From: Lachnospiraceae bacterium
Lineage (GTDB): Bacteria; Bacillota; Clostridia; Lachnospirales; Lachnospiraceae
Length of the DNA: 57,301 bases
Assembly (NCBI GenBank): GCA_015057615.1
Contig: SVEA01000116.1
Span: 1 to 57,301 of the forward strand
Direction: 5' to 3'
Below are positions 1 to 57,301 of this stretch, piece by piece. Position numbers and translations under genes: made by a program. Below the pieces are notes generated by a model, which made no database searches, had not been told where the DNA came from, and saw only the letters and a list, made by a program, of their open reading frames with translations. How positions within the stretch are numbered: the first letter of the stretch is position 1; every line of letters starts with the position of its first letter.

Positions 1-154
1 AATACTCGTGTATGCATTGATAAGTGCAACGTGAACGAGAGAACGAAGTTCTCGAGTTCTAATCTGCTTCAGGCATAGAAGTAACGAGCATATAGGAGTG
101 TTTCCCTGAGCTCGCTCGGGGAAATACTCGTGTATGCATTGATAAGTGCAACGT
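1..154. repeat. 32-bp direct repeat pair enclosing two hairpins
   Basis: A 32-bp sequence at 1-32 recurs exactly at 123-154. Between the copies lie two inverted repeats: 33-59 (GAGAAC...GTTCTC, tight loop) and 101-124 (TTTCCCTGAGC...GCTCGGGGAAA). This matches a small intergenic palindromic element ahead of obgE. The 3' hairpin could also end transcription from an upstream gene (rplU/rpmA usually precede obgE), but it has no T-run. Confidence 0.7.
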
Positions 155-264
155 AAAATAAGCGCAGTGATGTGTGTATGCGAAATCATTCATATATTAA
201 GAGATATGTTGTAATTTAAGTTAAGAAAACAATACACTTAGAATGGATTGGGTCAGGTGATTAG

Positions 265-1548
265 ATGTTTGCAGATAGAGCTGAAATATATATTCGGTCC
301 GGAAAGGGCGGAGACGGCCATGTAAGTTTCCGAAGGGAAATGTATGTTCCCGCAGGAGGACCGGATGGTGGTGATGGCGGAAAAGGTGGAAATTTAATTT
401 TTGAAGTGGATTTGGGATTAAATACCTTATCTGATTTCCGATATAAACGTAAATACAGTGCGGAAGACGGCGAAGAGGGCGGCAAGAAACGATGCTATGG
501 TAAGAATGGAGCAGATTTGATTTTAAAAGTGCCGCTTGGGACGGTTATTCGTGAAAAGGAGTCCGGAAAAGTGATTGCTGATATGTCCGAGCCCGGCAAA
601 CAAGAAGTGATTTTAAAGGGCGGAAAAGGCGGAAAAGGAAATCAGCATTATGCCACTCCGACAATGCAGGTGCCAAAGTATGCGCAACCCGGTCAGAAAG
701 CACAGGAATTAGATGTTATTCTGGAATTGAAAGTAATTGCAGATGTTGGTTTGGTCGGCTTTACGAATGTCGGTAAATCCACCTTACTATCCCGAGTTAC
801 CAATGCAAAACCTAAGATTGCAAATTATCATTTTACCACCCTTAGTCCGAATCTTGGTGTTGTGGATCTGAATGGCGGCGGTTTTGTTATTGCCGATATT
901 CCGGGATTAATTGAGGGTGCCTCCGAAGGACTCGGTCTTGGTCATGAATTTTTGCGGCATATAGAGCGAACGAAGGTAATCGTTCATTTGGTTGATGCGG
1001 CATCTACCGAAGGCAGAGATCCGATTGATGATATTAACAAAATCAATGCGGAGCTTACCGCTTACAATCCGGAAATTATGAAACGACCGCAGGTGATTGC
1101 TGCAAATAAAATCGATGTATTATATGAAGAGGATGAACCACAGGTAATTCAGAAGCTTAAGGATACCTTTGAACCGCAAGGCATACCGGTATTTCCGATA
1201 TCGGCAGTCAGCGGGAAAGGGGTAAAGGAGCTTTTATATCATGTAAAAGAAATGCTTGATCATTTGGATCAGACACCGGTTGTATTTGAGAGAGAATTCT
1301 TTCCGGAGGATATGGCAAATTCCAATGAGCCTTATACGGTTTGGAAGGAAGAGGAACATTTGTTTGTAGTAGAAGGACCAAGAATTGAGCGTATGCTTGG
1401 CTATACGAATTTGGATTCGGAAAAAGGATTCGAATTCTTCCAAAAATTCCTTAAGGAGAATGGAATCCTAGAGGAACTGGAGGCTCTTGGTATCGAAGAA
1501 GGCGACACTGTAAGAATGTACGGATTGCAGTTTGATTATTACAAATAA
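265..1548 (+). CDS. obgE: Obg family GTPase (ribosome assembly)
   Basis: Essential-type GTPase of large-subunit assembly, and a stress-signalling protein in Bacillus. The 427-aa product has the three usual parts. The glycine-rich Obg fold spans about residues 1-160 (GGDGGKGGNL, GGKGGKGNQHYAT). The G domain spans about 160-335, with P-loop GFTNVGKST, switch II DIPGLIEGA and NKID. The OCT domain spans about 350-427, ending YGLQFDYYK. The full family length and the usual neighbours yhbY-nadD-yqeK-rsfS make the call firm. The start ATG is preceded by AGGTGA at 254-259. Confidence 0.97.
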   Translation: MFADRAEIYIRSGKGGDGHVSFRREMYVPAGGPDGGDGGKGGNLIFEVDLGLNTLSDFRYKRKYSAEDGEEGGKKRCYGKNGADLILKVPLGTVIREKESGKVIADMSEPGKQEVILKGGKGGKGNQHYATPTMQVPKYAQPGQKAQELDVILELKVIADVGLVGFTNVGKSTLLSRVTNAKPKIANYHFTTLSPNLGVVDLNGGGFVIADIPGLIEGASEGLGLGHEFLRHIERTKVIVHLVDAASTEGRDPIDDINKINAELTAYNPEIMKRPQVIAANKIDVLYEEDEPQVIQKLKDTFEPQGIPVFPISAVSGKGVKELLYHVKEMLDHLDQTPVVFEREFFPEDMANSNEPYTVWKEEEHLFVVEGPRIERMLGYTNLDSEKGFEFFQKFLKENGILEELEALGIEEGDTVRMYGLQFDYYK

Positions 1549-1573
1549 TGAAGCCAATTTGTTAAGAATCCTT

Positions 1574-1602
1574 TTGACATTCAAATCATGATTATATATA
1601 AA
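1574..1602 (+). promoter_or_regulatory. sigma-A type promoter for yhbY
   Basis: TTGACA at 1574-1579 is followed by a 17-bp spacer and TATAAA at 1597-1602, a near-consensus housekeeping promoter 36 bp ahead of the yhbY start codon. It would allow yhbY and the genes below it to be transcribed independently of obgE. Confidence 0.7.
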
Positions 1603-1637
1603 ATCTGCGTTTATAAACAGCAGGAAAGGAGTGCTTT

Positions 1638-1934
1638 ATGACAACAAAACAGCGTGCTTATTTAAAAAGTCTCGCAATGGCTATGGACCCGATCTATCAG
1701 ATTGGAAAGTCTACATTGACCCCGGAGTTGACCCAGGGAGTGTCAGATGCATTAGAAGCAAGGGAATTGATTAAAATAAATGTATTAAAAAATTGTATGA
1801 CGGATGTTAAAGAAGTGGCACAGATCTTATCCGAGCGTACCCATTCCGAAGTGGTTCAGGTAATCGGAAGAAAGATTGTTCTCTATCGGGAATCGAAGGA
1901 TAAGAAAAGAATTATATTACCATCAGATAAATAA
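1638..1934 (+). CDS. yhbY: YhbY/YqeI-type CRM-domain RNA-binding protein
   Basis: A 98-aa single CRM domain. YhbY associates with pre-50S ribosomal subunits, and CRM domains bind structured RNA. The visible signatures are the N-terminal helix LTTKQRAYLKSLA-type start, the IGK loop after DPIYQ, KINVLKNC and the ending VQVIGRKIVLYRES. The length is typical of bacterial single-domain members. It lies 89 bp after obgE with its own promoter-like sequence and a good RBS (AGGAAAGGAG) before the ATG. Its place in the Obg-NadD-RsfS cluster agrees with a ribosome-maturation role. Confidence 0.93.
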   Translation: MTTKQRAYLKSLAMAMDPIYQIGKSTLTPELTQGVSDALEARELIKINVLKNCMTDVKEVAQILSERTHSEVVQVIGRKIVLYRESKDKKRIILPSDK

Positions 1935-2090
1935 TCCGTTTTGATAGTGCTATAAGTCATCGTATGATTATGATAGAAATTAGAACAACTTATATATACG
2001 TTCCAATTTATGTTCCGCTTTTATATGACTTATCGTATGTTCATTTTTAATTACAAAGGATTCGTGTATATGCAGGAGGATGATAGGGAT

Positions 2091-2711
2091 ATGAAGAAAA
2101 TAGGAATTATGGGAGGAACCTTTAATCCGATCCATAACGCTCATTTATTTTTAGCAGAAAATGCATATGAGCAGATGGGGCTGGATGAAATCCTCTTTAT
2201 GCCTTCCAATCATCCGCCGCATAAGGACAGCCATGGGATTGTCTCCAAGGAGCATCGTAAAGTTATGATTCGCCTGGCAATACAGGACAATCCTCATTTT
2301 TCTTTATCGACGTTAGAGTTTGAGCGGGAAGGAACCACTTATACGGCAGATACGCTTACGATACTGAATAGAGAACAGCCAGATAACGAATTTTATTTTA
2401 TCGTAGGTGCGGATTCCTTTTTTTCCTTACAGAATTGGAAAAATCCCAAACTCATTTTTCATTTATGTACGATGCTTGTATTTGGACGAGATCAGGTGGA
2501 AACGGCAAAGATGAAGGAACATCTAGAGTATCTGACAACCATTTTCCCGGAGGCAAGGATACGAATCCTGGATATGCCGACCATTCAAATTTCTTCAGCA
2601 ATGATTCGGGAAAGGATTGCCTATCAAAAAAGTATAAGGTATTATGTGCCAAAGGATGTTATGGCATATATTAACGAGCATCATTTATATTCTGCAGTCA
2701 CAAAGGAGTAA
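2091..2711 (+). CDS. nadD: nicotinate-nucleotide adenylyltransferase NadD
   Basis: Adenylates nicotinate mononucleotide to NaAD in NAD synthesis. The nucleotidyltransferase signature GGTFNPIHNAHL near the N-terminus and the C-terminal ISSAMIRE (ISSTxIR motif) are both present. The open frame extends upstream to 2010, but ATG 2091 is preceded by GCAGGAGG and begins MKKIGIMGG, the normal family N-terminus, giving 206 aa. It is nearly joined to yqeK, with 4 bp between stop and start, so the two are translated as one operon. Confidence 0.95.
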   Translation: MKKIGIMGGTFNPIHNAHLFLAENAYEQMGLDEILFMPSNHPPHKDSHGIVSKEHRKVMIRLAIQDNPHFSLSTLEFEREGTTYTADTLTILNREQPDNEFYFIVGADSFFSLQNWKNPKLIFHLCTMLVFGRDQVETAKMKEHLEYLTTIFPEARIRILDMPTIQISSAMIRERIAYQKSIRYYVPKDVMAYINEHHLYSAVTKE

Positions 2712-2715
2712 GCAA

Positions 2716-3318
2716 ATGGAATTGGAACAGCTTAGAGAAAGCATGAAAATGGTATTAAAGGAAACTAGATATCAACATGTCCTTGGTGTAGAAGAGGTAT
2801 CAATCGATTTGGCAGTCATTCATGGATGCGATCAAAGGAAGGCTGCGATTGCAGGAATTCTTCATGATTGTGCAAAGTATTTTACCGATGAAGAGCTCCT
2901 TAGCGAATGCACGAAATATAAGTTGCCGGTTACGGACGGAGAGAGAAAAAGTGTCTATCTTCTGCATGCCAAGGTAGGTGCGGCATGCGCAAGGGATAAA
3001 TATGGAATAGAAGATGACGATATTCTAAATGCGATTACTTACCATACGACCGGCAGACCGGGAATGTCCTTGCTTGAAAAGATTGTATTTACCGCGGATT
3101 ATATTGAACCGAATCGAAAGCCGTTACCAAGAATTGAAGAAATTCGTAAGGCTGCTTATGATCATCTGGATTTTGCAGTCTACCTGATTTTAGAAAATAC
3201 CCTAGAGTACTTAAATAATGTCGGTACTTTTATTGATACCCGGACAAATGAAACCTATGCATATTATAAAAATATTGTTTGCGAATTGGATGCGGAAGGA
3301 AAAGCGAAAGAATTTTAA
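2716..3318 (+). CDS. yqeK: YqeK-type HD-domain Ap4A hydrolase
   Basis: HD-domain phosphohydrolase. YqeK proteins of Gram-positive bacteria cleave diadenosine tetraphosphate symmetrically to two ADP. The metal ligands are visible as the His of YQHVLGVE, the HD pair in GILHDCAKY, the His of ITYHTTGRPGM and the Asp of KIVFTADYIEP. ATG 2716 has AAAGGAG just upstream and yields 200 aa, the family length; the open frame before it overlaps nadD. The nadD-yqeK-rsfS order is conserved in Firmicutes. Confidence 0.93.
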   Translation: MELEQLRESMKMVLKETRYQHVLGVEEVSIDLAVIHGCDQRKAAIAGILHDCAKYFTDEELLSECTKYKLPVTDGERKSVYLLHAKVGAACARDKYGIEDDDILNAITYHTTGRPGMSLLEKIVFTADYIEPNRKPLPRIEEIRKAAYDHLDFAVYLILENTLEYLNNVGTFIDTRTNETYAYYKNIVCELDAEGKAKEF

Positions 3319-3350
3319 GTTTTTAAAACCGCATAGAAATGAGGAGAGCT

Positions 3351-3707
3351 ATGGAAAATTCAAAAATCATGACAAAATTGGCATATCAGGCATTGGAAGA
3401 GAAAAAGGGAGAGGATATCCAAGTTATTGAGATTAAAGAAATCTCTATTCTTGCAGATTACTTTATTATTGCCAATGGTACCAATGCTTCCCAGGTGGAT
3501 GCTTTGGTTGATAGTGTCAAGGAAACCTTGGCAGAACACGGCTATGAACCAAGAAGGATTGAGGGAGTTCGTTCCGCCAGCTGGATCTTATTGGATTATG
3601 GTGATTTGGTCGTACATGTATTTTCCAAGGAAGACCGTTTGTTTTATAATCTGGAACGTATCTGGAGAGACGGTAAAGCAATCTCGAAAGAAGAGCTAGA
3701 AGGATAA
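3351..3707 (+). CDS. rsfS: ribosomal silencing factor RsfS
   Basis: A 118-aa RsfS/Iojap (DUF143) protein. It binds uL14 on the 50S subunit and blocks subunit joining under nutrient limitation. The whole domain is recognisable: ILADYFIIANGTNASQVDAL, the EGVRSASWILLDYGDLVVHVF stretch and FYNLERIW near the C-terminus. ATG 3351 follows GAGGAGAGC. It is the last gene of the obgE-yhbY-nadD-yqeK-rsfS run and is followed by a terminator. Confidence 0.95.
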   Translation: MENSKIMTKLAYQALEEKKGEDIQVIEIKEISILADYFIIANGTNASQVDALVDSVKETLAEHGYEPRRIEGVRSASWILLDYGDLVVHVFSKEDRLFYNLERIWRDGKAISKEELEG

Positions 3708-3749
3708 TTGTTGTTCGGTAAGAATTTTATAATGAGAAGATATATTCCG

Positions 3750-3800
3750 AAGAGCCTATGACAGAAGAGCAGTAATATTTGTTATAGGCTCTTACTTTAT
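3750..3800 (+). terminator. intrinsic terminator after rsfS
   Basis: AAGAGCCTAT at 3750-3759 pairs with ATAGGCTCTT at 3784-3793 across a 24-nt loop. An AT-rich tail follows. Confidence 0.65.
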
Positions 3801-3868
3801 ATTTGTGCTTCCTATTCTTTATGTAAGTAAAGAATTCCCGCTATTTGCATGGGAGACTGGTCACTCAC

Positions 3869-4486
3869 TTATTGAAACATACGGAATAAACCAATTACTT
3901 TTCCTAAGATAGAAAGTTCGGGAACAATAATAGGTTCCATGGTATCATTTTCCGGCTGTAACCGGTAATAACCGCTTTCTTTATAGAAAGTCTTAACCGT
4001 TACTTCGTCTTCAATCAGTGCAACAACAATATCACCATTCTTTGCAACAGATTGCTTCTGAACTAAGATTTTGTCACCTTCGAAGATACCTGCATTAATC
4101 ATACTATTTCCTTTTACCTTAAGCATAAAGGTCTCTTCGTTAGGCATAAATTCAGAAGGAATAGGAAAGTAAGCTTCGATATTTTCCACTGCTAAGATCG
4201 GTTGACCTGCAGTTATCGTGCCAACCACCGGCACATTCACAAGCTCCCGTCTGGTTAAATTAAATTCATCGTCAATAATCTCAATCGCACGCGGCTTAGA
4301 TGGGTCGCGGCGGATATATCCGTTTTTCTCTAATGTTTCCAAATGAGAGTGTACAGAAGAGGTTGATTTCAAATTAACAGCTTCACATATCTCACGAACA
4401 GCCGGTGGATAGCCTTTGTTAATAATCTGAGATTTTACGTATTCTAGAATTTCCTTCTGCTTATTACTTATCTTGCCATATCCCAT
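3869..4486 (-). CDS. lexA: SOS repressor LexA
   Basis: Transcriptional repressor and self-cleaving S24 peptidase. The 205-aa chain has an N-terminal winged helix (KQKEILEYVKS, PPAVREICEAV, SSVHSHLETLEKNGYIRRD), the Ala-Gly cleavage site at 93-94 (TITAGQP), the catalytic Ser at 128 (KGNSMINAG) and the catalytic Lys at 165 (VTVKTFYKE). These positions match Bacillus LexA. ATG 4486 has GGAGG upstream on the minus strand; the open frame extends 7 codons further without a ribosome site. The divergent LysM gene and the LexA-like boxes between them support the assignment. Confidence 0.97.
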   Translation of the reverse strand: MGYGKISNKQKEILEYVKSQIINKGYPPAVREICEAVNLKSTSSVHSHLETLEKNGYIRRDPSKPRAIEIIDDEFNLTRRELVNVPVVGTITAGQPILAVENIEAYFPIPSEFMPNEETFMLKVKGNSMINAGIFEGDKILVQKQSVAKNGDIVVALIEDEVTVKTFYKESGYYRLQPENDTMEPIIVPELSILGKVIGLFRMFQ

Positions 4487-4526
4487 AAGTATCAGCCTCC
4501 AATTCAAATTTTATTAATTCCTAAAT

Positions 4527-4555
4527 AGTATAACATAATTGGATGAAAAATGCAA
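4527..4555 (-). promoter_or_regulatory. lexA promoter
   Basis: Reading the minus strand, TTGCAT (4550-4555) and TATACT (4527-4532) are separated by exactly 17 bp, about 41 bp upstream of the lexA start codon. The nearest LexA-like half-sites are just outside it at 4560-4607. Confidence 0.65.
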
Positions 4556-4593
4556 AACTAATGTTCTGAAAAACGAAAAAATGTTTGTAAAAC

Positions 4594-4681
4594 AAAATGT
4601 ATGTTCGAAAAAACTATTGACAAACAAATATATGTTCGATATAATGCCCGTAAAGAAACAAATGTTCGTATCATACGTTCG
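4594..4681 (+). promoter_or_regulatory. LexA boxes and SOS promoter of the yneA-like gene
   Basis: TTGACA (4617-4622) and TATAAT (4640-4645) form a consensus promoter with a 17-bp spacer. The spacer contains a 14-bp sequence (4625-4638) matching the Bacillus-type LexA box CGAACATATGTTCG at 12 of 14 positions. Weaker boxes with an intact GTTCG half lie at 4594-4607 (10/14), 4655-4668 (11/14) and 4668-4681 (10/14). A repressor on the central box would block RNA polymerase directly. Confidence 0.8.
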
Positions 4682-4748
4682 GACAAGATGGTGCATAACA
4701 GATTTCTCAATTATGATACGAAAGAGAAAAATGGAGAGGTGTAAGGTT

Positions 4749-5102
4749 ATGTATAGAGTAATGTATCAAAGAAATATCGGTAATGGGAAGGAATTGTTAC
4801 GCAGGAGAAGAGCTTTCCTGTTTGGTTTTGTACTTTTTGTTGTATTATCTTTCTTCTCAATCGTTTTTATTACAAAGACAGTTACCGCAGAAAGAGAAAT
4901 GGATCGAGCAAAGAAGATCACCAGTGTGCAGATCAAGAAAGGGGATACCTTATGGAGTATCGCTAAGTCCTATATTTCTGATGAATACAATGATATCGAC
5001 GATTATATAGATGAGATTAAAACGAGTAACGGTTTGTCCTCCGATACGATACATGCCGGGAATTATATTATTGTACCTTATTATACAGATGCGTCAAAGT
5101 GA
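4749..5102 (+). CDS. yneA: YneA-like SOS cell-division suppressor (TM + LysM)
   Basis: A 117-aa protein with a basic N-terminus (LLRRRRAF), one membrane segment at about residues 19-41 and an extracellular LysM domain at about 55-112 (VQIKKGDTLWSIAKSY ... NYIIVPYY). This is the layout of Bacillus YneA, which delays division during the SOS response and is coded divergently from lexA, as here. ATG 4749 follows GGAGAGGTG; the open frame upstream covers the promoter and LexA boxes and is not credible as coding. Sequence identity outside LysM cannot be judged, so the name rests on architecture and position. Confidence 0.85.
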   Translation: MYRVMYQRNIGNGKELLRRRRAFLFGFVLFVVLSFFSIVFITKTVTAEREMDRAKKITSVQIKKGDTLWSIAKSYISDEYNDIDDYIDEIKTSNGLSSDTIHAGNYIIVPYYTDASK

Positions 5103-5114
5103 GTATTTTAATAA

Positions 5115-5235
5115 CTCAAACTTCGGTGCGGCTAAGCAAGGTCGCATAACTTAGCAGGTGGTAATCCTATCTGGTAAGGTTAAACTGAACACCAGTAGCA
5201 AGTCATGGATTTATAGCAGCAATGCTATAAATCAA
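5115..5235 (+). ncRNA. candidate structured RNA, class not identified
   Basis: Three consecutive helices are visible. GCTAAG (5131-5136) pairs with CTTAGC (5150-5155), and a possible pseudoknot pairs TGCG (5127-5130) with CGCA (5143-5146). CTGGT...ACCAG (5171-5175/5191-5195) has an inner GTT/AAC. A perfect 10-bp stem ATTTATAGCA/TGCTATAAAT (5209-5218/5223-5232) is closed by a GCAA tetraloop. The loops are rich in GNRA-like and purine motifs. It could be a riboswitch or leader for the MFS gene, an independent small RNA, or a remnant of a group II intron. I do not recognise the class. Confidence 0.45.
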
Positions 5236-5411
5236 GCGAAAGGGATTATATTACAATGGAGTTTCTTGTTTTTGTGCCAGGTATGTTATAATTGGAAAAG
5301 ATAAACCATGGAAACCATGCTTTGTTTCATTGACATCACTTACGTTATATGCTATTATTCACCTGTTTTAATACTTAATTTACATAATACATACAAAGGA
5401 TGGAATGGTTC

Positions 5412-6569
5412 ATGGTTACATTACTAATAATAATTTACATATCTTTTATCAGTCTGGGGTTACCGGATTCCCTGCTGGGATCTGCTTGGCCTGCAATTAA
5501 TGCAGATCTTGGTGTTCCGCTGTCGTACGCAGGTATAGTAACAATGATTATATCGGGTGGAACAATCATATCCAGCTTTCATAGTGAGAGGTTGATACGC
5601 CGATTTGGTACCGGACTTGTTACTGCAGTCAGTGTGTTAATGACCGCATTAGCATTGCTTGGTTTTGGATATTCGAAAAACTTCTGGTGGTTTTGCATCC
5701 TCGCAATTCCGCTGGGATTGGGCGGCGGTTCGGTTGACGCAGCGCTGAACAATTTTGTTGCATTACATTACAAGGCAAAGCATATGAGTTGGCTGCATTG
5801 CTTCTGGGGTATTGGGGCGGCGACGGGACCGATCATTATTTCCTCTTTCCTTAAGAAATCGGGAGGCTGGAGCTACGGATACCTGATTATCAGTGGAATA
5901 CAGATCGTACTTACCATTGTTCTCTTTGTCACACTTCCTTTTTGGAAGAGAGCTGCCGCAGCAAATAATGAGATAGAGCTGGATGGGGAACCACATAAAT
6001 TCACCGAATTGATTCGTATTCCCGGTGCAAAGTCTGCTTTAATAACCTTTTTTTGCTATTGTGCAGTCGAATCAACGACCGGATTGTGGGGAAGCAGCTA
6101 TTTATTTGTAACCAAAGGAATATCGGCAGAAGTAGCTGCCAAAATGGTATCTTTATTCTATCTCGGGATTACGGGTGGTAGATTCTTATCCGGTTTTTTA
6201 ACGATAAAATTTGATAATAAAACGATGATCCGTTTTGGGCAGATAGGCATTTTACTGGGGATAGCCATAATTTTATTACCCTTTGGCAATTTTACACTAG
6301 CTGCCGGATTTACAATGATTGGTCTTGGCTGTGCCCCGATTTATCCTTCTATCATACAAGAGACGCCAACAAGATTTGGTAAAGCATTATCGCAGTCATT
6401 TATTGGAATTCAGATGGCATTTGCCTATATTGGAGCAACCTTTATGCCACCGCTGTTTGGGGTGATTGCAGATAACACCAGTTTACTATTGTATCCGTTC
6501 TTTTTACTTGCAGTACTGGTATTGATGATCGTAAACTCCGAAATATTGAATAAGGTAACCGCTAAGTAA
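5412..6569 (+). CDS. major facilitator superfamily transporter
   Basis: A 385-aa polytopic membrane protein of about 12 hydrophobic segments. It has a GLPDSLLGSAWP N-terminal signature and a central cytoplasmic loop (FWKRAAAANNEIELDGEPHK, about residues 180-200) dividing two six-helix halves. It resembles clostridial MFS proteins related to the FucP/Bmr group; the substrate cannot be read from sequence. ATG 5412 is chosen because AAAGGA at 5395-5400 lies 11 bp upstream; ATG 5400 would overlap that ribosome site. The aldo/keto reductase 125 bp downstream may share its transcript. Confidence 0.85.
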   Translation: MVTLLIIIYISFISLGLPDSLLGSAWPAINADLGVPLSYAGIVTMIISGGTIISSFHSERLIRRFGTGLVTAVSVLMTALALLGFGYSKNFWWFCILAIPLGLGGGSVDAALNNFVALHYKAKHMSWLHCFWGIGAATGPIIISSFLKKSGGWSYGYLIISGIQIVLTIVLFVTLPFWKRAAAANNEIELDGEPHKFTELIRIPGAKSALITFFCYCAVESTTGLWGSSYLFVTKGISAEVAAKMVSLFYLGITGGRFLSGFLTIKFDNKTMIRFGQIGILLGIAIILLPFGNFTLAAGFTMIGLGCAPIYPSIIQETPTRFGKALSQSFIGIQMAFAYIGATFMPPLFGVIADNTSLLLYPFFLLAVLVLMIVNSEILNKVTAK

Positions 6570-6694
6570 ATTTTAACTTAAAAGGTAGAGGTACTAATTT
6601 AAGAATTTTAATACCGTAGCTGTTAAAAAGAAAGTATAAAGATGGTTCTATAAGAAAATATTCTATATTAATAAGAAAGGAATGGTATCCTATT

Positions 6695-7615
6695 ATGAGA
6701 ACGATGAAATTGGGTAAGAGTAATTTGGAAGTGCCAGTAATTGCAATTGGCTGTATGAGGATGAATTCGTTAACAAAGCAGGACGCAGAAAAATATGTTC
6801 GTGAGGCTCTTGAGCAGGGAGCGAATTTCTTTGACCATGCCGATATCTATGGCGGGGGTAACTGTGAAGAAATCTTTGCGGATGCCATTGCTATGAATTC
6901 CACAATAAGGGAAAAAATTATTTTACAGTCGAAATGTGGAATTGTGCCTGGAAACCGATTTGATTTCTCTAAGGAGCATATTTTAAAATCAGTAGACGGC
7001 ATATTACAACGGTTAAAGACAGATTTTCTTGATGTGCTGTTACTACATCGTCCGGATGCCTTAGTTGAGCCGGAGGAAGTTGCCGAAGCCTTTGATCAGC
7101 TGGAGAGTTCCGGTAAGGTACGGCATTTTGGAGTTTCCAACCAGAATCCGATGCAGATAGAATTATTGCAGAAATCCTTAAACCAGGATATTATTGCAAA
7201 TCAGCTGCAGTTTAGCATTACCAATGCAACCATGGTTTCCACAGGGATTAATGTAAATATGCAAAATGATGCTGCAATTAACCGGGATGGCAGTATATTA
7301 GATTTTTGCAGATTAAACGATATTACCATCCAGCCATGGTCCCCATTCCAGTATGGTTTCTTTGAAGGCGTTTTCCTCGGAAACAGTAAATTCCCGGAAC
7401 TTAACCAGGTGATCGACCATATTGCAGACAAATACGGAGTTTCGAATACTACGATTGCCATCGCTTGGATTTTACGTCATCCCGCTCATATGCAGCCGGT
7501 TATTGGAACGATGAATATAAACCGAATGAAGGATTGCTGTAAAGCAGCTGATGTTACGATAACAAGAGAAGAATGGTATGAGATTTATCGTGCCGCAGGA
7601 AATGTATTACCTTAA
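6695..7615 (+). CDS. aldo/keto reductase (YdhF-like)
   Basis: A 306-aa NAD(P)H-dependent oxidoreductase with an (alpha/beta)8 fold. The tetrad is visible: Asp and Tyr in FFDHADIYGGG, Lys in ILQSKCGI and His in DVLLLHRPD. The C-terminal cofactor-binding region (QPVIGTMNINRM) is intact. Closest in feel to E. coli YdhF, a reductase of small carbonyls with unknown natural substrate. RBS AGAAAGGAA precedes the ATG. A long terminator follows, closing the MFS-reductase unit. Confidence 0.88.
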   Translation: MRTMKLGKSNLEVPVIAIGCMRMNSLTKQDAEKYVREALEQGANFFDHADIYGGGNCEEIFADAIAMNSTIREKIILQSKCGIVPGNRFDFSKEHILKSVDGILQRLKTDFLDVLLLHRPDALVEPEEVAEAFDQLESSGKVRHFGVSNQNPMQIELLQKSLNQDIIANQLQFSITNATMVSTGINVNMQNDAAINRDGSILDFCRLNDITIQPWSPFQYGFFEGVFLGNSKFPELNQVIDHIADKYGVSNTTIAIAWILRHPAHMQPVIGTMNINRMKDCCKAADVTITREEWYEIYRAAGNVLP

Positions 7616-7651
7616 ATTTTCATTTGATTTAGCTTAATAGAGGTATATCCT

Positions 7652-7706
7652 ACAACCACCAATCAATAAAGAAACTTAGGATTCTTTATTGTTTGGTGGT
7701 TGTTTT
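7652..7706 (+). terminator. strong intrinsic terminator
   Basis: Nested stem: ACAACCACCAA with TTGGTGGTTGT outside, and CAATAAAGAA with TTCTTTATTG inside. It ends in TTTT and lies about 35 bp after the aldo/keto reductase stop. Confidence 0.85.
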
Positions 7707-8070
7707 GTAAAAATAAATTCTAAGGTTATGGACTTGCTAATCTCTAAAATTCGTCATGCAGGCTATTATGGTAGCAACTATTATGGTACGGAATAAAGCA
7801 ATAATTTAGCTTTCTATGATAAAAATTGTTTTGATGACAGAATAGACAGATTTTTAGTCCTTATGCCTTGCTAACAATATAGTTCACAAAGATGGGTATG
7901 CCAAGAGAATCCTGTATTTCAGGATCTCTTCCATACCTGTTTTTTGCTTATATATTATTAGGATCTTTCCCTGTTTGACATATTACTTTATGTTCCATCA
8001 TGGTTTGACACATAATACAGCAAATAACATATTATATCTTAGTAAGTCAATTATTTCTAATCTCTAATTA
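7707..8070. other. intergenic, second terminator-like hairpin
   Basis: No gene is visible. At 7893-7948 GGTATG...AGAGA..CCTG pairs with CAGG..CTCT...ATACC and runs into TGTTTTTT, a good intrinsic terminator with no recognisable gene in front of it. This suggests a lost gene or a small RNA in 7710-7890. Confidence 0.5.
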
Positions 8071-8084
8071 AGGGGAGGTATAAG

Positions 8085-10481
8085 ATGGTAAGTTGTGTGA
8101 GACAGAGTCCGCATGAACTCGCAGAATATATAGATTCGATTGAAAACAACGAACTGGAATATACGGATAAAACAAAAGCATTTGAAGAAACCGAAATTTG
8201 CAAAGATGCAGAAATGGATGAAGATTTAGAAACTAGAATAGATGTGAAAGCTGATAATGCTAATGCTATAGGAACTCATAATGAAGATACAAAAGCTCAT
8301 AAGGATATAGAAGATTATAATGATACGGAAACACTCAAAGTTATATTAGATCATGATAATATGGAAACGCTCAAAGTTATAGTAGATTATGATAATGCAG
8401 AAATATGTAAAGATATAGAAGATCAGGATGATATGGAAACGCCCAAAGATATAGAAGATCAGGATGATACGGAAACGCCCAAAGATATAGAAGATCAGGA
8501 TGATACGGAAACGCCCAAAGATATAGAAGATCAGGATGATATGGAAACGCCCAAAGATATAGAAGATCAGGATGATACGGAAATGCTCAAAGTTATAGAA
8601 GATCAGGATGATACGGAAATGCTCAAAGTTATAGTAGATTATGATGATGCCAGGACAGATGAAGATACCAAAGCTTACGAAGAAACAGAAGTTTTTAAAG
8701 ATACCAAGGCGGATGAAGATATGAAAACTTGTAAAGATCCCGAAGTTTCCGAAGAAACAGAAGCTTTTGATGACTCAGAAACTTTTGAAAACAAAGAAAA
8801 TTTTGATGTTGAAGTAGATTATAAAGAAGAGAATTATAGAGAAGAGAATTATAAAGAAGATTATAAAGAAGAGAATTACAAAGATGCGGGAGCTTTTAAA
8901 GAATCAGTAGGATGGGAAAAAAGAGAAGAATATGAAATGCTAGACCCGACCGATCCGGAAACTATCCCCAAATTTGTAGATTCATTGCCGATTCCTAAAA
9001 TAGCAAGACCAACTAGACCATATGATTCATCGAATAAAGAATTATTCTATAAAATAACGATGCGGGAAGCAAAACATAAATTTCATAGGTACTTTCCACC
9101 AACAACCATTTTCGGATATAATGGGACCTATCCTGGGCCTACGATAGAAGTTCCAAAGGATGTTACCGTTAAAGTAAAATGGGAAAATAAATTACCTAAG
9201 AAACACCTTCTCCCGGTAGACCATACGCTGCATGGAACAATGGATACACCGGATGTTAGGACCGTTGTACATCTTCATGGTGCTAATGTAGCAGCGGATA
9301 GTGACGGTCATCCGGAAGCATGGTTTTCAAGAGACAATGAATATATTGGTTCGAAATATACGAGAGAAGTTTATGAATATTCGAATCATCAAGCAGGAGC
9401 AACCCTATGGTATCATGATCATGCGCTGGGAATTACAAGGTTGAATGTTTATTCTGGATTGGCAGGATTCTACCTGATACGAGATTATTTAGAAGATAGG
9501 CTGAATTTACCGAAAGGTGACTATGAAATACCAATTATGATACAGGATAAAACCTTTCATAAGGACGGTTCCTTATTCTACCCAGATAATACAACGCCTC
9601 CTATTGATAATCCTGTTCCATCTACACCATCCGCATTCTTTGGAAACACCATAGTGGTTAATGGAAAGCTTTGGCCATACCTGGAGGTGGAACCCCGCAA
9701 ATACAGATTCCGTATTTTAAATGCATCCAATCTGCGTTCGTATACCATTGCATTAAGTAACGGGGAGGTATTCCACCAGATCGGTACGGATCAAGGATTA
9801 TTACACCACGTTAAGGATATTAAATCCTTTCTTTTAGAACCTGCGGAAAGAATTGATCTTATCGTTGATTTCTCGAAATACAAAGGACAGGAGATTATTT
9901 TACAAAATACGGCACAGACACCACCAAGCCCCGGAATGGAGCTTATCATGAAATTTATTGTAGGTAAAGAATTAAAGTATCTGGATACCAGTACCATTCC
10001 GAAGGAGTTAATGCCATTCCACCAGATCGACCCGGCTTTGGCGGTAAAAGAGAGGACGATGATTTTAGATGAAACAAAAGATCATTATGGAAGAACGTTA
10101 CATTTGCTTAACAACAGAATGTGGAGTGATCCAGTAACCGAAAAGGTGAAACTGGACACCATAGAAATATGGCATCTGGTTAATAACTTTGACTTTCCGC
10201 ACCCAATTCATATTCATCTGGTTCAATTTGAAATATTAGGAAGAAAAGTATTTACAGAAGATGATTTCGATGAGGAAGGAAATTACAAATTTATTCCGGA
10301 AAATCTAACACCGCCTTCGGATTTTGAAACGGGACCGAAGGATGTCGTAAGAGCGGAGCCCGGGCAGGTAACATCCATTGTTATGCATTTCAAAGAGCAT
10401 ACTGGAGATTATGTATGGCATTGCCATATATTGGAGCATGAAGATAACGATATGATGAGGCCTCTTGTGATTAAAAAATGA
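8085..10481 (+). CDS. CotA-like multicopper oxidase with acidic repeat domain
   Basis: A 798-aa protein in two parts. Residues 1 to about 310 are highly acidic and low in complexity and include nine 12-residue repeats (residues 74-181). About 320-798 is a three-cupredoxin multicopper oxidase close to the spore-coat laccase CotA. Copper ligands are complete: H396/H398 (HLHG), H444/H446 (WYHDH), H706/H709/H711 (HPIHIH), H779-C780-H781 (HCHILEH), with type 1 ligands H706, C780, H785 and M790 at CotA spacing. No signal peptide is seen, as expected of a coat protein assembled from the mother cell. ATG follows AGGGGAGG. Use of oxygen is known for CotA; in this anaerobic setting the substrate is open. 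Confidence 0.9.
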   Translation: MVSCVRQSPHELAEYIDSIENNELEYTDKTKAFEETEICKDAEMDEDLETRIDVKADNANAIGTHNEDTKAHKDIEDYNDTETLKVILDHDNMETLKVIVDYDNAEICKDIEDQDDMETPKDIEDQDDTETPKDIEDQDDTETPKDIEDQDDMETPKDIEDQDDTEMLKVIEDQDDTEMLKVIVDYDDARTDEDTKAYEETEVFKDTKADEDMKTCKDPEVSEETEAFDDSETFENKENFDVEVDYKEENYREENYKEDYKEENYKDAGAFKESVGWEKREEYEMLDPTDPETIPKFVDSLPIPKIARPTRPYDSSNKELFYKITMREAKHKFHRYFPPTTIFGYNGTYPGPTIEVPKDVTVKVKWENKLPKKHLLPVDHTLHGTMDTPDVRTVVHLHGANVAADSDGHPEAWFSRDNEYIGSKYTREVYEYSNHQAGATLWYHDHALGITRLNVYSGLAGFYLIRDYLEDRLNLPKGDYEIPIMIQDKTFHKDGSLFYPDNTTPPIDNPVPSTPSAFFGNTIVVNGKLWPYLEVEPRKYRFRILNASNLRSYTIALSNGEVFHQIGTDQGLLHHVKDIKSFLLEPAERIDLIVDFSKYKGQEIILQNTAQTPPSPGMELIMKFIVGKELKYLDTSTIPKELMPFHQIDPALAVKERTMILDETKDHYGRTLHLLNNRMWSDPVTEKVKLDTIEIWHLVNNFDFPHPIHIHLVQFEILGRKVFTEDDFDEEGNYKFIPENLTPPSDFETGPKDVVRAEPGQVTSIVMHFKEHTGDYVWHCHILEHEDNDMMRPLVIKK
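8304..8627 (+). repeat. nine tandem 36-bp coding repeats
   Basis: Units of 36 bp encode variants of DIEDQDDTETPK. The three 5' units are diverged. Units at 8412, 8448, 8484 and 8520 are nearly identical, which suggests recent slippage or unequal exchange. The next unit starts to drift again, and a partial tenth copy follows at 8628. The repeat stays in frame with the oxidase. Confidence 0.9.
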
Positions 10482-10780
10482 TAAATAGAGCTTTTTCAAT
10501 AGCAAGGATGAAGAAAAATAAATAGAGAATTCTGTAATTAGCAGAATGAAGAAAAATAAATAGAGAAAATTTTGCAATCGTAAAGAAGTAGAAAAATAGC
10601 AAATAGAGAGATTCTCTGATCGAATGGATATAGAAAAATAAATAGGGAAAATCTCTAGAAAATTTTCAAGAGCAAGGAATATATCAGATAGAATGGAATT
10701 ATGTAACAATTTTCGGCATAATAAAATCAAAAAGAAGAGATGGAGGTCGTTTGACTTTCTATCTCTTTCTTTCTGATTCT
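10482..10780. repeat. purine-rich degenerate repeats and terminator-like hairpin
   Basis: The 3' flank of the oxidase gene is a run of imperfect units around GAAAAATAAATAGAGA (near 10511, 10549, 10591 and 10632), with almost no pyrimidine runs on the plus strand. At about 10728-10771 AAGAAGAGAT pairs loosely with ATCTCTTTCTT, a weak terminator. No ORF on the plus strand is credible here. Confidence 0.6.
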
Positions 10781-10868
10781 ATATTAGCATAAATTTTACA
10801 TTTTTTCAAGACTTTTAATTTTTTTGTGGCAGACATATAATGAGTTACTACTTTAGAGGAGTGATGCT

Positions 10869-11411
10869 ATGGAAGATAATATGTTTGAGCTATTACAATT
10901 AAAAAAACAAGAGAAGGAGATTGCAGCATTAGTTTCTTGTAATAAAGAAACGGAACAATTTGGTCTTGTTCTATCAAATGAAGAAGCAAAAGATCTGGTA
11001 ATAAGCAGAAATGAAAGCTTGAAAAAATATCAGCGGATTGAATTCGGGGAAAGTATACTGGACAAATTGATTTATTACTTTTGTGACTCCCAGTATATTA
11101 CACAGGACATTTATGCAGAAACATTAATGGAGCTTCAGGATATTTTTTATCTGTATAAAAATGAATCCGGTGATTTATTAACCGATGATGAATTGCTGAC
11201 ATTTATGAAGGAGCAGTTTGAAAGTGTCTGCACAGGTGATACGGACTATCTTGCCGATACCTGTTTGGAACGATTTGCACAAGCTATTCGGGCGGGATAT
11301 ACAGGATATATGGAATCCGGCGGTCATAATGAATATGAGAAGTTTGATGAGGAGCAACGATGGGATAAAGATTTGTATTTGCAGGTGCTTGCAGAATTGT
11401 GCTGGAGATAA
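10869..11411 (+). CDS. uncharacterised protein, DUF6323-like
   Basis: A 180-aa cytoplasmic, acidic, helical protein. I associate its pattern (FGLVLSNEEAKDLVISRNE, the helix ending in YFCDSQYI, and a YAETLMELQDIFYLYKNE stretch) with the DUF6323 family of Clostridia, which has no known function. The next gene resembles DUF6179, its usual partner. No membrane segment, signal or catalytic motif is evident. The start has AGAGGA 8 bp upstream. The family name is from memory and needs a profile search. Confidence 0.6.
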   Translation: MEDNMFELLQLKKQEKEIAALVSCNKETEQFGLVLSNEEAKDLVISRNESLKKYQRIEFGESILDKLIYYFCDSQYITQDIYAETLMELQDIFYLYKNESGDLLTDDELLTFMKEQFESVCTGDTDYLADTCLERFAQAIRAGYTGYMESGGHNEYEKFDEEQRWDKDLYLQVLAELCWR

Positions 11412-11482
11412 GAGTGAATCGTTTTGCAAAAAACCTGAGAACCTAAAGTATTGCTTAAATGCAAGCCAAACGTCTTGCTTAG

Positions 11483-12478
11483 ATGCAAACTGCCCAAAGA
11501 ATAGCAGAAGCAGCTATTCTTTGGGAGTTAGTGCACCAGGCATTGGCGTTAGAAACGAGGGAGAATATGGAATATAGTGCAGAAGAGCTTTTACCAATCG
11601 TTGAAAAGCTTACCAGAGAATACACATCGAATGAGAGCAGTTCGGTCACCTATGAAACTGCAAGAATGTTAATGCGTGCCGTACTGTACTGTATGGATGC
11701 ATATACGGATGAAAATCCATGCGAAAATGTGGAGGGGAGTGAGAACGGATATGAGTTATTCTCGGCGAATGAGAAACCGAATGCAGAGATGATTTACCGG
11801 CGTGGGTATGACCGGGTAGTTGCTAAAGTATATCAGGCAAAAGAATTTTACAATGGTATCATCGAACAATTTCAGGATTTTCATTGCAGAAATTGCCGTG
11901 ACACTATAATTAAGGGAATTCCTCAGTTCTTCTTAAGGTATGATCCGAGATTTAAACCCTATGATCATATTCTTACCCTCGATTACCCTACGGTAAAGCC
12001 TCTGGATGCCCTCTGTGGTATCGATGCGATTTCCTTATATTTACGTAATATTAAAACAGAGTGGAGCTTTTTAAATGCGTTTGATCCAAAGCGTGTTGAG
12101 GCTTTACTGGAACGAATAATCCCGGATTATAAAAATCTATTCCTAGATAATATCAGCAATGCCGTGTTGCTAACCAGTATCGGGTGTATTTTAGCTGGGA
12201 AACCGGTAGGGATGCTGAAGCTTCAAAGAAATGACATGGAGCTTATAAAAGGCTTCTTCGGGGATGCTTCGGAGGAAAAGGCGGAGCAAAAAATACGTAT
12301 GTTAATTTCAAAGCTATTTCGCAGCGGCTTTCCCGAAAATACAGAATTAGAAGAATATTTCCTATCTACGAGTAAGGAATATGCGTTTCGGATCGTGAAT
12401 GGTATAAAATATAATTCACTGGCAGGAGTATTTGATTTGACCGATAGCATGATAGGAGTGACAAAAGCCGATTTATAA
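11483..12478 (+). CDS. uncharacterised protein, DUF6179-like, possibly N-terminally shortened
   Basis: A 331-aa protein resembling DUF6179: NESSSVTYETARMLMRAVLYC, the YRRGYDRVVAKVYQAKEFY helix and the LRNIKTEWSFLNAF region. It follows the DUF6323-like gene by 71 bp. The start is uncertain. ATG 11483 comes right after an in-frame TAG and has no ribosome site, while ATG 11567 has GAGGGAG just ahead and would give 303 aa. Family members as I recall them have a longer N-terminus, so a truncated or shifted start is possible. The last codons (KADL) lie inside a dispersed repeat shared with 37.2 kb. Confidence 0.55.
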   Translation: MQTAQRIAEAAILWELVHQALALETRENMEYSAEELLPIVEKLTREYTSNESSSVTYETARMLMRAVLYCMDAYTDENPCENVEGSENGYELFSANEKPNAEMIYRRGYDRVVAKVYQAKEFYNGIIEQFQDFHCRNCRDTIIKGIPQFFLRYDPRFKPYDHILTLDYPTVKPLDALCGIDAISLYLRNIKTEWSFLNAFDPKRVEALLERIIPDYKNLFLDNISNAVLLTSIGCILAGKPVGMLKLQRNDMELIKGFFGDASEEKAEQKIRMLISKLFRSGFPENTELEEYFLSTSKEYAFRIVNGIKYNSLAGVFDLTDSMIGVTKADL

Positions 12479-12600
12479 ACTCGACTTCATCAATTGCATA
12501 ATATATGTGTTGACAAGTAATATGAGACAAATTTCATTCGCAACGCATATTAAGAAGGCTTTTGTCGGGCTAATCCTCGGATGAGTAAGGAGTGCTGAAT
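12455..12600. repeat. dispersed repeat, copy 1 (inverted partner at 36.9-37.2 kb)
   Basis: From the last codons of the upstream gene to about 12550, the sequence matches the reverse complement of 37120-37212 with scattered mismatches. It covers GCCGATTTATAAACTCG, a CATCAATT block, GTTGACAAGTAATATGA and CATTCGCAACGCAT. Then 12550-12578 (TTAAGAAGGCTTTTG, CGGGCTAATC) matches the reverse complement of about 36945-36972. In the second copy the two blocks are separated by roughly 150 bp. Confidence 0.75.
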
Positions 12601-12880
12601 GAGGCTTTAATAGCTTAAAACTGTACAAGTAGAATGAAAGAAACCAGGTACAGGCAAGGTGGTAGAAAGAATAGCAAGATTTTTGTGTTGTTTTGGAAAG
12701 GAAAATGTCGAATGATGTCAATATAAATTCGAACAAATTTTCGTTATTTTTCATTTAACTGTAGAAAATATGAAAATTATGTGGTATCATATGGGGTGCA
12801 CTGTTAATTCTGTAACATAGTATTTCTTTTGTTATTGTTTCAATTGTTAACTATAACAATCTTACGGACCTTAGGGGGGA
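12601..12880. other. intergenic leader of the ABC-DUF1854 operon
   Basis: No gene is seen. The sequence becomes AT-rich toward the operon and ends with the ribosome site AGGGGGGAT at about 12873-12882. I cannot name a promoter with confidence. Confidence 0.4.
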
Positions 12881-12886
12881 TGATTT

Positions 12887-15232
12887 TTGGGCAAAAAGAA
12901 CGAAATACCTTCCGGATTGTATCGCTTCCTGGCGGGCTATCATGTGAAAAAGGATGACATTATAGCACATGCGGAGACGGACATGAATCTGGAGGGAGAA
13001 TTTGCAAGAGGGTATGTGATACTGACCGAAAAGAAGTTGATTGTTGTGACTTCGGAACCGGATCGAACCGAGGTGTATCAATTTAAGGGAGCTGGAAATC
13101 TTCAGGATCTTCACCGACAGAAGGAGAAAGCATGGGCGGCACAGTTCTATTCGGTCGATGAGCTGGAGCGGTTGGAGGTGCTTCGAACCGTCTGCGGCGG
13201 CGTATTGTATTCGACATCGAAGAGAGATGCTCCCGGCAGTGTTCCCGACGTACAGCTGACGGCAATGACGAATATGAAGATGGGAGATATCCTTCGAATC
13301 GTAAAGCTCTTTGACATCTTAAAGGAGAAGAAAGCTCTGACCGAGGAGGATCTTAAGGCGGAGGATCAGGAGGAATACTGTCCGAAATGCGGGACTATGT
13401 ATCCGGATAAGAATCGTAAGATCTGTCCGAAGTGTATGGACCGGCGGTCGATATTTGTCCGTTCCCTATCCTACTTTGCACCTTATAAATTCAAAATTGC
13501 ACTGATGATGGTATGCTATATTGTAACGGCAGGGCTTAATCTAGTGTGGCCTTATCTGAGCGGTACCATTTTATATGACAGAATACTGGCAAAAGATGAG
13601 CATTTCCTTCAAATCCTTGGCATACCGGGAATGAAATTTGTCACAGCACTGGGCTTAATTGTACTGACCATGCTGCTTACGAAGATTACTCTGCAGGCGG
13701 TCGGTATCCTGCAGGGAATCATGACCGCTACCATCGTTCCTGATGTAGTAAAGGAGATGAAGACCGAGGTGTTCCGGTCTATGGGAAAGCTCTCCATCGG
13801 ATTCTATAACAAGCGCCAGACGGGAAGCCTTATGACCCGGGTATTAAGTGATGCAGAACGTGTAACAGGGTTCTTCATTGACGGACTTCCTTATCTGTTT
13901 ATCAATGTGCTTACGATTATCGCAACTGCAATTGTTATGTTTATGATGAACTGGTATCTTGCAGTCCTTGCCCTGATCTTCGTACCGATTATCTTTACCA
14001 TCAGCTTTCGGCTGATGCCGCGGCTGTGGCAGTTCTATGGAAGAAGGCACAGGGCGGAGCGTGCCATGAATTCCCGGCTGAATGACAATCTGACGGGAGC
14101 CCGTGTGGTGAAGGCATTCGGACAGCAGGAAAGCGAGATGGGGCGCTTTGATAAAAATAATAGCAGAGTCCGCAGTGCAGAGATTTCCCTGATGAACTTT
14201 GATAATAAATTTTTTGCATTATACGTGATCTTTGAGCAAATTGCAAATGTAGTAATCTGGGGGGTGGGCTCCTATTTTATCTTATCCGGAACCAATATGG
14301 AATTCGGTGTTCTCATGACCTTCGTGGGCTATGCACAGCAATTGAACGGTCCTCTGGATTTCATGTCCTGGCTGTTCCGCTGGTTTACGGAGAGTATGAA
14401 CAGCGCACAGCGTATCTTTGAAATCATCGATGCGGTGCCGGAGATTACGGAGAAACCGGAGCCCGTACATATGGAGAGCATACGGGGAGATATCCGGCTT
14501 AAGGATGTAACCTTTGGGTATGAACCGAACAAGCCGGTGCTGAAAAAGATCAATTTGCAAATTGAGGCAGGGAAGATGCTGGGTATCGTTGGACGATCCG
14601 GTGCGGGCAAATCGACACTGGTCAACCTGATTTCCAGACTCTATGATCCCCAGGAGGGAGAGATATTCTTAGATGGGGTTAATATTAAGGATATTGCCTT
14701 TCAGGCTCTTCGAAAAAATGTAGCGATGGTATCGCAGGAGACGTATATCTTTATGGGTACCGTAGCGGAAAATATCGCCTATGCCAATGCGACAGCTTCC
14801 AGAGAGGAGATTATCAATGCGGCGGTTCTTGCCAGTGCGCATGATTTCATCTGCCGGATGCCAGATGGCTATGATACCATGATCGGCTCCTCCGGAAGAA
14901 ATCTGTCCGGCGGGGAACGCCAGCGAATCTCCATTGCCAGAGCAATCCTGGCAAATCCGAAGATACTCATCTTAGATGAAGCGACTGCCTCTGTGGATAC
15001 GGAGACGGAGAAGGCGATACAGGCTTCCATTAATTTGTTGATAAAGAATCGAACCATTATATCCATTGCACACCGTCTTTCCACACTTCGAGATGCGGAC
15101 CGCCTGGTAGTTCTTGATGACGGAGAGATTACGGAGGCAGGAACCCATGCCGAGCTGGTTGAGATGAAGGGGACTTATTACAAACTGAAGGAGCTGCAGA
15201 CCAAGGCTCTGGCGCTGCGTGGACTGGAATAA
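12887..15232 (+). CDS. ABC exporter half-transporter with PH-like and zinc-ribbon N-terminus
   Basis: A 781-aa fused membrane-ATPase protein. Residues 1 to about 150 look like a PH/GRAM-type beta domain (GYVILTEKKLIVVTSEP, EVYQFK). A zinc ribbon follows (CPKCGTMYPDKNRKICPKC, about 165-185), then six membrane helices (about 200-490) and an ATPase domain with Walker A GRSGAGKST, signature LSGGERQR, Walker B ILILDEAT and H-loop AHR. The TTG start at 12887 is set by GGGGGG 7 bp upstream. It pairs with the second transporter at 15976 and a DUF1854 protein between them. Canonical motifs in both ATPases suggest two active sites in the heterodimer. The substrate is unknown. Confidence 0.88.
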   Translation: MGKKNEIPSGLYRFLAGYHVKKDDIIAHAETDMNLEGEFARGYVILTEKKLIVVTSEPDRTEVYQFKGAGNLQDLHRQKEKAWAAQFYSVDELERLEVLRTVCGGVLYSTSKRDAPGSVPDVQLTAMTNMKMGDILRIVKLFDILKEKKALTEEDLKAEDQEEYCPKCGTMYPDKNRKICPKCMDRRSIFVRSLSYFAPYKFKIALMMVCYIVTAGLNLVWPYLSGTILYDRILAKDEHFLQILGIPGMKFVTALGLIVLTMLLTKITLQAVGILQGIMTATIVPDVVKEMKTEVFRSMGKLSIGFYNKRQTGSLMTRVLSDAERVTGFFIDGLPYLFINVLTIIATAIVMFMMNWYLAVLALIFVPIIFTISFRLMPRLWQFYGRRHRAERAMNSRLNDNLTGARVVKAFGQQESEMGRFDKNNSRVRSAEISLMNFDNKFFALYVIFEQIANVVIWGVGSYFILSGTNMEFGVLMTFVGYAQQLNGPLDFMSWLFRWFTESMNSAQRIFEIIDAVPEITEKPEPVHMESIRGDIRLKDVTFGYEPNKPVLKKINLQIEAGKMLGIVGRSGAGKSTLVNLISRLYDPQEGEIFLDGVNIKDIAFQALRKNVAMVSQETYIFMGTVAENIAYANATASREEIINAAVLASAHDFICRMPDGYDTMIGSSGRNLSGGERQRISIARAILANPKILILDEATASVDTETEKAIQASINLLIKNRTIISIAHRLSTLRDADRLVVLDDGEITEAGTHAELVEMKGTYYKLKELQTKALALRGLE

Positions 15233-15289
15233 GCACCCGCACGGTTTCGCAATTACCTATTCGATACAGAATTGTTAGGAGGAGTTAAT

Positions 15290-15886
15290 ATGTCAGGTAA
15301 AGTTAAGAAAGCACCTGCCGGAGCAGGGAAGGATAATGCTGATCCAGAGGAGTTTGATTTAGAGAAGATGGAGAAGGAGACGGAGGAAATGCTGCGGCTC
15401 CGCTTTATCACAAGGGATAATGCGGTGTTTGAGCGGACGGAGGGCGGCTTTGTATCTATGAAAATGAAGGGGGAAAGCTATCCGAGAGTGCAGGTATATC
15501 GTTCCTTCCCCTTTACCGATCCGGATGCGTATATCTCCATCCGCGAGGCGGATGAGAAGGCAAGGGAAATCGGGATCATCAAGAATCTAAAGAAGGATGT
15601 CTCCAAAGAAACCAGACAGATGCTGGAGGAGCAGCTTCGCCTGCGCTATTTCACACCGAAAATCGAAAAGATTATTAATATTAAGGACGAGTATGGATTT
15701 GCTTACTTTGATGTATTCACCGACCATGGTGCCTGCCGCTTCACCATCCATATGGGAGGCGGTTCGGTAGTTAATTTATCCGATACCCGCCTCATGATTA
15801 CGGATTTGGATGGCAACCGTTTTGAGATAGCGGATGTGACGAAATTGACGGCACCGGAGCTGAAAAAGCTGGATCTGTTCTTATAA
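15290..15886 (+). CDS. DUF1854 protein
   Basis: A 198-aa soluble protein. The RSFPFTDPDAYISIREAD and EIGIIKNL segments, the TRQMLEEQLRLRYFTPKI helix and the C-terminal DLDGNRFEIADVTKL strand match the DUF1854 pattern. That family is best known beside ABC transporters, including cyanophycin-associated loci in Proteobacteria; no cyanophycin gene is in this window. ATG 15290 follows AGGAGG exactly. It sits between two ABC half-transporters with short gaps of 57 and 89 bp, so it is probably a dedicated accessory subunit or regulator of the exporter. Confidence 0.75.
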   Translation: MSGKVKKAPAGAGKDNADPEEFDLEKMEKETEEMLRLRFITRDNAVFERTEGGFVSMKMKGESYPRVQVYRSFPFTDPDAYISIREADEKAREIGIIKNLKKDVSKETRQMLEEQLRLRYFTPKIEKIINIKDEYGFAYFDVFTDHGACRFTIHMGGGSVVNLSDTRLMITDLDGNRFEIADVTKLTAPELKKLDLFL

Positions 15887-15975
15887 GATTACATATGATA
15901 ACAGCTGTTCTGAGAAATCTTCACATAATAGGTCTGCGGGTTCGCTGCAGGCTATGAAAGGTTAGTGAATATAAT

Positions 15976-18192
15976 ATGGAACTATTATTTGAATTACCCA
16001 GGCAGTTAAAGGAGCTTCTTAAGTTATACCGTGGAGAGGATATCAAGTACTGTGTCCCCTATGATATCGCAGAGGATGGAATCCTTGGGGAGGCGGGATA
16101 TCTTGTGGTTACTCAAAGAAGGCTCTTCATTACCGCCGGGAATCAATTGGCATATGAATGGAAATTAGAGGAGTTAGAGAAAATTAAATGCGAACCGCTG
16201 GTGAATAACGGGATTCTGCTGATTAAGGAATACAAGCAGGACTATGAGAAGAGGGTTATCCGGTTCACCATGCACCATTTGACCAGAATCTCCTTTGCGG
16301 CAAAGGGCGCGGAGCGCCTTAGGGATAAGAATAATCGGCCGGTAAATGCCAAGGAGCGGGAGAAGACCTGTCTAAAGTGCGGCAGGGCATTGCCGGGAAC
16401 CAAGAAATGTCCCAAATGCGACGGCAGGCTGGTGACGGTCCATAAGTTCTGGAACCTGGTAAAGGATTACAAGATGGGACTGTTCTTTATGTTCCTGTTC
16501 TCCGGTATCACGACCATTTTCCATCTATATATACCGGAATATCAGAAGCATTATGTAGATAATATCCTAAAGGCAAAATCCGGTACGGCAAAGGATGTGC
16601 TTGCCTTCGTGGGCGTTATGCTTGCCTTGACGATCGCACTGGTTATTACAGAGGTATTAAAAAACTGGTGGTTCGTATCCCTTGGTGCACGCCTTTGCAT
16701 GGATATCCGAAGGAAGATGTATCACAAGATACAGGAATTATCCCTTTCCTTCATCACGGATAAGCGGCCTGGGGAGCTTATGAACCGGGTGTCACAGGAT
16801 ACAAGAATGATACAGAGATTCATGCAGGAATGCTTTGGGCATATGTTCTCCTGCATTATCACCATGGTGGGTGCCATCACTATCATGCTGTCCATGAATG
16901 TAACCATGACATTGGTATCTGTCGTATTCCTTCCGATCGTATTTTTCATATCCACGGCATTTCGAAAGAACATCCATAAGAGATTTCATTTGCAATGGGT
17001 AAAGAGCGATAAGATTAACAGCTCCTTGCAAGATGTAATCTCCGGTATGCGGGTGGTTAAGTCCTTCGGCAAGGAACAGGAGGAATCGGAGAAGTTCGAC
17101 CGGCTGAGTGAGGAATTTGCTGCCATACAACAAAAAAATGAAATCTTCTGGGCTTCCTTATACCCGGTATTAACCTTTGTTATGAGTATGGGAATCTACT
17201 TCGTTCTGTATCTTGGAGGACGTAATATACTAAATGGCAAAATGACTGTGGGAACCCTGATGCAGTTTAGCGCCTATGCATGGATGTTGTATGGACCACT
17301 TGGCTGGATGACCCATCTTCCGAGAATGATTACGCAGATGGTAACCAGTCTGGAGCGTATCTGCGATGTACTCGATGAGGAGCCGCTGATACTTAACAAA
17401 GAAAATGCCATCGAACATGAGATTAAGGGAGATGTAGAATTTAAAAATGTAAGCTTTGGTTATCGTTCCTACGAACCGGTACTAGAGAAGATCAATTTAA
17501 AGGTAAAGAAAGGGGAAATGATCGGTCTGGTAGGTGCTTCCGGAACTGGTAAGTCCACTATGATCAACCTGATCATGCATCTATATGAGGTGGATGACGG
17601 AGAGTTGCTGATCGACGGACATAATATCAATGACCTTAATATCGAGAAATACCACTCCCAGCTAGGGGTGGTGCTACAGGAAACCTTCCTGTTCTCCGGT
17701 ACGATCTATAATAACATCCGCTTTGCCAAACCAGATGCAACAGAGGAAGAAGTCATCCGTGCATCAAAGATGGCGAATGCCCATGACTTTATTTGCAAGA
17801 CACCGGATGGCTATAATACCTATGTGGGAGAACACGGACATAATATCTCCGGCGGTGAGCGCCAACGTATCGCCATTGCAAGGGCTATTCTGAATAATCC
17901 GAAGCTGTTGATTCTGGATGAGGCGACCTCCAGTCTGGATACGGAGAGCGAATACCTAATTCAGAAAGCGCTGGAGCGTTTGACGGAAGGAAGAACTACC
18001 TTTGCCATCGCACACCGGTTATCCACCCTGCATGGAGCGGACCGTCTGGTGGTTATTGACGGACATAATATCGCAGAGATCGGAACCCATAATGAGCTGA
18101 TGGAGAAGAAGGGCATCTATTATAGGCTTGTTACGGCACAGCTACAGATGCAGAAACTAAAGGAAGAGAAGGAAGAAGCACTGGGAGCGTGA
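15976..18192 (+). CDS. second ABC half-transporter with PH-like and zinc-ribbon N-terminus
   Basis: A 738-aa paralogue of the first transporter. The N-terminal beta-rich domain (YLVVTQRRLFITAGN, about 40-60) is followed by a compact zinc ribbon CLKCGRALPGTKKCPKC (about 134-150), six membrane helices (about 170-460) and an ATPase with GASGTGKST, ISGGERQR, LLILDEATS and AHR. Both halves keep all catalytic motifs. The shared N-terminal layout shows the two arose by duplication of an already fused gene. The last gene of the operon; a purine-rich tract follows. Confidence 0.88.
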   Translation: MELLFELPRQLKELLKLYRGEDIKYCVPYDIAEDGILGEAGYLVVTQRRLFITAGNQLAYEWKLEELEKIKCEPLVNNGILLIKEYKQDYEKRVIRFTMHHLTRISFAAKGAERLRDKNNRPVNAKEREKTCLKCGRALPGTKKCPKCDGRLVTVHKFWNLVKDYKMGLFFMFLFSGITTIFHLYIPEYQKHYVDNILKAKSGTAKDVLAFVGVMLALTIALVITEVLKNWWFVSLGARLCMDIRRKMYHKIQELSLSFITDKRPGELMNRVSQDTRMIQRFMQECFGHMFSCIITMVGAITIMLSMNVTMTLVSVVFLPIVFFISTAFRKNIHKRFHLQWVKSDKINSSLQDVISGMRVVKSFGKEQEESEKFDRLSEEFAAIQQKNEIFWASLYPVLTFVMSMGIYFVLYLGGRNILNGKMTVGTLMQFSAYAWMLYGPLGWMTHLPRMITQMVTSLERICDVLDEEPLILNKENAIEHEIKGDVEFKNVSFGYRSYEPVLEKINLKVKKGEMIGLVGASGTGKSTMINLIMHLYEVDDGELLIDGHNINDLNIEKYHSQLGVVLQETFLFSGTIYNNIRFAKPDATEEEVIRASKMANAHDFICKTPDGYNTYVGEHGHNISGGERQRIAIARAILNNPKLLILDEATSSLDTESEYLIQKALERLTEGRTTFAIAHRLSTLHGADRLVVIDGHNIAEIGTHNELMEKKGIYYRLVTAQLQMQKLKEEKEEALGA

Positions 18193-18445
18193 TCTGGTGA
18201 GGGTATGAGAGAGAAGAAGCGCTGAAAATAAGTCGGCAATGGAACAAGAGAAGAAGCACTGGAAATAAGCCAACGATGGGAAAAGAGCAAAGGCGTGGAA
18301 AAGTAAGTTGGTAATAGGATGAGGAAAGAAGTGCTGAAAAGTAAATAATCGGCGATAGAATGAGAAGATGCGGAAAAAAGTAAGATGGCAATAGGATGAG
18401 AAGAGGCGTTGGAAAGTAAATAATCGTAGGTAGAATAAGGAATGG
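18193..18445. repeat. purine-rich degenerate tandem tract
   Basis: About 250 bp of imperfect units of 35-65 bp built on GAATGAGAAGA, GGAAAGTAAATAATCG and GGCAATAGGATGAG. Pyrimidines are rare on the plus strand. There is no start codon with a ribosome site and no terminator-like stem. It lies between the exporter operon and the radical SAM gene and resembles the tracts at 10.5 and 44.9 kb. Confidence 0.65.
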
Positions 18446-18458
18446 AGAAAATCAGAAG

Positions 18459-19295
18459 ATGAAAGTAAATGTCAAAGAGGTAAAGGATTATTTAACCAAG
18501 TCAAATTTACCGGCAAGCGATTATGTAATCAATCCATACATCGGATGTTCTCATGCCTGTAAATATTGCTATGCCTGCTTTATGAAAAGATTTACCGGAC
18601 ATACGGAGGAATGGGGAACCTTTCTTGATGTGAAAGTTTGCAAGAAGCCGATTAATTTGAAGCGGTTAGCGAATAAAAATGTTTTTCTCTCCTCCGTAAC
18701 CGATTGCTATAATATGTATGAAGAAAAGTACAGAGTAACCAGAGATATCATAGAGCAGTTAGTGGATGCTGACTGCTCTGTTGGAATTTCAACAAAGTCC
18801 AAGCTGATATTACGGGATATGGATTTGTTAAAAAGGCTTAAAGATCTGAAGGTCTCCATGTCAATCAATACTCTGGACGAGGAGTTTCGAAAGGATATGG
18901 ATTATGCCTCCAGTATTGCGGATCGCATTGCTACGTTAAAGGAGCTGCATAACCAGGGGATTTATACCGTATTATTCATGTCCCCAATCTTTCCATATAT
19001 CACGGATTTTACAAGCATTATCGAAGCGACGAATGAATTTGTAGAGGAATACTGGTTCGAGAATCTGAACTTACGGGGAAGCTATAAGAAGGTAATATTA
19101 GATTATATTTTTGAAAAATATCCGGAATATGCCCCTGCCTATCAGGCAATCTATGTAAATGGACAGAAAGATTATTGGGAAGCCCTGGCGCTCGAGATAG
19201 AAGATTATTGCCGGGAAAAGGGAATCAAACATAGGAACTATTTTTATCACGAAAAGTTAGTGAAGGAAAAAATAGAAAAAAACAAATTCAGCTAA
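18459..19295 (+). CDS. radical SAM protein, spore-photoproduct-lyase-like group
   Basis: A 278-aa radical SAM enzyme. The [4Fe-4S] triad is C30-x3-C34-x2-C37 in INPYIGCSHACKYCYACF, followed by the usual strand LSSVTDCYNMYEEKY and the VGISTKSKLILRDMDLL region. The N-terminal layout is that of the SPL-like radical SAM family, many members of which have no known substrate; this protein is shorter than genuine SplB and lacks evidence for DNA repair. A decayed fragment of a close paralogue lies at 30733-30841. ATG is preceded by GGAATGGAGA. Confidence 0.8.
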   Translation: MKVNVKEVKDYLTKSNLPASDYVINPYIGCSHACKYCYACFMKRFTGHTEEWGTFLDVKVCKKPINLKRLANKNVFLSSVTDCYNMYEEKYRVTRDIIEQLVDADCSVGISTKSKLILRDMDLLKRLKDLKVSMSINTLDEEFRKDMDYASSIADRIATLKELHNQGIYTVLFMSPIFPYITDFTSIIEATNEFVEEYWFENLNLRGSYKKVILDYIFEKYPEYAPAYQAIYVNGQKDYWEALALEIEDYCREKGIKHRNYFYHEKLVKEKIEKNKFS

Positions 19296-19454
19296 TATGG
19301 AACAATTCGTTTTGTATTATAAGGCTTTACAGAATAAGGAGATTTAACAAAGATTTGGACCTGGTGTTTCAAATAAAATTACAATATAATAGAAGAAAAT
19401 GACGAAATAGTGAAACTATAAATGAAGTAAATATAGACAGCGAGGTGGCTATTT

Positions 19455-21518
19455 GTGGGTATGGCTTATATTAATTCAAGATGCAAAGAAATTCTGAAAT
19501 TATTATTGGCTGCGGAAGATTATGTTCCGGTGCAAAGAATAGCGGTCGAAACGAAGGTATCCAGAAGAAGTATTTATTATGATTTGTGCAAGCTAAATGA
19601 TTGGTTAAGCGTCTATAACATACCAGAACTTGAGGTGGAACGAAGAAAGGGAATTCTAATACCTCAGGAGATTAAAAAGAAGATTGAAAGTATCATAGAA
19701 GATGAAAGCAGAGAAGATAGTTATGTCTTTTCTCCGACAGAACGTGTAAAAATTATTATTTGCTACATTATTCATATGGGAAAACCGGTTTATATTGAGC
19801 AGCTTTCAGAATATTGCCAGGTTAGTAGAAATACTATCTTTAATGATTTACGAATTGTAGTAAATCAATTACAAGAATACAATTTGAGTCTAGCGTATGA
19901 ATCAAAAAAAGGATATCGAATTGAAGGAGACATCATACGAATTAGAGCATTATTCTTCTTATACTTTAATACGTTGATGCCATTGCTAGATAGTGGAGTA
20001 ATGAGTTTTATTAATCATTTAGAAGTAAATCCTTATTATGAGAAACTAAAGAAAATTGAATCGGAATTAAACACAGAATATGTAGACGGAATCTTAATAT
20101 CTTTAGCAGCTTTGCTGCCATTGATGTATAAGAGCTTAGAAAAACCATATTTTCCAAATTTAAGGGTAAATGAAATTAAAAGAACACAAGAATTTCAATT
20201 AGTCAAAGCGTACTTTTCAGATTTGGATGCACAAGAACAAATCTATCTTTGCTTACATTTGTTGGGATCTCGTGTTGCTGTGAAGGGAAATGAAATGTTT
20301 GACAACTCTGCAAATCAATCGGTGTATGAGATAACAAAAGCATTGGTTGCAGAATTTGAAAAGAAAGCATGTGTATTCTTTAATGATAAAGATGAATTAG
20401 AACGAGAATTATTTATGCATATCAATACGTCTCTTTATCGATATCAATATGGTATTCAGATTGGAAATCCGTTATGTAATGATGTAATTCGTGAATATCC
20501 TAACCTGTTTGATATCACCAAATATGTGTGCAAATATCTCGCGCAATTGGTAGGGTTACCGATTTCAGATTCTGAGGTGGCATATCTTGCACTTCATTTT
20601 GGTGCACATCTGAAGGCGTCAAAGCCGTTGAATGAACGAATCCGAATCTTAATCGTTTGTGTCAATGGGGTATCCACCAGCAATATGCTAAAGAAAGAAT
20701 TACAAAAGCTATTACCACAAGCACAGATTGTGGATGTAGTTGCGGCGGTAGATGTCATTCAAGTACAAAACATCTGTGATTTAGTAATATCAACAGTAAA
20801 AATCAAGAGTCTGGTGCCAGTCATTGTGGTGCATCCGATATTAACGGATTATGATAGAAAAGCCATTCTAAGTCATAAATTGATTGCAAAAAAGCGCAAA
20901 TTAAGTGATAGTGATGAATTATTTGATGTGATAAAAAAATATGTGAAAGAGGAAGATTACGAGAAACTAAAGTTAGATTTAGTAAAATATCTATATGTTG
21001 AAAAAGATAACATTCATGTAGAGAAGGAATATACGAGAAAGGGATTGCTAAGTTTTCTAAGCCGTAATCGAATCGATATTACAAAAGAAGAATTTACTTG
21101 GCAAGAAGCTATTCATTTTGCTGGAGAACGTTTAATTCAATACGGAAGTATCGAAAAAAAATATCTTGGTAGGATTGTTTCACAAATCCAGTATTATGGA
21201 CCCTATATGTTTATTGCAAAAGGCTTAGTTCTTGCTCATGCGAAACCGGAAGATGGGGTAAATCACCTTGATGTGTCTATGACGATTTTCAAGAAGGCGG
21301 TAAGATTTTCAGAATATAATGAAGCAAATGTTATCATTACATTGGCGGCGGAAGATCAGGAAAAACACTTGAAGATATTAAAAGACATTATGTCTATCTT
21401 TGCGGAGGAACAGATGGAACATATGAATAAAATAGTAAAGTTAGATTCAGAAGAGGAAATTCTGCATTTTATACAACAATGCATCCATGAGGAAGCCGAT
21501 GAAGAAGAGATAATCTAG
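19455..21518 (+). CDS. BglG-family PRD transcription regulator of the ascorbate PTS
   Basis: A 687-aa multidomain PTS regulator. Two N-terminal helix-turn-helix units (about 1-65 and 90-150), two PRD modules (about 180-400), an EIIB-like domain with Cys402 (CVNGVSTSNM) and a C-terminal EIIA-like domain with His595 (VLAHAKPEDG). Such proteins are switched by PTS phosphorylation of PRD histidines and the EIIB/EIIA residues, tying transcription to sugar flux. GTG 19455 lies 6 bp from GAGGTGG; ATG 19461 is the alternative. It is followed by a terminator and the ula-type genes, its likely target. Confidence 0.9.
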   Translation: MGMAYINSRCKEILKLLLAAEDYVPVQRIAVETKVSRRSIYYDLCKLNDWLSVYNIPELEVERRKGILIPQEIKKKIESIIEDESREDSYVFSPTERVKIIICYIIHMGKPVYIEQLSEYCQVSRNTIFNDLRIVVNQLQEYNLSLAYESKKGYRIEGDIIRIRALFFLYFNTLMPLLDSGVMSFINHLEVNPYYEKLKKIESELNTEYVDGILISLAALLPLMYKSLEKPYFPNLRVNEIKRTQEFQLVKAYFSDLDAQEQIYLCLHLLGSRVAVKGNEMFDNSANQSVYEITKALVAEFEKKACVFFNDKDELERELFMHINTSLYRYQYGIQIGNPLCNDVIREYPNLFDITKYVCKYLAQLVGLPISDSEVAYLALHFGAHLKASKPLNERIRILIVCVNGVSTSNMLKKELQKLLPQAQIVDVVAAVDVIQVQNICDLVISTVKIKSLVPVIVVHPILTDYDRKAILSHKLIAKKRKLSDSDELFDVIKKYVKEEDYEKLKLDLVKYLYVEKDNIHVEKEYTRKGLLSFLSRNRIDITKEEFTWQEAIHFAGERLIQYGSIEKKYLGRIVSQIQYYGPYMFIAKGLVLAHAKPEDGVNHLDVSMTIFKKAVRFSEYNEANVIITLAAEDQEKHLKILKDIMSIFAEEQMEHMNKIVKLDSEEEILHFIQQCIHEEADEEEII

Positions 21519-21552
21519 GTTTATATATTGAGTAAACTTAAAAAAGATAGCT

Positions 21553-21602
21553 AAAAAAGAAGGAATAAGAGCGGTTGATGTTCTTATTCCTTCTTTTTTA
21601 TA
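21553..21602 (+). terminator. intrinsic terminator after the PRD regulator
   Basis: AAAAAAGAAGGAATAAGA (21553-21570) pairs perfectly with TCTTATTCCTTCTTTTTT after a 10-nt loop. The arms provide A and T runs on both sides, so it could act in both directions. Confidence 0.92.
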
Positions 21603-22020
21603 TGGGAAAAGTTCTCCGAACTTACCTATCTTTCTTATCGAATGTTGTCAGCTTCCGACAGAATAGAGTGAAAGTTTTTTTGAAAGTTTAACACTGTAAT
21701 GTGCAAAAGTGAATGAAAACACCGAAACACGCACCTGCAATGTGCAAGATTAGACGTTTAAATTTGACTACACATTAGCATGAAAGCGGTCCTTAAGGGT
21801 TAAAATAGAAGTAAAATGCAAGCTTTTATGTATCAGCGTCTTATTTTTGGAAATTGTAATTTGAATTTTGAGATAAGGGTACAAGTCTTGCACAAATTAC
21901 GAACGTTTCTTGTACTTCAATTTAAAATACCAAGATGATATGATTAGGTCATAAAAAAGCGGAATAAATTATCAAACATTATTTGATAGAGGAAAACTAT
22001 AAGTAAAGGAGATAGCGGTT
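21603..22020. promoter_or_regulatory. long leader/control region of the ascorbate locus
   Basis: About 420 bp without a gene between the regulator's terminator and the lactonase gene. Two related words, TGTAATGTGCAAAAG (about 21692) and TGCAATGTGCAAGATTAG (about 21737), are good candidate regulator sites. TGAAAGCGGTCC at 21781 is only a weak match to a catabolite-response element. The lactonase RBS AAAGGAGA is at about 22006-22013. The promoter is not certain. Confidence 0.4.
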
Positions 22021-23124
22021 ATGAGTAAAGTAAATGAGATTACAAGAGAAAGTTGGATTATGAGTACATTTCCTGAATGGGGAACTTGGTTAAACGAAGA
22101 GATTGAACAAGAAAAAGTTCAGCCAGGAAATGTTGCAATGTGGTGGTTAGGCTGTACAGGACTTTGGGTGAAAACTCCTGGGGAGTGTAATATTACAATT
22201 GACCTTTGGTGTGGTAATGGAAAACGTACGCATGGAGATGGAACCATGAAAGTCGGTCATCAGATGGCAAATATGTGTGGGGCAAGAAAGATGCAACCAA
22301 ACTTAAGGGCAATACCATTCGTAATTGACCCATTTGCAATCAAACAAGTAGATGCCGTATTAGCGACTCATTATCATCAAGATCATATGAGTGCAGAATA
22401 TGCAGCACATGTCATTCAAAGTGGTATGACAACAGTAGATAATAATAACAATGAAATTCCTGTTCCATTTATCGGACCTAAGAAATCCGTGGAATTATGG
22501 CAAAAATGGGGTGTTCCAGCAGACAGATGTATTACAGTAAAACCAGGAGATACTATTAAAATAAAAGATCTTGAGATTGTAGCACTTGATTCTTTTGATC
22601 GTACTTGTCTTGTAACGACAGACTCCCAAGGTCCAGACCGGGAAGAACTAACAGGAGTTTGTCCAACAGATATGGATGAAAAAGCAGTGAATTTCCTAAT
22701 TAAGACACCAGGTGGAAACATTTATCACAGCGGTGATTCTCATTATTCCATCTATTTTGCAAAACACGGTAAAGATTATGATATTGATGTAGCATTTGGT
22801 TCCTACGGTGAAAATCCAATCGGAATGGCAGATAAAATGACATCCTCCGACATCCTTCGTATGGCAGAAGCATTACAGTGTAAAGTAGTAATTCCAATTC
22901 ACTATGATGTTTGGACGAACTTTATGGCAGATGTAAATGAAATACGTGTGCTATATGATATGAAAAAAGACCGTTTGGATTACAAATTCCACCCATTCTT
23001 CTGGGAAGTAGGCGGAAAATATACCTACCCAGCAGATAAAGATAAAAAAGCATACCATCACAGAAGAGGGTTTGAGGATTGTTTTGAAGCACCACAAAAT
23101 ATACCATTCCGTTCTTTGTTATAG
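22021..23124 (+). CDS. ulaG: L-ascorbate-6-phosphate lactonase (UlaG-like)
   Basis: A 367-aa metallo-beta-lactamase-fold hydrolase. UlaG opens the lactone ring of L-ascorbate 6-phosphate after PTS import. The metal motif is H117-x-H119-x-D121-H122 ([13 protein letters not shown]). Later ligands are seen in [12 protein letters not shown] and [10 protein letters not shown], and the [13 protein letters not shown] start is typical of UlaG. Length is near E. coli UlaG (about 354 aa). First structural gene of the locus; EIIA follows 23 bp later. Confidence 0.92.
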
Positions 23125-23147
23125 AATCGAACGAAGGAGAATTAGAA

Positions 23148-23603
23148 ATGTTAAGAGAATTTGTAGAAAAGAAACATTGTAAATTTGCAACAGAAGCAAA
23201 AGATTGGAAAGAAGCAATTCGTATGAGTTGTGAAACTTTAGAAGCAGATGGCTCAGTAGAAGGAAACTATAAGGAAGATATCATCAAATGTGTTGAAGAA
23301 TATGGTCCTTATATCGTAATTGTACCAAATGTAGCGATGCCACATTCCCAAGAAGGAGCAGCGGGAGTTCATAAAACTACCATAGGGTTTATGAAGTTAG
23401 AAAAGCCGGTTAGCTTTGAATTAGGAAATGCGGAGAAGGATGCACAGTTATTTTTTACGTTAGCATCTTGTAATTCAGAAGAACATTTAAATAATATGGC
23501 ACGTTTATCTGAAATATTAAGCAATGAAGAGTTACTTATAGAGCTTGCTAGAGCCAATTCAACCGAGGATATATTAAGATTGCAGGAGAAGTTTTTAGAC
23601 TAG
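23148..23603 (+). CDS. ulaC: PTS EIIA component, ascorbate type (UlaC-like)
   Basis: A 151-aa type-2 EIIA domain. The phosphoryl-accepting histidine is H66 in VPNVAMPHSQEG, followed by the usual GFMKLEKPVSF strand. It accepts phosphate from HPr and passes it to the separate EIIB at 25275. Its sequence resembles the EIIA-like end of the PRD regulator, as expected. Good RBS (GAAGGAGA). The stop is followed by hairpins before the EIIC gene. Confidence 0.88.
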   Translation: MLREFVEKKHCKFATEAKDWKEAIRMSCETLEADGSVEGNYKEDIIKCVEEYGPYIVIVPNVAMPHSQEGAAGVHKTTIGFMKLEKPVSFELGNAEKDAQLFFTLASCNSEEHLNNMARLSEILSNEELLIELARANSTEDILRLQEKFLD

Positions 23604-23614
23604 CTAAATATGGG

Positions 23615-23725
23615 AGGGCAACGTGAATGTCAATTCACGTGGCAAGTTTGTGTCTGCGCTGCATCCACAAACTTGGATATGCGTATTGTCTCATAAATGA
23701 GCCAACAAAGGCAGCGCAGAAACGA
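23615..23725 (+). repeat. intercistronic hairpin pair and leader, EIIA to EIIC
   Basis: CGTGAAT/ATTCACG (23622-23628/23633-23639) and AAGTTTGTG/CACAAACTT (23644-23652/23666-23674) form two stems. They are followed by GCAGCGCAGAAACGAGGG, which supplies the EIIC ribosome site. A similar GCGCAGAAATGAGG leader occurs at 40991-41006 before another gene. Confidence 0.7.
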
Positions 23726-23733
23726 GGGTAATC

Positions 23734-25212
23734 ATGAATATTATAATGAAAATTTGGGAGTATTTCGCAACTAACATTTTACAACAGCCAGCATTTATGG
23801 TGGGATTAATCGTAGCGATCGGTTATATATTATTAAAAAAGCCATGGTATGATGTTTTGTCAGGAGTCATTAAGGCAATTGTTGGTTACTTAATTCTTAC
23901 GGTGGGTTCTGGCGGTTTAGTTAGTAATTTCCGTCCAGTATTGGTTGGTTTAAAAGATAAGTTTAATCTGGATGCTATGGTAATTGACCCTTATTTCGGA
24001 CAAAATGCAGTGACAATCGGAGTGGAAGAAGTGTTCGGGAAAGGGTTCGGACAAGCAATGGTTTTACTGCTTATCGCTTTTATCGTAAATATTCTTTTGG
24101 TTCGTTTTAGTAAATACACAAAAATGAGAGCATTGTTCACTACTGGACATGTGCAGGTGCAGCAAGCAGCGACAGCATATTGGTTAATCATGTTTGCTTG
24201 CCCGTTCTTGTTGAAAAATAATACAGCATTATTAGTTGTTATGGCAATTATCTTAGGTTTATACTGGGCAGTTGGTTCAAACTTAACGATCAAACCATGT
24301 CAGGATATATCCGATGGTGCTGGATTCTGTTTGGCTCATCAACAGATGTTTGGTATCGCTCTTAACTATTGGTTAGCAGAAAAGTTCTTCGGCAAAAAGA
24401 AAAATGGGAAAGATGTAAAGAAAATTGACGACATTGAACTTCCAGGATTTATGTCTATCTTTAATGAAAATATGGTATGTACTTCTATCTTAATGTTAAT
24501 CTTTTTTGGGGCGATCCTTATCATCTTAGGAAGAGATTATTTAATAGAAGGTGGTTTCATGAAAGAAGGACAGAGCATGGTATTTTACGTAATTCAAACC
24601 TGCTTGTATTTCGCAGTATACCTTGCGATCCTTCAATTAGGCGTAAGAACTTTCGTAACAGAATTAACGCAATCATTCCAAGGTATTGCAGATAAATTAT
24701 TACCTGGTTCAGTACCTGGTGTTGACTGTGCAGTAGCATTTGGTTTTGGTTCTGCCAATGCAGTTCCATTGGGATTTTTAGCAGGATTTGCAGGTCAAAT
24801 TATTGCAATTATTATTTTATTCTTATTAAAGAGTCCGACTCTTGTTATCTGTGGCTTCGTACCTGTATTTTTTGATAATGCAACCATTGCTATCTTTGCA
24901 AATGAAAAAGGCGGTATTAAAGCCGCATTAATTCTTCCATTTATCTCAGGTTTATGTCAGGTATTTGGCTCTGCATTTATCGCAGGCTGGGTTGGAATGG
25001 CTGCATACGGTGGTTACTTAGGTATGTGGGACTGGGCAGTTGTATGGCCCGTAATGACCGTGGTTATGAAATACCTAAGCTATGCCGGTATCGCAATTTG
25101 TGCAATTGCATTAATTCTAATACCACAATTGCAATATAGAAGAGATAAAAAAGGCTACTTTTTGATGACAGAAGATTATGAAGCCTATAAAAAATTAAAA
25201 GAAAAAAATTAA
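23734..25212 (+). CDS. ulaA: PTS EIIC permease, ascorbate type (UlaA-like)
   Basis: A 492-aa membrane permease with about 10-11 hydrophobic segments, the SgaT/UlaA family, which moves L-ascorbate across the membrane with phosphorylation. Diagnostic stretches include GYILLKKPWYDVLSG near the N-terminus, TTGHVQVQQAATAYW, SDGAGFCLAHQQMFG and ADKLLPGSVPGVDCAVAF. Length is slightly above E. coli UlaA (about 465). The order EIIA-EIIC-EIIB within one operon is complete. Confidence 0.93.
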   Translation: MNIIMKIWEYFATNILQQPAFMVGLIVAIGYILLKKPWYDVLSGVIKAIVGYLILTVGSGGLVSNFRPVLVGLKDKFNLDAMVIDPYFGQNAVTIGVEEVFGKGFGQAMVLLLIAFIVNILLVRFSKYTKMRALFTTGHVQVQQAATAYWLIMFACPFLLKNNTALLVVMAIILGLYWAVGSNLTIKPCQDISDGAGFCLAHQQMFGIALNYWLAEKFFGKKKNGKDVKKIDDIELPGFMSIFNENMVCTSILMLIFFGAILIILGRDYLIEGGFMKEGQSMVFYVIQTCLYFAVYLAILQLGVRTFVTELTQSFQGIADKLLPGSVPGVDCAVAFGFGSANAVPLGFLAGFAGQIIAIIILFLLKSPTLVICGFVPVFFDNATIAIFANEKGGIKAALILPFISGLCQVFGSAFIAGWVGMAAYGGYLGMWDWAVVWPVMTVVMKYLSYAGIAICAIALILIPQLQYRRDKKGYFLMTEDYEAYKKLKEKN

Positions 25213-25274
25213 TGTATTAAGTAATAAAGAGTTACTATGACAATCTGGTATATGACATGAAAGGTAGGAATCGT

Positions 25275-25580
25275 ATGAGTGCAAATAATTTAAAATTTAT
25301 GGTGTGTTGTGCAAATGGAGCAGGATCTAGTTTAATGATGAAAATGACATTACAGAAGGTTTTAGATAAATTAGGAATTAAACCTATGACCATTCATCAC
25401 TGTGCACTTTCCGAAGGAAAAAGTGCATCACTGCAATACGATGTGGTATTTTGTGCACAAAATTTTACGAATATGTTTAAAGATGCAGAAAAGAAAGGTG
25501 TTAAAATCATTGGATTACGTAACATCATGTCTGCAAAAGAAATTGAAGAAAAGATGGCAGAACACGGAATTATTGCATAG
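25275..25580 (+). CDS. ulaB: PTS EIIB component, ascorbate type (UlaB-like)
   Basis: A 101-aa EIIB domain. The phosphocysteine is at C12 in the CCANGAGSS loop, right after the first strand, as in UlaB; an adjacent Cys11 is unusual. ATG 25275 follows AGGTAGGAA; an upstream in-frame ATG at 25257 lacks a ribosome site. It is closely followed by the 3-epimerase gene (14 bp gap). Confidence 0.9.
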   Translation: MSANNLKFMVCCANGAGSSLMMKMTLQKVLDKLGIKPMTIHHCALSEGKSASLQYDVVFCAQNFTNMFKDAEKKGVKIIGLRNIMSAKEIEEKMAEHGIIA

Positions 25581-25594
25581 CGGGAGTTGTGGTA

Positions 25595-26440
25595 ATGGAA
25601 AAAGCATATTCATTAGGGCTATATGAAAAATCAATGCCGCCTACTCTTAATTGGAAGGAAAAATTGCTAGCAGCCAAAGAGGCAGGGTTTGATTTTGTTG
25701 AGATTAGTATTGATGAAACAGAGGAAAAGTTAAGTCGACTTGAAATGTCAAAAAAAGAGCGTTTTGAACTCATTCAATTGATGACGGAAACTGGGATATC
25801 CATACGAACTATGTGTCTAAGTGGACATAGAAAATATCCTCTTGGAAGTAGCGATGAAGAGGCATGCCAAAGAGGCATGGAGATTATGAAGAAGGCAATT
25901 GACTTAGCACAAGATTTGGGAATACGTATCATTCAGCTTGCTGGTTACGATGTGTATTATGAAGAATCCACATTACAAACAAAACAAAGGTTTTTAAAGA
26001 ATCTAAAAAAGGCTGCGAACATGGCCGAAAAAGCAGGTGTATTATTAGGATTTGAAACCATGGAAACAGAGTTTATGAATACCGTAGGAAAAGCAATGAA
26101 GTATGTAACCCTTGTGAGTTCCCCATATCTAAACGTATATCCCGACATTGGAAATATTACAAATGCATCCGTTTCTTATGAAACGGATGTATATGAAGAT
26201 TTAGAGCTTGGAAAAGGCCATTTGGTAGCGATGCATTTAAAGGAAACCGTTCCAGGAAAGTTTCGTGAAATCCCATTTGGCATGGGACATGTAGATTTTG
26301 AACAAGCAATTGAGGCTGCATGGAACCTAGGAGTCAGGAAGTTTGTAACCGAGTTTTGGTACACTGGAAATGAACATTGGAAAGAAGATTTGACAGAGGC
26401 ATATCAAATATTTTCAAGGTTATTAGATAAACAAAAGTAA
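25595..26440 (+). CDS. ulaE: L-ribulose/L-xylulose-5-phosphate 3-epimerase (UlaE-like)
   Basis: A 281-aa TIM-barrel sugar-phosphate epimerase. It starts with SLGLYEKSMPP and carries DFVEISIDET, RTMCLSGHRKYPLGS, GFETMETEFMN and YPDIGNI, all recognisable from UlaE/SgbU. The enzyme converts L-xylulose 5-P to L-ribulose 5-P after decarboxylation of 3-keto-L-gulonate 6-P. The UlaD decarboxylase itself is not found in this window, so it must be elsewhere or replaced. ATG 25595 lies 8 bp from GGGAG; GTG 25589 is too close. Confidence 0.9.
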   Translation: MEKAYSLGLYEKSMPPTLNWKEKLLAAKEAGFDFVEISIDETEEKLSRLEMSKKERFELIQLMTETGISIRTMCLSGHRKYPLGSSDEEACQRGMEIMKKAIDLAQDLGIRIIQLAGYDVYYEESTLQTKQRFLKNLKKAANMAEKAGVLLGFETMETEFMNTVGKAMKYVTLVSSPYLNVYPDIGNITNASVSYETDVYEDLELGKGHLVAMHLKETVPGKFREIPFGMGHVDFEQAIEAAWNLGVRKFVTEFWYTGNEHWKEDLTEAYQIFSRLLDKQK

Positions 26441-26463
26441 TTGGAATTAAAGAGGTGACTTAC

Positions 26464-27513
26464 GTGAACGTCAGTAAAAAAGTGATATCGAATTTAACAA
26501 AGTGTTATTCCATTGCTCCATTAACCTACAATGATCAGAAGTATTTTCTGGTAGCAGCAGAAAAGGTAGATCGTTGTTTATTGTTTGATTTGGAAGGAAA
26601 TCAAGTAGATACTGTTTGGTCTGAACCTGGCGGGGTAATGAGCATGGTTCAAGTACCAGGAAGTAATGGTCAGTTTTTGGCAACACATAAATTTTATTCC
26701 CCAAATGACTCCAAAGAAGCAAAAATTGTAGTCGTTACACCAAAATCCAGGGGAAATTGGGAAGTAAAAACACTAGTAGAGCTTCCACATGTACATCGTT
26801 TTGATATTGTAGAGCGAAATGGAGTGAATTATATCATTGCGTGTGCATTAAAATCAGGTCACGAATATAAAGAAGATTGGTCGATGCCAGGTAAGGTGTA
26901 TGCAGCAGTTCTTCCAGAAGACTTAAGTGTATATGATGAGGAACATCAATTAGAATTGCACGTGATTAAAGATAATATGTTAAAAAATCACGGATATTAT
27001 AAAGTAAAAGAGGAAGGTGTGGATACCAGTATCATTTCAGCAGATTGCGGAGTATTTCAATTTATCCCTCCAGAGGCTCCTGATGGGGAATGGGAGATAA
27101 AAGAATTATTAGATACCCCTGCTAGTGATGCAGTGCTTATTGATATGGATGAGGATGGAGAGAATGAACTTGCAGTACTATCACCGTTTCATGGAGATCA
27201 GATCAGTATCTACAAAAAGAAAAATGAGAGATTTGAGAAAGTATATGAATATGAGAAACCTGCTGAATTTACGCATGCAATCTTTGGCGGAGACATATGT
27301 GGCGAAAAAACCCTTGTAGTTGGCCATCGAAAGGCGGAGAGAAATCTGATAGCATTTACGTATAATAAGGCAACGAAAGCGTATGAGGCAAAAATATTAG
27401 ATGAGGATTGCGGACCTGCCAATGTATTTCATTATGTAAATAAAGGCAAGGACATAATTATCTCTGCAAATCGAGAAATTGATGAAGTAGCGATGTATAT
27501 AGTTCAGCCTTAG
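26464..27513 (+). CDS. uncharacterised cytoplasmic beta-propeller-like protein
   Basis: A 349-aa protein of repeated beta-strand blocks with no signal peptide or membrane segment. An FG-GAP-like calcium loop is seen at LIDMDEDGENELAVLSPF, and similar strand pairs occur throughout (KYFLVAAEK, VNYIIACAL, KTLVVGHRK, KDIIISANRE), which suggests a 5-7 bladed propeller. There is no catalytic motif I recognise. It lies in the ascorbate operon, 23 bp after the UlaE gene, so a role as a sugar-acid lactonase, isomerase or sensor is possible but unproven. GTG 26464 is preferred, 6 bp after AGAGGTG; GTG 26455 overlaps that site. Confidence 0.6.
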   Translation: MNVSKKVISNLTKCYSIAPLTYNDQKYFLVAAEKVDRCLLFDLEGNQVDTVWSEPGGVMSMVQVPGSNGQFLATHKFYSPNDSKEAKIVVVTPKSRGNWEVKTLVELPHVHRFDIVERNGVNYIIACALKSGHEYKEDWSMPGKVYAAVLPEDLSVYDEEHQLELHVIKDNMLKNHGYYKVKEEGVDTSIISADCGVFQFIPPEAPDGEWEIKELLDTPASDAVLIDMDEDGENELAVLSPFHGDQISIYKKKNERFEKVYEYEKPAEFTHAIFGGDICGEKTLVVGHRKAERNLIAFTYNKATKAYEAKILDEDCGPANVFHYVNKGKDIIISANREIDEVAMYIVQP

Positions 27514-27531
27514 TCATAGAAAAAGGGGATA

Positions 27532-27676
27532 GTGCGAATTTTATTAATAAAATTCACACCTCGAAGTTTGTACCTGCGTAATCCTCGGTACAAACTAACC
27601 CGAAGATGCAGGTATTTTAGTTAGTGTGAAAAATCAAGATTTTTCACAAACGAATTAGTGCTGTCGCACTAATTCG
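27532..27676 (+). repeat. array of four hairpins between the propeller and HPr genes
   Basis: In 145 bp: a 20-bp palindrome within GTG...CAC at 27532-27559; AGTTTGTACC/GGTACAAACT at 27565-27574/27587-27596; GTGAAAAATC/GATTTTTCAC at 27626-27635/27638-27647; and CGAATTAGTG/CACTAATTCG at 27651-27660/27667-27676. None has a T-run, so these are more likely RNA processing or attenuation elements, or inserted palindromes, than terminators. Confidence 0.8.
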
Positions 27677-27703
27677 CGGGATTGCGATAAAATGGAGGAT
27701 TAT

Positions 27704-27961
27704 ATGAAAACTTTTAGTTATACAATTAAAGATGAATTAGGAATTCATGCAAGGCCAGCAGGTCTGTTGGTAAATGAAGCGAAAAAATATAAATGTGAAA
27801 TAAAGATAAAAAAGGAAGAAAAAGAAGTTATACTTTCTCGTCTGCTCATGCTAATGGGATTGGCTGTAAAAAAAGATGATGAAGTAACGGTTACCTTCGA
27901 TGGAGAGGACGAGGAAGAAGCATATAACGCAATTTCAACAATCTTCAAGGAAAAATTATAA
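27704..27961 (+). CDS. HPr-like phosphocarrier, lacking Ser46
   Basis: An 85-aa HPr. His15 is in the canonical GIHARPAG site, so it should accept phosphate from Enzyme I. The ungapped alignment with Bacillus HPr places Arg at position 46 (VILSRLLMLMG), where the regulatory serine normally sits. It therefore should not be phosphorylated by HPr kinase or serve CcpA. ATG 27704 is preferred because GGAGG at 27694-27698 lies just inside an upstream ATG at 27692. It is followed by its own Enzyme I, 21 bp downstream. Confidence 0.9.
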   Translation: MKTFSYTIKDELGIHARPAGLLVNEAKKYKCEIKIKKEEKEVILSRLLMLMGLAVKKDDEVTVTFDGEDEEEAYNAISTIFKEKL

Positions 27962-27982
27962 GATAGAGGCAGGATAAGTTAA

Positions 27983-29599
27983 GTGGAACAATATATTGGA
28001 AAAACCACCTTGCAGAAGATGGCAATCGGTAAAATATTTTATTATGAAAAAAAACTTGTGGAAGTAAAACGTAAAGAAATAACGGACATTGATCGTGAGT
28101 GGAAGCGATTTGATGATGCAAGAGCAGAAGCCGGGCAACAATTACAGGCATTATATGAAAAGGCAGTAAAAGAAGTTGGAGAAGCAGAAGCATCCATTTT
28201 TGAAGTCCATTTAATGATGTTACAGGATGAGGATTATGAAGAAGGTATTCGTAATATCATTACAAATCAAGGACTCTGTGCGGAATATGCGGTTGAAGTA
28301 ACAGGTGATAATTTTTCAAATATGTTCCGTGCCATGGATGATGAATATATGAAAGCAAGGGCAACGGACGTGAAAGATATCTCGAATCGCATCGTTAGCA
28401 TCCTATGCGGCAATCAAAAGGAAATGCATCCATTTGAGGAACCCGTGATTTTAGTTGCGGATGACTTAGCACCAAGTGATACCGTACAACTAGATAAGCA
28501 AAACCTATTAGGACTCGTTACAAGATACGGTTCTTCTAATTCACATACCGCAATTCTTGCTAAAACAATGAATATACCACTTTTAATTGATGTAGACATT
28601 TCAAAAGAATGGAACAATCGATTAGCGATTATAAATGGATATGAAGGTACGTTAGTCATTGATCCAGAAGAAGACGTACGAAAAGAAGCAGAAGAAAAAT
28701 TAAAGCAAGATGTATTAAAACAAGAATTACTTCAAAATATGAAGGGAAAAGAAACAATCACACAAAGCGGAAAAAAGATTAATCTGTATGCTAACATCGG
28801 AGATGTATCGGATCTAGACGAAGTACAGAAAAATGATGCAGAAGGCATTGGATTATTCCGCAGCGAGTTCATATATTTAAAATCCAGTGGGTTACCGACG
28901 GAACAAGAACAATTTTTGGCATACAAAACCGTAGCACAGGCTATGGGAGAAAAGAAAGTAATTATTCGTACACTAGATATAGGAGCGGATAAGCAAGTTG
29001 ATTATCTAAACCTTCCTGGAGAAGAAAATCCAGCATTAGGGTATCGAGCAATTCGTATTTGTTTGACACAGAAAGAAATATTCAAAACTCAGCTGCGAGC
29101 AATTCTACGTGCAAGTGCATATGGTAACATTTCTATCATGATCCCAATGATTATATCATTAGCAGAAGTAAGAGAAGTAAAACAAGTGATTGAAGAAGTA
29201 AAAGAAGAATTAAGAAATGAGGCAATCGAATACAAAGACGTAGAATTCGGAGTGATGATAGAGACACCTGCAGCAGTTATGATTAGTGAAGAGTTAGCAA
29301 AAGAAGTTGATTTCTTTAGTATTGGAACAAATGATTTAACCCAATATACCCTTGCTATTGATCGTCAAAATCCAAAGCTAGATAATTATTATAATCCGTA
29401 TCATGAAGCAGTGCTGCGCATGATACAGATGACCATTGAGAATGGACATAAAGCAGGCATCTGGGTCGGTATTTGCGGAGAATTAGGTGCAGATCTTAAG
29501 CTTACAGAAACCTTTATAAAGATGGGAGTAGATGAGTTATCGGTATCTCCGTCCTGTGTACTACCTATTAGAGATAAGGTACGAGCTATCACAGAATGA
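27983..29599 (+). CDS. ptsI: PTS Enzyme I (phosphoenolpyruvate-protein phosphotransferase)
   Basis: A 538-aa Enzyme I, somewhat shorter than the usual 570-575. The active histidine is H188 in SSNSHTAILAKTMNIP. The PEP-binding barrel is intact: GIGLFRSEFIYL, PALGYRAIRICL, VMIETPAAVMI, FFSIGTNDLTQYTLA and the catalytic cysteine in GICGELGAD. The GTG start at 27983 follows GGCAGGATAAG. Enzyme I is normally a single global gene; a copy here beside HPr gives this locus a private phosphate chain. The shortening is not in the catalytic blocks. Confidence 0.9.
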   Translation: MEQYIGKTTLQKMAIGKIFYYEKKLVEVKRKEITDIDREWKRFDDARAEAGQQLQALYEKAVKEVGEAEASIFEVHLMMLQDEDYEEGIRNIITNQGLCAEYAVEVTGDNFSNMFRAMDDEYMKARATDVKDISNRIVSILCGNQKEMHPFEEPVILVADDLAPSDTVQLDKQNLLGLVTRYGSSNSHTAILAKTMNIPLLIDVDISKEWNNRLAIINGYEGTLVIDPEEDVRKEAEEKLKQDVLKQELLQNMKGKETITQSGKKINLYANIGDVSDLDEVQKNDAEGIGLFRSEFIYLKSSGLPTEQEQFLAYKTVAQAMGEKKVIIRTLDIGADKQVDYLNLPGEENPALGYRAIRICLTQKEIFKTQLRAILRASAYGNISIMIPMIISLAEVREVKQVIEEVKEELRNEAIEYKDVEFGVMIETPAAVMISEELAKEVDFFSIGTNDLTQYTLAIDRQNPKLDNYYNPYHEAVLRMIQMTIENGHKAGIWVGICGELGADLKLTETFIKMGVDELSVSPSCVLPIRDKVRAITE

Positions 29600-29667
29600 G
29601 GGTTGTGTCTGTGGCCCAAAGTTTGCAGGCTATGAAGATAGGCATGGTTATTAAAGTGAAGTTAGTG

Positions 29668-29832
29668 AATTGCGAAACTCTCAAGATGAATGAATTGTAT
29701 ATACAGCAGGTCATATTCCTCCGCTCCAACGCTTCCTTCGCCTAAGTGATGGTACATCACTTTACTCCCGCTCCGGAACACGCACCTGTTGTATACACAA
29801 TAGCTACAAAATCGAAATTTCGCAAATTCCTA
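29668..29832. repeat. large imperfect palindromic element in the ascorbate locus
   Basis: TTGCGAAA near 29671 pairs with TTTCGCAA near 29818. Inside, TGTATATACAGCAGGT is matched by ACCTGTTGTATACACA. In the centre AGTGATG/CATCACT flanks a 3-nt loop at about 29748-29764. Together they make a folded element of about 165 bp with no ORF, just before the 4-epimerase gene. Confidence 0.7.
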
Positions 29833-29852
29833 ATTAAGAAAAAGGAGATCAT

Positions 29853-30548
29853 ATGTTAGAGCAATTAAAAAAAGAAGTCTATGAAGCAAATATGATGTTA
29901 CCAAAATACGGACTAGTTACATTTACCTGGGGAAATGTTAGTGGAATTGACCGTGAAAAGGGGCTTTTCGTTATTAAACCAAGTGGGGTAGAATATGATA
30001 AATTAACACCAGAAGATATGGTAGTTGTTGATTTGGATGGAAACAAAGTAGAAGGAAAATACAATCCTTCTTCAGATACTGATACCCATGCGGTACTTTA
30101 TAAAGCGTTCCCGAATGTTGGTGGAATTGTGCATACACATTCTCCATGGGCTACTTCCTGGGCGCAGGCAGGTCGCTCCATTCCATGCTATGGAACAACC
30201 CATGCAGACTATATATATGGGGAAGTACCATGTGTTCGAACCATGACAAAAGAAGAAATTGAATCGGCATATGAAAAGAATACAGGAAAATTAATCGCAG
30301 ATTATTTTAAGAATTTAGACTACCAGGCAGTGCCTACGGTGTTATGTAAAAATCATGGTCCATTCACATGGGGTAAAGATGCATGTGAAGCAGTGCATAA
30401 TGCTGTTGTTCTAGAAGAAGTAGCAAAAATGGCAGCACGTTGTGAAAGTATTAATCCAAGTGTAAAACCTGCCCCACAGGAATTACAGGATAAGCATTAC
30501 AACAGAAAACATGGTGCAAATGCTTATTATGGTCAAAGCAACATTTAA
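29853..30548 (+). CDS. ulaF: L-ribulose-5-phosphate 4-epimerase (UlaF/AraD type)
   Basis: A 231-aa class II aldolase-fold epimerase, giving D-xylulose 5-P from L-ribulose 5-P. Zinc ligands H94 and H96 ([11 protein letters not shown]) and H168 (KNHGPFTWG) match the AraD/UlaF positions. The substrate loop [11 protein letters not shown] and the C-terminal [13 protein letters not shown] are also typical. Together with the UlaE-like gene it completes the lower ascorbate route except for the decarboxylase. RBS AAAGGAGA. Last intact gene of the locus; remnants follow. Confidence 0.93.
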
Positions 30549-30626
30549 CAATATCAAATGTTATAGCGAAGGAGAACATAACATTAATCTTTCCTGCGAA
30601 TCAACCATTACTTGCTGCACGTGCAG

Positions 30627-30701
30627 ATGACAAAGCATCCATTAACGGATCAAGGAATCGAAAAGTTTCAGCAAGACTACAAAGCGGTATTTGGTGATTA
30701 A
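30627..30701 (+). pseudogene. C-terminal remnant of a transaldolase/F6P aldolase gene
   Basis: The 24 codons to the TAA at 30699 encode TKHPLTDQGIEKFQQDYKAV followed by FGD, which resembles the C-terminus of the TalC/Fsa small transaldolase family. A ribosome site (GAAGGAGA) survives at about 30571 with no start codon. The body of the gene is deleted between the two. A pentose-phosphate enzyme would fit at the end of this operon. Confidence 0.6.
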
Positions 30702-30732
30702 GGATTGATATTGGTATATATTTTGGGATGAG

Positions 30733-30841
30733 GACCGGAGATATCACAGAGCAGTTAGTGTACGCTAACTGCTCTTTTGGAATCTCAACAAAGTCCAAGC
30801 TGAAATTATGGGATATTGATTTGTTAAAAGGGTTTAGCTAA
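30733..30841 (+). pseudogene. remnant of a radical SAM gene paralogous to 18459-19295
   Basis: The 108 bp here match the middle of the radical SAM gene at about 18733-18840 closely (DITEQLV, NCSFGISTKSKLKLW, DIDLLK). They then jump straight to FS-stop, the last residues of the intact gene, and the following bases also resemble its 3' flank. A large internal deletion is the simplest explanation. The N-terminal iron-sulfur part is missing. Confidence 0.85.
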
Positions 30842-30844
30842 TAT

Positions 30845-31080
30845 ATTAGTCTTTACTATAAGGTGATTTATGGCCGATATTTAAATCGAATCGATGTTAT
30901 TAAGGTGGCAGCAAAGGTGCACCAAAACAGAAGTAATAAAGGTATTTCGGCTATTGTCTTGTAGGGATTGATAAAGTACAATATAGTATATAGCGGGGCG
31001 TAGATGTAATAAAATCGCCTTGATTTAGAAGTGATACTGCCACTTATGATGGAACATACTAAAAATTGAGATGGTGAAAT
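30845..31080. other. gene-free remnant zone
   Basis: No ORF with a ribosome site is visible. A short stretch near 30976 (AGTACAATATAGTATATA) resembles the P-loop fragment at 32375, so scrambled copies of the same ancestor may be present. Confidence 0.3.
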
Positions 31081-31554
31081 ATGATTTTACAGATTTCAAA
31101 TTTAACAGAAGATCACGCAAAACAAATATGTAATTGGAAGTATCCTGGTGTGTATTCAATATACAATTATCCAAGTTGGGAATTTATAAAAAGAAATAAT
31201 TGGGCTATAACGAATATTGATAGACGCAAAAATGAATTTTATTCTGTTCTTAATGAACAAAATTTATTATTTGGCTTCTTTCGTATATTACCGATTCAAA
31301 ATAAATTAATACTTGGTTTAGGCATTGCCCCAGAATTTTGTGGATATGGATTTGGACATGATTTTGTAGAATTGATCACTAAGTATACACAAAATAAATT
31401 TCCACTTCAAAAAATATATATGGAAGTGCGAGAGTTTAATAAAAGGGCTATGAAATGCTATGAAAGCGTAGGCTATGTTAACGTTGAAAAGTATTATAAA
31501 GAAACCCCAATAGGAGGAAGTGACTTTTTTTTATTTGAATATAAAAATGATTAA
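31081..31554 (+). CDS. GNAT family N-acetyltransferase
   Basis: A 157-aa single-domain acetyltransferase. The acetyl-CoA site is GLGIAPEFCGYGFGHDFVE (motif A), followed by IYMEVREFNKRAMKCYESVGY (motif B), which is diagnostic for GNAT proteins. The substrate is not predictable. It lies in a region of decayed genes and has a weak ribosome site (GAGATGG). It is likely an accessory gene. Confidence 0.82.
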   Translation: MILQISNLTEDHAKQICNWKYPGVYSIYNYPSWEFIKRNNWAITNIDRRKNEFYSVLNEQNLLFGFFRILPIQNKLILGLGIAPEFCGYGFGHDFVELITKYTQNKFPLQKIYMEVREFNKRAMKCYESVGYVNVEKYYKETPIGGSDFFLFEYKND

Positions 31555-31597
31555 TCCTACATTGTTTATAACATAACACTTAAATACTTCATCATAC

Positions 31598-31630
31598 TGG
31601 ACTTGGGTCAATAGTTTAGACACAAGTCCA
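31598..31630. repeat. inverted repeat, possible insertion-sequence end
   Basis: TGGACTTG (31598-31605) pairs with CAAGTCCA (31623-31630) around GGTCAATAGTTTAGACA. The sequence resembles terminal repeats of IS3-type elements, but no transposase is nearby. Confidence 0.4.
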
Positions 31631-31721
31631 CAATAACGGTATCTATATAAGTTTAGTTTGCCGCTGTACCAACTACGAAAAAACTAAAACTTATTTATAT
31701 GCAATATCTGAGGAGGAAAAT

Positions 31722-32246
31722 ATGTTACAAGTAATACCTCGTAACCAATCGTTTGTGGCAGGATATAAAGAATATTGCCAAGAGTTTTATGATAAGAATA
31801 TCGTAACATTTATTCCAACTAATCCAGAGAGGATAGATGAAACTTGGTATGAACGCACTGCTGGGTGGTATGCCAGAAAAGAAATGGAAAGCTTCGATGG
31901 ATATACCAGAAGCGTACATTTCTGGGCAATTGATGATGGTAAATTCATTGGAGAATTTCAACTTCGACTCGAATTAAATGATGATATTATGTTTGGTATT
32001 GGAAGTATTGGGTACTCAGTACGAGTAACTGAATGGGGCAAAGGCTATGGAAATGAAATATTGAAACAAGGGCTTGAAATTGCACGAAATTATGGACTTG
32101 AAAAAGTGTTACTAAATATCGACAATGATAACCATGCCTCAATCCGTATTTGCGAAAATAATGGCGGTGTTTTGATGGATATAATTATGTTAGAATCAAA
32201 AGAAGAGGGAAAACGTCTTGTTCGCACATATTGGATTCTTTTATAG
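31722..32246 (+). CDS. GNAT family N-acetyltransferase (RimJ/RimL-like)
   Basis: A 174-aa acetyltransferase. IGSIGYSVRVTEWGKGYGNEILKQGLE is the acetyl-CoA binding region and NIDNDNHASIRICENNGGV the adjoining strand-helix, both typical. It is unrelated in detail to the 31081 gene. A strong ribosome site (GAGGAGG) precedes ATG 31722. It may modify a small molecule or protein N-terminus; the target is unknown. Confidence 0.85.
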   Translation: MLQVIPRNQSFVAGYKEYCQEFYDKNIVTFIPTNPERIDETWYERTAGWYARKEMESFDGYTRSVHFWAIDDGKFIGEFQLRLELNDDIMFGIGSIGYSVRVTEWGKGYGNEILKQGLEIARNYGLEKVLLNIDNDNHASIRICENNGGVLMDIIMLESKEEGKRLVRTYWILL

Positions 32247-32330
32247 CGTTTAAGAATAATGTACATTTAAATTGCTTCTCATTCTGAGTTTACAAAAGCG
32301 AAGTAGAAAATTAATACTAGGTGGAGTACT

Positions 32331-32400
32331 GTGAAAAACAATATTATGATTGCGGGAGTACCCGTGCTGGCAAAAGTACAATATCATATATAGTATCAAA
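32331..32400 (+). pseudogene. P-loop kinase gene remnant
   Basis: GTG 32331, 5 bp after GGTGGAG, opens as MKNNIMIAGVP. A one-base shift then gives AGKSTISYIVSK, a Walker A motif of small-molecule or nucleoside kinases. The frame is lost within 25 codons. It is a 5' fragment of a larger gene. Confidence 0.65.
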
Positions 32401-32499
32401 ATAATGAATTTAGAAAACTTTACAGGAAAGGCGGAGGTTAATTTGAATATAATCAAACAACGAAGAAATATGAAATTTATATACAAGCAGCATAAAAAT

Positions 32500-32540
32500 C
32501 CAGCAGGTGTTGTCCTGCTGGATGAAAAATTTACATTTTT
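32500..32540 (+). terminator. terminator-like hairpin
   Basis: CCAGCAGG (32500-32507) pairs with CCTGCTGG (32514-32521) around TGTTGT, followed by an A/T-rich tail with T-runs near 32535. It may belong to the decayed gene upstream. Confidence 0.6.
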
Positions 32541-32613
32541 TCAATCTACTTGACGGGAAGCGGTTCATAAACTTTTGCAACTTCCTTTATTGATTTATGA
32601 ATATTATTTCATC

Positions 32614-33225
32614 TTATTTTGATATCAACATGTTTTCCAATTCCTGCATTGTAAAGTTGATTTTATTCTGTTCGTTACTTTTCCACTGTTTGCTGGTAAC
32701 AATATTGTCATTTTCATCGTATTCATAGCTTGCCTGCAAAGGATTTAGTAAACTAGCAGGAGAATCCGCATAAGTTTCAAGGAAAAAAACATACTTATGT
32801 TCTTTTTCTAATTTGGCGTCAATGCTATCTTCAAGAGCATATTCAATATTTCCAATGATTCCTCCGAGCTGTTTAACTTCAATTACATCGTTTTCAGCAT
32901 AATCACCTTTATAAGCTTTTTCAATCTTAATAGTGTAAACAGTATAAGGTGTGGTGCTATCGTCTATTTTACCACCTGGATTAAGATATTCATCATCAGA
33001 ATTAACTTCTTGAGTTATATTTAAATTCCTATATGTAAAATCAATAATTTTACCCTTAATAATAGTGTCCGCCCTATCAACTAAGTTCTCTAGGGTATCA
33101 TATTTGGGGTAATCTGCTGAAATTGTAACTTTCTCCATAGTTTCAGAATTTCTAGTAACAAAGAAAATTCCAAAAATAACTACGGCAGAACAGATGAGAA
33201 TTGTAATAATTGGTTTAAGCTTCAT
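32614..33225 (-). CDS. uncharacterised membrane-anchored extracellular protein
   Basis: A 203-aa protein with an N-terminal membrane segment (about residues 5-24) and an extracellular body. The segment VDRADTIIKGKIIDFTYRN and the later YTIKIEKAYKGDYAENDVIEVKQ resemble a small beta domain found in secreted proteins of Firmicutes, which I cannot name. No cysteine lipobox is present. It is translated from 18 bp after the matrixin-like protease gene, so it may act as its partner, inhibitor or immunity factor. Its RBS (AGGAGG) is strong. Confidence 0.6.
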   Translation of the reverse strand: MKLKPIITILICSAVVIFGIFFVTRNSETMEKVTISADYPKYDTLENLVDRADTIIKGKIIDFTYRNLNITQEVNSDDEYLNPGGKIDDSTTPYTVYTIKIEKAYKGDYAENDVIEVKQLGGIIGNIEYALEDSIDAKLEKEHKYVFFLETYADSPASLLNPLQASYEYDENDNIVTSKQWKSNEQNKINFTMQELENMLISK

Positions 33226-33243
33226 GTTTTGTTTCCTCCTTAA

Positions 33244-33759
33244 TTATTTATAAACAGAATTTACTTCACTAACATCAAATGCCTGAGGGGTTATCATTGT
33301 ATTACGATCACGGGAAGAATTCATAATAGATGTTTTAGTTGTGTGATCCAAGCAAAAGATGTGGCCATATTCGTGAACTAAAGTGGATTGAACAAAATTA
33401 GCAAAATTAGTAGCATCATTACTAATAGTTCTTGCATTTAATTTAATTGTAAATGGACCTGGGTTTGCAGATGAAGCCGTTCCATACCAAGTGTCTGTGT
33501 AACTTGCTGCTAAGACAGAATTTTTTGAAGTTGATAGAACACCGACTGTTACTTTAGTATCTGTACCATTCCATGCGACAGCAGCTGCATTCATGGGTGT
33601 CTTCCATGTGTCATTATAAGTGTTAGTAGGTACGTTAATATGAGGAGTTTGTGATCCCCAGCTTGGATCAGTTTCTGCTAATATAGGCGCTGATGTTAAA
33701 ACTAGTGACATAATGGACATTACTGCGATTTCAAAAAAAAACCTTTCCAATTTCTTCAT
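33244..33759 (-). CDS. secreted matrixin-like zinc metalloprotease
   Basis: A 171-aa exported protein with a signal peptide cleaved near SAPILAET (about residue 29). The mature part carries the metzincin site HEYGHIFCLDH (HExxHxxxxxH) and a following Met in SIMNSS, the Met-turn. Matrixins (M10) are usually larger and have a propeptide; here the catalytic core stands almost alone. It is the first gene of a two-gene minus-strand unit. Substrate unknown; it could process surface proteins. Confidence 0.82.
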   Translation of the reverse strand: MKKLERFFFEIAVMSIMSLVLTSAPILAETDPSWGSQTPHINVPTNTYNDTWKTPMNAAAVAWNGTDTKVTVGVLSTSKNSVLAASYTDTWYGTASSANPGPFTIKLNARTISNDATNFANFVQSTLVHEYGHIFCLDHTTKTSIMNSSRDRNTMITPQAFDVSEVNSVYK

Positions 33760-33880
33760 AAACCCAACTCCTTATTTAGTATTTTTTATATTATTTACAT
33801 AAGTTACAATACAATTTTAACATAATATACAGCATATGTAAAGTATTGCCAATAAATTACCAACTCCGAAAGGAGCGTCT

Positions 33881-34332
33881 GTAAAAACACAGGAAGATAT
33901 CACTACAGAACGGATTATGATGATTACCCCACTTATGGAGCCTGGCCTTGATCCTCAGCGAATCATTCAAACAATAAAAGAATTATGCGAAAGACACAAG
34001 ATTTCCTATCGTACTATCAATCGTTATCATCAAGCTTATCTTAGTAAGGGTTTGAAGGGTTAAAGCCTAAAACCTCTTGCAAGCGTGAGAAAACTACACT
34101 TCCAAAGAATTATCCAGCCATTGTGGAGGAGGCTATTATACTCCGCAGAAAATGTCCTAGTCGTAGTGTTCAGGATATCATTAAGATTCTGGAACTTGAA
34201 GGCATGGTTCCAACTGGAACATTAAGCCGAAGTACTCTTCAGAGACATATGTAGACTGCTGGTTTTGGAACACGCCAAATGAAACTATACATAAACAAGG
34301 GTACGGATTCCAAGCGGTTTGAAAAGCAACAC
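33881..34332 (+). pseudogene. transposase remnant (DDE/integrase-core type), N-terminal half
   Basis: The first frame (33881 to about 34062) gives helix-turn-helix sequence (LDPQRIIQTIKELCERHKIS, then YRTINRYHQAYLSKG) and ends in TAA. It continues in another frame (PAIVEEAIILRRKCPSRSVQ, then DIIKILELEGMVPTGTLSRS) with an in-frame TAG at 34252, then KLYINKGTDSKRFEKQHR. The catalytic core is missing. One frameshift, one stop and a deletion show that it is dead. Confidence 0.8.
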
Positions 34333-34447
34333 CGGTGTATTCACCGGGTACCGGTACTATAGTAGAATACATAAGTCCAGAATGTATTCTGGAAGGATTG
34401 AACATTCTACAAACTGCTAACGAAGTGAATTCTTAATAGAATCTAAT

Positions 34448-34506
34448 AAAAAGCACATCCATTGTTTCTAAAATATATCGAGCTAATGAATGTGCTTTTT
34501 ATTTTT
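34448..34506 (+). terminator. terminator-like stem
   Basis: AAAAAGCACATCCATT pairs with AATGAATGTGCTTTTT, with A and T runs on both sides. It can work in both directions. Confidence 0.75.
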
Positions 34507-34632
34507 AGCTCTGTTAGACAAAAATATTGATATTAAGTAAATATGTAATGTATAATATTACCATGCTGATGGTTCGTAATAGTTAGCAACTGTGAATTGA
34601 AAATTATTTATATAATGCGGAGGTGTAGGATA

Positions 34633-35424
34633 ATGCGAGATGTTCATGTACATTTTTTACATGGAAATGGTGGAGGCTATAATATTGATTTTTTTGAGGG
34701 TTTTATCAAAGCTGCTCAAAATACAGGGCTTGATGAAATATACTTGCTTGAACATACCCACCAATTCATTGAGTTTGAGAAAGTATACGAACCAATAAAG
34801 ACATACAACGATTATCAGCGTAACTGGATATGTAAAAAAATGAACAGTTCGATAAAAGAGTATATTAATTTTATAGAAACAGTAAAGGATACTCAATACC
34901 CTGTAAAAGTTAAATTTGGTCTTGAAGTTTGTTATATTCCTGAAACTGCTGACGTACTAGCAAGCATTCTTGACGAATATGAGTTTGATTTTCTTACAGG
35001 CTCTGTACATTGGATTGATGGTTGGGGATTTGACCATACAGGACAGAAAGGGCTTTGGAAAAGTATGAACGTAAATGAGGTTTATAAAAGGTACTATAAC
35101 ATAATGTTCCAATTATGTGAAAGCGGTCTTTTCACTGGTCTTGCGCATCCTGATTCAATCAAGTGCTTTGGTTACATACCTGATATTGACTTAACAGATT
35201 ATTATAATGAATTATCTATTCTTTTATGTAAACATGGTATGTATGCTGAAAATAGTGGTGGTCTACGGTTAAATTATTGCTCGGATTTGGAGTTGGGTCT
35301 GAATTCAAAATTGCTATCTGTTTTTCAAAAAAATAATGTGAAAATTGAGACAGCTTCTGATGCGCATAAACAAAGCGATGTTGGTGTAAATATCCTTGAA
35401 CTTGAAAATATGCTCAAAGATTAG
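34633..35424 (+). CDS. PHP-domain phosphoesterase (histidinol-phosphatase-like)
   Basis: A 263-aa PHP-family protein. Metal-binding motifs are in order: DVHVHF at the N-terminus, EHTHQF at about 40, the Glu of GLEVCYIP, GSVHWIDGWGF, GLAHPDSIKCFG and ASDAHKQSDVG at the end. The family hydrolyses phosphate esters, histidinol phosphate among them; the absence of his genes nearby leaves the substrate open. ATG 34633 follows GGAGGTGTAGG; the open frame reaches back to 34597 without a better site. A terminator follows. Confidence 0.83.
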   Translation: MRDVHVHFLHGNGGGYNIDFFEGFIKAAQNTGLDEIYLLEHTHQFIEFEKVYEPIKTYNDYQRNWICKKMNSSIKEYINFIETVKDTQYPVKVKFGLEVCYIPETADVLASILDEYEFDFLTGSVHWIDGWGFDHTGQKGLWKSMNVNEVYKRYYNIMFQLCESGLFTGLAHPDSIKCFGYIPDIDLTDYYNELSILLCKHGMYAENSGGLRLNYCSDLELGLNSKLLSVFQKNNVKIETASDAHKQSDVGVNILELENMLKD

Positions 35425-35487
35425 TTTACACATAATAAGCATTATCTGAAGTTAGGTTGGTTCGACTTCGTTTACAATTGCGAATTT

Positions 35488-35520
35488 AAAAGGAGGGAAA
35501 ATTACATCCCTCCTTTAATC
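35488..35520 (+). terminator. intrinsic terminator after the PHP gene
   Basis: AAAGGAGGGA (35488-35498) pairs with TCCCTCCTTT (35507-35516), a stable stem with T-rich tail. Confidence 0.75.
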
Positions 35521-35608
35521 ATATCCATATACCAACATTATTATCTAACAGAGCTTAATTAATATAAAGAGTATCAGCACTTAAATTATAAAGTTTTGGT
35601 ATAAGTTT

Positions 35609-35772
35609 TAGTATATATACCAAATCATAACCCCCTTATTCTAAAGGTTTCAAGCTTATTCGGTATATATACTATAATAATTTAGTGTGGGTGCTTTTGA
35701 AAATAAAGTACATTTTTTGACCGTTTTTACAAAATTAAATTTTTAGTTCTCCTGAAAATAAAGTACATTTTT
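35609..35772. repeat. paired palindromes and direct repeats beside the recombinase gene
   Basis: TAGTATATATACC (35609-35621) and GGTATATATACTA (35662-35674) form an inverted pair, each built on the palindrome GTATATATAC. The 20-bp TGAAAATAAAGTACATTTTT occurs at 35698-35717 and again at 35753-35772. This arrangement at the 3' end of a tyrosine-recombinase gene is what one would expect of recombinase or regulator binding sites, although none is proven. Confidence 0.7.
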
Positions 35773-35814
35773 AGGTAAATTTTTAAAATAATTTTTTCAG
35801 TTATTTCAGTATTT

Positions 35815-36870
35815 CTATTTTTCATTTTCCCTCAATTTTACCACCTTAGCAGCCTGGCGCCGGCGGCTATCCTCAAGTGCAGCATAGTGTTTCTTGGTTG
35901 TATTTACATCTTTGTGACCGAGAACATCGGCAACCAGATAGATATCACCAGTTTCCCGATAGAGGCTTGTGCCATATGTACTACGAAGCTTATGCGGGGT
36001 GATGGTTTTTAGCTTTGTAACGGTGGAAGCATACTTTTTAACAAGGTTTTCTACGGAACGGACATTGAGGCGCTTCATTTGTATGGAAAGAAATAGTGCA
36101 TTCTCATGTCCAGTAGCGGGAACCAGTTGTTTCCGTTCCTCTAGGTATTCTAATAAGGCATCACGTACTTCATCGCCAAAGTAGATTACTACCTCGTTAC
36201 CGCCTTTTCTTTGAATCTTAATGCCGTTATTATCAAAATCAACATCATTGATATCTAGCCCGACGCATTCCGATACACGGATACCGGTTCCAAGTAGCAG
36301 TGTCATGATAGCAAGATCACGCAGTTTTGTCTTTTCATGAAATACCTGCTGCTTTTTTGTCAGGGCTTTCCCAGATTCCACTTCATCCAGCAAGCGCGCA
36401 ACTTCATCGATTTCCAGACGGACAATTTCTTTCTCATGTAGTTTTGGGATATCTACAAGGGAAGGGGGATTCGTCCGTATGATCTGCTTTTTATAATAGT
36501 AGTTATAAAAACTGCGAAGGGCAACTAACTTTCTTTTCTTGCCGTTTTCCTTATTTACATATTCTTTATCATCCGCCTTATAGTAGGAGAGATAATCCAA
36601 AAATTCTTCAATATCTAAGGGCATGATTTCGTCTAAAATATCTACCTTAAGATCAGTAATGGGTGTATTCTTCATCGTGGGATTGCTTTTAGCCAGGAAC
36701 TCAAAGAAAATCCTTAAATCATAAGCATAAGCAATCCTTGTTCTGGAAGAGGTCGTAGGCTCGATGCCTCGAAAGAAGTCCTTGCAGAACTTCGGTAAAG
36801 TCTGCAATAAGGAACGCAGCTTTACCGCATTATCGATATTTACCTGTTCATGATAGCTTATTTCTGCCAT
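35815..36870 (-). CDS. tyrosine recombinase (XerS-size, XerC/D-like)
   Basis: A 351-aa tyrosine recombinase with an N-terminal core-binding domain (about 1-150) and a catalytic domain. Catalytic residues are visible: Arg in LLGTGIRVSECVGLD, Lys in the beta-hairpin IKIQRKGGNEVVIYF, HxxR in ITPHKLRSTYG, His in VLGHKDVNTTKKHY and the nucleophile Tyr in the same segment. The length is near the single recombinase XerS rather than XerC/D (about 300 aa). ATG 36870 follows GGAG within a repeat-derived leader; an ATG 24 bp upstream has none. Chromosome-dimer resolution or element integration are both possible. Confidence 0.87.
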   Translation of the reverse strand: MAEISYHEQVNIDNAVKLRSLLQTLPKFCKDFFRGIEPTTSSRTRIAYAYDLRIFFEFLAKSNPTMKNTPITDLKVDILDEIMPLDIEEFLDYLSYYKADDKEYVNKENGKKRKLVALRSFYNYYYKKQIIRTNPPSLVDIPKLHEKEIVRLEIDEVARLLDEVESGKALTKKQQVFHEKTKLRDLAIMTLLLGTGIRVSECVGLDINDVDFDNNGIKIQRKGGNEVVIYFGDEVRDALLEYLEERKQLVPATGHENALFLSIQMKRLNVRSVENLVKKYASTVTKLKTITPHKLRSTYGTSLYRETGDIYLVADVLGHKDVNTTKKHYAALEDSRRRQAAKVVKLRENEK

Positions 36871-36874
36871 AAAT

Positions 36875-36945
36875 TTTTCTCCATTCCTGCACATGTATTT
36901 TGTGCGTTTGAATCTGTGCCGAACATTTCGTAGGCACAGATTTGT
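36875..36945 (-). repeat. hairpin leader upstream of the recombinase gene
   Basis: On the minus strand AATCTGTGCC (36933-36942) pairs with GGCACAGATT (36911-36920), followed by the run ATACATGTGCAGGAATGG that supplies the ribosome site. The same combination occurs on the plus strand at 42486-42552. Confidence 0.8.
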
Positions 36946-37212
36946 GATTAGCCCGTCAAAAGCCTTCTTAACAAATCGTTTTCATCAATTTGCACAAATC
37001 AAAGTAAACTTAAGTAATTAGGAAACAATATTTTAATTCGCAACTGTTTGAAGTCGTTGGCACGTACCATTACGTACTTCATTCCAAGTACTGCGTTTTA
37101 TGCAGTGCTTTGGGGAACATGCGTTGCGAATGAAATTTGTTTCATATTACTTGTCAACGCATAGATTGTACAAATTGATGAAATCGAGTTTATAAATCGG
37201 CTTTTTCACTCA
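36945..37212 (-). repeat. dispersed MITE-like element, copy 2
   Basis: Minus-strand copy of the repeat at 12455-12600. The ends carry related inverted sequences (CGATTTCATCAATTTGTACAA at one end, GTTTTCATCAATTTGCACAAA at the other, read inward). The interior has ATTCGCAAC (37036-37044)/GTTGCGAAT (37124-37132) and a hairpin AGTACTGCGTTT/GCAGTGCTT. About 150 bp of this interior is missing from copy 1. Confidence 0.75.
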
Positions 37213-37261
37213 TATCAAATTGTGTTGAGAGTGTATTTCTTTCAACCTTTACTTCATCTCT
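37188..37261 (-). pseudogene. C-terminal gene remnant ending in KADL
   Basis: On the minus strand 24 codons read KWYRDEVKVERNTLSTQFDM, then SEKADL and a TAA that lies within the dispersed repeat. An in-frame TAA precedes it. The same KADL-stop is the end of the DUF6179-like gene at 12478, so this repeat supplied or borders the 3' end of both. The original gene is not recognised. Confidence 0.4.
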
Positions 37262-37860
37262 GTACCACTTTTATGTATAGTAAAATTTCTTATGCATTAT
37301 CCTATGATGAAATCTATTTTAATGGTTACAAAACAAATTGCCAGGTTGTCAGGGTTTCTCTGTTACGAATTCTTAATGATTAGTTATCGTAAACGCTCTG
37401 CTATGTAATTAATCGGGAATTATCCTGCCAGAAACTCATGATGCCTGTACATCTTTACGTATTCATCTCTAAGGCTATTATAATAAATCTAAAAATGAAT
37501 TACAAGGCGGGAATTGGAATATTCTACAAGTGTAACATGTAAAAAAGTTTCAATCACTCGAATGGTAATGTGCTAATCTGATACAAAAGTCCCGGTTTTG
37601 TCAAGGCATTTATTTAATTTTATAGGTTCTATCGAGCTAGAATAAATATTACAAATCCAAGATGGAATTCAAACCGATATTTACCAATACAGGAACTATT
37701 ATGAGATTGCTGTAGTATAAAACATTTAATGGAAAAATATAATCTACAGCAGTAGAATGCCTATTTTGAAAGAAAATTTTGCTGATTGTATTTTAGAAGA
37801 TGTAGAAAATGCAATCCTATATAAGGAAGATTTGCAAAAATACAAATTTATTTCATAAAT
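37262..37860. other. long gene-poor region
   Basis: About 600 bp without a convincing gene. Short open stretches exist on the plus strand (37323-37412 and 37757-37858) but lack ribosome sites and recognisable motifs, so decayed sequence is the best description. Confidence 0.4.
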
Positions 37861-37866
37861 GACACA

Positions 37867-37905
37867 TTTTTAACACTATTTAACACTATTGTAATAATTA
37901 CGGAT
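37867..37905 (+). promoter_or_regulatory. shared upstream motif of the amidase gene
   Basis: The stretch TTTAACACTATTTAACACTA and the following TTGTAATAATTAC align, with two one-base gaps, to 42811-42845 upstream of the NlpC/P60 gene (about 85% over 34 bp). The position about 140 bp before the coding sequence suggests a common regulator or sigma element of cell-wall genes. Confidence 0.55.
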
Positions 37906-38040
37906 AAGGTGGATTCTTTAGCAAGCCATCTTATGCACAAAAGATAAACCGGTAATTGTTGATATTATAGAAGTTATAACTTAAACAGCAAAGGAACTTG
38001 TAGACCGCACCACAGAAAAAATAGGGGATGATGACAGAAA

Positions 38041-40782
38041 ATGGAACTATTTATGCAAAAGATAATGAATACAAACGCTGTCAAAGGGAAAGTACTCCGT
38101 GATCGTTTGCTCCTTTTCAAACTAGGATGCACGGTCATTGTTGCGTTGCTTTTGGCATGCTTATCCGGGACAGCCGTTTCTGCTGCATCGGGCTTGAAGA
38201 TTTATGATTACCAATCGAAGAAGAATTTAACCTATACTGGAAAACAGGTTAAGGTTATGTTAAATGGAGAGCAAATTAGTAAGGATGAAACACCTGGCAT
38301 TATTATTGATGGAATTGCTTTACTTTCTTATAAGGATATCTTCGCAAATTCTCCTATTAAAGCAAAATGTGTTTACGATAAACCAAAAGGAACTGTTACC
38401 ATCAAAGGCTCCGGTACTACCATAGTTCTTACGATTAACAGCAAAACAGCGGTTGTGAATGGGAAAAAAGTTAGTATTCCGGTTGCACCGGTGAAGATTA
38501 AGTACCGATTTGCCGATGTTGCCAAGATATTGGTTCCTTCAAGGTTTGTTGCTGAAACCTTGGGATATAAATATACCTGGAACAGTTCAAACAACACGGC
38601 TGCTATTGAGGGAAATCCCTTTATGCTGTCGATTAATGATGGGAAAGAATTTGCCTATACGGAATCTATCGCTGATGTAAGTGTAGATGGTAAGAAGATA
38701 AGCCTTGGAAATATGCCAGGTCTTATTATCGATAATATTACAATGCTTCGTGCGAAAAGGGTATTTGCAGATTCAGCAGTCAAGGCGAAGTATTCCTTTA
38801 ATACTAAGGATCAGACAATAACACTTACCAAGGATGAAAATGTTCTTAAAATGACGATTGGTAAGAAAACAGCTATACTCAACGGAAAATCGGTTGAAAT
38901 GGATATTGCACCAATGATTGTAACGAATCTTAATGTAAAATCAAGCTTTGTTATGGTACCTGGTAATTTCACAGCTTCCGCGCTTGGATATGATTATTTT
39001 TGGAATCAAAGCAAAAGGACTTCAGAGATTACCACACATAAGGAAGATTCCTCGGATGAGACCGGGAAGGATGATTCGGAAACCGGCGGTGATCCGACGG
39101 CTCCAGAGCTAGGAGACGACAGTGTTATTAATGAGAATGGAACCGTCCTTCGCCAGTGGCTGTCCAATGAATCATTACTGGGCAAAGGCTCAAATGTTCA
39201 TGAGATTGCAGGCAAAGGCAATGCTACAGACGATGCCGGAACCATTTCCGTTAATTTAAGCAACATCAATCAGCAGATGTTAAATGTTGAAACCTATCAG
39301 TTCCCGGCTACAATGCCATATGGAGAAGTCACCTCGAGCTTTAAGAATAAGGTGATCACGATTCGGGTTCCGGGTATGAATTGTGTAACTCAAACCAATT
39401 ACTTTAATGAAACGACGAATTCCGTAATTGAACATGTTACTACGAAGTACGATAGTACGAATACGTCAGCGGTTATAGAAATCGCAGTACGGTCAGAGAA
39501 TATTACCTATGATGTATCCTTATCTGCTGACCGAATGAACTTATACATAAACCTATATAAGAACAGCATTACCTCAGCAACGGTAGGAACGAATGCCAAA
39601 GGAGATTATATTACCTTGACCGGGATCCGTCCGCTGGAGGTTATGATTACGAATCAGGGTGGTTATCTGACACTTGATCTGCCGTATACCGCCAATGGAG
39701 TTGGCGATCAATATGCGTCCATCAGCGGATCAAAGTATGTAAATCAATTTTTCACCGTAAATTCGAATGATAAAACACAGGTGTTTATCGAACTGAAAAA
39801 CGGAGCTGATTATTACATCATAGAAAACGGGAATTGGTATACGCTTTCTATTCAGCCCAAAGGTACTGTTGTAGAACCGGAGGAAGAGAACCCGGGTGAT
39901 ATCAATAAGGATAATTATGAAATAAGAATTCCAAGACCGGCAAATGTCCGCAGCAATATGATTTCGGACGAGGACTATTATTATAAAAAACAATTTGCAA
40001 TTAAGCTGTCCGGTGATTATACTTCTTATTTTAATACGAATCCGGTTGTTGTTAATTCCAGTGTAATTCGTGATGTTACTGTCAAGCTAAATGCAGATAA
40101 TCAGACCGAGATTTGCTTTACAACCACGAAGCTGCAGGGATATGAATATGTGATGGATGATTCGTATATCTATGTAAATATTGATATACCGAAAAACATT
40201 TATAAGAATATTGTTGTGTTAGATCCGGGCCATGGCGGTGGTGCAAATGGTGCGCAGTACTTTAATACAAAGGAAAAAAATCTGAACTTTAAGATGCTGT
40301 ATACGATCGGAAGAAAATATTTTGACTCCGATACTTCGAAGATCAAGGCTTATTATACAAGAGTTACCGATAAAGATGTGGATCTATATGACCGCGCGGC
40401 ATTTGCGAAGGAAGTCGGCGCAGATTTATTTGTCAGTCTTCATATGAATGCATCAACGTCAAAAAGTGCCAATGGTACGGAGGTTTACTATTCTTCCAGT
40501 AATAATGACAAAAACCGTGCCGGGCTGAGCAGCTCCCGTCTAGCTACGCTGCTTGTGAATAATTTGTCCACAGTTCTTGGTACAAGCAAGCGCGGAACCA
40601 ATACCGCCAAATTCGTCGTCGTTCATAGAAACACCGTACCGGCAGTATTAATTGAATTAGGATTTATGTCGAATCAGAATGACTTTAATAAAATAAGCAA
40701 TGCATCCTATCAGGAAACGGTTGCAAAAACAATTTATGAAACGTTGTGCGATGTATTTGATCAATATCCTACCGGCAGATAA
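38041..40782 (+). CDS. secreted AMIN/Amidase_3 N-acetylmuramoyl-L-alanine amidase
   Basis: A 913-aa exported cell-wall hydrolase. A signal segment (about 28-50) precedes two copper-amine-oxidase-N-like modules (about 55-200 and 200-335; each has a GTTIVLTINSKTAVVNGK-like block). A linker rich in Asp and Gly follows, then AMIN-like beta domains (about 385-700) and a zinc amidase (about 725-905). The latter shows VLDPGHGGG, Glu in KEKNLNFK, SLHMNAS and the catalytic Glu in VLIELGFMSN. It removes the stem peptide from peptidoglycan. The ribosome site (GGGGATGATG) is modest; ATG 38053 is an alternative start. Confidence 0.88.
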   Translation: MELFMQKIMNTNAVKGKVLRDRLLLFKLGCTVIVALLLACLSGTAVSAASGLKIYDYQSKKNLTYTGKQVKVMLNGEQISKDETPGIIIDGIALLSYKDIFANSPIKAKCVYDKPKGTVTIKGSGTTIVLTINSKTAVVNGKKVSIPVAPVKIKYRFADVAKILVPSRFVAETLGYKYTWNSSNNTAAIEGNPFMLSINDGKEFAYTESIADVSVDGKKISLGNMPGLIIDNITMLRAKRVFADSAVKAKYSFNTKDQTITLTKDENVLKMTIGKKTAILNGKSVEMDIAPMIVTNLNVKSSFVMVPGNFTASALGYDYFWNQSKRTSEITTHKEDSSDETGKDDSETGGDPTAPELGDDSVINENGTVLRQWLSNESLLGKGSNVHEIAGKGNATDDAGTISVNLSNINQQMLNVETYQFPATMPYGEVTSSFKNKVITIRVPGMNCVTQTNYFNETTNSVIEHVTTKYDSTNTSAVIEIAVRSENITYDVSLSADRMNLYINLYKNSITSATVGTNAKGDYITLTGIRPLEVMITNQGGYLTLDLPYTANGVGDQYASISGSKYVNQFFTVNSNDKTQVFIELKNGADYYIIENGNWYTLSIQPKGTVVEPEEENPGDINKDNYEIRIPRPANVRSNMISDEDYYYKKQFAIKLSGDYTSYFNTNPVVVNSSVIRDVTVKLNADNQTEICFTTTKLQGYEYVMDDSYIYVNIDIPKNIYKNIVVLDPGHGGGANGAQYFNTKEKNLNFKMLYTIGRKYFDSDTSKIKAYYTRVTDKDVDLYDRAAFAKEVGADLFVSLHMNASTSKSANGTEVYYSSSNNDKNRAGLSSSRLATLLVNNLSTVLGTSKRGTNTAKFVVVHRNTVPAVLIELGFMSNQNDFNKISNASYQETVAKTIYETLCDVFDQYPTGR

Positions 40783-40825
40783 GCATGAAGTAGGAAATAC
40801 CGCAGCATGTTTGATAAAAGAATAG

Positions 40826-40880
40826 GAATAGCCTGTTCCATCTGGGTAACTTGTCAGGAAAGGACAGGCTATTCTTAAAA
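40826..40880 (+). terminator. intrinsic terminator after the amidase gene
   Basis: GAATAGCCTGTTCC (40826-40839) pairs with AGGACAGGCTATTC at 40861-40874 and is followed by TTAAAATAT. Confidence 0.75.
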
Positions 40881-40949
40881 TATATGCAGGGATTAATCAC
40901 AGACTCTCTTGCAATGTTCCTGATATTTACAACTAGTTTAAAGAGTTTG

Positions 40950-41008
40950 TGTCAGCGCGGCATTCACATGCTCTATGCTACCGAATAAGCCGCGCAGAAA
41001 TGAGGTTG
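40950..41008 (+). repeat. GC-rich hairpin leader
   Basis: GCGCGGC (about 40955-40961) pairs with GCCGCGC (about 40989-40995), then AGAAATGAGG provides the ribosome site of the next gene. The leader resembles 23700-23716. Confidence 0.65.
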
Positions 41009-41011
41009 AAG

Positions 41012-42265
41012 ATGAAAATTACTGGATTTGCAAAACGCTTTCCGTTAAAAACGGTGACCATATGGCTTCTTATATTAAGCTTTTTAATAGCCTCACCGGC
41101 AGGGATCGCGTTTGCGAAGGAAGACAATTCAGAGGATGAATTTAAGGCGGTTTGGATTTCTTATCTGGAATTCAATGACCGTTTGAAAGATCCAAAGACG
41201 GGGAAGAAGGGATTTACCGAGAAACGTTTTCAGGAAATGATTGATGAAATGTTTGATAACGTTGTTGATTTAAATATGAACGCAGTGGTTGTTCATGTTC
41301 GTCCGTTTGGAGATGCGATGTACCCATCGGATTATTTCCCGTGGTCCAAATATATCTCCGGAACGCAGGGAAAGGATCCGGGATTTGACCCGCTTAAGTA
41401 TATGGTTGAGGCAGCTCATGATAGAAATCTGGAGTTTCATGCATGGATTAATCCCTATCGTGTGACAAGCGGAACCACGGATGTTAATACCTTATCCAAG
41501 GACAATCAGGCAAGAAAATGGCGGACCAATAAATCAAAACGGGATGACCGATATGTTCTCAGCTTTGGCGGATCGCTGTACTATAACCCTTCCGAGGTCT
41601 GGGTGCAGTCTCTGATCCGAAGCGGTATTGAGGAAATTGTAGAGAATTATGACGTGGACGGAATTCATTTTGATGATTATTTTTATCCGACCCTGGGTTC
41701 GAATTATAAGAAAAACTTTGACTATAAGGAATATAACGAGCATTATGATTGGTGTAAGGAGAATAAGGTTAAGGTAAAGCCGATTGCTGATTGGCGCAGG
41801 GACAATGTAAACCGGTTAGTGAAGAAAACCTATGAGTTGATTAAGGACATTGATGAATCCGTGCAGTTTGGCATTAGTCCAGGTGGTTTCCTGGATTACC
41901 TGCTGATGGATGACCGGTATTACAGCGATATCGAGACCTGGCTTTCAAAGCCGGGATATGTGGACTACATTGCTCCACAGCTTTATTGGTCCTTTGATCA
42001 CGCCACGTTCCCTTACGATAAGACCCTGGACCGTTGGCTGAAGATGCGAACCAATACGGATGTGAAGGTTTATGTCGGGATCGCTACCTACAGAGCCGGT
42101 TCAACTCTGGAGAAGGCATGGAAGAATGATCCGAAATTATTAAGTAAGCAAATCGAATACGGACGGGATACCGGCCTTGTTGACGGCTATCTCTTTTTCC
42201 GCTATGATTTCTTCTACAAGAAGGCGACCAAAAGCGGAGTAGATTATCTTTTGAAGATACTCTAA
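41012..42265 (+). CDS. secreted GHL10/DUF187 glycoside hydrolase-like protein (YngK family)
   Basis: A 417-aa exported protein with a signal peptide (RFPLKTVTIWLLILSFLIAS, then PAG). A TIM-barrel of the PF02638 type follows: AVWISYLEF, NMNAVVVHVRPFGDAMYPSD, FHAWINPYRVTSG, GIHFDDYFYPT, FGISPGGFLDYL and VDYIAPQLYWSFDH. Family members act on peptidoglycan or related polymers; the DD in HFDDYFY is in the usual catalytic strand. ATG 41012 follows GAGGTTGAAG; the frame upstream covers the hairpin leader and is not used. Placement between two peptidoglycan hydrolases supports a wall role. Confidence 0.87.
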   Translation: MKITGFAKRFPLKTVTIWLLILSFLIASPAGIAFAKEDNSEDEFKAVWISYLEFNDRLKDPKTGKKGFTEKRFQEMIDEMFDNVVDLNMNAVVVHVRPFGDAMYPSDYFPWSKYISGTQGKDPGFDPLKYMVEAAHDRNLEFHAWINPYRVTSGTTDVNTLSKDNQARKWRTNKSKRDDRYVLSFGGSLYYNPSEVWVQSLIRSGIEEIVENYDVDGIHFDDYFYPTLGSNYKKNFDYKEYNEHYDWCKENKVKVKPIADWRRDNVNRLVKKTYELIKDIDESVQFGISPGGFLDYLLMDDRYYSDIETWLSKPGYVDYIAPQLYWSFDHATFPYDKTLDRWLKMRTNTDVKVYVGIATYRAGSTLEKAWKNDPKLLSKQIEYGRDTGLVDGYLFFRYDFFYKKATKSGVDYLLKIL

Positions 42266-42353
42266 TTAAGACGAATAAAATGTTATTTAGAGTTGCAAAG
42301 GGAAAGAGTGAAACAGAGCTCCTATAGAATAGGATAAATAGAATATATTTACA

Positions 42354-42412
42354 TAAAAAATGCTATAATCAAGCTGATAGATGCTATCATTGATTATAGC
42401 ATTTTTTATGTA
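42354..42412 (+). terminator. strong bidirectional terminator
   Basis: ATAAAAAATGCTATAATCA pairs perfectly with TGATTATAGCATTTTTTAT around a 21-nt loop. Confidence 0.9.
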
Positions 42413-42485
42413 AAAAGCGCAAAAGGCCGCTATCACGAACTCCATGATGCGTAAAAGGTAGTACAGAAATACACCTTCAACCACA

Positions 42486-42552
42486 AATTTTGTGCCTGCG
42501 AAATCCTCGGCACAAATTCGGATTCACAAAATACATGTGCAGGAATGGAGAT
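42486..42552 (+). repeat. hairpin leader repeat, orphan copy
   Basis: AATTTTGTGCC pairs with GGCACAAATT, then CACAAAATACATGTGCAGG and AATGGAGA follow. The same elements, inverted, lie upstream of the recombinase gene at 36875-36942. Here no intact gene follows: a start with GAAAGGAG at 42559 runs only six codons. Confidence 0.8.
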
Positions 42553-42780
42553 AAGGTTGAAAGGAGCATGGTTATAAATTTGATATAAAAAGAACGAATG
42601 ATATCTTGAATAATATTATAGGTGTTTTGGAAATAGGTTTGTTTATAAATCTTTGCAGCCGCATTATAGTTGGTACTGAAAATGATGTAGAAACCATAGA
42701 AAACAATACCCTATAGGGTAGATTGCATTTATATAGCAGCACTTCCAGATAATACATAAAACTTATTATGGTTTATTCAT
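42553..42780. other. gene-free region
   Basis: A good ribosome site (GAAAGGAG) and ATG near 42570 lead to a stop after six codons. No homology is recognised, so a gene may have been lost between the leader and the NlpC/P60 promoter. Confidence 0.4.
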
Positions 42781-42810
42781 ATTTTGTTCACATTTATGCC
42801 ATATAATAAT

Positions 42811-42850
42811 TTTGTAACATATTTAATACTAATGTAATAAATTACAGATG
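42811..42850 (+). promoter_or_regulatory. shared upstream motif of the NlpC/P60 gene
   Basis: TTTGTAACATATTTAATACT and the following AATGTAATAAATTAC align with 37867-37905 upstream of the amidase. It lies about 60 bp before the start codon. Confidence 0.55.
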
Positions 42851-42904
42851 ATAACAAATTTACCAAGATATGATAAATAATAATACATACTTCTGGAGGT
42901 TATT

Positions 42905-44086
42905 ATGACTAGAACATCACGCAAGATAGCAATAGGATGTATGGTAGGTACATTGGCATTTGCAGGGCAGATCAATAAAGCAAAAGCAGCGGAGCTGCCC
43001 GTAGCAGGCATTGATATGGTTCTTAGTGCATTTTATGAGAATGAAAATAGTACAAATCTGAATATCAGGGAATTTTTAAAAACGGATCTATTATCCGAAT
43101 TCAAGGATTTAGGGATTGCACAGGTATCAAATTACGTTAATGTAAGAGAAGAAGCAAGCGAGGATAGCAAAATTGTCGGAAAGCTTTACAACAATGCAGC
43201 AGCTACTATTCTTGCGGAGAAGGGTGACTGGTATCAAGTAAAATCAGGCACCGTTACCGGGTACATAAAAGCAGATTATTTAACAACCGGGGATAAGGTA
43301 GAGGAGCTTGCGGATCAGGTAGGAACCAAGATCGCAACCGTTAACACGACAACCCTCAAGGTAAGAGAAAAAGCAAATCTTGAATCAAGAGTACTGACCT
43401 TAGTGCCCGAGGGTGAGGAGATGACCGTTAATAAGGAAAAGAAGGAATGGCTCAAGGTTACCTTTACCGATGGAAGTACCGGTTATGTAGCAGCAGATTA
43501 TGTGGATATAAGGACCGAATTTGACGAGGCGATTTCCATTGAGGAGGAAAAGGCGCGGCTTGCAGCGGAAGAAGCGGCAAAAAAAGCAAAGGAACGGGAA
43601 CGAAATCAAATACATTCCTATTCTACGAGTAGCTCTTCCTCCGGTAATTCAAGTTCCTCATCAGGCAGTGCTTCCGGCAGTGCTTCCAGCAGTTCTTCCA
43701 GCAGTTCTTCCTCAGGGCAATCCTCTTCCCTAAGAAGTAAAATTGTATCCTATGCGTTGAAATTTGAAGGAAATCCTTATGTATGGGGCGGCACAAGCTT
43801 AACCTATGGAACAGACTGCTCCGGCTTTACGCAATCCGTATATCGGCAATTTGGCATCCGTATTCCAAGAAACTCAAGATCCCAGGCAAGCAGCGGAAGC
43901 CGGGTATCCCTGAGTAATATAAAGAGTGGAGATTTGATCTTTTATAGCAAAAACGGAAGGATTAATCATGTCGCCCTCTATATCGGTAATGGAAAAGTGA
44001 TTGGAGCAAGCAGCAGAAGAGAGGGAATTACAATTAAAAACTATAATTATAGAACTCCTGTTAAGGTGGTCAGCTATCTTAATTAA
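42905..44086 (+). CDS. secreted SH3b-SH3b-NlpC/P60 endopeptidase
   Basis: A 393-aa exported peptidoglycan endopeptidase. A signal peptide ends near AKAAEL. Two bacterial SH3 domains (about 75-125, VNVREEASEDSKIVGKLYNN; about 140-200, LKVREKANLESRVLTLVPEG) bind wall. A charged helix is followed by a serine-rich linker (about 240-275). The NlpC/P60 domain (about 278-393) has the catalytic Cys in GTDCSGFTQ and His in INHVALYIG. It cuts D-Glu-(L)-diamino-acid type links in the stem peptide. Strong RBS (GGAGG). The serine linker is a low-complexity spacer. Confidence 0.93.
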   Translation: MTRTSRKIAIGCMVGTLAFAGQINKAKAAELPVAGIDMVLSAFYENENSTNLNIREFLKTDLLSEFKDLGIAQVSNYVNVREEASEDSKIVGKLYNNAAATILAEKGDWYQVKSGTVTGYIKADYLTTGDKVEELADQVGTKIATVNTTTLKVREKANLESRVLTLVPEGEEMTVNKEKKEWLKVTFTDGSTGYVAADYVDIRTEFDEAISIEEEKARLAAEEAAKKAKERERNQIHSYSTSSSSSGNSSSSSGSASGSASSSSSSSSSSGQSSSLRSKIVSYALKFEGNPYVWGGTSLTYGTDCSGFTQSVYRQFGIRIPRNSRSQASSGSRVSLSNIKSGDLIFYSKNGRINHVALYIGNGKVIGASSRREGITIKNYNYRTPVKVVSYLN

Positions 44087-44128
44087 TACCTATAGCTTTC
44101 ATAAATTATGTACGGAGGAAGTTTTAGA

Positions 44129-44860
44129 TTGAATAAACGTAATAAAATATTGATGATAAGCGGAGCTGTCTTAGCTGTAATCCTTATTACCGTAGTCGTA
44201 TATAACGGCATAAAAGCGGGTAGATCTTCACCGGATGCTGATAGTAAGGATATAGACAATCATATGCTGGAAGCTGAAAATGCAGAGGTACCGGAGGATA
44301 CATCGGGAGCATTTCTCGCAGACGAGGCAGTTGCAGAGGAAGCATGGGAGATCACAGATGAGATAATTTCGGAAATTGAGACTTTGGTTAAGAAATATTA
44401 TTCGGCAGAAGAGCTTAAGGATGAAGTTCTGGTAGGCGAAACAAAGAAAGAGCAAAAAAAAGCCAAACAGGAAATAACTGCAAAGCGGGATGGAATTGAA
44501 TCCTATGAAGATATTGAGGTTCTTATAAGAAAAGGATTAGAGAAAGACACCTATATCGCCTTTACCACTTATAAAACCAGATTTATAAATATCGATACAT
44601 TGGCTCCGGGCATGAGCATTCTCTACATCGTACCAAATGAAGATGGAAAACTGGGAGTGCAGAACATTCCGGAAGATAAAAAACTGGAGGAGCATATTAA
44701 TACTCTGCTATCAGAGGAAGAAATTGCTACTTTGGTGGAAAAAGTAAATGCCGGTTTTTCGAAGGCAATCAAAAAAGATGAAAACTTAAAGACATTTGTG
44801 GAAAAGCTTTCCGAAGAAGCGAAGAAGGAAAAGAAAAAGGATAAAAAGGACAAGAAATAA
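44129..44860 (+). CDS. membrane-anchored protein of unknown function
   Basis: A 243-aa protein with a single N-terminal membrane helix (about 7-27) and an acidic extracellular part rich in Glu. The C-terminal tail is highly basic (EEAKKEKKKDKKDKK). The middle has an alternating strand-helix domain (EVLIRKGLEKDTYIAFTTYK, RFINIDTLAPGMSILYIVP) that I do not recognise. The TTG start at 44129 is set by GGAGGA 9 bp upstream; ATG 44108 lies ahead of that site. It follows the NlpC/P60 gene by 42 bp, so the two are probably co-transcribed. Confidence 0.65.
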   Translation: MNKRNKILMISGAVLAVILITVVVYNGIKAGRSSPDADSKDIDNHMLEAENAEVPEDTSGAFLADEAVAEEAWEITDEIISEIETLVKKYYSAEELKDEVLVGETKKEQKKAKQEITAKRDGIESYEDIEVLIRKGLEKDTYIAFTTYKTRFINIDTLAPGMSILYIVPNEDGKLGVQNIPEDKKLEEHINTLLSEEEIATLVEKVNAGFSKAIKKDENLKTFVEKLSEEAKKEKKKDKKDKK

Positions 44861-44861
44861 A

Positions 44862-45480
44862 GCGAATCGGAAGGGGCAACACAAAAGACGAATGCTAAAT
44901 AAGGAACATTCTGTGAGAAATAAATCAAGAAAGAAGGAAAGAACATAGGAAAAGCGATTAGGAAAGCATAAGATAAGAGGCATAGGAAAGTCCTGTAGGA
45001 AAAAAATAGATAAAGAACATTAGAAAATCCATGTAGGGGAAACATTGATAAAGTTATTAGAAAGTCCTGTAGGAGAAAGACATATAAGGAACATCAGAAA
45101 GTCTTGTAGGAGAAAGAGACATATATAAAGAACATAGGGAATAATAAATGCGAAACGATTTGAAATAATATAAAAATTCTAGAGAAGAACACACAGAAAG
45201 AATTATTGCAGAAAAACGATAAGGAAAGCTGTACAAACAACGTTAAGAAAAGTACAGGAAAGAACATAAGGGAAGAAGATAGAAAATAATCACCAAAAAA
45301 GCGTAAATAAAAAACACAAGAGAAGAAGATAAGAGAAAATATAGCATAAGAACATAGGAAAAGAATATTATAATAAATATTGGATAGAATTTGAGAAAGA
45401 AACATAAGAGAAGATTGCAGGAAAGAAACGATCGAAAAAAAATCAAGTAATATCAGACAAAAATAAAACAAGAAACAAAA
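44862..45480. repeat. long purine-rich degenerate tandem tract
   Basis: About 620 bp built from variants of AACATNAGAAAGTCCTGTAGGAGAAAG. The clearest units start near 44985, 45020, 45055 and 45095 with a period of about 35 bp; outside them only purine bias remains. The first bases follow directly from a Lys-rich gene end. Open frames on the complementary strand are phenylalanine-rich and not credible. Confidence 0.7.
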
Positions 45481-45483
45481 GCA

Positions 45484-45546
45484 AAGAAAGCTCATAAACG
45501 TGAAACGGTGAATACGATTTTACGTTTTATGGGCTTTCTTGTTTTG
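45484..45546 (+). terminator. intrinsic terminator after the purine-rich tract
   Basis: AAGAAAGCTCATAAACGT pairs with ACGTTTTATGGGCTTTCTT and is followed by GTTTTG. It would end transcripts that read through the tract. Confidence 0.8.
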
Positions 45547-45729
45547 TACGTAAGGTCATATAAAACCATGAACAGGAATAGAACTCATATGGTTAGATAA
45601 GACAACCAAATAAATATATCCATGATTATATAATATTTGGAAGCATGTTTAAATTTTTCTTCCATTACCCCAAAATTCCTGGTATCTTTATCGAATTTAT
45701 TTAATATGACAAAGGAAAGGAGCAATGTT

Positions 45730-47631
45730 ATGAAAAAGATTATAAGCTTTATGTTAGCGTTCATGCTTGTCTTTACACCAACATCAACTGCTTATGCCAA
45801 AAACAAAAAAGATAATAAGCAATCGAATAAGTATGAATGGACACAAAGCAAGAACAACAGATTCAAGGTAACAAAGAAACACTTTACGATGAAAGGCCAA
45901 CCGGTTATAAAATACGGCAAGTATAAACTACCCATTAACCCTGTGAAAAAAGGAATGGGTGCATCCGTTGATTATAACGATAAAAAATCAGTTATTACCG
46001 TGGTGAAAGGCAATATAGAAATCGTCATTGATTTTAAGAACAAAGTTGTAAAGATTAACGGAAATATAGATACCAGTACCGATATTTTCAACAAAAAGAA
46101 TAAGAATAATATGTTTGTTTTAATCCAGTATATTGCTGAAATCTTTGGTATGAAAGCCGATTGTGGGGATGACGAAATCATCGTAGAGGATCCCGGACTT
46201 GATTATCCGACCAATCTTGTGATTACTCCAATTGGAACCAATGTTAAGGCAAATACTCTCAATGGTTCTACCACTGCCATGCTCGTAACAGCAGACATCA
46301 AAGCCGGCCAGGCAACCGGTGGACGTGCCGAACTGTATGTTGGTTCAAGGCTTGTGGCTGTGGATAATGAAATCTTAGCAGCCGATAAGAAGGTAACCTT
46401 TACAACCTCGGACGGTTCGCCTACGAACGCAGAGCTTCAGTCAATTGTACCAAAAGGCGGCGTTGTAACCGTAAGACTTTATAATTCAAAAAACAATTAT
46501 GTAGCGAGTAAAGTATCAAACCCTACGCTTCTGGTTGATTACGTTTCTCCGACAATTACCAGCATTGCCTCTGCCTCATTAAACCTATCAAGCGGCCAAC
46601 TGTATCTCAATGTTACCGGGGCAGGAGCAATTGATGATAACGTAGATGTTACTAAGATTGTGATAGTTGACCAGCAGCTGGGAAGAAGCTATCGCTTAAC
46701 CAACGACTCAAAAACAGGCTCCAGCGGTGTCGTAAAAAGTGATAAGCAGTTACTAGTTAATCTTGGTTCCCAGGATAAACGTGCACTTAGCCGATTAGGA
46801 AGCGGCAGCGTGTATCTGACCGTATCGGCAGGCTCTCTTATCTATGATAATGCCGGGAATAACTCTTATGCATATACGGCAGATCAAACGGTTCCGTTGG
46901 CATATTATGGTGCTAACCTGGATGCACCTACGAATGTAAAAGTTACCACGTATGGCACTGGTGCGAAAGAGAATACCCTGAATACTCAGACCACGTATAT
47001 GACAGTAACGGCTGACATTACACCCGGTCAGGCTACCGGAGGAAAAGCGGAATTATACGTAGGATCCAAATTGATTGCATCCGATACCAATATCAGTTCA
47101 ACGGATACGACAGTTTATTTCACGACCTCGGATCGTACACCGACCAATGCAGAACTTAGGGCGCTGGTACCGGCAGGAGGAGTGGTTACTGTTCGCCTGT
47201 ATAATGCAAATAATAAGCAGGTAACCAGCAGCATTAATAATCCGACCCTGCTCGTCGATTATGCAGCTCCGACATTGACCAGTATTGCAAGTGCAACCTA
47301 TCTTCCGGCAACCAACCAGATTTATTTAAGCGTTACCGGAGCAGGTGCAAAGGATGATAAGCTAGATGTTACGAAGATTTCCATCTTTGATTCCAACCTG
47401 CAGAAATCCTATGTCTTAACAAACAGTACCGGAACAGGATCTACCGGTGTTGTCAGCAGCTCCAATACCTTACTTATCTATCTTGGTATTGCGGATCGCA
47501 TTGGTTTAACCGGTTTTGGAGAAAGCTCCATGTTCCTGACAATCGAAGAAGGGTCTATCATAACAGATGCCGCCGGAAATGCATCACCAAGTATGGCAGC
47601 ACAGGTATTACCGGTTACCGTATCAAAATAA
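45730..47631 (+). CDS. secreted protein with copper-amine-oxidase-N-like domain and two tandem modules
   Basis: A 633-aa exported protein. A signal peptide (MKKIISFMLAFMLVFTPTST-) is cleaved near AYAK. A domain at about 60-150 (YGKYKLPINPVKKGMGASVD) resembles the copper-amine-oxidase-N fold. Two modules of about 220 residues follow (about 155-390 and 395-630), sharing the blocks AELYVGS, FTTSD-PTNAEL, GGVVTVRLYN, NPTLLVDY and TGAG-DD--DVTKI. The second half of each looks like an Ig-like or cadherin-type fold. No enzyme motif is visible. Likely a surface or matrix protein. ATG 45730 has AAAGGAGC upstream. Confidence 0.75.
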   Translation: MKKIISFMLAFMLVFTPTSTAYAKNKKDNKQSNKYEWTQSKNNRFKVTKKHFTMKGQPVIKYGKYKLPINPVKKGMGASVDYNDKKSVITVVKGNIEIVIDFKNKVVKINGNIDTSTDIFNKKNKNNMFVLIQYIAEIFGMKADCGDDEIIVEDPGLDYPTNLVITPIGTNVKANTLNGSTTAMLVTADIKAGQATGGRAELYVGSRLVAVDNEILAADKKVTFTTSDGSPTNAELQSIVPKGGVVTVRLYNSKNNYVASKVSNPTLLVDYVSPTITSIASASLNLSSGQLYLNVTGAGAIDDNVDVTKIVIVDQQLGRSYRLTNDSKTGSSGVVKSDKQLLVNLGSQDKRALSRLGSGSVYLTVSAGSLIYDNAGNNSYAYTADQTVPLAYYGANLDAPTNVKVTTYGTGAKENTLNTQTTYMTVTADITPGQATGGKAELYVGSKLIASDTNISSTDTTVYFTTSDRTPTNAELRALVPAGGVVTVRLYNANNKQVTSSINNPTLLVDYAAPTLTSIASATYLPATNQIYLSVTGAGAKDDKLDVTKISIFDSNLQKSYVLTNSTGTGSTGVVSSSNTLLIYLGIADRIGLTGFGESSMFLTIEEGSIITDAAGNASPSMAAQVLPVTVSK

Positions 47632-47680
47632 CAGAAACATTATTTAAAACAAAAACAGAACTGAATCATGCCCTCTTAGA

Positions 47681-47720
47681 AAGAAAGCTGCCGATATGAA
47701 TTGCCGGCAGCTTTTCTTGA
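47681..47720. terminator. bidirectional terminator between convergent genes
   Basis: AAGAAAGCTGCCG (47681-47693) pairs with CCGGCAGCTTTTCTT (47704-47718). It lies between convergent genes ending at 47631 (plus) and 47736 (minus). Confidence 0.9.
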
Positions 47721-47735
47721 TTCTGAAGATTATGA

Positions 47736-48602
47736 TTACGATCGATTGCATTTTGCATATTGCTTCGGAGACAACTTAAACTCCTTCTTAAAGGTTCGTA
47801 CAAAGGTGGAATAATCACCAAATCCGCAAAGAGAGCAGACCTCACCTGCCGGTTTTCCTTTTTTTAAAAGATCAGCCGCTTTGATTGCCCGCTTTTTTTG
47901 AATATAGCTATATAAAGTAAATCCTGTTTCTTTTTTAAAAAGGTGCATGAGATAATACTTATTAATGTAAAACCTATCCGAAAGATAGTCGATGGATAAA
48001 TCCTCCTCTAAATTGGAATTGATGTAGCTTAAGATTTCCTCGATCCGTGCATCGTATTTAATATCCTCCATATTTTTCGTTAGGTCCATTCCGAGGAACA
48101 AACGATTAATCTTAACAATAATTTGAATAAACAAAGCATTTTTTAAAATTTCACTTCCAAAGGAAGAATCATGCATCGCAGCATCCAGTTCAAGGAGATT
48201 TTGCCTTAGGGAAGAGATATCCGTCTTACTGGTACGGATTAAATTCAGCTTTCGTTCCGAGGCAAGCTGAAAACATTTTAACAGGTTGCAGTCATTTCGG
48301 TTATGTGCCTCTAAAAATATCGGATTCAGCCAGAGAATCATTCGCTCATAAGATTTATCCGGGCTGATAATGGGAAGATGAAGATCGTTTTTACCGACCA
48401 GCAGAATATCCCATGGTTTCAGCTTATAGGATTTCCCCTCAATAATATAATTGACATCCCCGGCAATAAAAATAATAATTTTGTTAAAATCATGGTAGTG
48501 AAATTCAAATTCATTCTTTTTCTGATCCTTTAAATTAAAGAAAAGAAAATCCTCATTTAGATAGCCTCTCTTAATTTTTTCAGAAGGAGCATGTTCATTC
48601 AT
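47736..48602 (-). CDS. AraC-family transcriptional regulator
   Basis: A 288-aa regulator with an N-terminal cupin-like sensing domain (about 1-150; FEFHYHDFNKIIIFIAGD, YKLKPWDILLVGKND) and a C-terminal pair of helix-turn-helix motifs (about 190-285; LSIDYLSDRFYINKYYLMHL, GEVCSLCGFGDYSTFVRTFK). Such proteins bind a small ligand and usually activate a neighbouring operon. It is divergent from a dicarboxylate-type symporter gene 394 bp away, its likely target. Confidence 0.9.
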   Translation of the reverse strand: MNEHAPSEKIKRGYLNEDFLFFNLKDQKKNEFEFHYHDFNKIIIFIAGDVNYIIEGKSYKLKPWDILLVGKNDLHLPIISPDKSYERMILWLNPIFLEAHNRNDCNLLKCFQLASERKLNLIRTSKTDISSLRQNLLELDAAMHDSSFGSEILKNALFIQIIVKINRLFLGMDLTKNMEDIKYDARIEEILSYINSNLEEDLSIDYLSDRFYINKYYLMHLFKKETGFTLYSYIQKKRAIKAADLLKKGKPAGEVCSLCGFGDYSTFVRTFKKEFKLSPKQYAKCNRS

Positions 48603-48995
48603 TCAATCCCCCCTGCTTAATCGAATCAATGCAGCTTTTTCATACATAATCATGGCAGCAACGGCATTGATACATCACTATTAACATCCCAATAATTATA
48701 CTTTATTATAGCATTTTATGCAAGAATTAGAACAGGAGATGCAATATTAATTGCAGAAATAGAGTATATAATGAATTATGATACAATAAAAACTCCACGA
48801 TGAACTATCTATCCGATCCATGGCAAACGGTAAACTGCTGATTTCATCAAGCATATATACGTGAATACACAGCAAAGCTTCAATTGATTAATGTAAATAA
48901 TATTCAAATTAATTAGAAAATCATCATTTAGAATTACTATATAGGTAAAAGGCGAGGGAAGGGGGAACCGCATCATAACCTTGTGGTGAATTAAT
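48603..48995. promoter_or_regulatory. divergent control region of the AraC regulator and symporter
   Basis: A 393-bp AT-rich gap without an ORF. It must hold both promoters and the AraC operators. I see no convincing direct repeat or promoter pair by eye. Confidence 0.35.
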
Positions 48996-50297
48996 ATGCA
49001 TAACTTTATTAAGAACTATAAAATGTCATTTGCTTTACTTTTATCCGTTGTAATCGGCGGGATATTAGGAGCGATCCTGGGGCCAAAGGCAAGCATATTA
49101 GAACCTTTTGGGCAAATATATCTCAATCTGATCTTTACCCTGATCGTTCCATTGGTTTTCTTTGGAGTAACCTCATCAATAGCAAATATGGGAGCAATGA
49201 AGAGGCTTGGGAAAATACTCGTAAGTATTGCGGTTATATTTTCGATAACAGCCATGATATCCGGGGTATTAGCCTTGATTTCAGCCTTGCTTTTTAATCC
49301 TCTTGAGGGAATAGATACAAATTCAATGAACAATATCTTGGCACATGCTGGAGGGGATGCTGCGGCAAATACAGAGAAATTATCGCTAGCGCAGCAGCTA
49401 GTGAAAACAATCACCGTAGGAGACTTTTTCGAGCTTTTCTCCAGGAACAATATGCTTCAATTAATCGTATTCTCTGTCATCTTTGGAATTGCAACCGCTT
49501 TGCTTGGAGAAAAAGCAGCCAGTGTTAAGAATCTATTGAATGCAGGCTCTGAGATACTAATGAAAATGATCCATATTCTTATGTATTATGCACCGATTGG
49601 ATTAGGATGCTATTTTGCAACCATCGTTGGGCAGCTGGGAACACAGATCTTAGAAGGATACCTAAGAATATTTCTTCTGTATTTGGCTCTATCAATACTG
49701 TATTATTTCATATTTTTCAGCCTGTATGCGTATCTATCCGCAGGAAAGGAAGGTTTTCTGGCGTTCTGGAAACATGTCATTCCACCGACGGTAATTGCTT
49801 TGGCAACCTGCTCCAGTGCGGCATCTATTCCGATCAATCTAGCGGCTACCAAGAAAATCGGAGTTCCCGAAGACATTGCGGAAACCGTGATTCCGATCGG
49901 AGTGAATACCCATAAAGATGGTTCCGTAATCGGCGGGGTATTCAAAGTGGTGTTCCTATTTGCCCTGTTTGGCAAAGAATATCATAACCCGATTATGTTC
50001 CTTTCCATTCTGGTTGTAGGCTTTTTGGTGGGAGCAGTGATGGGGGCAATTCCGGGAGGCGGAATGATCGGAGAAATGCTGATTATCAGTGTATATGGTT
50101 TCCCTCCGGAAGCACTTCCGGTTATCGCAGTAATTAGTACCATTATTGATGCTCCGGCTACCGTATTAAATTCCACCGGTAATACCGTATGTGCAATGCT
50201 GGCAGCCAGGTTCGTTGATGGGAAGGACTGGTTGAAAAAGCCAGGAGCAAAAAAACAGGATGAGGGAAAGCAAACGGAACTTCTTGCCGTCAAATAA
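48996..50297 (+). CDS. dicarboxylate/amino acid:cation symporter (DAACS family)
   Basis: A 433-aa membrane symporter of the glutamate/dicarboxylate type. It has eight membrane helices and two re-entrant loops: TCSSAASIPINLAATKK (HP1-like) and GVNTHKDGSVIGGVFKVVF in place of the NMDGT region. The helix near DAPATVLNSTGNTVCAML resembles HP2/TM8. The missing NMDGT consensus (NTHKDG) and the altered TM8 suggest a different substrate from glutamate/aspartate. The start codon is an ATG at 48996 with GTGGTG nearby, a weak ribosome site. Confidence 0.88.
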   Translation: MHNFIKNYKMSFALLLSVVIGGILGAILGPKASILEPFGQIYLNLIFTLIVPLVFFGVTSSIANMGAMKRLGKILVSIAVIFSITAMISGVLALISALLFNPLEGIDTNSMNNILAHAGGDAAANTEKLSLAQQLVKTITVGDFFELFSRNNMLQLIVFSVIFGIATALLGEKAASVKNLLNAGSEILMKMIHILMYYAPIGLGCYFATIVGQLGTQILEGYLRIFLLYLALSILYYFIFFSLYAYLSAGKEGFLAFWKHVIPPTVIALATCSSAASIPINLAATKKIGVPEDIAETVIPIGVNTHKDGSVIGGVFKVVFLFALFGKEYHNPIMFLSILVVGFLVGAVMGAIPGGGMIGEMLIISVYGFPPEALPVIAVISTIIDAPATVLNSTGNTVCAMLAARFVDGKDWLKKPGAKKQDEGKQTELLAVK

Positions 50298-50319
50298 ACA
50301 AACAAAAGAATTAAAAGAT

Positions 50320-50358
50320 GGATATCTCCAGTCATACTATTTGGCTGGAGATATTTTT
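50320..50358 (+). terminator. intrinsic terminator after the symporter gene
   Basis: GATATCTCCAG pairs with CTGGAGATATTTTT, with a 12-14-nt loop and T-run. Confidence 0.85.
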
Positions 50359-50359
50359 A

Positions 50360-50715
50360 TGCTGATTACTTTGCCAGCGGGGTTTAGGAATATAAAAATT
50401 TATTCAATAACCATAGGTAATAACCGAAAATTAGCATCATAATAGTTATAAGCAGAGGCACTTTATCAGGAACTTTTAAAAACGCTCAGAGGGCACATCC
50501 ATATCCTAATAAAAAATGTTTTCTATATTTCGATATGGAAATCCAAGACAAATAAAACAGATATAAAAATAACTTTTTTACACATATATCACAAGTAAAA
50601 TGCAAATAAAGGAATAAATATGTCAAATTATCTAGTAAAATTTTAGAAAATGAGATATAATCATGGCATAATAATCAAAAAGTACCAATGATAAGCTATT
50701 TAGAAAAACTATTTC
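50360..50715. other. intergenic upstream of the chemoreceptor gene
   Basis: No gene is visible. The region is AT-rich. The ribosome site AAAGGGGCAGGA is at about 50718-50730. Confidence 0.35.
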
Positions 50716-50732
50716 TAGAAAGGGGCAGGAGT

Positions 50733-52820
50733 ATGAAAAAAAGGTTTCAACTATTGATGACAACATCTAATGTGTTTTCCAAATTATTTAACATCCGAGT
50801 TAAACTATTTATTGGCTTACTTGTTCCGGTTATATTACTAGGTATCTATGGCTTTAAATCCTATCAGATGTCAGAAAAAGCAATTATTCAAAATTATGAA
50901 AACAGTTCCGCAGGAACGCTGAATGCAGTCAGCGATTATTTGGGTTTTGGTATCAATATAATAGAGGAAAAGACGCAGGAATTTATTTCGAATCCTGAAA
51001 TTAGAGTATATTATAATAAAAAAGGCGGCACAGAAGATACACTAACCACAATTAATCAGCAGTATACGATACAAAGTGCTATTGAATTAGCAATGGAAAC
51101 GAATCCTTTTATATCCGGAGTACATTTACTTGGGAAATATGGGAAAGGGATTACAACTTCCGTTCCCGTTAGTGACAGCCTTTATGACGCTTTTGCAGAG
51201 TCATCGGAAGCAATGTACATAACGGATACACCAAAAAATCATGTATGGATCGGAAGCCATCCAGGATTGGACGGAAAACTGGTGAATGGTGATAAAAAAT
51301 ATACCGAAGAGGATTATGCACTGTCGATCATACGTAAAATGAACTCGAATAATGGCTATGTAATAATAGATATCTCCATGCAGCAGATCATAGATATGTT
51401 TGCCAAATACGATCTTGGGGAAGGCAGTATCACCGGATTGGTAACCGGCGATGGAAGAGAAATAATAATCGGCTCCGAGGAGGAGAAGTTATTTTCCAAT
51501 CTGGCTTATTATCCGAATGCTATAGGTTCCGCAGAAACCAATGGATATTATTATGAAAACTATAATAAGGAAGAATATTTATTTCTATATAGCAAGGTTA
51601 CCGATGCGGATGTAATCGTATGCTCCTTAATTCCAAAGACGACCATACTAAATCAGGTAGATGATATTAAAAAGTTGAATGTTGGATTTATTACCGGTGC
51701 CTGCATCTTTGCTGTAATCACAGTGGTCTTTATAGCTGGCGGTGTAAGCAAAGCAATCAGTTCCTTAATGAAATCGATAGCCCAGGCATCCGGCGGGGAT
51801 CTAACAACAAAATTTAAATTAGGCGGAAGAAACAATGAATTCGGAGCTCTCGGCGATGGTATGACCAATATGATGAATAGCATCAGAAAATTAATCAGAG
51901 AGGTACAGGAGGTTGGTATGAAAGTCAATAATTCTGCAGGGGCTATGTCTGCAACCTCTGAAGAATTATTAACAGCAACAAAAGGGATATCACAAACCAT
52001 CGATGATATCGAGAAGGGTGTTGTACAGCAGGCAAATGACACAGAAAAATGTTTGCTGCAAATGGCAGGATTATCGGAGCAAATCGACCAGGTATATACG
52101 AATACCAATGAAATTGAGAAAATTGCCGATAATACGAAAAGCATCGCTGGGGAAGGCATCATTATCGTTGACGAGTTAAGTATAAAATCAAAAGCAACCG
52201 CAGATATCACACAGAATGTCATTTATAAAATACAGGATTTCGAAAATCAATCCAAAAGTATTGCAAGCTTCGTATCCATAATCAATGAAATTGCATCGCA
52301 GACCAATTTACTGTCATTGAATGCTTCGATCGAAGCAGCAAGAGCCGGAGAGGCAGGGAGAGGCTTCGCCGTCGTTGCGGATGAGATACGTAAATTGGCG
52401 GATCAGTCCGTAGAAGCAGCAAATCAAATTCAGAAAATAGTAAAAGAAATCACTACGAAAACAAAGGATACCATTGATACGGCAAAGAAAGCTGAAAACA
52501 TCGTAGAAACGCAGACCCTGGCACTGAATAAGACCATACAGGTATTTGATTCCATTAACGGGCATGTAAATGAGCTGGCAAATAACTTGAATAATATTTC
52601 TGTTGGCATTAAGCGGATAGAGACAGCCAAGGAAGACACCATAGATGCGATCCAGGATATTTCCACTGTCTCTGAAGAAACCGCAGCTTCCTCGGAAGAG
52701 GTTAGTGCTACCGCACTTAACCAGATCGATTCCGTAGAGCGTATGAGAAATGCGGCGATTGAGCTTGCAAACAATGCGAAGATCTTACAGGGAGCAATAA
52801 AAGTATTTAAAGTGGAATAG
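50733..52820 (+). CDS. methyl-accepting chemotaxis protein
   Basis: A 695-aa transmembrane chemoreceptor. Membrane segment 1 is at about 24-45; an extracellular Cache-type sensing domain at about 45-310; membrane segment 2 at about 325-345 ([20 protein letters not shown]). A HAMP-type linker and a long coiled-coil signalling domain follow. The hairpin tip is at about 540-570 ([20 protein letters not shown], then [20 protein letters not shown]), the CheA/CheW-binding signature. ATG 50733 follows AGAAAGGGGCAGG. No chemotaxis operon is nearby; attractant unknown, though it sits next to a dicarboxylate symporter. Confidence 0.93.
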
Positions 52821-53110
52821 TAACAGGTCCTCAAAACTGAATCAAAAATAGAAGAGGAGGGCAGTGACGCTTTTTGTGGACGCTCTGCTAGAAGTCTTGG
52901 GCTGGTACATAGTTATGCGCAATTCTACATAGCGAAAGGATATTCAAATGATAAGAATTATGAGTTTTATAAAAAATTCACAGAATTTATACATTATAAC
53001 AATTGCTATTATGTTTGCTGGAATATTAATTCCGATGCCAGATTTTTTGAGATATATAGTTTTAATATATAGATGATCAACAACAGATTCTTATATTCCA
53101 AAATAAAAAG
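52821..53110 (+). other. possible small membrane peptide gene and remnant frame
   Basis: ATG 52948, 7 bp after GAAAGGA, opens 42 codons of hydrophobic sequence (IITIAIMFAGILIPMPDF) ending at 53076, a possible single-span peptide. An overlapping frame in the same strand runs 84 codons from 52824 to a TAG at about 53075 without a start codon (FCGRSARSLGLVHSYAQFYI, then AKGYSN). It reads more like a folded protein fragment, so the peptide is uncertain. Confidence 0.35.
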
Positions 53111-53124
53111 TGGAGATTGATATT

Positions 53125-53466
53125 ATGAAAAACAAAATTTATATTGCCTTCATGCTTGGACTCATCGGCATGGGTACTTTATACGGTTGTGGATATTCTT
53201 CATATGAGGAATCTACCATCGGAACAGAATCCACATTTGAAGAGTTAGATGTTGACTACACAACTAACGACGACGGGACATATACGTATAAAGACAACAT
53301 CTACAAGTATAAAATTGAAGTTTCTGGTATTGAAGGAGAATCACAGGCTGCATTTATTATCTTAACAAATGATGAAGAAACTAGTTTTGAAGATATCTCT
53401 TACAGTTTGAAAAAAGCAGAAGCTAGCACAGGAATACCAGAATTCGTAGTATTAGGATGGTATTAA
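53125..53466 (+). CDS. small lipoprotein of unknown function
   Basis: A 113-aa exported lipoprotein. The signal ends in a lipobox GTLYGC, so the mature protein starts at the Cys at about residue 22. The body is acidic, with a short beta domain (DDGTYTYKDNIYKYKIEVSG, FIILTNDEETSFEDISYSL). No family is recognised. ATG 53125 follows GGAGA. A terminator follows directly. Possible roles include surface sensing or inhibition, but nothing in the sequence decides. Confidence 0.7.
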   Translation: MKNKIYIAFMLGLIGMGTLYGCGYSSYEESTIGTESTFEELDVDYTTNDDGTYTYKDNIYKYKIEVSGIEGESQAAFIILTNDEETSFEDISYSLKKAEASTGIPEFVVLGWY

Positions 53467-53488
53467 GAGAGGCTGTCGCACTAATTTG

Positions 53489-53562
53489 TGATATGCTCCC
53501 TTCTAAGTAGTCAGGTAAAATAATAAAAACTTGTCCCTTAGGAGGGAGCATATTTTTATGTC
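53489..53562 (+). terminator. long-loop terminator
   Basis: ATATGCTCCCT (about 53491) pairs with AGGGAGCATAT (about 53543) and is followed by TTTTTATG. A 40-nt interior separates the arms. The sequence GCTGTCGCACTAATT just upstream (about 53474) also occurs in the hairpin array at 27659. Confidence 0.7.
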
Positions 53563-54370
53563 CAAAGAAAAATAACCGTTGAGAAAAAATGTTGGTAGTA
53601 AATCTATATGAGATAAGTAGTATGAATTCTGAATAGCTGGATTTTATATAATCTGGATGAATAAGATATTATATATAAAAAGGTCACCATCTATTCGTTA
53701 AACTGCGTTCGAGTTTTCGAAAGTGTATTTCGAAGGAATTCAAGGGAACGGTACTTGTTGGTCGGATACATTAATTCTCCCGCCTGTATACGACCTATCA
53801 GCAAGTATTCAATAAATGAGTTGTTTAACGAAAGCGGAGTGGAACGGAGCGTTAGTTTACTGGGTATCGTTCAATCCCTGCTTAGGACCTAAAAAATATT
53901 GACATTAAAGGGTACACATGTTAGGCTGTTTTGTTATAAAAAGTAAAGAATGGTTTTAGCGTAAGCGTTCATGATGTGCTTTTATGACAAGCCTTTTCAA
54001 AACATGTATACTGGGTTCATGATGTCAATATTTATTTCAACCGTCTATGGAAGTATAAGAAAAGGTATAAGTTATTTTGTAATTAGCTGATTTAAGGATT
54101 TTATAATGCTATAGATTAAATATGCATTAATAATATAAAATGTCTATATGAGGTAAATACGGGTGTCACATTGCACGTATTTGATACAAAGTGATTGATA
54201 GAAAGTACCTGATACTAAGCAATCATATTTTATCATTGTATCAACTTTATGAAAATACTTAGACTTCGCATTGCAAAAAAATGATACAAAAAAGACACAC
54301 ATCAACAGCAAATAGGTGGGTGTATCTGGTATTGATGCCGGGATGCCTTATAATTGAAGCTATTATAACA
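53563..54370. repeat. gene-free region with two palindromic elements
   Basis: ACTTGTTGGTCG pairs with CGACCTATCAGCAAGT (about 53754-53810) in a stem-loop. A larger inverted repeat spans 53894-54033: AAATATTGACAT and GTACACATGTT at one end, AACATGTATAC and ATGTCAATATTT at the other. No ORF with a ribosome site lies in it. Confidence 0.75.
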
Positions 54371-54440
54371 TGAAAACTTGAAGGTGGAAACACTTTCATT
54401 ACTATTTGTGCCACCGTTCGGCGGCGGAATGGAGATTATT

Positions 54441-55586
54441 ATGAAAAAAATATTATCTTATAATATGTTATTCGTTGTTTTAATGTTATCGTTTCAGAAT
54501 AAAAATGCAAATGCGATGAACTTGAAAGAAGCGGAGATAAAATTATATGCGGAAGAGGTGCCTGATGATATTATTGCCTACGCTCAAAATGATTTTCATA
54601 ACCACTTAAATTCCCAAATAGATGGTATGAGTGAATATTATTTGGGTAATGCTATTAAGTTCTATAACTATTCTAACAATGTATTAACAAAATCAAAATC
54701 ATATGGTTTTTTTGTGTATGATTATTTGGGAAATATCTATGGTACATACGAAGTAATATATAACGAGCAAGAGAGGAAATTCTATTCCTCATTTAATCGT
54801 GGTCTTCTTGAGCATTTATCAACCGTATTACAAGGTGAGGGTAAAACAAGTCCTTACGTAATCGTGAGTGATGAATCATTTAATGTCTGGGCAGTTAACA
54901 ATAAAGATATTATAGAAGTCGAGACACATGATATAAATAAACAGAAATTAATGGATAAGAAACAACTATTAGAAAGAATAAATAATGAAATCAAACAAAA
55001 TAAGAAATTAGAAATTGTATCTGCTACTATATATGATGAAGATTTGAAATATAATACTTTTAGCAATTTATCATACAATGCGGTATCTTCGACACAAAAT
55101 ATTTTACCGGTTAGTGGATTTATGCAATACTCATTGAATTGGTGTGCTTATTGTACTACAGCTTCTATTATAAATTATGTAAAAGGGGCTATGTTAAATC
55201 CGTCGATAATTTGCTATGCAATACACGGAGATTACAGGGATCAAGGAGCAACAGATGATCAAATTAAGCAATATGCAAAATCTGCTTGGTCTTTTAATTC
55301 TTTATACGAAACATATTCCCTAATGGATATGAGTATAATAAAGAATCAAATTGATAATAATCGTCCGTTATATCATACTTGGCGAAATACATCAACAGGG
55401 GCAGCGCATGCTACGGTATTAAATGGATATACTGATTCACCACAATATGGAAAATATTATTATTTTATAAATTCATGGACAAGTTCCCCTAGTTTTTCAG
55501 TATCGGTTGATACATCGGGTTCGTATACATGGATCGATGCTGGTGTTACTAGAGTATTTAGAGGTGCAATTTACAATTGGCAATAA
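54441..55586 (+). CDS. secreted papain-like cysteine protease (C39-like/staphopain type)
   Basis: A 381-aa exported protease. A signal peptide (about 1-23) is followed by a prodomain of about 200 residues and a papain-like core from about 225. The catalytic Cys is in LNWCAYCTTAS, the His in GAAHATVLNGY and the Asn in YYFINSWTSSP. The order and spacing match bacillopeptidase-like/streptopain-type C39-like peptidases rather than bacteriocin-maturing ABC peptidases. ATG 54441 follows GGAATGGAGA; the frame upstream to 54378 has no such site. Prodomain presence suggests extracellular activation. Confidence 0.82.
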   Translation: MKKILSYNMLFVVLMLSFQNKNANAMNLKEAEIKLYAEEVPDDIIAYAQNDFHNHLNSQIDGMSEYYLGNAIKFYNYSNNVLTKSKSYGFFVYDYLGNIYGTYEVIYNEQERKFYSSFNRGLLEHLSTVLQGEGKTSPYVIVSDESFNVWAVNNKDIIEVETHDINKQKLMDKKQLLERINNEIKQNKKLEIVSATIYDEDLKYNTFSNLSYNAVSSTQNILPVSGFMQYSLNWCAYCTTASIINYVKGAMLNPSIICYAIHGDYRDQGATDDQIKQYAKSAWSFNSLYETYSLMDMSIIKNQIDNNRPLYHTWRNTSTGAAHATVLNGYTDSPQYGKYYYFINSWTSSPSFSVSVDTSGSYTWIDAGVTRVFRGAIYNWQ

Positions 55587-55801
55587 GTTTTCTGTATAAA
55601 TATTTGATATTGTAATAATATAATCTGTTGAAATAAAATAATTAAAATAAGGGTTCTATTTATTTAGGATAAATCAACATTCTTATCCTTATATATGAAT
55701 AGAACGCTTAATATTGGATTTGTGTATACTGTATTAAAATTAATGATAGAGTTTTATTTAGAATACAAATTCTAAAAGTATATAAATTTAAGGAGGATGC
55801 A

Positions 55802-56338
55802 ATGACAAGAGGTAAATGGAGATATGCGGTATGTATCGGTATGATACTATGTGTTGGTGTTATATTTTTCATTTTTATTCAGCAGAGAAAACAATCGGCA
55901 TCCACAGCAAAACGTGATACAAGTCAAAACACGGAATGGCAGGATTTTAATCCGTTTGATTTTGATACGGATGATATTTTGTCCATAACGTATATTAAGG
56001 ACCGCAGCGGCCTTGGAGAAAAAACCAATCTGTGCTGGTATATTGATAACGAAATTGGCATTCAGGCCATCATGGATTGTATTGAGCAGGATACTTCTTA
56101 TCATGGATATTTTGATTTGAAAGAGAACCCAAGCGGAAATACCGTAATTGTTTTATGGTTTGTATTGTCAGATGGATCATCGAAAAAAATGATTTATACT
56201 GACGCATGGTTAACGTATGATGATATCACCTATAAGATAATCAATAGAGAAGACTCACTGAAACATGCTACTAACAGTATATTGAAGGATTATCAGTCGA
56301 CTGAAATTTCGGGAATAGATAATCCGTACGGCAGGTAA
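55802..56338 (+). CDS. membrane-anchored protein of unknown function
   Basis: A 178-aa protein with one N-terminal membrane segment (about 9-26, ICMILCVGVIFFIFIQ-like). An extracellular domain of about 130 residues follows, with alternating strands (DILSITYIKDRSG, NTVIVLWFVLSDGSSKKMIY, DDITYKIINRED). No lipobox and no catalytic motif. Strong RBS (AAGGAGG) and clear start. It resembles small anchored proteins of Lachnospiraceae without a family name I can give. Confidence 0.65.
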   Translation: MTRGKWRYAVCIGMILCVGVIFFIFIQQRKQSASTAKRDTSQNTEWQDFNPFDFDTDDILSITYIKDRSGLGEKTNLCWYIDNEIGIQAIMDCIEQDTSYHGYFDLKENPSGNTVIVLWFVLSDGSSKKMIYTDAWLTYDDITYKIINREDSLKHATNSILKDYQSTEISGIDNPYGR

Positions 56339-56530
56339 CAGAGTAATCCTTTGTCAAATCCTTCTCCTTTTTAAGAACTTATTGCCACAAAGACAGAGTC
56401 CTTACGGAGTTTCATTACAATAAAGTTCATTATTTAGTTGCTATTACTAAAAAAGAATGTACTTTATAAATCCTTACTGGATAAGGAATAGAGACGTAAA
56501 GCGTATGAGTTTTTAAAGAGTAGTTCTTAT
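56339..56530. other. intergenic with recombinase-repeat-like word
   Basis: No gene is seen. On the minus strand the word ATAAAGTACATT near 56459 matches the core of the 20-bp repeats beside the recombinase gene at 35.7 kb. Confidence 0.35.
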
Positions 56531-56769
56531 ATGGCATTGTGGAACTGTCCTACATGTTACTCTGCTCGTATATATGACCGTGAGGTAGGAGATGATAGTT
56601 GTCCTTACTGTAGCAATAAGAAAGCCGGGATTTAACTCATTTAAAGTAAAGCATTAGTTGTAAGGTATGTAAATCAAAATATCTTATGAGTCCTAAACGA
56701 AAGATTTATTTTCAGCGTATATGTACTTACTGTAAAGGTCTTCGTAAAAAAAAGAAATACTTCTTTTAA
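56531..56769 (+). pseudogene. decayed zinc-ribbon gene (DUF4379-like)
   Basis: ATG 56531 opens 34 codons with WNCPTCYSARIYDRE and CPYCSNKKAG, the Cys pairs of a treble-clef/zinc-ribbon repeat, then a TAA. Further along, in frame-shifted sequence, SCKVCKSK and CTYCKGLRKKKK restate two more Cys pairs before a second TAA at about 56767. At least two such ribbons were once joined; DUF4379 proteins carry arrays of them. Confidence 0.55.
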
Positions 56770-56802
56770 AAATGCACTCACTAAAAACGTGAGTTGATAT
56801 GT

Positions 56803-56842
56803 ACCCCCTTTACTGGACGAAACCAGTAAAGGGGGTTTTTAC
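56803..56842 (+). terminator. very strong intrinsic terminator
   Basis: ACCCCCTTTACTGG (56803-56816) pairs with CCAGTAAAGGGGGT (56823-56836), perfect 14-bp stem, 6-nt loop and T-run. Confidence 0.95.
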
Positions 56843-57162
56843 GGGTCTAGCGGAGCCCAATAAGAGATGATACCACCCTTGTTTTGATAAAATCAGCTTG
56901 TTTTGTATAAAACTCAGAAATATGGCAACACTTCTGATAGCCATTAATTCAAAAAGTTATGAATACATATTTTAATCTTAGCCAAATGGATGTTAATTTT
57001 CATTGTACATGAAATATTTACACCCATAGAATTTAATAACATTATGTCGACAGTTACGAAAGGTAAATATTTTTCGCACTAAATTTTAGCATCATAACGG
57101 GACTAACAGGTTAATGTCATGGTAAAATAAAAGAAACTTTTTCGCAAAGGAGTATTTTACCT

Positions 57163-57301
57163 ATGACACGAGCAGAGAAAAGACAGTTGAAAGCATCTGA
57201 GGGAAACCCACTGCTTGAATTGTTGAAAGTACAGCACCATTTTTATAAAGATCTTTGGAGCGATTTTAGCTGTATAGCTGATCCAAGGCATGCTAGTTAT
57301 A
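57163..57301 (+). CDS. transposase, N-terminal part (cut by window end)
   Basis: ATG 57163, preceded by AAAGGAG, opens a frame that runs off the window after 46 codons. The N-terminus (EKRQLKASEGNPLLELLKVQ, then HHFYKD) ends in IADPRHASY. The DPRHxSY signature is typical of a DDE transposase group in Clostridia (ISNCY-like). An inverted terminal repeat was not seen in the 100 bp upstream, so whether the element is intact depends on the rest of the gene. Confidence 0.65.
   Translation, partial: MTRAEKRQLKASEGNPLLELLKVQHHFYKDLWSDFSCIADPRHASY

Follow-up and report, generated by a model that had tools for sequence, protein, structure and literature searches.

The closest described relatives of the locus analyzed here are ABC exporters of the TM287/288, BmrCD and MsbA/Sav1866 types, with which it shares a core of transmembrane and nucleotide-binding domains (TMD-NBD), canonical motifs, and two adjoining half-transporter genes. 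In many heterodimeric drug exporters, one of the ATP sites is degenerate. Among database models, the nearest are NF052233 (CphA_assoc_ABC) and NF052234 (CphA_assoc_prot), where the likeness lies in an ABC exporter with a collinear N-terminal domain plus a DUF1854 protein. A further point of comparison is the export of the leaderless bacteriocin EntDD14, which is abolished by deletion of ddE or ddF; according to the available text of PMC8657885, the PH proteins DdE and DdF are separate, stand-alone proteins, with ddHIJ encoding the ABC transporter beside them. In contrast, the triad studied here has predicted PH-like domains fused to both ABC halves. It differs from TM287/288, BmrCD and MsbA/Sav1866 by these N-terminal PH and zinc ribbon domains and by a DUF1854 gene between the halves, from TM287/288 and BmrCD also by having no degenerate ATP site, and from the NF052233/NF052234 systems by two paralogous ABC genes flanking DUF1854 and by a host without cphA over cut-off.

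The window, i.e. the whole analyzed stretch of 57,301 nucleotides, is contig SVEA01000116.1 of a Lachnospiraceae bacterium. Its ORF list together with Pfam searches reproduced exactly the coordinates given by a previous sequence-only reading, with a DUF1854 gene between two ABC genes, all on the forward strand. The upstream half-transporter ABC1 (12887..15232, 781 aa, PF00664 and PF00005) starts with a TTG that is located a few bases 3' of a G run. The DUF1854 protein (15272..15886, PF08909) comprises 204 aa when counted from its TTG, but translation more likely begins at the in-frame ATG at 15290. The downstream half-transporter ABC2 (15976..18192, 738 aa) again combines PF00664 and PF00005. 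The transmembrane domains were assigned to 13499..14356 in ABC1 (PF00664, residues 205-490, 9.4e-38) and 16480..17301 in ABC2 (residues 169-442, 4.4e-51), the nucleotide-binding domains to 14540..14989 (PF00005, residues 552-701) and 17482..17931 (residues 503-652), respectively.

With ABC_membrane and ABC_tran in one chain and with intact ATPase motifs, both ABC1 and ABC2 are half-transporters of the type IV ABC exporter kind. Walker A, Q-loop, signature, Walker B with the catalytic Glu, and H-loop are present in either protein, the translated signature being LSGGE in ABC1 and ISGGE in ABC2. The intactness of these motifs in both halves, as claimed earlier, extends to the relatives: almost every one of 76 ABC1 and 74 ABC2 rows retains the counted motifs (counts exclude the ABC2 signature, as the pattern searched was LSGGE and ABC2 reads ISGGE). 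For each motif, one or two rows are gapped, masked or divergent; in addition, 18 of the 76 ABC1 rows show a Glu/Asp change in the Q-loop. Canonical motifs in both halves fit the anatomy of an ABCB-like heterodimer with two putatively working ATP sites. The solved structures closest to ABC2 are those of the ABC exporters ABCB1, ABCB4, Sav1866 and TM288. The MsbA model TIGR02203 scored 430.4 bits with ABC1 and 439.9 bits with ABC2, below its cut-off of 602.

The N-terminus of ABC2 (residues 1-118, 15976..16329) is confidently predicted to be of the PH type, the model showing a seven-strand barrel with a C-terminal helix cap, a predicted fold shared with bacterial PH domains (bPH_3, PF14470; DUF1696 structure 3dcx). 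The sequence match is weak: full-length window proteins gave no match to Pfam PH at E<=1, bPH_3 scored 14.7 bits with the window ABC2 N-terminus (cut-off 23), and it matched 37 of 65 ABC2 N-termini at E<=1 with a best value of 1.2e-4. The corresponding part of ABC1 (approximately residues 1-150, 12887..13336) is homologous to the ABC2 N-terminal family (hhalign probability 99.6%, E 1.9e-23) and is thus predicted to be PH-like as well. A predicted zinc ribbon of two CxxC pairs follows in each half, formed by C165, C168, C180 and C183 in ABC1 (13379..13435; Pfam zinc-ribbon matches below cut-off) and by C132, C135, C145 and C148 in ABC2 (16369..16419); the four cysteines are invariant in 59 ABC1 and 65 ABC2 rows. 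The proposed fusion of a PH-like domain and a ribbon in both halves is therefore supported by the ABC2 model, the hhalign homology and the invariant cysteines, and zinc binding is predicted. Lipid sensing and a zinc sensor, as suggested by the earlier reading, are candidate roles at most: a PH fold by itself is no proof of lipid binding, and four-Cys ribbons are often structural. The same fusion had been called rare among ABC exporters. It is not peculiar to the window; rather, it is the norm of the DUF1854-linked ABC family, as the N-terminal domain and the four-Cys ribbon were each present in 208, and both together in 207, of 209 ABC frames of >=700 aa from 120 loci. The frames lacking one of the two domains belong to L152 and L163; further exceptions in a set of 161 loci are the upstream ABC of L235 without ribbon and an ABC protein from Gemmatirosa without either domain. 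Among ABC exporters at large the fusion may still be rare: the N-terminal profile was found in 41 of 291 genomes of the class Clostridia (1e-4).

The middle protein is a full member of PF08909 (E 1.7e-35 over residues 70-202, profile positions 1-129 of 130, 122.1 bits versus a gathering score of 26.8), a family to which Pfam assigns no function. Its predicted model (pLDDT 84) has a disordered start and gave no convincing fold match in the PDB. Action in trans or an enzymatic role would also be conceivable for this protein. A literature search, mostly outside subscription papers and preprints, retrieved no paper on DUF1854, PF08909, NF052233 or NF052234; within that scope, it was fair to call the system undescribed as to function.

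The names of the nearest database models point to a cyanophycin-linked transporter that would move cyanophycin, its dipeptides or precursors. NF052233 is the best NCBIfam match of both ABC proteins (ABC1 548.3, ABC2 529.2 bits) and NF052234 that of the DUF1854 protein (80.3 bits), and the N-termini alone match NF052233 with 1.9e-5 (ABC1) and 2e-5 (ABC2), so that the collinear N-terminal domain is shared. In the available text of PMC10687191, an ABC gene, which may belong to the present family, adjoins two cphA copies in activated-sludge bacteria; the main text of PMC10206079 does not contain the term 'DUF'. However, the scores are far below the cut-offs of 880 and 150 bits, respectively, and the window proteins are thus relatives rather than members of these families; NF052234 was matched in 15 of 249 genomes of the phylum Bacillota, always below its cut-off. 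As the earlier reading had stated for the DNA at hand, a cyanophycin gene is missing: no cyanophycin synthetase over cut-off was detected in the 99% complete host genome (best score 131.6 of 850 bits), and none was seen by eye in the ORFs up to 6 kb away from the Gemmatirosa pair. In the class, CphA occurs in 60 of 291 genomes (1e-150; 57 over cut-off), and CphA and DUF1854 occur together in five, where approximately ten were expected (Fisher odds ratio 0.38, p 0.053, uncorrected for relatedness), i.e. without a positive association; even among these five, the DUF1854 match of G268 and a CphA fragment in G088 are below cut-off. The counts for this class do not back the database names, and we consider a role in cyanophycin transport highly improbable.

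Conservation of the triad was analyzed with the best 80 of 344 loci related to the DUF1854 alignment, whose records are titled Lachnospiraceae, Clostridiales, Clostridia, Eubacterium, Roseburia and similar; for many relatives, the record titles point to an origin from gut and rumen samples. The order ABC1-DUF1854-ABC2 on one strand was found in 78 of these 80 loci, in 72 under stricter gene calling, and in 79 when larger frame overlaps were allowed; the one remaining locus (L052) has 1,040 bases upstream of the DUF1854 frame. Under strict calling, the two gaps were <60 bp in 62 and 61 of the 72 loci. Such conservation of the order makes the triad more than a chance arrangement. In one relative (L150, 3791-9926), DUF1854 is separated from ABC1 by a gene that looks kinase-like by eye, and from ABC2 by another gene. 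Forty further stretches from other genomes of the class and phylum contained 23 pairs, 15 single ABC-DUF1854 systems and two systems called downstream-only; the latter (L160, L178) became pairs once larger overlaps were allowed, giving 25 pairs.

The check for co-occurrence suggested with the earlier reading showed that 40 of the 41 genomes of the class with the N-terminal profile also carry DUF1854. In the exception (G249), the profile matches a 647-aa frame that runs off the contig, so that the gene following it is invisible. Conversely, DUF1854 was found in 50 of the 291 genomes (49 over cut-off), ten of them without an N-terminal match at 1e-4. Eight of these ten match under a model built from both N-termini; of the other two, G309 is cut by the contig end, and the DUF1854 match of G268 is the one mentioned above as itself below cut-off. 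Among 61 relatives, DUF1854 was present in ten and the ABC2 N-terminal profile in 11, namely the same ten plus G034, where a 71-aa frame gave a ribbon-only match. With 15 of 150 genomes of the host's own family and the ten of 61 relatives, the distribution of DUF1854 is patchy, a pattern more in keeping with an accessory function than with a core one in the envelope. The search reached a single case beyond the phylum, a Gemmatirosa plasmid with one ABC gene and DUF1854 (122.7 bits) behind it. Among genes of at least 90 aa in 81 loci, no steady neighbor was found, the largest family besides ABC-like proteins (by eye) occurring in ten; no Rfam family was detected in the window or in 15 relatives.

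In a quick tree of 89 ABC cores, all 36 upstream copies formed one group (support 100), and 35 downstream copies grouped together with L152 (support 95), which was labeled single in the tree and is a pair by the later locus call. The remaining 14 singles, one long outgroup row among them, were placed beside the upstream copies. The tree was midpoint-rooted and contains long outgroup rows, so it fixes neither the root nor a common origin; one old duplication from a single-ABC ancestor is likely the simplest reading of these core sequences. The distances of ABC1 and ABC2 are correlated (r 0.97, 92 pairs; none of 999 permutations as high), for which shared species history alone could be sufficient. 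Two genomes, G157 and G187, each carry both a paired and a single system.

In loci with a single ABC gene, the gene directly 3' of DUF1854 on the same strand often encodes a cyclic-di-AMP receptor (PF06153). The first six such neighbors were seen by eye and confirmed with Pfam, and the search was then carried out in 161 loci, 158 of which had a DUF1854 frame (L254 repeats L164, and L251 repeats part of L221). PF06153 follows DUF1854 in 11 loci (L151, L153, L154, L158, L159, L164, L217, L218, L219, L222, L226), each Pfam-confirmed, which are nine distinct singles plus L222, taken as the other half of the split gene of L221, and L226, where only the DUF1854 end is on the contig (E 3.4e-8). According to the genome labels they span six families; because the loci are related, they do not represent 11 independent events. 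The receptor gene followed DUF1854 in 0 of 127 paired loci, and it was absent behind 15 single loci with downstream sequence, including the Gemmatirosa pair (18 before removal of the repeat L251 and of L161 and L221, which are contig ends). PF06153 is widespread in the class, with matches in 150 of 291 genomes; a further match elsewhere was found in seven of the 11 genomes (G094, G099, G203, G254, G267, G296, G306), and the genome of the window has PF06153 on other contigs only. Compared with four unlinked copies, the linked ones look like a separate subfamily.

From gene content, domain homology, conservation and linkage, we infer that the three genes probably encode one machine, in which ABC1 and ABC2 would form a heterodimeric type IV (ABCB-like) exporter and the DUF1854 protein would serve as third subunit or dedicated cytosolic regulator. 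The pairing of ABC1 with ABC2 is suggested by their linkage and parallel divergence. ATP at two canonical sites would drive alternating access and thereby expel cargo from the cytoplasm or carry it across the membrane, the outward polarity being the presumed one. The PH and zinc ribbon domains would face the cytosol, immediately ahead of the first transmembrane helix, and, together with the soluble DUF1854 protein, may act as a control or loading module. As no biosynthesis gene was seen to accompany the triad, the cargo is more plausibly a general cell component, such as an envelope lipid or amphiphile, than a dedicated natural product; this is the weakest step of the proposal. Control of a primary exporter through PH domains of its own and a dedicated partner in the cytosol would represent a new mode, and three soluble pieces, namely the two PH-ribbon domains and DUF1854, are of a size that suits expression and tests.

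A heterodimeric multidrug or toxin exporter of the BmrCD/TM287-288 type, with PH domain and ribbon as decoration, would account for the resemblance of the ABC2 core to Sav1866, TM288 and ABCB1, for the patchy distribution and for the missing steady neighbor gene in the 81 loci. Yet both ATP sites look canonical, in contrast to the degenerate site of many heterodimeric drug exporters, and a controlled, specific function is favored by the linkage to DUF1854 and by N-terminal domains that are almost fixed, so that we regard this reading as unlikely. Export of a peptide, with the PH domains in the role of DdE and DdF, has a precedent in the loss of EntDD14 export on deletion of either gene; against it stand the separate nature of those PH proteins in the available text of PMC8657885 and the lack of a steady neighbor among the genes of at least 90 aa in the 81 loci, and we judge it very unlikely. 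The sister systems would allow the proposed exporter to be placed in a cyclic-di-AMP-tied, PH- and zinc ribbon-gated class, in which the older unit was one PH-ribbon ABC protein plus DUF1854, wired in some lineages to its own receptor and in others, including that of the window, duplicated to a heterodimer. DUF1854 would then be the adaptor by which the second messenger (turgor, potassium, envelope stress) opens or shuts the pump. Members of the class would export lipids or osmolytes in Bacillota under the control of turgor or the envelope, and a Gemmatimonadota plasmid carries a DUF1854-linked ABC as well. This extension of the one-machine reading is speculative and quite unlikely in our estimate; the linked receptor nevertheless offers a first functional hook that is directly testable.

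Upstream of the triad, the window contains a multicopper oxidase gene (8085-10481, Pfam) whose acidic stretch before the enzyme domains is coded by approximately 9.6 copies of a 36-bp repeat (8304-8648), followed by adjoining DUF6323 and DUF6179 genes (10869-12478), both of which were matched only in L019 among 80 loci. Directly 3' of ABC2 are two short tandem-repeat arrays with 36-37 bp units (18210-18419). Farther downstream lies a radical SAM gene (18459-19295) resembling 'mobile pair protein B' (321.7 bits, cut-off 410), which was matched in 0 of 80 loci. A PRD/EIIA-type PTS regulator, a beta-lactamase-fold hydrolase and a PEP-utilising enzyme give the stretch 19455-29599 the look of a sugar PTS region. 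Near three of the related systems, P-type cation ATPase genes were found (L179, 5755-8490; L180, 5652-8387; L186, 12052-14757).
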